Source: Desulfuromonadaceae bacterium (GTDB lineage Bacteria; Desulfobacterota; Desulfuromonadia; Desulfuromonadales; JAAYDE01). Taken from it: a stretch of DNA of 34,623 bases. The stretch's first letter is position 1, and each line of letters begins with the position of its first letter. Below, piece by piece: positions 1 through 34,623 of this stretch. The position numbers and the translations under genes are program-made. The DNA lies in contig JAAZDE010000060.1 of NCBI GenBank assembly GCA_012512925.1, positions 1-34,623 of the forward strand, given 5' to 3'. Under the pieces are notes generated by a model. The model was not told the origin of the DNA. It did not search any database and saw only the letters and a program-made list of their open reading frames with translations.

Positions 1-416
1 AAGGTCGCTTTCAGGTCGGCTTCAGCCGCGAGATTGTCCTCAACGTAGGCCTTGCCATGAAGGAAATAGATGCCGCGTCGTTTGTTGAGAACCTCGAGTT
101 CCAGCCTCAGCTGGTCTCCAGGAACCACGGGGCGGCGGAAACGGGCCTTGTCGATGCCGCCGAAATAGGTGACATGGTTGGGGGGAATATTGTCGGAGAC
201 GATCACCAGAATCGCTCCCGCCTGGGCCATCGCTTCGATGATCAACACCCCCGGCATGATCGGTTCGCCGGGAAAATGGCCGGGGAAGAAAGGCTCGTTG
301 GCGGTGACATTCTTGATGGCGACGATCTTCTCTCCTTTCTCAAGTGAGAGAACGCGGTCGACGAGCAGCATCGGGTAGCGGTGGGAAAGGATATCCATGA
401 TTTCAAGAATGTTCAT
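1..416 (-). CDS. fabZ: 3-hydroxyacyl-[acyl-carrier-protein] dehydratase FabZ (3' end cut by window)
   Basis: FabZ removes water from (3R)-hydroxyacyl-ACP in each cycle of cytoplasmic type II fatty-acid elongation. Translating the minus strand from the ATG at 416 gives about 138 residues that run off the window edge; the family is usually 140-150 residues, so only the tail is missing. The hot-dog-fold signature is clear: the start [18 protein letters not shown], then [13 protein letters not shown] with the catalytic His at residue 47, and the catalytic Glu at residue 61 in IIEAMAQAG. The ATG overlaps the lpxD stop as TGATG, so translation is probably coupled. FabZ and LpxD both act around 3-hydroxyacyl-ACP, which LpxD uses for lipid A, and the pairing is typical of lpx clusters. 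lpxA would be expected next, beyond the window. Identification is secure. Confidence 0.95.
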
Positions 417-1462
417 CATTGGCTCGTTGACTCCTTTGCGGAAAGCAGTTGCTCCAGTTCCTGCACCCGGCTCTGAAGCTGGCTCAGCTCTTTGCGCATT
501 TCCGGCAGTTTGGAAAAGGTCATCGCCGCTTTCAGAAACTGACGATGGGGCATCACCGGCGCTCCGGAAAGAATCTGATTCGGGGCCAGATGGCCGGAAA
601 CCCCTCCCCGGGCGCCGATCATGACATTATCGCCGATTTTGAGATGACCGGCGACTCCGGCCTGCCCGCCGAAGGTGCAGTGCCGGCCGACCTCGGTGCT
701 TCCGGATATCCCCACCTGGGAAACGATCACGGTATTTTCGCCGATGACGACATTGTGGGCGATCTGAACCAGGTTGTCTATCTTGGCACCCTTGCCGATA
801 CGGGTGACCCCCAGCGTGGCCCGGTCGATACAGGCGGCCGCTCCGATTTCCACGTCATCCTCGATGACGACGACGCCGACCTGGGGAATCTTGTAATAGG
901 CTTCGCCGTCGGGGGCGAAGCCGAAGCCGTCGCCGCCGATGACCGCCGAAGGCTGAATGATGACGTTGCGGCCGATCCGGCAATTTTCGCGGACCACGAC
1001 GCCGGCATGAAGCAGAGAATCGGCACCGACGACAACCCCGTCGTAGAGAACCACGTTGGGATGGAGGATGACGCCGTCTCCGAGGATGACGTTTTCGCCG
1101 ACGACGCTCCCCGGGTGGACGGTAACGCCCTTCCCCAGGGTGGCCGACGGGGACACATAGCTGCCGGCCATGACCCCTTTGGCTTCCGGCCGGCGGCAGG
1201 CCAGCAACGTCAGTATCTTGGCGAAGGCCAGATAAGGATTGCGGCAGACGATTCCCGCCGCCACCGGCGCCTCGACGCCGGTGGGCAGAATGATTGCGGC
1301 GGCGCGGCAGTCTCCCAGCTTTTTGAGATATTTAGGATTGGAGAGAAAGGTGATCTCACCATCCCCGGCCCGGTCGATGGGCGCAACCCCTTTGATTTCC
1401 AGAGCGGGATCGCCGATCAGTTCCCCTCCGACCAGTTCCGCCAACGCACCAAGCTTGGCCAA
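416..1462 (-). CDS. lpxD: UDP-3-O-(3-hydroxyacyl)glucosamine N-acyltransferase LpxD
   Basis: LpxD transfers a 3-hydroxyacyl chain from ACP to the 2-amino group of UDP-3-O-acyl-glucosamine, the third step of lipid A synthesis, in the cytoplasm. The 348-residue product has the LpxD-type N-terminal domain (residues 1 to about 95), then a left-handed beta-helix of hexapeptide repeats (about 100-310), and a C-terminal alpha-helical tail rich in Leu, Glu and Gln. The catalytic His is residue 236 in [11 protein letters not shown], matching E. coli His239. The start codon is TTG at 1462, chosen because GGAGG lies 5 bases before it and the residues after it match the family's N terminus. It lies 9 bases after ompH and overlaps fabZ by one base. 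Length and motifs are normal. Confidence 0.96.
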
Positions 1463-1471
1463 GAGCTCCTC

Positions 1472-1987
1472 CTATTTTTTCTGATCGTGGCGGCGGATCA
1501 ACTGTTCGGTCAGATCCACCTCCTTGGCCCCATAAATGATGGAACCTTCATTCTTTTCCAGAATCAGAGTGTAATTCCCCTGGCTTCCCATGTCCCGCGC
1601 CATAAGAACCAGTTCCTTGATGAGATCGCGGGAAAAGTCGGTTTCCTGCTGTTTCAGGGTGTCCCTGGCATCTTTGGCAAAACGCTGGAAATCCTTGACT
1701 TTCTGCTGATACTGACGCTCTTTTTCGGTCTTGGCGTCGGCCGACAGGACGGAGCCCTGTTTTTCCAGTTCATCCTTGAGTTTTTTCAATTCCTTCTGCT
1801 TGGCTGCGAACTGCCCCTCGAGCTGCTTGTACTTGGTGGTGATTTTATCCTTGGCCGTCTTGCCGGCCTTGCATTCGTTGAGGGCCCGCTGCAGATCGAT
1901 GTAGGCGATCTTCGCATCGGCCGCCAGGGCGGGGAGGGCAAACAGAGATATGGCCAGAATTAAAGAGATGAACAAGCGCAGCTTCAT
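1472..1987 (-). CDS. skp: OmpH/Skp family periplasmic chaperone
   Basis: Skp/OmpH chaperones are trimeric periplasmic holdases that carry unfolded outer-membrane proteins to the BAM complex. The 171-residue product starts with a good Sec signal peptide (MKLRLFISLILAISLFALP, with a likely cut after ALA near residue 22). The mature part opens with IAYIDLQRALNECKAGK, the family signature, followed by long charged helices rich in Lys, Glu and Gln (about 45-125) that form the coiled-coil tentacles. I chose the ATG at 1987 because GGAG lies 8 bases upstream and the signal peptide begins there. An earlier ATG at 2014, overlapping the bamA stop as TGATG, would add nine polar residues before the signal and is less likely. 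The gene sits directly after bamA, its functional partner. The symbol ompH is also used. Confidence 0.93.
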   Translation of the reverse strand: MKLRLFISLILAISLFALPALAADAKIAYIDLQRALNECKAGKTAKDKITTKYKQLEGQFAAKQKELKKLKDELEKQGSVLSADAKTEKERQYQQKVKDFQRFAKDARDTLKQQETDFSRDLIKELVLMARDMGSQGNYTLILEKNEGSIIYGAKEVDLTEQLIRRHDQKK

Positions 1988-2013
1988 TTTCGACTCCTTC
2001 AGTTGGTTAGACA

Positions 2014-4278
2014 TCAAAACATTCTCCCGAGGGAGAAATCGATCTGGGATTTGTCTTCCCACTCCTCGGGATCCAGGTTATAGCCCCATTCGATCCGCAA
2101 GGGACCCATGGGACTGAACCAGCGGATTCCGAATCCGGCGCTGTAGCGCATATTCTCGAAATAATCTTCGTTCTTGTCCCAGGCATTCCCTGTGTCGAAG
2201 AAAACGACCCCTTTCATCTCGATTTCCTTGACCAGGGGGAAGATGAGCTCGAAATTGAAAAAGGCTTCCTTGACCCCACCATAATAGTCCTCGGTCTCCG
2301 AATCGCGCGGCCCCACTTCCCGGGTTTCGAAACCCCGAATGGAATAGAGGCCGCCGAGGAAGAACTTCTCGTCGATGGGTATTTCATCGTCGGTGGTTTC
2401 CTGGATATAGCCGATCTCGCCGTTGACGGAAAACACCATCCCCCAGAAGAGGGGCCAGAAATGCCTGTGGGAGGCGGCGTACTTGGCGAAGTGCTCGGTG
2501 CCGCCGAGACCGGCGTATTCGGCCGATAACGTGGTGATATACCCTTTTTGGGGATCGAGCTTATAGTCGCGGGTATCCCGGATCAGCATCGCCTGAATGG
2601 AGGAGAGGGTCGATTTCCCCTCCTGTTCCCGGATGTAGCGGGAAGCGTCATCGTCGACATCATAGATGTCCTTCTTTTCAAACCGGTAGATGAAAAAGGC
2701 CCGATTGTTTTCAAAGGGCAGGGGAAAACCAAGTTTGACGTTGCCGCCGAGGGCATCCCGCGAAAAGCTGGTCCATTCCCGCTCGGTCTTGTAGAGATCG
2801 AAACCCAGGGTCAGATTCCGGTCGAGGAAATAGGGGTCCAGAAGTCCGACACGGTAGGTGGTGGTCGATCCTCCCAGACTGGCGCCTATCTGTCCCCTCA
2901 GGCCGAGACCCAGAAAGTTGTCCTGGCTGGCCGAGCCCTGGAAGATGAAGTTATCCACCGAGGAATAACCGACCCCGGCGGAAAGGGTTCCGGTGGGCCG
3001 CTCCTTGACATCCACATCGACATTCATCCGGGTCGGATCATCCGCCTTGGAGGTGGCCACGGTGGCCTCTTCAAAGTACCCGAGGTTCTTGATCCGCCGC
3101 TGGCTTTCTTTCAGACCCGCGGAGGTGTAAAGGTCCCCTTCGCTGATCTTCATTTCGCGCCGGATCACCTTGTCCCGGGTCTTGGTGTTGCCGCGGATGC
3201 GGATCCGGTCGAAATTAACCAGTTCCCCCTTTTCAATGCGCAGTTGCAGATCGATGCGGCGCACCCCCTTGTCGGTGGGGGTTCGCGGAACCACATTGAC
3301 GTAAGCGTAACCGCGATCCGCATAGAAGTCATTGATGGCCAGCACCGACTCGCGCAGCTTCTTGCGGCTGAAAACATCCCCTTCCTTGAGCTTGACCAGG
3401 CCGATCAGGGTTTCCCTGCTGTCGATCAGATCCCCGTCCACATCGATGAGGCCGGCCCGATACTGCTGCCCCTCTTCGATGTCGTAGGTCACGATCAGGT
3501 GCTTGCGATTGGGCGACAGGGAGAGCCGGGGTTCGCTGACCACGACATCCACGTAACCTTCATTGAAATATTGGTCGGCAATCCTCTCCCGGTCGATACG
3601 GGCGATTTCGTCGTTATAGGTGCCGCTGTCGAAGACCCAGGAAAGAAACCACTTTTCTTTGGTTTCCATGGCTTTTCGCAGCTTCCGGTCGGAAAAGACG
3701 GTATTGCCGTTGAACACGATCTCGGCGATGCGGTTTTTCTCCCCTTCGGTGATGTCGAAGGTGACAGTCGCTTCCAACTGGTCGTTGACATCCACCGAGG
3801 AGGAAACTTCCGCAGCGTGAAAACCGGCACTCCGGTATCTTTTCCGCAGATTTTCCAGACCTTCTTCGACTTTCCGCGGATCGTAGAGTTCGGGGGTGCG
3901 GATGCCCAGGACCGGTTCCAACTCCTCGGTTTTGAGTTCCTTGTTCCCGACAAGACGAACCTGCCGAACCAGGGGGCGTTCCTTGACCACATAGGTCAGG
4001 ATCGAGGTTCCGCCCACCTCGCTGATCTCGGCAGCCACATCCTGAAAACGGCCCAGGCGGAAGATGGCCCGAAGGTCCTGATCGATGGCCTCCGACGTCA
4101 CTCCGGCTCCCGGCTTGACCGACAACACCGAAAGTATGGCCCCCCTCTCAACGCGCTGATTGCCGCGCACCTGCACTTCGCCGATGTCGTAACTGCGGGC
4201 GTCGGCCGAACCCTGAAACGCCAGGGCCAACACCAGAACCAATGATAAAAACAAACCGTAGAAGGTTCCGTTTTTCAT
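2014..4278 (-). CDS. bamA: Outer membrane protein assembly factor BamA
   Basis: BamA is the Omp85-family core of the BAM machine, which folds beta-barrel proteins into the outer membrane. The 754-residue precursor has a signal peptide (residues 1 to about 27, ending SADA). A periplasmic part (about 28-425) follows with repeated POTRA units, seen in segments such as IGEVQVRGNQRVERGAI, VRQVRLVGNKELKTEEL, IAEIVFNGNTVFSDRKL and FDRIRIRGNTKTRDKVI. From about residue 430 a 16-strand-type barrel begins (GTLSAGVGYSSVDNFIF). The conserved loop-6 motif IRGF is near residue 648, and the protein ends in Phe, the usual C-terminal beta signal. A promoter-like sequence precedes it at 4315-4344, so bamA probably heads a bamA-skp-lpxD-fabZ unit. 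Length is normal for the family. Confidence 0.97.
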   Translation of the reverse strand: MKNGTFYGLFLSLVLVLALAFQGSADARSYDIGEVQVRGNQRVERGAILSVLSVKPGAGVTSEAIDQDLRAIFRLGRFQDVAAEISEVGGTSILTYVVKERPLVRQVRLVGNKELKTEELEPVLGIRTPELYDPRKVEEGLENLRKRYRSAGFHAAEVSSSVDVNDQLEATVTFDITEGEKNRIAEIVFNGNTVFSDRKLRKAMETKEKWFLSWVFDSGTYNDEIARIDRERIADQYFNEGYVDVVVSEPRLSLSPNRKHLIVTYDIEEGQQYRAGLIDVDGDLIDSRETLIGLVKLKEGDVFSRKKLRESVLAINDFYADRGYAYVNVVPRTPTDKGVRRIDLQLRIEKGELVNFDRIRIRGNTKTRDKVIRREMKISEGDLYTSAGLKESQRRIKNLGYFEEATVATSKADDPTRMNVDVDVKERPTGTLSAGVGYSSVDNFIFQGSASQDNFLGLGLRGQIGASLGGSTTTYRVGLLDPYFLDRNLTLGFDLYKTEREWTSFSRDALGGNVKLGFPLPFENNRAFFIYRFEKKDIYDVDDDASRYIREQEGKSTLSSIQAMLIRDTRDYKLDPQKGYITTLSAEYAGLGGTEHFAKYAASHRHFWPLFWGMVFSVNGEIGYIQETTDDEIPIDEKFFLGGLYSIRGFETREVGPRDSETEDYYGGVKEAFFNFELIFPLVKEIEMKGVVFFDTGNAWDKNEDYFENMRYSAGFGIRWFSPMGPLRIEWGYNLDPEEWEDKSQIDFSLGRMF

Positions 4279-4314
4279 AAAAATTCACGCTTCCCGACGA
4301 TTAAAAACGACCCC

Positions 4315-4344
4315 ACTATAGAGTAAAAAGGAAATCCCTGTAAA
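4315..4344 (-). promoter_or_regulatory. Predicted sigma-70 promoter for bamA-skp-lpxD-fabZ
   Basis: On the minus strand TTTACA (4344-4339) and TATAGT (4320-4315) are separated by 18 bases; each hexamer matches 5 of 6 consensus positions. It lies in the 73-base gap between lolD and bamA, and predicts a leader of about 30 bases. No terminator for lolD is evident, so read-through from lolD is also possible. Confidence 0.55.
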
Positions 4345-4351
4345 TCGAAAA

Positions 4352-5035
4352 CTACCACGCGACCTTCCCGTCCTTCATGACGATGAGGCGATCCTGCCGC
4401 CGCGCCAGCGATTCGTCATGGGTCACGATGAGCATGGTGAAATCACCGCTTTCGTGCAGGCTGTTGAGAAGCGCCAGAATCTCCTCCGATGTCCGGCTGT
4501 CCAGGTTGCCCGTCGGTTCGTCGGCGAGAAGTATCCGCGGCTTCATGGCCAGGGCCCGGGCCACCGCCACCCGCTGCTGCTCTCCGCCGGAGAGTTCCCC
4601 CGGCTTATGGGCGAGGCGGTGGGAGAGCCCCACCCGATCCAGCAGGGAAAGGGCCGTCTCACGCGCCTTTCGAGAGCTGTTTCCGGCGATGAGAGACGGT
4701 ATCATGACATTTTCCACGGCGGAAAATTCCGGCAGAAGCTGGTGAAACTGAAAGACAAACCCGATGGTGGAGTTGCGGAACCGGTCAAGTTCGCCGCCGC
4801 TGATTCGAAAGATATCGCGCCCCTCGATCAATACCGAGCCGTCGCTGGGGTGATCCAGGCCGCCGAGGATATGCATGAGGGTCGTCTTCCCGGCACCCGA
4901 GGCACCCATGACGGCGATCCGCTCCCGGCGCTGAATGACGATATCGATCCCTCTCAGGACCTCCACCCGGCCATGCCCGGTGTCGAAGAATTTGCTGAGG
5001 TTGCGCACCTCGATGAGGGGAATCGACGCATCCAT
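4352..5035 (-). CDS. lolD: Lipoprotein-releasing ABC transporter, ATP-binding protein LolD
   Basis: LolD powers extraction of mature lipoproteins from the inner membrane and their handover to LolA. The 227-residue ATPase has every ABC motif: Walker A GASGAGKTT (residues 44-52), signature LSGGEQQRV (148-156), Walker B ILLADEP (168-174) with Glu173 as the catalytic base, the D-loop GNLDS, and switch His206 in VTHD. The length is typical of LolD and related MacB-type ATPases. The assignment to LolD rather than MacB/FtsE relatives rests on the adjacent LolC/E permease, which ends only 6 bases upstream, and on the outer-membrane assembly genes downstream. No clear ribosome binding site precedes the ATG, so translation is probably coupled to lolC/E. 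Confidence 0.93.
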   Translation of the reverse strand: MDASIPLIEVRNLSKFFDTGHGRVEVLRGIDIVIQRRERIAVMGASGAGKTTLMHILGGLDHPSDGSVLIEGRDIFRISGGELDRFRNSTIGFVFQFHQLLPEFSAVENVMIPSLIAGNSSRKARETALSLLDRVGLSHRLAHKPGELSGGEQQRVAVARALAMKPRILLADEPTGNLDSRTSEEILALLNSLHESGDFTMLIVTHDESLARRQDRLIVMKDGKVAW

Positions 5036-5041
5036 AGGGAA

Positions 5042-6310
5042 TCAATCGTACCGCAGCGCTTCGGCCGGGTCCATCCTGGCCGCGCGCCACGCCGGATAGA
5101 GGGTGGCCAGCAGGGAAATGGTCATGGCGACGGCGATGACCGCCGTGACGTCGCCGGCATTGACCACGGATGGAAACCTTTCCATACCGTAAACGGCCTG
5201 ATCGAAGATGCGCAGACCGAACATCCTTTCCAGCCATTTGATGATCGGGTCGGCGTTTCTGGCCAGTAAGACGCCGAGCAGGGTGCCGAAAGAGGTCCCC
5301 AGCGTGCCGACGATCAGCCCCTCCAGCATGAAGATTTTCATGATGCTTCGGGATGTCGCTCCCAGGGAACGGAGAACAGCGATATCCTTGTGTTTTTCCA
5401 TGACCACCATGATCAGGGTGGTGGCGATGTTGAAGGCGGCGACGAGAACGATGATGGTCAAAACAATGAACAGGCCCAGTTTTTCCAGCTTGAGAGCGGC
5501 CAGGAAGGAACCGAATATCTCTTCCCAGGAGCGGACCACAAAGGGGAAGTGGAACTCCTTCCGCAAGGCCGCCGAAACCGTCTGGGTATGGTCGAAGGAG
5601 TCGAGTTCGATCTCCAGCCCGGTCACCACGCCTTGGGAATCGAGAAGCTCCTGGGCCGACTGGAGGGAAACATAGCCGAAATAGGCGTCCAGCACCCCTC
5701 CCCGATGGCGGAAGATGCCGACCACGCGAAAGGGTTTCATTTTGGGGATGACGCCGAAAGGGGTTACGGTGAAAAGCGGCGGGATGACATTGATCGTGTC
5801 ACCGACGCTGACTCCCAGGGAAGAGGCCGTAGTGAGGCCGATGATGATTCCCGGGAACTGTGACTCCCCAGCGAAAAGCAGATCCCGCACCTCTTTCTTT
5901 CCCAGAGTGAGAATGGGCTGAAGGAAGATCTTGCTGTGAGAGTCTACCCCCTTGACACTGACAGCGGAGACGTTGCCTTTCGACAGCAGCATCGCCTCCT
6001 TGGAGACGAAAGGAGAGGCCTGCACGATATGCCTGGAAACCGCCAGGGCCTGTTCCTGAACCGCTCCGTAATCCTCCATGTTGGCGCCGTGCTTCTGGAT
6101 CAGGATGTGGGGAATATTGCCGAGGATCTGCTGGCGGACCCCGTCATGGAAACCGGTCATGACCGCCAGCACGACGATCAGAGCCGCCACGCCCAGCGTC
6201 ACCCCGGCGATGGAGATGAAGGAGATGACCGATATGAAGGTCTGTTTGCGCCTGGCGCGCAGATAACGCAGGCTGATGAACCACTCATATCCAAATAATC
6301 GGTTGATCAC
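5042..6310 (-). CDS. lolC: Lipoprotein-releasing ABC transporter permease (LolC/LolE family)
   Basis: This is the inner-membrane permease of the Lol system. The 422-residue protein has a cytoplasmic start with the family pattern FISLRYLRARRKQTFISVIS, a first transmembrane helix (about 22-48), a periplasmic domain (about 50-270), and three C-terminal transmembrane helices (about 280-305, 320-350 and 380-405) ending with the FtsX-type YPAWRAARMDPAEALRYD. The start is GTG at 6310 with AGGAG 9 bases upstream. Only one permease gene lies beside lolD, whereas E. coli has lolC and lolE. A single homodimeric permease (sometimes called LolF) is the likely arrangement, though a second copy elsewhere cannot be excluded. 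The choice of C or E is therefore nominal. Confidence 0.9.
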   Translation of the reverse strand: MINRLFGYEWFISLRYLRARRKQTFISVISFISIAGVTLGVAALIVVLAVMTGFHDGVRQQILGNIPHILIQKHGANMEDYGAVQEQALAVSRHIVQASPFVSKEAMLLSKGNVSAVSVKGVDSHSKIFLQPILTLGKKEVRDLLFAGESQFPGIIIGLTTASSLGVSVGDTINVIPPLFTVTPFGVIPKMKPFRVVGIFRHRGGVLDAYFGYVSLQSAQELLDSQGVVTGLEIELDSFDHTQTVSAALRKEFHFPFVVRSWEEIFGSFLAALKLEKLGLFIVLTIIVLVAAFNIATTLIMVVMEKHKDIAVLRSLGATSRSIMKIFMLEGLIVGTLGTSFGTLLGVLLARNADPIIKWLERMFGLRIFDQAVYGMERFPSVVNAGDVTAVIAVAMTISLLATLYPAWRAARMDPAEALRYD

Positions 6311-6340
6311 AATGGCAATCTCCTGACCGGCGCACCTGTC

Positions 6341-7828
6341 CTACCCCTTGACTTCCTTACGGAGCTGGGGAAAAAGAATGACATCGCGGATGGATGGGGA
6401 ATCCGTCAGCAGCATGACCAGACGGTCGATGCCGATTCCCTCCCCCGCCGTCGGCGGCAGCCCGTATTCGAGAGCGCGGATGTAATCCTCGTCCATGCCG
6501 TGGGCCTCTTCGTCGCCGGCCTCCTTTTCGGCCAACTGGCGCAGAAACCGCTCCTTCTGGTCATCGGGGTCGTTCAATTCGGAAAAACCGTTGGCCAGTT
6601 CCCGCCCCACCACGAAAAGTTCGAAGCGGTCGACGATATCCGGATTCCGGTCGTTTTTCCGTGACAGGGGGGAAACCTCGGTAGGGTAGCCGGTGATGAA
6701 AGTCGGGTTCCACAACTGAGGTTCGGCCACCGCATCGAAGATTTCCGTCAGCAGTTTGCCGTGCGAGGTTCTGGAATCCACTTCCAGCCCCAGCTCGCGG
6801 GCCGCCGTCAGAGCCCGGCCGGGATCGTCAAGGTCCTCTTGGGAAAGGTCGCTGTGGGCGCAGATCGCCTCCCGGATGGAGAGACGCTTCCAGGGGGGGG
6901 TGATATCCACCGTACGGCCGTTGTAAGTCAGCTCCCGGCCGCCATTGACATCCTCCACCAGGCCGCAGATCAGCCTTTCGGTAAAATCCATCAGGTCCTC
7001 GTAGGTGGCGTAGGCCTGATAGAATTCCATCATGGTGAATTCCGGGTTGTGTTGAATCGATATCCCCTCATTGCGGAAATTGCGGTTGATCTCAAAGACC
7101 CGCTCCAGCCCCCCGACCACCAGGCGCTTGAGATAGAGCTCCGGGGCGATGCGCAGAAACAGCTCCATCTTGAGGGTGTTGTGGTAGGTGACGAAAGGCC
7201 GGGCGGTGGCCCCTCCCGCCATGGGCTGCATCATCGGGGTTTCGACTTCCAGGAAGTCGTTGCGAATCATGAAGTCACGAATATAGTTGATGATTCTGGC
7301 GCGCTTTCGGAACACTCCGGCGACCTCGGGGTTGACCATAAGATCGAGATAGCGCTGCCGGTAGCGGGTCTCGACATCGGTCAGCCCATGCCATTTCTCC
7401 GGCAGGGGGAGAAAGGATTTGGTCAGCAGCCGCAGGGAGGTGGCGCGGATCGACAGCTCGCCGGTCTTGGTGCGGAAAGGGGTTCCGCGAAGGCCGACGA
7501 TATCCCCTATGTCCAGTTTGCGATAGAGGGCGAAGTCCTCGTCCCCGATCAGGTTTTTGGCCACATAGACCTGCAGGCGCCCTTTGCGGTCCTTGATCTG
7601 GATGAAGGCGGCCTTGCCGAAATCACGGCGGGCCATGATCCGCCCCGCCAGGGCATATTCCTCCCGGCAATTTTCCAGACTTTCGGCCTCCTCTTCGCCA
7701 TGCCGCAGGAAGACCTCCTCGCTGCTGTGAAGCGCTTGAAAGTCGTTGGCAAAAGGGTTGGTCCCCCCGTTCCGCAATTCAGCGGCCTTGGCGCGCCGCT
7801 GGGCAATCAGTTCATTGCTTTCTTCCAT
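6341..7828 (-). CDS. lysS: Lysyl-tRNA synthetase, class II
   Basis: LysS charges tRNA(Lys) with lysine in the cytoplasm. The 495-residue protein has an N-terminal anticodon-binding OB fold (about 60-160, including AGRIMARRDFGKAAFIQIKD) and a class II catalytic core. Motif 2 is seen as FRNEGISIQHNPEFTMMEFY near residues 250-270, and motif 3 as GEGIGIDRLVMLLT near residues 460-475. The length is usual for the bacterial class II enzyme. It starts at ATG 7828; the nearest purine-rich site, AAAGGA, is about 13 bases away, so initiation may be moderate. Its stop is 30 bases before lolC/E, allowing co-transcription. A promoter-like sequence lies upstream at 7867-7895. Confidence 0.97.
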   Translation of the reverse strand: MEESNELIAQRRAKAAELRNGGTNPFANDFQALHSSEEVFLRHGEEEAESLENCREEYALAGRIMARRDFGKAAFIQIKDRKGRLQVYVAKNLIGDEDFALYRKLDIGDIVGLRGTPFRTKTGELSIRATSLRLLTKSFLPLPEKWHGLTDVETRYRQRYLDLMVNPEVAGVFRKRARIINYIRDFMIRNDFLEVETPMMQPMAGGATARPFVTYHNTLKMELFLRIAPELYLKRLVVGGLERVFEINRNFRNEGISIQHNPEFTMMEFYQAYATYEDLMDFTERLICGLVEDVNGGRELTYNGRTVDITPPWKRLSIREAICAHSDLSQEDLDDPGRALTAARELGLEVDSRTSHGKLLTEIFDAVAEPQLWNPTFITGYPTEVSPLSRKNDRNPDIVDRFELFVVGRELANGFSELNDPDDQKERFLRQLAEKEAGDEEAHGMDEDYIRALEYGLPPTAGEGIGIDRLVMLLTDSPSIRDVILFPQLRKEVKG

Positions 7829-7866
7829 TGAGATTTCAGGGTCCTTTCATTTTTTTCGAGGGTGCT

Positions 7867-7895
7867 ACCTTATCTTCAGCAACGGGGCAAGTCAA
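7867..7895 (-). promoter_or_regulatory. Predicted promoter for lysS
   Basis: On the minus strand TTGACT (7895-7890) and TAAGGT (7872-7867) are 17 bases apart. The -35 hexamer matches 5 of 6 consensus positions but the -10 only about 3, so this is a tentative call. It lies in the 104-base gap between the prfB stop and the lysS start and would give a leader of about 30 bases. Confidence 0.4.
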
Positions 7896-7932
7896 GAATT
7901 CAACTGGGGGTTTTTGCCGGAACGCGGCACGA

Positions 7933-9034
7933 TCAGGTTTTTTCCCGGCCAAGCAGATAAGCCTCGACAAACCCCTCCAGATCCCCATCCAGAACGGCGT
8001 CGGCGTTGCCCATCTCGTAGCCGGTGCGATGGTCCTTGACCATGCGGTAGGGATGGAGAACGTAGGAGCGGATCTGACTTCCCCAGCCGATCTCTTTTTT
8101 GTCGCCGGTGATCTGGGCCGCCTCCTCCTCCTTGCGGCGCAGTTCGCGCTGGAAAAGAATGGCCCGCAGCTGGCGCATGGCGGTCGACTTGTTCTTGTGC
8201 TGGGAGCGTTCGTTCTGGCAGGACACCACCACGCCCGTGGGAAGGTGGGTAATGCGCACCGCCGAATCGGTCTTGTTGACATGCTGGCCGCCGGCGCCGC
8301 TGGACCGGTAGGTATCGATACGCAGATCCTTTTCGTTGATATCCACCGTCACATCGTCGGGGAGGTCGGGAAAGACAAAAACCGAACAGAAGGAAGTATG
8401 GCGGCGGGCGGCGGAATCGAAAGGTGAAATGCGCACCAGGCGATGGATGCCGATCTCGGAACGCAGCCAGCCATAGGCGTAATAGCCCGATACGGTCAAC
8501 GTGACGCTCTTGATCCCCGCCTCCTCGCTGGTAAGGCAGTCGGTGATCTCGGTGGCAAACCCCTTCCTCTCACAGAAACGGAGGTACATCCTCAGCAGCA
8601 TTTCCGCCCAGTCCTGGGCCTCGGTGCCGCCGGCGCCGGCGTTGATGCTCAATATGGCGTCATTGGCGTCGTACTCGCCGGAAAGCATGCGGGTAAATTC
8701 CATCTTGCCGACAGCGGTCTCGGCCTGGGTCAGAAGGTCGTAAAACTCCTTGAGTGCGGCCTCGTCCTCGTCCTCTTCGAGCAGTTCCCCCAGCGTCTGA
8801 AGATCCTCAAGCTGGCGGAATATCTGCCGCCACCCCTCCACCGTCTTGTGCAGATGGGTTCTCTCCCGGGAAAGTTCCTGTGCTTTCTCGGCATCCTCCC
8901 AGAAAGTCGCCTTGCCGCTTTCCGCGTCGATCTCGGCGACACGCTCCGATTTCCCCTCTATGTCAAAGACACCTCCGCAGTTCTTCCAGCCTCCTGGCCA
9001 AATCCTCGATCTTTTCCCGGTCTTCCCTGAGCAT
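7933..9034 (-). CDS. prfB: Peptide chain release factor 2 (programmed +1 frameshift)
   Basis: RF2 recognises UGA and UAA stop codons and triggers peptide release. The gene is in two frames: a short first part from ATG 9034 (MLREDREKIEDLARRLEEL onward, 23 codons) ends at an in-frame TGA (8965-8963). After a +1 shift at CTT-TGA-C reading resumes with GAC at 8964 and continues to the stop at 7933. The joined product is 366 residues, the usual RF2 length. The second part starts DIEGKSERVAEID and has FWEDAEKAQ, the stop-codon-reading tripeptide SPF (in VRISPFDSAARR) and the peptidyl-hydrolase motif GGQ (in GAGGQHVNKT). SPF identifies RF2 rather than RF1. The start at 9034 fits GGAG about 10 bases upstream better than the ATG at 9043. 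A frame called only from the internal ATG at 8841 would be truncated. Confidence 0.96.
8962..8976 (-). promoter_or_regulatory. RF2 autoregulatory +1 frameshift site
   Basis: On the minus strand the sequence reads GGAGG-TGT-CTT-TGA-C. An internal Shine-Dalgarno-like GGAGG (8976-8972) stands three bases before the slippery CTT codon (8968-8966), which is followed by TGA and C (8965-8962). Spacing and order match the known bacterial prfB recoding signal, in which scarce RF2 lets the ribosome slip +1 past the weak UGAC stop, giving negative feedback on RF2 level. Confidence 0.95.
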
Positions 9035-9449
9035 GATGATCATTCTCCCCTGGTATTTTCTACGCAATGGAAGGTGGAACTTCTTTCACTGGCTTCAAAC
9101 AGAAAAGACTATACCATTTAGCGAAAATGTTAAAGAGGCGCAAATCCCCGCCATCTTTCCCCAAAGGCTTTTATAAAAAACAAAAACCATCTTTTTTTAT
9201 ATTTTTTACATTTATTTATCAAATATTTGGGATATTTTTCCTATTTTTTGGATTAACTTTTTAAATGGTTCGAAGGATCGGGAGTTTCCCGGCATTTAAC
9301 AAAAATTTACGTTAAAGCGAGCGGGCCAAAACCGGTAGTTGATGACTTGTGATCGGCAACCGGTTAAAATCAAAATCAAAAATCAGAAATTGCCGGTCCG
9401 CCGGCCAGTCATCGCCGTCAACCAGCCACCGCAATGAAACAGTGACACC
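9035..9449. other. Divergent intergenic region prfB/rlmI with AT-rich core
   Basis: No coding frame with family-like content is visible here. It separates prfB (minus) from rlmI (plus), so both probably have promoters in it. A TATAGT on the minus strand (9113-9108) is a possible -10 for prfB, but no good -35 stands before it. Bases about 9171-9262 are extremely AT-rich, with long T and A tracts, in clear contrast with the GC-rich genes on both sides. A short inverted repeat AACCGGT/ACCGGTT (9330-9336 and 9359-9365) lies near rlmI, with TAAAAT (9365-9370) beside its second arm. A weak hairpin CGGGA/TCCCG is at 9279-9291. Confidence 0.6.
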
Positions 9450-10649
9450 ATGACCAGCAAGCCTGCCCTTTACCTCAAATCCGCCCGAACGAAATCCCTG
9501 GAACGGCGGCACCCCTGGATCTTTTCGGGGGCGGTGGCCCGCATCGACGGCAACCCGATGTCGGGAGAAACGGTTGAAATCCTCTCCGAAAAAGGCAAGT
9601 TTCTGGGACGGGGGGCCTACTCCCCCACCTCACAGATCCTTGTCAGGGTCTGGACCTTCGATGAAGGAGAAGATATCGACGCCGCTTTTTTCCGGAACAG
9701 GCTGCAGGAGGCTTTCCAACTGCGCCGGGATCTGCTGCGGGACAAGGATGGGACAACCGCCCTGCGGCTGGTCAACGCCGAATCGGATGGTCTGCCGGGG
9801 GTGGTTATCGACCGCTATGGCGAAATTCCGGTCTGCCAGTTCACCTCCGCCGGGGCCGAAAAATGGCGGGGGGAAATCGTCCGCCAACTCCGGGATCTCA
9901 CCGGGGCGGCAACGATATTCGAAAGGTCCGATCTCGAGGTGCGCTCAAAGGAGGGACTCCCTCCGCGCAGCGGCCTGCTTTACGGCGCCGATCCACCGGA
10001 ACTGGTGGAGATCGGTGAGCACGGCTGCCGCTATCTGGTGGATATCCGCCGGGGCCACAAAACCGGTTTTTACCTCGACCAGAGGGAGAACCGCCGGGCG
10101 GCCGGCGAATTCTCCAGCGGAGCAGAAGTTCTGAACTGTTTCTCCTATTCCGGCGGATTTGCCGTCCATGCCCTGCAGGGAGGGGCGGAAAAAGTCGTCA
10201 ATATCGATGCCTCGGCGGACGCCCTGGAATTGGCCCGGGCCAATATTCTCCTCAACGGCCTGGATGCCGGCCGGGTGACCAACCTCTGCGGCGACGTCTT
10301 CGCCCTGCTGCGCCGTTTCCGCGACGAAGGACGGCGCTTCAACCTCATCATCCTCGACCCCCCCAAGTTCGCCGACTCCCGCCATCAGCTGCCGGGAGCC
10401 TGCCGGGGCTACAAGGACATCAACCTCCTGGCCTTCAAGCTGCTGAAACCGGGGGGAACGCTCTTCACCTTTTCCTGCTCGGGGATGATGGAACCGGACC
10501 TGTTCCAAAAGATCGTCGCCGACGCGGCGCTCGACGCCGGCCGCCGGGCGGCGGTCATAAAACGCCTTTTCCAGGGAGAGGACCATCCCGTCGCCCTGAA
10601 CTTTCCCGAGGGGGCCTACCTGAAGGGCCTCATCTGCCGCGTGTTGTAA
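9450..10649 (+). CDS. rlmI: 23S rRNA (cytosine-C5)-methyltransferase, RlmI family
   Basis: RlmI (YccW) enzymes methylate C1962 of 23S rRNA using S-adenosylmethionine. The 399-residue protein has an N-terminal PUA RNA-binding domain (about 5-80, including RRHPWIFSGAVARIDGNP), a central linker domain, and a C-terminal Rossmann methyltransferase domain (about 205-399). SAM-site motif I is FSYSGGFAVHAL near residue 231, followed by NIDASADALELA. The catalytic region has LDPPKFADS near 303, CRGYKDINLLAFKLLKPGG, and TFSCSGMM near 340, whose Cys is the expected nucleophile. All match the family closely. The ATG at 9450 fits the start of the PUA domain, but its ribosome binding site is weak. The gene stands alone on plus, converging on pncA. 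The exact rRNA target is inferred from the family. Confidence 0.88.
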   Translation: MTSKPALYLKSARTKSLERRHPWIFSGAVARIDGNPMSGETVEILSEKGKFLGRGAYSPTSQILVRVWTFDEGEDIDAAFFRNRLQEAFQLRRDLLRDKDGTTALRLVNAESDGLPGVVIDRYGEIPVCQFTSAGAEKWRGEIVRQLRDLTGAATIFERSDLEVRSKEGLPPRSGLLYGADPPELVEIGEHGCRYLVDIRRGHKTGFYLDQRENRRAAGEFSSGAEVLNCFSYSGGFAVHALQGGAEKVVNIDASADALELARANILLNGLDAGRVTNLCGDVFALLRRFRDEGRRFNLIILDPPKFADSRHQLPGACRGYKDINLLAFKLLKPGGTLFTFSCSGMMEPDLFQKIVADAALDAGRRAAVIKRLFQGEDHPVALNFPEGAYLKGLICRVL

Positions 10650-10697
10650 CGGATTTTTTAAACGGTGGGCAAAACCAGCCGACCAATGACCACCTGC

Positions 10698-11339
10698 TCA
10701 GAAATCCTCGGCGTGGGCGAAAATCACGCCGACGGCAGTCATCTCCCTGAGGGCCGCGGTGGAGCTTTCATGACCGATCCCCCGGCACAGATCGGCCATG
10801 ACGATGACCTCGAACCCTTTTTTGCGGCCATCCATGGCCGACCAGAAGACACAGTAATCGAGAGCCAGGCCGCAAAGAAAAACGCGGGAAACGCTGATTT
10901 CCCGGAGATATCCCGCCAGACCGGTAGGGGTTTTGGCATCGTTTTCGAAAAAAGTGGAATAGCTGTCGATTTGCGGATGTATTCCCTTGCGGATCACCAG
11001 ATGAGCCCGGTGAGTATCGAGGAGCGGAGAAAAAGAGGCGCCTTCGCTCCCCTGAACGCAATGATCGGGCCACAAAACCGGCCCGATACCGACGCACCCC
11101 TCGATGGCGTCGAAGGGCTTCCTGCCCTCATGGCGCGATGCAAAAGAGAGATGATCCGACGGATGCCAATCCTGGGTCAGAACGATCCGCCCGCCGTTCC
11201 GGTGAAAAAATTCCATGAGCCGGTTGGCTCCGGGGAGAATTTCATCCCCTCCGGCAACGGCCAGAGCGCCCCCGGGAAGAAAATCGTTTTGCAGATCGAC
11301 AACCAGTAGGGCGTCTCCGCCGCCGATGGAAAAACTCAT
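10698..11339 (-). CDS. pncA: Nicotinamidase (isochorismatase-like hydrolase)
   Basis: Nicotinamidase converts nicotinamide to nicotinic acid in the NAD salvage pathway. The 213-residue product carries the expected residues: catalytic Asp15 (in VVDLQNDFLPGG), Lys118 (VIRKG) and Cys163 (CGLALDYCV), and metal ligands Asp57 and His59 (TQDWHP) with His93 (WPDHCVQGSEGA). Having both the triad and the metal site separates it from other isochorismatase-fold enzymes. The start is ATG 11339 because GAGGAG lies 5 bases upstream. The frame stays open to 11381, but the extra residues there are unlike the family. The gene lies 38 bases downstream of hsp20 and may be co-transcribed with it, although no functional link is obvious. 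Confidence 0.93.
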   Translation of the reverse strand: MSFSIGGGDALLVVDLQNDFLPGGALAVAGGDEILPGANRLMEFFHRNGGRIVLTQDWHPSDHLSFASRHEGRKPFDAIEGCVGIGPVLWPDHCVQGSEGASFSPLLDTHRAHLVIRKGIHPQIDSYSTFFENDAKTPTGLAGYLREISVSRVFLCGLALDYCVFWSAMDGRKKGFEVIVMADLCRGIGHESSTAALREMTAVGVIFAHAEDF

Positions 11340-11377
11340 CACAACTCCTCTTTGAAATGGCCAAAAAAACGGCCCGG

Positions 11378-11893
11378 TCAACTGATGGGAATCTTCTTGA
11401 CCTCGGCTTTGGCTTTTTCAGTTTTGGGCAGACGGATTTCCAGTATGCCGTCCTGGAAGGTGGCGCGGGCCTCATCGATGCGGGTTTCCACCGGCAGCGG
11501 GAAACGGCGGTGGAAAGAGCCGAAGGAGCGCTCATAGCGGTAATAATTTTTCTTTTCCACCTTGTCCTCGGTCTTCTTCTCCCCCGAGATGGTGATGCAG
11601 TCACCGCTGATACTGATGTCAATCTCCTCCTTTTTCATCCCCGGCACCTCGGCCTTGACCACCAACTCGTCCCCGTCTTCGAAAATATCGACCGACGGGG
11701 AGACGCCCGCCTCCTCGAAAAAACGGGAGCGGGGAAACCACGTCGGCGGGAAGAACCGGCGATCGAGGACGCTGTCGAACCACTTCTCCATTTCATCGAA
11801 AGGGGTCGGCCGGCGCCGTTCTTCCTCGACCGGAACCGGCATCCGCTTGTCCCCTCTCCCCTCATGACCTCTGCGACGTTCTTTGTCAGCCAT
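11378..11893 (-). CDS. Small heat shock protein, Hsp20/alpha-crystallin family
   Basis: Hsp20 proteins are ATP-independent oligomeric holdases that bind unfolding cytoplasmic proteins. The 171-residue product has a very charged N-terminal arm (residues 1-35, rich in Arg, Glu and Lys), a segment around PFDEMEKWFDSVLDRRFF, and an alpha-crystallin domain (about 65-157) with VDIFEDGDELVVKAEVPG, ISGEKK, YERSFGSFHRRFPLP and the closing GILEIRLPK. The C-terminal I-x-I anchor is present as IPI (168-170). The start is ATG 11893 with AGGAGG 5 bases upstream. A sigma-70-like promoter precedes it, and I see no clear heat-shock (sigma-32) element or CIRCE repeat. The specific paralogue name (hspA, ibp or similar) cannot be decided. 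Confidence 0.94.
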   Translation of the reverse strand: MADKERRRGHEGRGDKRMPVPVEEERRRPTPFDEMEKWFDSVLDRRFFPPTWFPRSRFFEEAGVSPSVDIFEDGDELVVKAEVPGMKKEEIDISISGDCITISGEKKTEDKVEKKNYYRYERSFGSFHRRFPLPVETRIDEARATFQDGILEIRLPKTEKAKAEVKKIPIS

Positions 11894-11925
11894 AATAGCC
11901 TCCTTTGCCAAAGATCCCTGAGTCC

Positions 11926-11953
11926 ATTCTAGCAAAGGGGGCGACGACCACAA
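11926..11953 (-). promoter_or_regulatory. Predicted promoter for hsp20
   Basis: Minus strand TTGTGG (11953-11948), a 16-base spacer, then TAGAAT (11931-11926) preceded by TGC, an extended -10 arrangement. The -35 is weak (3 of 6) but the extended -10 can compensate. The predicted leader is about 25 bases and ends in a strong AGGAGG ribosome site. Confidence 0.4.
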
Positions 11954-12000
11954 CCATGACGGATTGCCTGACTGGGGATGGAAAGGTTTGAGGCGGCCAA

Positions 12001-12017
12001 CTTTTCCGGCGGAAAAG
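12001..12017. repeat. Perfect 7-bp inverted repeat between hom and hsp20
   Basis: CTTTTCC-GGC-GGAAAAG, 17 bases, lies 46 bases beyond the hom stop. It could form a tight hairpin at the 3' end of the hom transcript, but no T tract follows on the minus strand, so it is not a standard intrinsic terminator. It could also be an operator upstream of hsp20. Confidence 0.4.
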
Positions 12018-12062
12018 AAGGCCGACAGGGAAGGTGAAAGGGATGGGGGTCGGCTCTTGCGA

Positions 12063-13376
12063 TCAATCCCGGCCGTTGTTTTCGATGCGGATCAAAACAC
12101 TGGGGTCACAGATCTCCACCTCCGCATCGATCCGCCTCAAGGCGGCGCAGATGTCGGCCTCGCGGGTCTGATGGGTCATCATCACCACCGGCACCTTGCC
12201 TTCGGCCTTTCTCTTCACCTGGATCATGGAGGCAATGCTGATCCCCTTTTCGCCCAGAATGGTCGAAATCTTGCCCAGGACGCCGGGGCGGTCGATGACG
12301 CTGAAACGCAGATAGAACTGACCCACCAGTTCATCCATTCTCTTGATCGGCAGGGACTCCAGGGCCTCGGCACGGTAGCCGAGAGGCGCCGTTCTCTGGC
12401 GGGCGCCGGCCAGCAGGTTGCGGGCCGCCTGCAGGATGTCGCCGACGACGGCACTGGCGGTCGCCTCCCTTCCCGCCCCTTGGCCGATCCAGGTCACCGG
12501 ACCCACGAAATCACCGACCACCTCCACCGCGTTGAAAACCCCGTCCACGGCGGCCAGGGGATGATCCGTGGGAAGCATGGTGGGATGCACCCGCGCCTCG
12601 ATGCCGTCTTCCCCCCACTTGCTGATGGCCAGCAGTTTGATGACGTAGCCGAACTGGCGGGCGAACTCGATATCGACGGAGGAGATGCGCGAGATTCCCT
12701 CCACATAGATCTTTTCGAAATCGGGCAGGCTGCCGAAACAGAGACCGATCAGCACCGCCAGTTTGTGGGCCGTGTCGATCCCCTCCACGTCAAAAGTGGG
12801 ATCGGCTTCGGCGAAACCCTTTTTCTGGGCGTCCATGAGTACGGTGTCGAAGCTTTCACCGTTGTGGGTCATCCGGGTCAGAATGTAATTGCAGGTGCCG
12901 TTGAGGATGCCGAGAATGGTGTGAAAACGGTTGGCGCCGAGATTCTCCTTGATCGAAGTGACCAGCGGAATCCCTCCGCCCACGGCGGCCTCGAAGAAAA
13001 TATCGGCGCCGTGGCGCGAGGACTCCCCGCAGATCTCCCGCCCATGCAGGGCCAGCAGCGCCTTGTTGGCGGTGACCACCGCCTTGCCGCCGGCCAAAGC
13101 CTTGAGAACCAGGGACCGGGCCGGCATGTAGCCGCCGATCAACTCGACCACGATATCGATTTCGGGGTTGTCGACCACCAGATTGGCGTCGGTGGTCAAC
13201 AGAGCGGGATCGAGGGTTACGCCACGGTCGCGGCTGACATCGAGATCGGCCACTTGCGCCAACCTCAGGGAAGCCCCCAGACGTCTTTCCAGAAGGGATC
13301 GGTTTTTTTGCAGAATTTCAACCACTCCGGCGCCGACGGTGCCGAAGCCGAGCAGTCCAACCTTAATTTCTTTCAT
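12063..13376 (-). CDS. hom: Homoserine dehydrogenase with C-terminal ACT domain
   Basis: This enzyme reduces aspartate semialdehyde to homoserine, the branch point to threonine and methionine. The 437-residue protein begins with an NAD(P)-binding Rossmann fold (GLLGFGTVGAGVVEIL, residues 7-22). The catalytic domain (about 130-320) includes GILNGTCNYILTRM and the signature ADPTFDVEGIDTAHKLAVL. The C-terminal ACT domain (about 355-430, starting FSVIDRPGVLGKISTILGEK) usually mediates feedback inhibition by threonine. It is a stand-alone enzyme, not fused to aspartate kinase. The ATG at 13376 has only a weak ribosome site. It lies 48 bases after nusB and may be the last gene of the glyA-nusB run. 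Motifs and length are normal. Confidence 0.96.
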   Translation of the reverse strand: MKEIKVGLLGFGTVGAGVVEILQKNRSLLERRLGASLRLAQVADLDVSRDRGVTLDPALLTTDANLVVDNPEIDIVVELIGGYMPARSLVLKALAGGKAVVTANKALLALHGREICGESSRHGADIFFEAAVGGGIPLVTSIKENLGANRFHTILGILNGTCNYILTRMTHNGESFDTVLMDAQKKGFAEADPTFDVEGIDTAHKLAVLIGLCFGSLPDFEKIYVEGISRISSVDIEFARQFGYVIKLLAISKWGEDGIEARVHPTMLPTDHPLAAVDGVFNAVEVVGDFVGPVTWIGQGAGREATASAVVGDILQAARNLLAGARQRTAPLGYRAEALESLPIKRMDELVGQFYLRFSVIDRPGVLGKISTILGEKGISIASMIQVKRKAEGKVPVVMMTHQTREADICAALRRIDAEVEICDPSVLIRIENNGRD

Positions 13377-13424
13377 GAGCCATTTCCAGTAAAAATGGGT
13401 GGCCCCTCAGCATGGGAGATGAGT

Positions 13425-13901
13425 TTATCCAGAGCCCTGAGCCGGGGAACGAACGGAATGGGAAATCTTGTCCAGAATGCCGTTGACAAAGGAAGGGGTC
13501 TCCTTGGTTCCGAAACGCTTGCCGATTTCAATGGCCTCGTTGATGATGACGTTGGAGGGGATTTCCGGACAGAACAGCAATTCAAAGGCCGCCAGGCGCA
13601 GCAGGGAAAGATCGACCCTGGCCATGCGATCGAGGGACCAGTTGGTGGAAAAGGCCTTCAGCAGGGGATCGATTTCCTGCTGATGTCCGACCACTCCGAA
13701 AACCAGACTTTCGGCAAAACGCCGCACCACGGGAGACGGCGGAACGACGGCGGCGTCGGCTTCACCGGAAACATCGTCCTCAAAGGAAAAGTTGTCCCAG
13801 AAGGATTTCATGATCTGGCCGATATCCCCATTCTGGTCGGGAAGACTATAAAGAACCTTGAGGGCCAACTCCCGCCCCAGGCGACGGTTTCCACCAGGCA
13901 T
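13425..13901 (-). CDS. nusB: Transcription antitermination factor NusB
   Basis: NusB binds boxA RNA with S10 (NusE) and supports antitermination of rRNA operons. The 158-residue all-helical product has the family patterns RRLGRELALKVLYSL near its start, RMARVDLSLLRLAAFELLF (about 105-123), then NVIINEAIEIGKRFGTKETP and SFVNGILDKI near the end. It is slightly longer than E. coli NusB (139 residues), with an acidic, Ser/Ala-rich stretch around 50-70. The ATG is 3 bases beyond the ribH stop with no clear ribosome site, so coupling to ribH is likely. The ribH-nusB order is widely conserved in bacteria. Confidence 0.95.
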   Translation of the reverse strand: MPGGNRRLGRELALKVLYSLPDQNGDIGQIMKSFWDNFSFEDDVSGEADAAVVPPSPVVRRFAESLVFGVVGHQQEIDPLLKAFSTNWSLDRMARVDLSLLRLAAFELLFCPEIPSNVIINEAIEIGKRFGTKETPSFVNGILDKISHSVRSPAQGSG

Positions 13902-13904
13902 GAT

Positions 13905-14369
13905 TCAAATCGACTTGAATAGGTTGGCCATTTCAATGGCGCTCAGGGCGGCGTCGAAACCTTTGTTGCCGGATTTGGTCCCGGCCCTTTCGATCGCCTG
14001 CTCAATGGTATCGGTGGTCAGAACCCCGAAGATGACCGGCATCCCGCCATTCAGCCCGACGGCCGCGACCCCTTTGGAAACCTCGGCGCAGACATAGTCG
14101 AAATGGGGGGTCGAGCCCCGAATGACCGCTCCCAGACAGATGACGGCGTCGAAGCGTCCCGTTTCCACCAGTTTGCGGGCGGTCAGGGGGATTTCAAAGG
14201 CGCCCGGAACCCTGGCCACATGGACGTCTTCATCCCTGACCCCATGGCGCAGCAGACCGTCAAGCGCTCCCTCCACCAGGCGTTCGGCGATGAAGCTGTT
14301 GAAACGGCCCACCACCAATCCGATACGCAGACCGCTTCCGTTGAGATGTCCTTCATAATTTTTGGGCAT
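13905..14369 (-). CDS. ribH: 6,7-dimethyl-8-ribityllumazine synthase
   Basis: Lumazine synthase joins 5-amino-6-ribitylaminouracil with 3,4-dihydroxybutanone 4-phosphate, the penultimate step of riboflavin synthesis. The 154-residue protein matches the icosahedral-capsid family in length and motifs: [20 protein letters not shown] (15-34), [14 protein letters not shown] (54-67), [19 protein letters not shown] with catalytic His89, and [19 protein letters not shown]. Its ATG has AGGAAGG about 9 bases upstream. It lies 123 bases after ribBA, the largest gap inside the rib set, and that gap holds a repeat-like sequence at 14479-14493. Confidence 0.97.
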
Positions 14370-14492
14370 GAATTCTTACCTTCCTGATTTTCTTTGCGCT
14401 CCTGGAGTCCGGCGCGATTTCCCTTTTTACCTGAACGCTTCTTGTGCCCTCAGGGCGCCGAAAAGGCCCGATTCCCAACCAGTCACCAATGA

Positions 14493-15698
14493 CTAAATAT
14501 CTTCCAAAAGATGGCCCAGTTTGTCCCGTTTGGTGCGCAGATAACGGCGGTTGCTGCCGTTGGCCGGAATCTGGATCGGCACCCGCTCCAGCACCTCCAG
14601 GCCGTATCCTTCGAGACCGACGATCTTCTTGGGGTTGTTGGTCATCAAGCGCAGGCGGCGGACACCAAGATCGAGAAGGATCTGCGCCCCCAGGCCGTAA
14701 TCGCGCAGGTCGGGCTTGAAGCCGAGGGAGACGTTGGCCTCCACCGTGTCCTGCCCCTGGTCCTGCAAAGCATAGGCGCGCAGTTTGTTGATCAGCCCGA
14801 TGCCGCGTCCTTCCTGACGCATGTAGAGAACGACCCCCTTCCCTTCCGCTTCGATCTGGGCCATGGCGGCCTGCAGCTGTTTGCCGCAATCGCAGCGCTG
14901 GGAGCCGAAAACGTCACCGGTCAGGCACTCGGAATGGACCCGCACCAGCACCGGTTCGGCCTCGTGGATTTCCCCCTTGATCAGGGCCAGATGCTGAGTC
15001 TGGTCCACATCGTTGTTGTAGGCGATGGCCCGGAATTCCCCGCCGAAGCTGGTGGGAATCACCGTTTCGGCGGCCCGGTGGACGAGAAGTTCGGTGCGCA
15101 TCCGGTAAGCCACCAGATCGGCGATGGAGACGATGCGCAGACCGTGCCGGCGAGAAAATTCGCGCAACTGCGGCATCCGCGCCATCGTGCCGTCATCGTT
15201 CATGACTTCGCAGATCACTCCGGCCGGTTTCATGCCGGCCAGGCGGACGAGATCGACCGAGCCTTCGGTCTGGCCGGTACGAACCAGCACTCCCCCTTTT
15301 TTGGCCCGCAGCGGAAAGACGTGGCCGGGACGGGCGAGATCGAACGGGGTGGTGTCATCGGCGATCGCCACCTGGATGGTGCGGGCCCGGTCGGCGGCGG
15401 AGATACCGGTGGTGACCCCTTGCCGGGCCTCGATGGAAACGGTGAAGGCAGTGCCGAAGCTGGAGTTGTTGTTCTGCACCATCAGCGGCAGGGCGAGCTG
15501 ATCGGCCCGCTCCTCGGTCATGGAGAGGCAGATCAGTCCCCGCCCTTCGCGGGCCATGAAGTTGATATCCTGGGGGGTGACCTTTTCAGCGGCCATGGTC
15601 AGGTCCCCTTCGTTTTCCCGGTCCTCGTCATCCACCAGAATGATCATCTTGCCACTGCGGATATCCTGGAGGGCGGCTTCAATATTGGCTGTCGGCAT
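14493..15698 (-). CDS. ribBA: Bifunctional 3,4-dihydroxy-2-butanone-4-phosphate synthase / GTP cyclohydrolase II
   Basis: RibBA supplies both riboflavin precursors, one from ribulose 5-phosphate and one from GTP. The 401-residue protein has an N-terminal RibB domain (about 1-200) with the acidic loop [11 protein letters not shown] (23-33) and a C-terminal RibA domain (about 205-401). RibA has the zinc-site motif [20 protein letters not shown] and RQEGRGIGL, so it looks intact. In RibB the usual R-x-G-H-T-E motif reads RTGQTE at 140-145, with Gln143 where E. coli has metal-binding His153; activity of that half deserves a check. The start is ATG 15698 with GAGGA 7 bases upstream; the frame stays open to 15722. 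It lies 33 bases after ribE. Confidence 0.95.
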
Positions 15699-15731
15699 AT
15701 CTTTTTCCTCTTGCGAAAACAAAATATTATT

Positions 15732-16385
15732 TCACAGAAAGCCATGCTTCGCAAGAAATTGGGAGGTCAGCTTCCCCTCTGCGTCCCCTTGCGGCGGAAC
15801 GGTCAGAAGACGCTCAACAAATTTGGCGAAGATGTCGACCTCGATGTTGACGATCTCTCCGGGCCGGCGGCGCCGGAGGGTGGTTTTCTCCAGAGTGTGG
15901 GGAATGACGGCGATGGAAAAACCTTCTTCGGAAACCTCGTTGACCGTCAGGCTGATGCCGTCTATGGCCACCGATCCTTTGGCCACCAGATAACGGTTGA
16001 GGTCCCGCCGCAGGCGGAAACTCATCCGCACCGCGTTTCCTTCCACCCGCCGTGCGGTCAGCACGGCGGTGCCGTCCACGTGCCCGTAGACCAGATGCCC
16101 GCCGAGCCGGTCGGAAAGGCGCAGGGCCCTCTCCAGATTGACGGAGTCCCGGGGTTTCAGGAAGGCCAGAGAGGTGTGGGCCACCGTCTCCGGGGACACG
16201 TCGGCGCCGAACCTCCCCGGGTGCACGGTCACCACCGTCAGGCAGACCCCATTGACGGCGACACTGTCGCCGATCCTGATGTCGGCGGTCGGCAATTCAG
16301 CCGTGGCCACCGTCAGACGGAAATTCTCCCCCAGGCGGCCGATTTCGGCAATCGTCCCCACATCCTCGATCAATCCGGTGAACAT
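15732..16385 (-). CDS. ribE: Riboflavin synthase, alpha subunit
   Basis: Riboflavin synthase dismutates two lumazine molecules into riboflavin, the last step of the pathway. The 217-residue product has two tandem lumazine-binding barrel domains: the first begins [15 protein letters not shown] and contains [14 protein letters not shown] (37-50), and the second begins near residue 98 ([13 protein letters not shown]) and repeats the pattern as [15 protein letters not shown]. The end carries a trimerisation-type helix. It overlaps the end of ribD by 16 bases, so the two are translationally linked. The name ribC is used for the same protein in E. coli. Confidence 0.96.
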
Positions 16386-17491
16386 GGCACCTCCCCTTCG
16401 ATCAGGACATCGTCCCCGAACCGGTCAATGCGGACCTCAGCGAGACGGACCGCCTCCGCCATCCAGGAGACCCCCCTGCCGGAAAAGAGCGGCAGCCCCT
16501 CTCCCCCGACGAGTTTCGGGGCGACGCAGACCATCACCCGGTCGATGAGCCGCTCCCGCCACATCGCTCCGTTGAGCCGGCTTCCTCCTTCCAGCAGGAT
16601 ACTCTGAAAGTTGCGCTTCCCCAGGCTCCGCAAAAGCTCCCGCAGATCGATCCCGTCCCCCTTTTCGGGAATACGCAGAATTTCGATGCCCCGGCCGAGC
16701 AAACGCCCCACCTTCTCTTCTGGGGCTTTATCGGAGGTGGCGATGATGGTCGGCGCTGCCGATTCGAGACGGAGGAGACGGGCCCCGTCGGGCACATCGA
16801 GAAAATGATCGATGACAATCCGCGCCGCGTCCCGGCCCCCTTGCGGAAGGCGGGTGGTCAGTTGCGGATCGTCCCTGAGGACGGTGCCGACCCCGACCAT
16901 GACCGCATCCACCTTGTCCCGCAGACGGTGCACCCACAGACGGCTCTTTTCGTTGGAGATCCACCGGGAATCACCGTTGACGGTAGCGATCCTGCCGTCG
17001 AGGGTCATGGCGGTTTTCAGCATCACAAAGGGAAGACCGGTTACAACATGCTTGGCAAAGGGGGCGATGAGGCGGCGGCATTCCTTCTCCAGAATTCCGC
17101 ACAAGGTGGCCACTCCGCCTCTTTCCAGCGTGGCCAGGCCGCGGCCGTCGACCCGCGGATTGGGATCGCGGCAGCCGACCACGACCCTGGAGATGCCGGC
17201 GCGCAGGATGGCATCGGTGCAGGCCATGGTTTTTCCAGGATGGGAGCAGGGTTCCAGGGTGACGTAAAGATCGCCGCCCCGCGCCTGGGGACCCGCCTCC
17301 TTCAGGGCGTAGATTTCGGCATGAGGCATGCCGGCCCGGGGATGGTAACCCTCGCCGACCACCTCGGCGCCGTTTACCACCAGGGCGCCGACGGGGGGGT
17401 TGGGTCCGGTTCTTCCCTCCCCCTTGCGGGCCAGTTCCAGCGCCCGTTCCATGAACTTTTCATCACCGCGCATCAGGGCAGCGGCCTCCAT
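16370..17491 (-). CDS. ribD: Bifunctional pyrimidine deaminase/reductase RibD
   Basis: RibD carries out the second and third steps of the GTP branch of riboflavin synthesis. The 373-residue protein has a cytidine-deaminase-like N-terminal domain (about 10-155) with PNPPVGALVVN, zinc ligands and catalytic Glu in HAE (57-59) and PCSHPGKTMAC (Cys82 and Cys91). Its C-terminal reductase domain (about 155-373) has the NADPH-site stretch VMLKTAMTLDGRIA and ILLEGGSRLNGA. Two starts are possible: ATG 17491, which gives this length, or ATG 17473, which has GGAGG 11 bases upstream and fits the family N terminus well. It follows nrdR by 21 bases. Confidence 0.95.
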   Translation of the reverse strand: MEAAALMRGDEKFMERALELARKGEGRTGPNPPVGALVVNGAEVVGEGYHPRAGMPHAEIYALKEAGPQARGGDLYVTLEPCSHPGKTMACTDAILRAGISRVVVGCRDPNPRVDGRGLATLERGGVATLCGILEKECRRLIAPFAKHVVTGLPFVMLKTAMTLDGRIATVNGDSRWISNEKSRLWVHRLRDKVDAVMVGVGTVLRDDPQLTTRLPQGGRDAARIVIDHFLDVPDGARLLRLESAAPTIIATSDKAPEEKVGRLLGRGIEILRIPEKGDGIDLRELLRSLGKRNFQSILLEGGSRLNGAMWRERLIDRVMVCVAPKLVGGEGLPLFSGRGVSWMAEAVRLAEVRIDRFGDDVLIEGEVPCSPD

Positions 17492-17512
17492 CTTCCCGCG
17501 CCAAAATCCCGT

Positions 17513-17968
17513 TTACTGTTTCTGCAGCAGATCCTTGAGCTCGGTCATGAATTCCCCGAGATCCTTGAATTCGCGATAGACCGAAGCGAAACGCACATAA
17601 GCCACCTGATCGATATCGTGAAGGGCATGCATCACCGCCTCACCGATGCGACTCGAATCGATTTCCTTCTCTCCCCCCTCCATGAAGGAAACCTCGAGCT
17701 GATCGACAATTTTTTCGATGGTGGCGATGGGAACCGGCCGCTTCTCGCAGGCCCGGAGAATCCCGGCGATGATTTTCTGCCGATCGAACAGTTCGCGCCG
17801 GCCATCCTTCTTGATCACCAGGGGCAAGGTCTCCTCGACCCGTTCATAGGTGGTAAAACGCCGCTGACAGGAGATGCATTCCCGTCGCCGACGAATGGTG
17901 TCCCCCTCCTTGCCGAGCCGCGAGTCGATGACCTTGGTGTCCTGGAATGTGCAGAAAGGGCACTTCAC
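17513..17968 (-). CDS. nrdR: Transcriptional repressor NrdR
   Basis: NrdR represses ribonucleotide reductase genes when ATP/dATP levels signal ample dNTPs. The 151-residue protein starts with a zinc ribbon (Cys3, Cys6, Cys31, Cys34: [11 protein letters not shown] and [18 protein letters not shown]) and continues with an ATP-cone domain (about 48-138; [19 protein letters not shown]). The start is GTG at 17968, chosen because AGGAGG lies about 10 bases upstream and the zinc ribbon begins at once; the frame is open further upstream but that stretch is not family-like. The GTG overlaps the comEB stop as GTGA. Length is exactly typical. Confidence 0.96.
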
Positions 17969-18444
17969 CGTTTTGGTTCCTCCTGACGAAGCGAGCCCAG
18001 GGACGAGGATGGGACAAAATCGAGGCCCGCTTCCCGAAGCAGCTGCAGGGAGAGGTCGTCGGGGTAGCCGTCGCGATAGACGATGCGCTCGATGCCGGCG
18101 TTGATGAGCATCTTGGCGCAGATGACGCAGGGTGCGGTGGTGCAGTAGAGAGTGGCGCCGTCGATGTTGACCCCATGCTTGGCGGCCTGGATGATGGCGT
18201 TCTGTTCGGCGTGAAGCCCCCGGCACAACTCATGGCGTTCGCCGGAGGGAATCCGCAATTCCTCCCGCAGGCAGCCGATCTCGAGACAATGGCTGATTCC
18301 CGAGGGAGCGCCGTTGTAGCCGGTGGCCAGCAGGTGTTTGTCCTTGACCAGAACGGCCCCCACCTGGCGACGCAGGCACGTGGACCGTTTCGCCACCAGT
18401 TGGGCGATCTCCATGAAATACTCTGCCCAGGAGGGGCGTTTCAT
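17965..18444 (-). CDS. comEB: dCMP deaminase / ComEB family cytidine deaminase-like protein
   Basis: This enzyme deaminates dCMP to dUMP, feeding thymidylate synthesis. The 159-residue protein has the zinc deaminase motifs HAE (78-80, Glu80 being the proton shuttle) and PCVICA (Cys106 and Cys109). A further region, [12 protein letters not shown] through HELCRG, is typical of dCMP deaminases and probably holds a second zinc. The start is ATG 18444, which overlaps the glyA stop as ATGA; the frame is open to 18483 but those residues are encoded within glyA. Location next to glyA (5,10-methylene-THF) and nrdR fits a dTMP/dNTP role. The comEB name is by homology only and implies no competence function. 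Confidence 0.93.
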
Positions 18445-19694
18445 GGCTGCAAGTGGTGGGCGTAAAGGGGATAGCGCCGGCACAGTTCCCTGACCTCCTG
18501 ACGAATGACCTGCAGTTTCGCGTCATCGTCGATACTTTTCAGCGCCCGGTCGATCCACGAGGCCACCTGGGCCATATCCTTTTCCTGAAGCCCCCGGGTG
18601 GTGGTGGCCGGCGTGCCGATGCGAAAACCGCTGGTGACAAAGGGGGAACGGGTGTCGAAGGGAACGGCGTTCTTGTTGACCGTGATTCCGGCTTTTTCCA
18701 GGGTGGCTTCGGCCGCTTTGCCGGTGATCTCGGTACCGGAGAGATCGACCAGCATCAGATGGTTGTCGGTTCCTCCCGAGACCAGATTGAAACCGTGGGC
18801 CAAAAGACCATCGGCCAGGGCCTTGGCGTTTTTGACCACCTGCCGGGCATAATCCCTGAACGAAGGCTCGAGGGCTTCCCTGAAGGCCACCGCCTTGGCG
18901 GCGATGACATGCATCAGCGGTCCCCCCTGGATGCCGGGGAAGATGTTGCTGTTGATCGCCTTGGCGAATTCCTCGCGCATCAGGATCATGCCGCCGCGGG
19001 GGCCGCGCAGGGTCTTGTGGGTGGTGGTGGTGACAAACTCGGAATGGGGAACCGGGTTGGGATGCTCCCCGGCGGCGACCAGGCCGGCGATATGGGCCAT
19101 ATCGACCATCACCTTCGCCCCCACGTCATCGGCGATCTCCCGGAAAGCCTTGAAATCGATGGTCCGCGGATAGGCGCTGGCCCCCACCACGATCAGTTTG
19201 GGACGATGTTCCTCAGCCAGCCGGCGCACCTCGTCGTAATCGATATAACCGGTCTCCCTTTTGACGCCGTAAGGAACGATTTTGAACAGCTTGCCGGAGA
19301 AGTTGACCGGGGAGCCATGGGTGAGATGGCCGCCGTGGGCGAGATTCATGCCGAGGATGGTGTCGCCGGGGGCGCAGGCCGCGAAATAGACCGCCATGTT
19401 GGCCTGGGAACCGGAATGGGGCTGGACGTTGGCGGCGTCGGCGCCGAACAGCCGTCTGGCCCGCTCGATGGCCAACCGCTCCGCCACGTCGACGAATTCG
19501 CAGCCGCCGTAATAGCGCTTGCCGGGGTATCCTTCGGCGTACTTGTTGGTCATGATCGAACCCTGGGCCTCAAGAACGCAGTCACTGACGAAGTTTTCCG
19601 AGGCGATGAATTCCAGGCTGTATTCCTGCCGTTCGGTTTCCCGCCGCAGAGCAGCGGCAATCTCCGGATCAAAACGGTTCAGCATCTCAAACAT
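18441..19694 (-). CDS. glyA: Serine hydroxymethyltransferase
   Basis: GlyA converts serine and tetrahydrofolate to glycine and 5,10-methylene-THF, the main one-carbon source for dTMP, purines and methionine. The 417-residue PLP enzyme is of standard length. Visible motifs are [15 protein letters not shown] (26-40), [27 protein letters not shown], and the PLP-lysine site [15 protein letters not shown] with Lys227. The ATG at 19694 has GGGAGG about 11 bases upstream. An intrinsic terminator lies between rpiB and glyA, so glyA may begin a separate transcript or depend on read-through. It overlaps comEB by 4 bases. Confidence 0.97.
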
Positions 19695-19737
19695 ATCTGC
19701 AACAACCTCCCCTTCCGATAAACATTCGAAAAAGTAA

Positions 19738-19758
19738 AAAGCAGGCCGAGCCTGCTTT
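19738..19758 (-). terminator. Intrinsic terminator after rpiB
   Basis: Minus-strand AAAGCAGG-CTCGG-CCTGCTTT forms an 8-bp stem with a 5-base loop, followed by TTACTTTTTC. It lies 22 bases beyond the rpiB stop and 44 bases before glyA, dividing the long minus-strand run. Confidence 0.75.
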
Positions 19759-19779
19759 ATCCTGTCCCCTTGCCGACCC

Positions 19780-20229
19780 TCACCCTTGGCCGAGTTCCTT
19801 TTCGATCAGGGCGATCTTGTCAAGTCGCTTCTGATGGCGCCCCTCTTCAAAAACGGCATCGAACCAGATGCCAACCAACCGGCAGCCCATCTCAGGAGAA
19901 AGTACCCGGCCGCCAAGGACGATGATATTGGCGTCGTTGTGCTCCTTGGCCATGCGCGCCGTGAATTCGTCATGAACCAGGGCGGCGCGGACACCGGGAA
20001 ATTTGTTGGCCACGATCGACATGCCGATGCCGGTGCCGCAGATCAGGATCCCCTGGGTCATCTCCCCTCGGGACACCGTCCCGGCCACCAGGGCGCCGAA
20101 ATCGGGGTAGTCGACCGAATCGTCGTTGAAGACACCGAAATCGTGAAAGGCGATTCCCCGCCCATCAAGGCATCGTTTGACCGCTTCTTTCAATTCGATG
20201 CCGCCGTGGTCCGAAGCAATGGCGATCAT
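19780..20229 (-). CDS. rpiB: Ribose 5-phosphate isomerase B
   Basis: RpiB interconverts ribose 5-phosphate and ribulose 5-phosphate, feeding the pentose phosphate pathway and also the RibB substrate used downstream. The 149-residue protein has the RpiB/LacAB fold signature: [17 protein letters not shown] with Asp8 and His9, [20 protein letters not shown] with catalytic Cys64, and [15 protein letters not shown] with His97. The start is ATG 20229, 4 bases past the fabF stop; the open frame to 20262 adds residues unlike the family. Only a weak ribosome site (AAGGTG) is present, suggesting coupling to fabF. LacA/LacB relatives are excluded by context. Confidence 0.95.
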
Positions 20230-20233
20230 GCCG

Positions 20234-21466
20234 TCACACCTTGCGGAAAAGAAGGGTGGCATTGGTCCCGCCGAAGCCGAAGGAATTGGACATGGCGATC
20301 TTTATTTCCGCCTGACGGGGTTCATTGGGAACGAAGTCCAGATCGCATTCGGGGTCGGGTTCCTCATAATTGATGGTCGGAGGAGCGACCCCCCGGTCCA
20401 TGGCCAGCACCGTGTAAACCGCTTCGATGGCGCCCGCCGCGCCGAGGGCGTGACCGGTGTTCCCTTTGGTGGAACTGACCATCACCTGGCGGGCATGATC
20501 TCCGAAAACCGTTTTGATGGCCATGGTTTCGTTGAGATCGTTGAGCGGGGTGGAGGTGCCATGGGCATTGATGTAATCCACCTCTTCGGGGTTGACTCCG
20601 GCTCCCTTGAGGGCCATGCGGATGCACCTCGAGGCCCCTTCGCCGCCGGGGGACGGATGGGTCAGGTGGTAGGCGTCGCCGGTGAGGCCGTAGCCACAGA
20701 TTTCGGCGTAGATCTTCGCTCCCCTCTTGCGGGCCGCTTCATACTCTTCGAGGATGACGATGCCGGCGCCTTCCGCGAGAATGAAACCGTCGCGATTCTT
20801 TTCAAAGGGACGGCTCGCTCTTTTCGGATCGTCATTGCGGGTGGAAAGGGCCTTCATCACGCTGAAACCGCCGATGCCCAGAATCGTCACCGTCGACTCG
20901 GTACCCCCGGCGATCATGGCGTCGGCATCTCCCCGCTGAATGATCCGGTAGGCATCCCCTATGCTGTGGGTGCCGGTGGCGCAGGCGCTGCAGACCGAAA
21001 GGTTGGGACCCTTGGCGCCGCATCTCATGGAAATCTGCCCCGGCGCCAGATTGATGATCAGCATGGGAATGAAAAAGGGAGAAATCTTCTTATACCCTCC
21101 TTCCAGGCAGGCCGAATGGCATCTCTCCAGGGTGGGGAGTCCTCCCAGCCCGGCCCCGACCAGAACCCCGACCCGGTCGGCGTTGGATTCGTTGATTTCA
21201 AAGCCGGAATCCTTGAGAGCCATGTCGGCGGCGGCAACGGCATACTGGATGAACAGGTCGTTCTTGCGAAGATCCTTCTTTTCCATGTACTGTTCGCCGT
21301 CGAAATCCTTGACCTCCCCGGCAATCTGGGAGGGGAGACTCGAGGCGTCGAAGCGGGTGACGAGGTCGATACCTGACTCCCCGGACATCAAGGCATTCCA
21401 GTTCTTTTCCACCCCGGTTCCCGTGGCGGAGATCACCCCCACTCCAGTGACGACCACTCGGCGCAT
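20234..21466 (-). CDS. fabF: 3-oxoacyl-[acyl-carrier-protein] synthase II
   Basis: FabF condenses malonyl-ACP with acyl-ACP to elongate fatty acids. The 410-residue thiolase-fold enzyme carries the Cys-His-His triad: Cys162 in SVCSACATGTHSIG, His302 in INAHGTSTPLND, and His339 in GNTGHALGAAGAIEA. It starts MRRVVVTGVGVISATGTG, typical of KAS II, and ends NSFGFGGTNATLLF. Length is normal. The ribosome site is weak and the 127-base gap after acpP holds two hairpins, so its expression relative to acpP may be tuned there. Context (fabH, fabD, fabG, acpP) confirms the role. Confidence 0.97.
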   Translation of the reverse strand: MRRVVVTGVGVISATGTGVEKNWNALMSGESGIDLVTRFDASSLPSQIAGEVKDFDGEQYMEKKDLRKNDLFIQYAVAAADMALKDSGFEINESNADRVGVLVGAGLGGLPTLERCHSACLEGGYKKISPFFIPMLIINLAPGQISMRCGAKGPNLSVCSACATGTHSIGDAYRIIQRGDADAMIAGGTESTVTILGIGGFSVMKALSTRNDDPKRASRPFEKNRDGFILAEGAGIVILEEYEAARKRGAKIYAEICGYGLTGDAYHLTHPSPGGEGASRCIRMALKGAGVNPEEVDYINAHGTSTPLNDLNETMAIKTVFGDHARQVMVSSTKGNTGHALGAAGAIEAVYTVLAMDRGVAPPTINYEEPDPECDLDFVPNEPRQAEIKIAMSNSFGFGGTNATLLFRKV

Positions 21467-21517
21467 GCTGTCTCGTCTCTCTTTCTGGTTGTTTCAACGG
21501 CAAAAAAGGAACGTCGA

Positions 21518-21549
21518 GCCCCAGATCTCCCACAAAAGGAGTCTGGGGC
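21518..21549 (-). terminator. Long hairpin before fabF (possible attenuator)
   Basis: A 12-bp stem (21518-21530 pairing with 21538-21549, one bulged T at 21526) encloses a 7-base loop. On the minus strand a TTCCTTTTTT tract follows about 6 bases later. The U-tract offset makes it a doubtful full terminator; partial termination or RNA processing between acpP and fabF is plausible. Confidence 0.5.
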
Positions 21550-21565
21550 CCAGGCTTCATATAAA

Positions 21566-21582
21566 GGGAGGCTTGTCCTCCC
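21566..21582 (-). terminator. Short GC hairpin after acpP
   Basis: GGGAGG (6 bp) pairs with CCTCCC around a 5-base loop, 11 bases beyond the acpP stop, followed on the minus strand by TTTATAT. It is a weak terminator or 3'-end stabilising structure for an abundant acpP message. Confidence 0.45.
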
Positions 21583-21593
21583 CTCTGTTCTTC

Positions 21594-21827
21594 TCAGGTA
21601 TGCTCGTTGATGTAGTCGATAGCGTCCTGAACGGTCCTGACCTTTTCGGCGTCCTCGTCGGAAATTTCGATGTCGAACTCTTCCTCAAGGGCCATGACCA
21701 GTTCCACCGTATCGAGGGAATCGGCGCCGAGATCATCCATGAAGGATGCTTCCTCGGTCACCTGATCTTCATCCACGCCGAGCTGTTCCGCAACAAGCTG
21801 TTTCACTCTTTCGGCAATCGAAGCCAT
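21594..21827 (-). CDS. acpP: Acyl carrier protein
   Basis: ACP carries growing acyl chains on a 4'-phosphopantetheine arm for fatty-acid, phospholipid and lipid A synthesis. The 77-residue acidic protein has the modification motif [15 protein letters not shown] with Ser37, and family flanks [18 protein letters not shown] and [15 protein letters not shown]. The start is ATG 21827 because GGAGG lies 8 bases upstream, one of the stronger ribosome sites in this run; the frame is open to 21875 but that part is not ACP-like. It lies between fabG and fabF, the usual position. High expression is expected from the family and fits the strong ribosome site. Confidence 0.97.
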
Positions 21828-21871
21828 TTCAAAAACCTCCTTTTTTTGTAAAAATCGTGATTTGTTGGCAA

Positions 21872-22609
21872 TCACATATACATTCCGCCGTTCACCGCCA
21901 GAACCTGGCCGGTAATGTAACCTGATTTTTCCCCTGCCAGGAAGATCACGGCATGGGTCACATCCTCCACCTGCCCCAGGGTTCCCAGGGGAATCTGGGC
22001 GGCGAGCTCCTCACGGGTCTTTTCCGGGAGAGCCCGGGTCATGTCGGTCTCAATGAAACCGGGGGCCACGGCATTGACCGTCACCTGGCGTCGCGCCAGT
22101 TCCCGGGCATTGGAATAGGTCAACCCGATCAAACCCGCCTTGCTGGCGCAATAGTTGGCCTGGCCGACATTCCCCATCTGCCCCACCACGGAAGAGATGT
22201 TGATAATCCTCCCGTAACGTTTTTTCGACATGATGCGGGCCGCTTCCTGCGTACAGAGGAAAGCGCTCTTGAGATTGACGGCCAGAACGGCGTCCCAGTC
22301 CTGCTCCTTCATCCGGATCAGCAATGCGTCGCGGGTGATGCCGGCATTATTGACAAGAATATCGAGCGAACCGAATTTCTCAATCACCGCATGAAAAACA
22401 GTCTTGACCTGAGCGGAATCGGCCACGTCGGCCTGGAGGGCCAAAGCCTCTCCCCCCTGTTCCACAATGGCTGCAGCGCAGTTCTCGGCGCAGTTGCGAT
22501 CGATATCGACGATCACCACCTTGGCACCCTGACGGGCCAATTCTCCGGCGATTTCGGCCCCGATCCCCTTGCCGGCCCCGGTAACCAATGCAACTTTGCC
22601 CTTTGGCAT
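21872..22609 (-). CDS. fabG: 3-oxoacyl-[acyl-carrier-protein] reductase
   Basis: FabG reduces 3-oxoacyl-ACP with NADPH in the elongation cycle. The 245-residue short-chain dehydrogenase has the cofactor site [11 protein letters not shown] (10-20), NNAG (87-90), and the catalytic Ser140 ([10 protein letters not shown]), Tyr153 and Lys157 (YCASK). The end, [16 protein letters not shown], is typical. The ATG at 22609 has GGGAGGG a few bases upstream. SDR paralogues are common, but position between fabD and acpP supports the housekeeping FabG. Confidence 0.96.
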
Positions 22610-22658
22610 GATTCCCTCCCTGCTCCGCGCCTCCGTTGCCCAAAAAGAGGAGGCGCCG

Positions 22659-23579
22659 TTAGGCCGTCAGCGCTTTCAGCCCTTGTATGGTGTCCACCGC
22701 CTGGGCCGCCACGCCTCTATCGATTCTTTTGACCAGCCCGGCCAGAACCTTGCCCGGGCCAATCTCCACGAACCGCTCTGCCCCGACGGAGATCATCTTG
22801 CGCACCGAGGCATCCCACAACACCGGCCGGCTGACCTGTTCGATCAACAAATCCCGAACCCGTTCCGGATCCTGATTGACCTCCGCTTCCACGTTGCTGA
22901 CCAGCGGCACATGAAAAGGCCGGCAGGGGATTTCCTCGAGCACCGGCCGCAGCCGTTCCCCCGCGGACCTCATGAGCGCCGAATGGAAGGGCGCGCTGAC
23001 CGGCAACATCACCGCTTTTTTGCAACCGCGGGCCCGGCACAATTCCAGCGCCCGCTGAAGGGCTCCGCTCTGGCCGGCGATGACGATCTGACCAGGGGAA
23101 TTGTAGTTGGCCGGCGCCACGACCTCGCCCTGGGAAGCCTCCCGACAGATTTCCTCGAGGACAACACCGTCCATCCCCAGCACCGCGGCCATCCCCCCCG
23201 CGCCCACGGGAACAGCCTCCTGCATGAAGATCCCCCGGCTGCGAACGGCGCGCAAAGCATCGTCAAAGCGGAACACTCCGGCCGACACCAGGGCCGAATA
23301 CTCGCCGAGAGAATGACCGGCCACCAGGAACGGCCGCAGATCGGTCTCTTCCTCCACAACCCTCAATATGGCAATGGTTGCAGCCAGAATAGCCGGTTGG
23401 GTAAACTCGGTCAATAGAAGCCGTTCCTCGGGCCCCTCGAAACAGAGGCGGGAAAGGGAAAAACCCAAGGCATCGTCCGCTTCCTCGAAGATTCTGCGGG
23501 CGGCCGGGAAGCTTTCCGCGAACTCCCGCCCCATCCCGATCTCTTGAGAACCCTGGCCTGGAAAAATAAAAGCAATCAT
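22659..23579 (-). CDS. fabD: Malonyl-CoA:ACP transacylase
   Basis: FabD loads malonyl groups from CoA onto ACP. The 306-residue protein has FIFPGQGSQEIGMG near its start, the catalytic Ser90 in AGHSLGEYSAL, the substrate-carboxylate Arg115 in SRGIFMQEAVP, and His199 in PVSAPFHSALM. All are at the family's usual spacing. It starts 32 bases after the fabH stop and ends 49 bases before fabG. The ribosome site is weak. Confidence 0.96.
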   Translation of the reverse strand: MIAFIFPGQGSQEIGMGREFAESFPAARRIFEEADDALGFSLSRLCFEGPEERLLLTEFTQPAILAATIAILRVVEEETDLRPFLVAGHSLGEYSALVSAGVFRFDDALRAVRSRGIFMQEAVPVGAGGMAAVLGMDGVVLEEICREASQGEVVAPANYNSPGQIVIAGQSGALQRALELCRARGCKKAVMLPVSAPFHSALMRSAGERLRPVLEEIPCRPFHVPLVSNVEAEVNQDPERVRDLLIEQVSRPVLWDASVRKMISVGAERFVEIGPGKVLAGLVKRIDRGVAAQAVDTIQGLKALTA

Positions 23580-23611
23580 CGGACGCTCTTCAAACCTTTC
23601 GATGAATCCGG

Positions 23612-24592
23612 CTACCAGCGGATCAGCGCGGCTCCCCAGGTGAATCCGCCGCCGAAGGCGTTGAGCAGAATCAGATCCTGCGGCGCCAGCAACCCCCGCC
23701 GGTTGGCTTCGTCCAGGGCGATGGGGATGGAGGCCGAAGAGGTGTTGGCAACCCGGTCCACATTGACGAAAATCTTATCCGAAGGGAGGTCGAGGCGCTT
23801 GCCGATAGCATCGAGAATACGCTTGTTGGCCTGATGGGGGAATATCAGCTTCAGGTCGTCCTTGGTCAGGCCGTTGGCCGCCAAAGCTTCGAGGGCGACA
23901 TCCGACAGGGCTTTGACCGCCACCTTGAAGACCTCGTTGCCCTGCATCTTGACAAAACGCCGCCCCTGGTCCTCCACCTCCGGCAAAAAGGAAGGACTGG
24001 CGCTGCCGCTCAACTGGTAAAGAAGCTCCCAATAATTCCCGTCGGTATGCAGATGGGTGGACAGGATTCCCCCCTCCCCCTCCTCGCTGGACAGCACCAC
24101 CGCCCCGGCTCCGTCTCCGAACAGCACGCAGGTATTGCGGTCTTTCCAGTTGACGGTTCGGGTCATGATCTCGGAGCCAATCACCAGGGAACGCTTGACA
24201 GTCCCGATTCTGTGGTAGTTGACGGCGTTGGCAAGGGCGAAAATGAAACCGCTGCAGGCGGCACTGACATCAAAGGCGACAGCCCGGCGGGCGCCCAGAT
24301 TCTTCTGCACCATACATGCGGCGGAGGGAAAAGTGAATTCGCCGGTGATGGTTCCGACGATGATCAGATCGATTTCCTCCGCTGCCACACCGGCCATTTC
24401 GAGAGCCTTGCGAGCGGCTTCCGTGGCCAGGTCCGAGGCATTTTGACATTCCGCGGCGATATGGCGCTCACGGATTCCGGTTCGGGAAACGATCCATTCA
24501 TCGGAGGTGTCGAGAAACTTCTCCAGATCGAAATTGGTAGCCACTTTCTCGGGTATATAGGATCCGGTTCCGGCAATTTTCGCCCTGATCAC
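23612..24592 (-). CDS. fabH: 3-oxoacyl-[acyl-carrier-protein] synthase III
   Basis: FabH condenses acetyl-CoA (or branched starters) with malonyl-ACP to start fatty-acid synthesis. The 326-residue thiolase-fold protein has catalytic Cys113 in FDVSAACSGFIFAL, the His of IFPHQANKRI, and the Asn of DRVANTSSASIP. The start is GTG at 24592 (product begins MIRAKIAGTGSYIPEKV), chosen because AGGAGG is just upstream and this is the family N terminus. The frame runs open to 24718, but that stretch overlaps plsX and is not FabH-like. plsX ends 13 bases upstream. Starter-unit preference cannot be read from sequence alone. Confidence 0.96.
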   Translation of the reverse strand: MIRAKIAGTGSYIPEKVATNFDLEKFLDTSDEWIVSRTGIRERHIAAECQNASDLATEAARKALEMAGVAAEEIDLIIVGTITGEFTFPSAACMVQKNLGARRAVAFDVSAACSGFIFALANAVNYHRIGTVKRSLVIGSEIMTRTVNWKDRNTCVLFGDGAGAVVLSSEEGEGGILSTHLHTDGNYWELLYQLSGSASPSFLPEVEDQGRRFVKMQGNEVFKVAVKALSDVALEALAANGLTKDDLKLIFPHQANKRILDAIGKRLDLPSDKIFVNVDRVANTSSASIPIALDEANRRGLLAPQDLILLNAFGGGFTWGAALIRW

Positions 24593-24605
24593 GCCACCTC
24601 CTGGT

Positions 24606-25667
24606 TTATATACTGTCCTTGGATTTGGTGAATCTGCTGAAATCGAACTTCCATTCCCTCTTCGGCGGCAATTTCTCAATCTGTACCAGCAGCTTTTCAT
24701 TGACCTCTTTGGCCACATACTCCCGCGCCGTGAATATGGCGTTCATGATCGCTTTGGGAGACGAGCCGCCATGGCAGATCATGCCGATGCCGTCGATCCC
24801 CAGCAAGGGAGCGCCGCCAACCTCGGAATAGTCAACCTTTTTCTTGAAGGCGGCGAAGGCCGGCCGGGCCAGCAGATAACCGATCTTGCCCATCAGCCGG
24901 CTGCCGATCTCCTGCTGCAGCATGGAACTGACAAACTCAGCCAACCCTTCGGAAACCTTCAGCACCACATTGCCGACGAAACCATCGCAAACGACGACAT
25001 CGACAACGCCGGCGAAGATGTCCCGCCCCTCGACATAGCCCCGGTAGTCGAGCATCGATCCCTTGAGCAGGTGATGGGCCTCGCGGGTCAGATCGGTTCC
25101 TTTGGACTCTTCCGCGCCATTGGAGAGAAGCCCTACGGTAGGATGAGGTTTGCCCATCAGATAACGGGCGAAAACCTCCCCCATAAGGGCGAACTGGGCC
25201 AGATGGTGTGGTTTGCATTCGACATTGCCGCCCACATCGAGAATCAGGATCTTGCCCTTCTGACTGGGGAAGACGGTGGCGATGGCCGGACGATCGATTC
25301 CCTGTACCCGCTTGAGTATGAACATTCCGGCGGCCATGGTGGCGCCGGAATTACCGGCGCTGACGACGGCATGGGCCTGACCGCCCCTGACCAGTTCATA
25401 GGCCACCCGGATCGACGAGTCTTTCTTGCGCCGCACGGCATCGGAAGGATGGTCATGCATCCCCACCACTTCGGAGGTGTGGTGAATGGATATATCGAGC
25501 CCGTTGACGTCGTGTTTGCCCAACTCCTCGTTGAGCTTGGTCGAGTCGCCGACCAGGATGATGGGAACCCCCCATTTCCTGGCCGCCGCCACCGCTCCTT
25601 CCACTTCCACGGCCGGAGCGTTGTCCGAACCCATGCCGTCAACGGCAACGACGATTCGATCTTCCAA
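24606..25667 (-). CDS. plsX: Phosphate acyltransferase PlsX
   Basis: PlsX makes acyl-phosphate from acyl-ACP, the donor used by PlsY for phosphatidic acid synthesis; it is a peripheral membrane enzyme. The 353-residue product matches the family throughout: [20 protein letters not shown] at the start, [51 protein letters not shown] and [11 protein letters not shown]. The start is TTG at 25667 with AAGGA 7 bases upstream; no ATG fits the family N terminus. It lies 12 bases after rpmF, the well-known rpmF-plsX pairing linking translation and lipid synthesis. Confidence 0.96.
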
Positions 25668-25679
25668 GGAAATGTCCTT

Positions 25680-25862
25680 TTATTCCGATTTGTTTTCCAG
25701 GACTTCTTTCCCCTTGTAGCTGCCGCAGGCGGGACAGACCCGGTGGGGCAATTTGGGCTCTTTGCACTGGGGGCATACGGAAATGCCGGCGGTCGGCAAC
25801 CCGTCATGGGAACGTCTCATATCGCGTCTCGACTTGGATGTTTTCTTCTTGGGAACTGCCAT
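25680..25862 (-). CDS. rpmF: 50S ribosomal protein L32
   Basis: L32 is a small zinc-binding protein of the large ribosomal subunit. The 60-residue product begins [20 protein letters not shown], the family signature, and has two CxxC pairs (CPQC and CPAC, about residues 30-33 and 43-46), so it is the zinc-dependent form. ATG 25862 has AAGGAG about 11 bases upstream. A longer frame is open upstream to 26114, but it crosses yceD in another frame and is not real. Position between yceD and plsX is conserved in many bacteria. Confidence 0.97.
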
Positions 25863-25966
25863 TGGTATGTCATCTCCTTGCGATTCGGCCGCTGCGGTCA
25901 AGCCGCCTTGTGGCCGTGGGGTTTTTCCGAACAGACTCCAGCGGCGGAGCATCCGCTGCTGGTTCA

Positions 25967-26554
25967 TCAACTTTCCTTGTTTTCCTGGTCCTCGATCCTC
26001 AAACCGGCCAGAGCAGCCCACTTGGGGTTGACGGCCGTCTCCGGGCAGCCGCAGGATTCCCGGTTGCGATCGGCGCCGCAGACGGGGCAAAGTCCCAGGC
26101 ACTCTTCCCGGCACAGGGGACGAACCGGCAACGCCATGAGCAACTGATCCTGAACGGCCTCACGGAGATCCAGCTCGTCACCGGCAAAGGGGATCAGGCT
26201 GACATCTTCCTCCGCAAGCTCCCGTTCTTCGGCCCCGGACTGATCCTCCTTGTCGACGGAAAAGCGGCTGAAGGCCAGTGTAAACTCGACCTTCAGGGGA
26301 AAAAGGAATTTTTCCAGACAACGACCGCATATCAATTCCGCCTGCGTCGCCGCCGTTCCTTCTCCGCAATAGATATCATCCGCCCGCCAGAGATCGATAT
26401 GAATCTCCACGGGGGAAACAAAAACCCCTTCCCCTCTCTCTTCCATCTCCGCCAGAACCGGAAAGGCGACGACAGATTCCTGAAAGGAAAACGACTTTTT
26501 CCCTTCACCCAGAATCTGAATGGGGATGAGCAGATCAGAAGGGGATTTTCGCAT
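25967..26554 (-). CDS. yceD: DUF177 / YceD family protein
   Basis: The YceD (DUF177) family is linked genetically and by position to rpmF and, in some bacteria and plastids, to 23S rRNA accumulation; its exact biochemistry is not settled. The 195-residue acidic product has paired cysteines: [10 protein letters not shown] (about 75-84) and, near the C terminus, [19 protein letters not shown] followed by CGC, the family's conserved metal-site-like region. ATG 26554 has no ribosome site, and a near-consensus promoter ends only about 10 bases upstream, so the mRNA may be leaderless. It heads the fab run, 104 bases before rpmF. Confidence 0.87.
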
Positions 26555-26564
26555 AAAAGTGATT

Positions 26565-26592
26565 AGTATAGAAAGGCGTCTTCCCTTGTCAA
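26565..26592 (-). promoter_or_regulatory. Near-consensus sigma-70 promoter for yceD-rpmF-fab run
   Basis: Minus-strand TTGACA (26592-26587, perfect) and TATACT (26570-26565, 5 of 6) with a 16-base spacer. A start point 6-8 bases beyond the -10 falls at about 26557-26559, next to the yceD ATG at 26554. It is the best promoter match I see in the window. Confidence 0.7.
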
Positions 26593-26729
26593 GAAGAAAA
26601 GGCCCCCCCTGTGGGGTTACCCTTTGAATGGATTTTCGTTTATATTATTCCCGTTGAATTTGCAAGGAATAAATGACCCCCGAGCCGCGGGCAAAGTCTG
26701 CGGACGGACTTCCCCCATACGAGGAAAAG

Positions 26730-27524
26730 ATGACCCCTGACAACACGCCTCAGGCAATCAACCGCCTCATCCGCATCGTCGCTGCCCTTCGATCTCCCCG
26801 GGGCTGTCCCTGGGATCGGGACCAGACCCCCGCCTCCCTGAGACGCTTTCTTCTGGAAGAGGCCTACGAAGTCCTGGAAGCTTTGGACCAGGAAGATATC
26901 ACCAACATCCGCCTGGAATTGGGGGACCTTCTCCTCCAGATCGTCCTCCTCTCGCGGATGTTCGAGGAGAGCGGCCTGTTCGGCCTGAGCGACGTGGCGA
27001 ACGGCATCGCCGACAAACTGGTGCTCCGTCACCCCCACGTCTTCCAGGGAACCGATATCGGCGACAGGGACGATCTGGACCGTCAGTGGGACAGGATCAA
27101 GGCCGCTGAAAAAGAGGGCGGTAAGAGGAAAGGCGTCCTCGCCGGCATTCCCCGCCGGCTGCCGGCCCTGCTGCGGGCCCAGAAAGTGACCGAAAGAGCC
27201 GCCAGAGTCGGCTTCGACTGGCCGGACCGGCACGGAGTGGAGGAGAAAATCGCCGAAGAGGTGGCGGAATTTCTCGAGGCCTGCGGCAACCGCTCACCGG
27301 TCGGCATCGAAAACGAATTCGGCGATCTTCTCTTTTCCCTGGTCAATCTGGCGCGTTTCCTGGATATCTCGGCGGAAGACGCGCTGCGCAAAACGATCGG
27401 CCGTTTTCAGCGGCGCTTCGAATTCATCGAGGAAAATCTTCGGGAAAAGGGCAAAACCATCGAGGAATCATCCCTCGATGAGATGAATCTGTTTTGGGAA
27501 CGGGCCAAGCAATCCATCCCCTGA
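26730..27524 (+). CDS. mazG: Nucleoside triphosphate pyrophosphohydrolase MazG
   Basis: MazG hydrolyses NTPs and dNTPs to monophosphates and pyrophosphate, cleaning nucleotide pools and, in E. coli, lowering ppGpp. The 264-residue product has two MazG domains. The first has GCPWDRDQTPASLRRF and the metal-binding EEAYEVLEALDQED and ELGDLLLQIVLL; the second has VGFDWPDRHG, EEVAEFLEA and NEFGDLLFSLVNLARFL. E. coli MazG is 263 residues. I prefer ATG 26730 (GAGG 5 bases upstream) for length and family N terminus; ATG 26673, with AAGGA 4 bases upstream, would add 19 residues. It is divergent from yceD and converges on ogt. Confidence 0.94.
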   Translation: MTPDNTPQAINRLIRIVAALRSPRGCPWDRDQTPASLRRFLLEEAYEVLEALDQEDITNIRLELGDLLLQIVLLSRMFEESGLFGLSDVANGIADKLVLRHPHVFQGTDIGDRDDLDRQWDRIKAAEKEGGKRKGVLAGIPRRLPALLRAQKVTERAARVGFDWPDRHGVEEKIAEEVAEFLEACGNRSPVGIENEFGDLLFSLVNLARFLDISAEDALRKTIGRFQRRFEFIEENLREKGKTIEESSLDEMNLFWERAKQSIP

Positions 27525-27837
27525 CTCGCGGGCAAAAAACCTTTGCATCCCGGGACCTTCCCGAGTTTTCCACAATTTCTGTTGAAAACCTGTTTAAAAG
27601 GTTGTGAAAAGAGAAGCGAAAGGCAACTGTTACAAGCCGCTTCCACAATCTGCCCAAAAATTAGGCTTTTGAATATTCCATAGATTTTTCAGAAAGTTAG
27701 CTTTTACATCCAGCCCCTTCAAAAGATTTTCAGCGGCCGGCCGAAAGGAATCGGAATCGCCCCCCCGGCCAGCCTTGCGAATCCTGACAAAATCCTCGTT
27801 CTTGGGGATAAAGGACAAAACAGGACAGGATTTCCCC
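27525..27837. other. Convergent gene-free region with DnaA-box-like sites
   Basis: No coding frame of family character is visible in these 313 bases between mazG (plus) and ogt (minus). A weak terminator-like hairpin for mazG is at 27551-27563 (CGGGA/TCCCG, then AGTTTT). Bases 27566-27574 read TTTTCCACA, one mismatch from the DnaA box TTATCCACA, and 27580-27588 on the other strand read TTTTCAACA (two mismatches). A further CTTCCACAA is at 27640-27648. An AT-rich stretch follows (about 27651-27732). GGCCGGCCG (27735-27743) can pair with CGGCCAGCC (27766-27774) over a large loop. Confidence 0.5.
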
Positions 27838-28368
27838 CTAGCCGAACAGGGCCCCTTCCAACTCCAAAAGTTTCCTCTTGGTAGAGATCCCTTCGCCCCC
27901 GGAAAAACCGTGCAGGGACCCATCGGCGGCCACCACCCGATGACAGGGGACGGCAAGAAGGAAGGGGTTGGCAGCCACGGCGCGCCCCACGGCGCGAGCG
28001 GCCCGGGGCCGTCCCGTTCGCGCCGCCAGTCCGCCATAAGAGATGGTGGCGCCATAAGGGACCAGCATCAGTTGGCCATAGACCTCTTGCTGAAAGGGGG
28101 ACAGGAAACTGAAATCCAGTTCCAGTTGAAAGGCTTGCCGCCTCCCTTCCAGATACTCCAGGATCTGCCCTCTGGCCGCCACAAGCCGGGGGGATTCCCG
28201 CAGTCGTGCCGCCGGGCGGACACTGAGCAGTTCCTTTTCCAGAGACGCCCGGCTTTTCCCCAGCAGGATTCCCTGAAGCGCTGACTGGCCGTCGATGACC
28301 GTTACCCATCCCAAAGAGGTGGGGAAAAAAAGATAATCCACCGGTTGAGCGACAAGGGATTGTTTCAT
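27838..28368 (-). CDS. ogt: Methylated-DNA--protein-cysteine methyltransferase (MGMT/Ogt type)
   Basis: This suicide repair protein takes alkyl groups from O6-alkylguanine or O4-alkylthymine onto its own cysteine. The 176-residue product has an N-terminal ribonuclease-like fold (about 1-88) and the C-terminal DNA-binding and acceptor domain (about 90-176): PFQQEVYGQLMLVPYGATIS, SYGGLAARTG, ARAVGRAVAANPF, and the acceptor PCHRVV with Cys142, then GFSGGEGISTKRKLLELEG. It has no Ada metal-binding domain, so it is the constitutive, Ogt-like type. Its ATG overlaps the murJ stop as ATGA. DNA repair has no obvious tie to murJ; the pairing may be only transcriptional. Confidence 0.93.
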   Translation of the reverse strand: MKQSLVAQPVDYLFFPTSLGWVTVIDGQSALQGILLGKSRASLEKELLSVRPAARLRESPRLVAARGQILEYLEGRRQAFQLELDFSFLSPFQQEVYGQLMLVPYGATISYGGLAARTGRPRAARAVGRAVAANPFLLAVPCHRVVAADGSLHGFSGGEGISTKRKLLELEGALFG

Positions 28369-29942
28369 GGCCGTACCTTCCTGGCTATTTTGTTTTTTAT
28401 CAGGTCAAGGATCTCGCCGGCCTGTGGAACCCGGCACAGAAAGCAGCCGACGGCAAAGAGCGCGATGCCGGAAAAAACGGCGGCGCCGAGAACCAGAAGT
28501 TTAAAACCACCACGACCGGTCTGTTCCCACGGCCCCAGACCAAGGATCCAAAAGACGGCGGCGGCCATGACCAGAACGAGGGGAAGCAGCCACCTGAGAT
28601 CCCTGACTATGCTCCCGAAACCGAGGGGACCGATCCTCCCCTTCAGCGCCCGCCATAACAGCAGGCTGTTGACAGCGGCCGAAAGGGTGCCGGCGGCGGC
28701 CAGGCCGACATGCCCCCAGAGGAGCATGAAGGGGAGACCGCAGCCAACGTTCACGATCAGGGTCCAGAAAGAGATCCGCACCGGCGTCCGGGTGTCCTTG
28801 AGAGCGTAGAAAACCGGCGCCAGAATCCGGCTGAGGCCGACGAAAAGAAGACCCGGCGCATAGGCGACCAGGGCCTGGGCGGTACGGCGCACCTCCTCAT
28901 AGCCGAAGGTTTCGTTCATGAAAAAGAGACTGAAGACGGGGACGGAACAGACCATCAGGCCGGCGGCGGCGGGCAGAGTCACGAAACCGATCAGCACCAT
29001 GGAAAAACGCAACGATTCCTTCAGGTCGCCGGCATGGTCGAGGGCGGCGTGACGGCTCATGGCCGGCAGCACCGCCTGGGCCAGGGAGACGATGAAGATC
29101 CCTTGGGGAAACTCGAAAAGGCGCTGGGCATAATAGAGATAGGAAACACTTCCTTCGGGGAGGAAGGAAGCCATCAGGCGGCTGATGGTCAGGTTGATCT
29201 GGTAGATGGCGATGCCGGCGATGCCGGGCAGCATCAGCAGGGCCGCCCTGCGGACATCGGCATCCAGAAAACGCCGCGCCGGCCGTGGCAGGAAACCGGC
29301 CCGGAAAAGGAGTGGAAACTGGATCAGCAACTGAATCGCCCCGCCCATCAAAACTCCCGCCGCCAGGGCCAGAATGGGAGTTTCGAGATGGGGAGAGAGA
29401 AACCAGGCCGACCCGATCATGCACAGATTGAGAAACAGGGGGGCCAGAGAAGGGAGGAAAAACCGGCCGAGGACATTCAGAATACCGGTGACCAGGGCGA
29501 GCAGACTGACAAAGAAAAGATAAGGGAACATGATCCGGTTGAGCAGATCAGTCAGTTCCAGTTTGCCGGCGACCGTGGCGAAGCCGCCCCCGAAAAGCCT
29601 CACCAGCAGTGGTGAGGCCAGAACACCCGCCAGCGTGACGGCGGTCATTACCAGGACCAGAAAGGTCCAGCAGCGGTCGGCGAAACGTTTGGCCTCCTCC
29701 TGTCCGCGCAGATGATAGATTTCGGAGAAGGTCGGAACGAAGGCCGCGGTCAAAGAGCCTTCGGCAAAAAAACGCCGGAAAAGGTTGGGGATGGTAAAGG
29801 CGACAAAGAAAGCGTCGGAAGCGAAACCGGCCCCGAACAGGCGGGCGATGACCATGTCCCGGGCCAACCCGGTGACCCGGCTCAGGGAGGTGGCCATCCC
29901 CATGATTCCGGTAGCCCGGAAGATCTTTCCCTTTTCCGACAT
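28365..29942 (-). CDS. murJ: Lipid II flippase MurJ
   Basis: MurJ flips lipid II, the peptidoglycan precursor, across the inner membrane. The 525-residue protein is hydrophobic throughout, with about 14 transmembrane helices expected from the MOP family. Family patterns are MGMATSLSRVTGLARDMVIARLFGAG, split over the first helix and loop, then SDAFFVAFTIPNLFRRFFAEGS and AFVPTFSEIY. The start is ATG 29942 with GAGG 9 bases upstream; an earlier TTG at 29957 is less likely. It is divergent from rpsT and has ogt overlapping its stop. No confident promoter hexamers were found in the AT-rich stretch upstream. Confidence 0.95.
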   Translation of the reverse strand: MSEKGKIFRATGIMGMATSLSRVTGLARDMVIARLFGAGFASDAFFVAFTIPNLFRRFFAEGSLTAAFVPTFSEIYHLRGQEEAKRFADRCWTFLVLVMTAVTLAGVLASPLLVRLFGGGFATVAGKLELTDLLNRIMFPYLFFVSLLALVTGILNVLGRFFLPSLAPLFLNLCMIGSAWFLSPHLETPILALAAGVLMGGAIQLLIQFPLLFRAGFLPRPARRFLDADVRRAALLMLPGIAGIAIYQINLTISRLMASFLPEGSVSYLYYAQRLFEFPQGIFIVSLAQAVLPAMSRHAALDHAGDLKESLRFSMVLIGFVTLPAAAGLMVCSVPVFSLFFMNETFGYEEVRRTAQALVAYAPGLLFVGLSRILAPVFYALKDTRTPVRISFWTLIVNVGCGLPFMLLWGHVGLAAAGTLSAAVNSLLLWRALKGRIGPLGFGSIVRDLRWLLPLVLVMAAAVFWILGLGPWEQTGRGGFKLLVLGAAVFSGIALFAVGCFLCRVPQAGEILDLIKNKIARKVRP

Positions 29943-30049
29943 GTCTTGAGACCTCAACGCCTGATAGTTAGGAAATTTAATCCCCTTAAAGAAAAAGATA
30001 ACATTCCGGAAAATAAACGATTTTTATTTTTACAAAGCATTTTTTTCTG

Positions 30050-30079
30050 TTGACGGAAAACCACCCCGAATGTTATAAG
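30050..30079 (+). promoter_or_regulatory. Predicted sigma-70 promoter for rpsT
   Basis: TTGACG (30050-30055) and TATAAG (30074-30079) are 18 bases apart, each matching 5 of 6 consensus positions, with an AT-rich stretch just upstream that could act as an UP element. The predicted leader before the rpsT start is about 95-100 bases. Confidence 0.65.
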
Positions 30080-30098
30080 AGGCCGTTCGAAAGACCGT

Positions 30099-30112
30099 CG
30101 CTTTATAAAGCG
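30099..30112. repeat. 14-bp perfect palindrome in the rpsT leader
   Basis: CGCTTTATAAAGCG lies about 20 bases downstream of the rpsT -10. As DNA it is a symmetric site of operator type; as RNA it could make only a short 5-bp stem with a 4-base loop. Its role is unknown. Confidence 0.5.
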
Positions 30113-30183
30113 TCCAGAGCTGCAACGACCCACTGGAGCTGAATCGATCTTTCGCCAAACCAAATACCCTCAGGAGGAGAAAC

Positions 30184-30447
30184 TTGGCCAACCATAAGTC
30201 CGCAATCAAAAGGAATAAACAGAACAGCGTGCGCAACGAGCGCAACGCCCATATCCGCACCACTCTCCGCACCTTCGTCAAGAAGGTCCGCCTGGCCGTT
30301 TCCGGAAACGACGCTGCGGAAGCCGCGGCGGCCCTTGAGAAAACCATCCCCCTCATCGACAAGGCGGCCTCCAAAGGTATTCTTCACAAAGCCACCGCCA
30401 GCCGGAAAATCTCTCGGCTGTCCAAGCTGGTCAACACGATCCGCTGA
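30184..30447 (+). CDS. rpsT: 30S ribosomal protein S20
   Basis: S20 is a primary 16S rRNA-binding protein of the small subunit. The 87-residue, very basic, helical product starts [19 protein letters not shown] and has the family features [33 protein letters not shown]. The start codon is TTG at 30184, preceded at 6 bases by a full AGGAGG. E. coli rpsT also starts with UUG, which is needed for its autogenous translational control, so similar control is plausible here. It is a single-gene unit with its own promoter upstream and a strong terminator downstream within holA. Confidence 0.97.
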
Positions 30448-30453
30448 TCCGTT

Positions 30454-31494
30454 TCAGACCTTTCGAGACCTTCCAGGCCCCTTCTCGGGGCCTTTGCTTT
30501 TTCCCACGGCGACGATCCTTGCCGCCAGAGATTCGAGCAGGGCAGCGCCGTCGACGGAACTGCTTTTGAGGGCCCGGTCGGTCTCCAGAAACCATTCAAA
30601 GATCCTCTGGTATTCCCGCGAGCCGAAGCAGGCCGCCTGCCCCCTCATCCGGTCCAGAAAATAGGGCGGAAATTCGGCCTGACGGGCGATGGCCGACCCT
30701 TCCGCCTTCTGCCGCCCCATCGTTTCACAGATCCACAGCTGGCGGAAATGCCTGATCAGCATGGAAAGCACGAAAAGGGGCGCCGCCCCTTCTTCGAGCA
30801 GCTGACGCAGCAGGGTCAGGGCCGCAGCCCCATCACAACCCCCCACCGCGTTGATAACATCAAAAACGGAAGCGGCGCTGCCGTCCAGGGTCGCCTCGAC
30901 GATATCCTCCACCGTGGCGGACTTCTTCTCGCCCAGAAAAGAAAAAAGCTTATCGAGTTCCACCTGCCAGTTGACGCTTTCCGTTCCGCAGCGCTGGCAG
31001 AAAAGGGAAAGGGCATCGCCACTGAAGCGCACCCCGCGCTCCGCCCCCTTTTCCTTGACCAGCGCCGCCAGCTGGAATTCCCTGGGCCGGGGAAATTCCA
31101 CCACCAGGGCACTCTTGCGAAGGGCCTGGAACAGCCGCTGCCGTTTGTCGGGGGTGCCCGCGGTCAGCACCACCACGGTTTCCGCAACCGGCTGCTGGAG
31201 GTAATCGATCAGCAGCGGATGATGGGAGGTGGACATCTCCAGGACATTCTTCACCACCACCACCCTCCTTGGAGCGAATGCCGGCAAGGTCTGGGCGGCG
31301 TCGAGGATTCCCTCAATATCGTTGTCGCGGCCCGAAAATTGGTGGAGATTGAAATCCCGTTGCTGCGGTTCGAGAAGGGAGTCGATGGTCAGACGCAGGG
31401 ATTCCTCCAGAGAGGAGGCATCCTCTCCGTAGAAAAAAAGAAGGGCGGGAATTTCCCGCCGCTGCAGTTTTTTCTTGAGTTCTGCGGAAGTCAT
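30454..31494 (-). CDS. holA: DNA polymerase III, delta subunit
   Basis: HolA is the clamp-loader subunit that opens the beta sliding clamp. The 346-residue protein has the family N-terminal domain (LFFYGEDASSLEESLRLTI; TLPAFAPRRVVVVKNV), the middle segment with VEFPRPREFQLAALVKEKG and LCQRCGTESVNWQVELDKL-like pattern (here LFCQRCG), and a C-terminal collar domain with FDVINAVGG and LIRHFRQLW. The last codons, KGPEKGPGR, are written by the rpsT terminator hairpin, so coding and terminator are superimposed. The gene follows lptE by 21 bases, completing leuS-lptE-holA. Confidence 0.94.
   Translation of the reverse strand: MTSAELKKKLQRREIPALLFFYGEDASSLEESLRLTIDSLLEPQQRDFNLHQFSGRDNDIEGILDAAQTLPAFAPRRVVVVKNVLEMSTSHHPLLIDYLQQPVAETVVVLTAGTPDKRQRLFQALRKSALVVEFPRPREFQLAALVKEKGAERGVRFSGDALSLFCQRCGTESVNWQVELDKLFSFLGEKKSATVEDIVEATLDGSAASVFDVINAVGGCDGAAALTLLRQLLEEGAAPLFVLSMLIRHFRQLWICETMGRQKAEGSAIARQAEFPPYFLDRMRGQAACFGSREYQRIFEWFLETDRALKSSSVDGAALLESLAARIVAVGKSKGPEKGPGRSRKV
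30475..30502 (+). terminator. Intrinsic terminator of rpsT, inside holA coding sequence
   Basis: AGGCCCC (30475-30481) pairs with GGGGCCT (30487-30493) around TTCTC, followed by TTGCTTTTT. It begins 28 bases after the rpsT stop and overlaps the last codons of holA on the other strand. Confidence 0.85.
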
Positions 31495-31515
31495 CCGGCT
31501 GTGAATATCCGATGG

Positions 31516-32040
31516 TCAGAAATTGGCGGTGATACGGTTGTACAGCTCCTCCGCCAACCGCTCGCTGATATCCTTCTGGGCCAGCGCCTCGCCGCTCTCC
31601 TCCAGCCCACGGTCGAAGGAAGCCTGGTACTCATCACTCCAGGAAGCGCTCCCCTTCCACAACACCCGGTTGTCTCCCACGGAACGGAGGACAGCCTGGC
31701 AGGTGATGGAGGATCGGTATTCGGTGATGTCGTCCTCCCGGCCGGAGTAGGCCGAGGCGCTGCTCATGTAGGAGGAGACGGTGCCGCTGAGAATCGCTTC
31801 GGCGGCCTTGGGGTCTTCCACCACCTCGACATTCAATGCCTTGGAAAAGCGCCGGATGACCGCATTGGAAACGAGGTTTTCGAGAAACGGCTCGGAGGTG
31901 CGGTTTTCGAAAAAAGCGACATAGATGACCCGCACCCCCTCGGGCAGACGATCCCCCTGCCCGCCGGGGAGGTGGTAGCCGCAGCCGAAAAGCCCGGCAA
32001 GAAGGAACAGAACGAGAATTTTTGGGGATAGCTTCATCAT
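31516..32040 (-). CDS. lptE: LPS-assembly lipoprotein LptE
   Basis: LptE is the outer-membrane lipoprotein that plugs and helps assemble the LptD barrel for LPS export. The 174-residue precursor has a lipoprotein signal peptide with lipobox LFGC (Cys20) followed directly by GYHLPG, the classical LptE start. Next are VIYVAFFENRTSEPFLENLV, VVEDPKAAEAILSGTVSSY and a C-terminal ISERLAEELYNRI. The ATG at 32040 abuts the leuS stop (TGA-ATG-ATG); either of two tandem ATGs may be used, and there is no strong ribosome site, so coupling to leuS is likely. LptE sequences diverge widely, but lipobox, size and leuS-lptE-holA order agree. Confidence 0.9.
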   Translation of the reverse strand: MMKLSPKILVLFLLAGLFGCGYHLPGGQGDRLPEGVRVIYVAFFENRTSEPFLENLVSNAVIRRFSKALNVEVVEDPKAAEAILSGTVSSYMSSASAYSGREDDITEYRSSITCQAVLRSVGDNRVLWKGSASWSDEYQASFDRGLEESGEALAQKDISERLAEELYNRITANF

Positions 32041-34605
32041 TCAGCCGACCACGATGTTGACCAACCGGTTGGGAATCACCACCACTTTCCGAACCTCCTT
32101 GCCCTCCACGAACCGGACCACGTTGGCATCGGCCAGGGCGATCTCGCGGACCAGGCTGTCGGCGGCGTCGGTGGGCACCTGAATCTTGCCGCGCACCTTG
32201 CCGTTGACCTGAATCACCACCAGCTTTTGCTCCTCGACCAGCGCCGCCTCGTCCCAGACGGGCCATCCCGCTTTCTCCACTCCTTCCTCATGACCCAAAA
32301 CCGACCACAGTTCCTCGGCGAAATGGGGCACGAAGGGATTGAGCAACCGGATCACCGTCTCCAGGGCCAGGCCCAGGGTGCGGGGATAGTTCTCCTTGCC
32401 CGGAGCGGCGCTGACCGCGTTGACCAGTTCCATCACGGCGGCGATGGCCGTATTGAACTGGAACCGGTTCTCGATATCCTCGGTCACCTTCTTGATGGCC
32501 TGATGGATGGAGCGCTTCAGGGAGCGGACCACCGCCTGGGTCTGAGCATCCTGCCGGTCGGCGGCGCCGTCTTTCAGAAGGGCGAAATTCTCGTAAACGA
32601 TCCGCCACACCCGGTTGAGAAAGCGGTAGGCTCCTTCGACGCCCCGTTCGCTCCACTCCAGATCCTTTTCCGGAGGGGCGGCGAAAAGGCAGAAGAGGCG
32701 GGCCGTGTCGGCGCCGTACTGGCCGATCAGCACATCAGGGTCGACCACGTTCTTCTTCGACTTGCTCATCTTTTCCTTGCGGCCGATGAGGGCCTCGGCC
32801 CCGCACTTGCGGCATTTCCCCTCTACCACCTCCTCGGGGAACAGCCAGCCGTGCCGGGGGCACTTCTGGGTCTCCTTGCAGACCATGCCCTGGGTGAGCA
32901 GGTTCTGGAAGGGCTCGCCGACCCGGACCAGATCGAGGTCTCTCAAGGCCTTGGTGTAGAAGCGGGAATACAGAAGGTGCATAACGGCGTGTTCGACACC
33001 GCCGATGTACTGATCGACCGGCATCCAGTAATCGACCGCCGCTTTGTCGATGGGGCCTTCCTCGTAGCGGGGACAGGCGTAGCGGAGGAAATACCAGGAA
33101 CTTTCGACAAAGGTATCGAAAGTGTCGGTTTCACGCCGTGCCGGGGCGCCGCAGCGGGGGCAACTGGTGTGGACGAAAGAAGGACAGGCGGCCAGGGGGC
33201 TCCCCCCTTCGGGACGGAATTCGACATCCTTGGGCAGGATCACCGGCAGATCCTCTTCGGGCACCGGCACCATGCCGCAGGCGTCGCAATAGATGATGGG
33301 AATCGGCGTCCCCCAGTAACGCTGCCGGGAAACCCCCCAGTCGCGCAGCCGGAAATTGACCTTGCGCTGTCCGATCCGCCGTTGCTCCAGATGATCGGCG
33401 ATCCTTTCCTTGGCCGTTTCGTTGTCGAGGCCGTTGAATTCCCCCGAGTTGACCATGGTTCCCGGGTCGGTGTAGGCCCCGGTCATGGTCTCCGCAGAAA
33501 GTTCCTGACCGGGAGGCTGAATGACCACGGTCATCGGCAGGTTGTATTTGCGGGCGAATTCGAAATCCCTCTGGTCGTGGGTGGGAACCGCCATCACCGC
33601 GCCGGTGCCGTAATCCATAAGGACAAAATTGGCCAGCATCACCGGCATCTCCTGGCCGGTCAGCGGATTGAGGCAATAGGCGCCGGTGAAGACCCCTTCC
33701 TTTTCGTAATCCTCACTGGTCCTTCTGATCTTGTCCTCTTTGCGGATGCGGCCGATGAAGTCTTCAACCTCGGAACGCCGTTCGGCGGTGGTCAGTTTCA
33801 GGGCCAGGGGATGTTCAGGGGCCAGGCTCATGAAGGTGGCCCCGAAAAGGGTGTCCTGGCGGGTGGTGAAGACGCGGATGCGAATCTCGGAGTCGGCCAC
33901 CGGAAAATCGATCTCACAGCCGATGGAACGCCCGATCCAGTTGCGCTGCATGATCAGCACCGGCTCGGGCCAACCGCTCATGCGATAGGTTTCGTCGAGC
34001 AGTTCCTGGGCATAGTCGGTTATTTTGAAAAACCACTGCTCCAGTTCCTTCGGCTCCACCTCGCTGTGACAGCGCCAGCAACACCCCTCTTCCACCTGTT
34101 CGTTGGCCAGCACGGTAAGACATTGGGGACACCAGTTGACCGCCGAGCGCTTCTTGTAGGCCAGCCCCTTTTCCAGCATTTTAAGAAAAATGAGCTGCTC
34201 CCACCGGTAATATCCGGGATCGCAGGTGGCGATTTCCCGCTCCCAATCGTAGGAAAAGCCCATCTTCATCAGCTGGGCTTTCATGTTGGCGATATTTTCG
34301 TAAGTCCAGATGGCTGGATGGATGCCCCGTTCGATGGCGGCGTTCTCGGCCGGCATGCCGAAGGCGTCCCAGCCCATGGGGTGGATGACGTTGAATCCCT
34401 GCATTCTTTTGAATCGCGCCACCACGTCGCCGATGGAGTAGTTGCGCACATGCCCCATATGAATCCGCCCCGACGGATATGGGAACATCTCCAGCAGATA
34501 GTATTTTTTTCGGGATTCGTTCTCCGTCGCCCGGAACGAGTGGTCCGCGTTCCAGAAATCCTGCCATTTCCCCTCTACGACGGCGGGGAGATAACGCTCT
34601 TCCAT
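32041..34605 (-). CDS. leuS: Leucyl-tRNA synthetase
   Basis: LeuRS charges tRNA(Leu) and edits misactivated amino acids. The 854-residue class I enzyme has the HIGH-equivalent HMGH (49-52, in [19 protein letters not shown]), a cysteine cluster of zinc-module type (CPQC near 155, CCWRC near 171), the CP1 editing domain (about 220-415) with [41 protein letters not shown], and KMSKS near 611-615. Before KMSKS a further Cys/His-rich insert (CPRHGW and CRKCG) is visible. The anticodon domain and the C-terminal leucyl-specific domain follow. The ATG at 34605 has GGAGG 6 bases upstream. Its promoter lies outside the window. Complete and of normal length. Confidence 0.98.
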
Positions 34606-34623
34606 GCCTGACCTCCAAGACGG

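Follow-up and report, generated by a model that had tools for sequence, protein, structure and literature searches.

Leaderless genes, as well as their lineage-specific gain and loss, are already known (PMC3847290, PMC3160421), and the yceD gene described here would join them on the basis of its predicted 5' end. In Campylobacter and Helicobacter, single genes alternate among relatives between an ATG adjacent to the -10 box and a leader bearing an SD, while in C. jejuni mapped 5' UTRs shorter than 10 nt and without SD are classed as leaderless, the mRNA starting directly with the start codon in 12 of 19 cases (PMC3847290). Of 953 bacterial genomes, 207 are predicted to contain TA-led leaderless genes, with a -10-like signal lying about 10-12 nt before the start (PMC3160421), and the haloarchaeal hsp70 mRNA has a 5' UTR of 4 nt from which the AUG is used efficiently (PMC4574771). 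Recognition of leaderless mRNAs probably involves 70S ribosomes, with IF2 assisting and IF3 inhibiting the process (PMC4633059). With respect to yceD itself, the gene is co-transcribed with rpmF in E. coli from a promoter upstream of yceD, and loss of YceD leads to less 23S rRNA (PMC5049393). Our literature search, in which co-mentions were judged by title, found no report of a leaderless yceD, nor (again by title) a map of transcription starts for a Geobacter-type organism.

The locus analyzed here lies in the window, namely the whole stretch of 34,623 nt under study, in which yceD is followed by three further genes on the same strand (table 1). The YceD domain is recognized with 110 bits against a gathering score of 33.2, and the gene between yceD and plsX is one that we take to be rpmF, named from its own sequence. 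The reading frame of fabH as listed, with a start at 24718, overlaps plsX; the GTG at 24592 is its probable start and 24718 an unlikely one. A previous sequence-only reading had presented yceD as the entry gene of a lipid-synthesis operon; the run also has ribosome-related genes, yceD and rpmF, at its head. Control of yceD translation by initiation-factor or ribosome state, which that reading had raised, is a conjecture.

Table 1. Position of the genes, promoter elements and start codons of the yceD region within the window
Feature	Coordinates	Strand	Basis and remarks
P1 promoter-like element	26637..26665	-	TTGCAA-N17-TAAACG, alternatively TTGCAA-N15-TATAAA
P2 -35 hexamer TTGACA	26587..26592	-	sequence; scan 11/12 together with -10
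P2 spacer, 16 nt	26571..26586	-	sequence
P2 -10 hexamer TATACT	26565..26570	-	sequence
10 nt between -10 and ATG	26555..26564	-	sequence
Predicted transcription start zone	26557..26560	-	5th-8th base after -10; inferred from general -10-to-TSS geometry
yceD ATG	26552..26554	-	next canonical start at codon 37; SD absent, +2.0 kcal/mol
CTG, codon 8	26531..26533	-	counterpart, in alignment by eye, of the initiation codon in most other families; SD absent, +0.1 kcal/mol
yceD (DUF177), 195 aa	25967..26554	-	Pfam PF02620, E 9.8e-32
rpmF (ribosomal protein L32)	25680..25862	-	good SD, -8.5 kcal/mol
plsX	24606..25667	-	Pfam PF02504; SD -5.3 kcal/mol
fabH	23612..24592	-	GTG start, SD -10.9 kcal/mol; Pfam

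The sigma-70-like promoter preceding yceD, hereafter abbreviated as P2, is the top site in a scan of the whole window (11/12, the runner-up reaching 10/12), and the distance of about 10 bases that the sequence-only reading had given between this best promoter, TTGACA-N16-TATACT, and the yceD ATG proves to be exactly 10 nt. Sigma-70-like sites are more frequent than in shuffled sequences in the part of the window from 22000 to 34623 (10 vs. 2.9 +/- 1.8), and no more frequent than in shuffles from 1 to 20000 (6 vs. 5.5) and from 19800 to 22200 (0 vs. 0.6). In the whole assembly, the pattern TTGACA-N15-18-TATANT has 11 matches as compared with 2 for a reversed control pattern; among the 11, only P2 was seen to have, no more than 15 nt away, an ATG that opens a frame of 80 aa or longer, two of the matches (L066 and L067) being too close to a contig end to judge.

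The same reading had stated that no ribosome binding site precedes the yceD ATG and that no alternative ATG, GTG or TTG with a ribosome site is evident in the first 20 codons. Both statements hold: the anti-SD duplex energy is positive at this ATG as against negative values at rpmF, plsX and the likely start of fabH (table 1), and the next in-frame candidate is codon 37 (26446). All these energies were computed with the usual anti-SD sequence, because the pattern of the 16S 3' end was not found in the assembly of the window species. A typical zero-leader promoter has 6-7 nt from the -10 box to the start. In the window as well as in the congener, the TATACT hexamer starts 16 nt ahead of the ATG and leaves 10 nt between the two, i.e. 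3-4 nt beyond what a zero leader needs under this general geometry. Because of the 10 nt that separate -10 and ATG, the 5' UTR of yceD is predicted to be about 3-6 nt long and not 0. The earlier description of a leaderless transcript, with its 5' end a few bases from the ATG, is hence sustained in its short spacing and missing SD and corrected in its UTR, which more likely measures 3-6 nt than 0; the window yceD start is predicted to be near-leaderless rather than strictly leaderless.

Of the 118 genomes searched, 114 yielded a YceD, and all 114 loci were fetched and analyzed. With P2 defined by a score of at least 10/12, its second hexamer being scored against either TATACT or TATAAT, the promoter stands ahead of yceD in 111 of the 114 loci of the order, and 102 of these 114 have it at 11/12 or better with an identical spacer of 16 nt. 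With equal bases assumed, a score of 11/12 would arise by chance only about 0.003 times per locus, so that P2 is an ancestral promoter, its reality being supported by conservation across the order. Its discriminator is generally G+C-rich (base 3 is C in 72 and base 4 is C in 74 of the 111 loci), that of the window, AATCAC, being less so; a G+C-rich discriminator and a 16-nt spacer are features typical of stringently controlled promoters. T is found at base 7 after the -10 box in 88 and at base 8 in 106 of the 111 loci, which fixes no start alone.

The position of the start codon relative to P2 follows a common arrangement in nearly all of the order. Of the 111 loci with P2, 108 have an ATG, GTG or TTG in frame at a distance of 22-50 nt downstream from the -10 box (a range set after the first loci had been viewed), the first such codon appearing at 23-43 nt. 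The best anti-SD energy of these starts has a median of -6.3 kcal/mol and is weaker than -3 in 5 of the 108, figures that are somewhat flattered by taking the best candidate start of each locus. Three loci depart from this arrangement, those of the window species (L001), its congener (L002) and L145. The last of them apparently has a longer leader, with a plausible ATG situated far downstream; a single nearby start, located 10 nt after the -10 box, is confined to the window species and its congener. In-frame starts within 16 nt of the -10 box are present in 23 of the 111 loci, and the 21 outside the window genus all keep a downstream start, so that a start codon near the -10 box is by itself no proof of use. 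In the interval 3-12 nt behind the -10 box, the two genus members are the only ones of the 111 loci with P2 to have an ATG in frame; if the frame is disregarded, 6 loci, both genus members included, have an ATG in this interval. In the comparison of this spacer among relatives, which the sequence-only reading had proposed as a check, the 10 nt, the ATG and the missing SD are all repeated in the congener, and the spacing is not shared by the rest of the family or by the other families.

The two members of the genus, whose YceD proteins are 57-58% identical, both have the ATG exactly 10 nt after TATACT, with SD energies of +2.0 (L001) and +1.9 (L002), and both have CTG as codon 8, with anti-SD energies of +0.1 and +0.3 kcal/mol, respectively. 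A segment of 74 nt, from upstream of the -35 box to codon 8, aligns without gaps between them. By eye, the start of the orthologues in most of the order lies at or near this codon 8 of the window frame and is mostly accompanied by an SD; for instance, ATG-CTG-ATC-CGA-ATC of L005 stands against CTG-CTC-ATC-CCC-ATT of the window from codon 8 onwards. Orthologues that begin downstream of a ribosome site had been named beforehand as evidence against a leaderless start, and they do prevail in the order, yet the genus has at this place a CTG and no SD. Because the ancestral position is thus altered, the start appears to have been shifted in the genus, not misread.

In the family of the window species, G002 has retained the ancestral arrangement, with TTG at 31 nt and an SD of -6.4, while G003 has the MRK extension as in the window and TTA at the ancestral start position (by eye). 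P2 was not found at the yceD locus of G003 (L003), where the best score was 8/12, or 9/12 elsewhere in a second scan; in its frame a TTG further upstream is also open. The upstream ATG is therefore present in three of the four family genomes and the near-leaderless geometry in two of the four, the 10-nt spacing being found in 2/2 genus members and absent from G003, G002 and the other families. The upstream ATG may work without P2, because G003 keeps it though P2 was not found there.

We attribute a probability of roughly 0.6 to the following reading: yceD was ancestrally leadered, and in the window genus its start moved into the promoter-proximal part of the leader, so that the gene would now be near-leaderless. 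P2, the sigma-70-type promoter common to the order, would once have given rise to a leader of about 20-30 nt with an SD. Within this leader, 10 nt after the -10 box, the window genus would have acquired an ATG in the yceD frame, while the old start codon of yceD would have become CTG and the SD would have been lost. The 5' end of transcripts from P2 would then lie 3-6 nt ahead of the ATG, and initiation would be of the leaderless type, with either a 70S ribosome or a 30S-IF2-fMet-tRNA complex engaging the 5'-proximal AUG. The product would be YceD with an N-terminal extension of seven residues (MRKSPSD). The locus would then offer a clean candidate case of a leadered gene turned near-leaderless in one genus, with ancestral and derived states side by side and the promoter fixed; if this is true, N-terminal extensions of such a kind in annotation can be real, not errors of start calling.

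A leaderless habit of the whole genome was considered and rejected on the part sampled, which shows no excess of promoter sites 3-12 nt before the ATG. In the 354 called genes sampled from the window genome (480,776 of 2,598,464 bases), promoter matches amount to 0.50 per nt at 3-12 nt, five matches including yceD, as compared with 0.88 at 20-60 nt. The corresponding values for promoter-like sites in G006 are 0.40 and 0.61 per nt (290 genes, 400,000 bases).

Upstream of P2 there is another conserved element, P1, which is possibly a second promoter or an operator. In other families its consensus, judged by eye, is TTGCAA-N17-TAATAr, and GAATrGGc often precedes the second box. Defined as TTGCAW and, 17 or 18 nt further on, TA, the element is found in 91 of the 114 loci and at 0 of 555 shifted control positions, its first box lying 55-79 nt upstream of the -35 box of P2; one of the 23 misses, L003, is counted as such only for want of a P2 anchor, its copy of P1 being visible in the sequence. 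A strict form of the pattern occurs in 18 of 58 genomes, once in each and always at yceD (18/18), with no match in the control and none in the four genomes of the window's family, whose copies differ. P1 is nearly identical in the two genus members. Its hexamers are poor sigma-70 matches in the N17 register, whereas TTGCAA-N15-TATAAA of the window fits better and has a fair -10 box. Should P1 act as a promoter, some of the yceD mRNA would be leadered. (Of G003 it may be added that P1 is kept, and that a GCGCC...GGCGC stem followed by TTTTATTTT lies between P1 and the ATG.)

The direction of P1 is only putative, and we have also considered that it might be the divergent promoter of mazG, a reading that is not favoured because L045, L047 and L048 keep P1 without a mazG-like gene. 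In these three loci, which belong to another family, a forward gene resembling a peptidase end (as a guess) replaces mazG in the ORF listing, and both P1 and P2 are kept. As to mazG of the window, on the plus strand, the frame start at 26673 (SD -5.4) lies just beside P1; the probable start is instead 26730, with an SD of -5.9 and an N terminus that by eye matches that of the congener. A terminator or small RNA between P1 and P2 was considered, and a conserved hairpin was rejected: of the first 60 loci, 47 had P1 in register and were compared in their folding with dinucleotide shuffles, leaving out 12 loci without an in-register element and L003 without P2, and gave a mean z of +0.2, with 8/47 below -1. 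By eye, several loci have an apparent hairpin plus TTTT between P1 and P2. The hairpin of the window, which is followed by TTCTTC, has an energy of -14.5 kcal/mol and a z of -2.2, as compared with +1.1 in the congener, and is not conserved.

The main yceD mRNA could alternatively come from P1 or from further upstream, with a leader of about 75-80 nt in which the ATG would be reached without SD through an open A-rich region, P2 being minor or conditional. The presence of P1 in 91 of the 114 loci, the restriction of its strict pattern to yceD, its near identity in the two genus members, the fair -10 box of its N15 register and the case of G003, which has P1 and keeps the ATG though P2 was not found, are consistent with such a transcript; nevertheless, we deem it unlikely in view of the poor hexamers in the common N17 register, the better consensus and wider distribution of P2 (111 vs. 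91 of the 114 loci) and the strong, albeit not conserved, hairpin with TTCTTC between P1 and P2 in the window. That the two promoters work in tandem in the yceD-rpmF-plsX-fabH run of the genus, with P1 giving a leadered and P2 a near-leaderless mRNA of yceD, seems very unlikely to us; were it true, the choice of promoter would set ordinary or 70S/IF2-type initiation for a factor of 23S rRNA accumulation, in a manner tied to ribosome state.

Translation might also still begin at the ancestral position, now CTG (26533-26531), behind a leader of about 24-27 nt and with the ATG being incidental. The alignment of codon 8 with the start of most orthologues, together with the presence of CTG in both genus members, would suit this view, but CTG is a weak initiator and has no SD in either species, G003 by eye has TTA in its place, and in the two genus members neither a stop codon nor an alignment gap lies between the ATG and this position. 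We thus regard initiation at the CTG as quite unlikely. That the short spacing is meaningless, being due to chance or to a contig error, is hardly credible: the window assembly is indeed fragmented, with 213 contigs, but this explanation is largely refuted by the separate MAG of the genus (JAFGOW010000214.1), which repeats every feature despite the divergence of its YceD protein.

A start codon that moved towards a fixed promoter, the reading preferred here, can be set against the systems introduced at the beginning. The E. coli yceD-rpmF locus resembles that of the window in gene order and in having a promoter upstream of yceD, whereas a leaderless start such as that predicted here is not described in the part of that report on which we draw (PMC5049393). 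In comparison with TA-led genes (PMC3160421), the -10-like signal of the window is similar and slightly further from the start, and the window case concerns a single gene, the sampled part of its genome having no enrichment. The UTR of haloarchaeal hsp70 mRNA (PMC4574771) is about as long as that predicted for yceD, but its ribosome and promoter are archaeal. The leaderless genes of Campylobacter and Helicobacter, as far as they are covered in the sections considered (PMC3847290), all have ATG starts and no SD, like window yceD; the cases in C. jejuni and H. pylori rest on dRNA-seq, while the window case is known from sequence alone. Among them, cj0153c has a -10 box and a TSS of its own in C. 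jejuni, its H. pylori orthologue lying inside an operon with an RBS (PMC3847290). In window yceD, by contrast, it would be the start codon that shifted, with the old promoter remaining in place.
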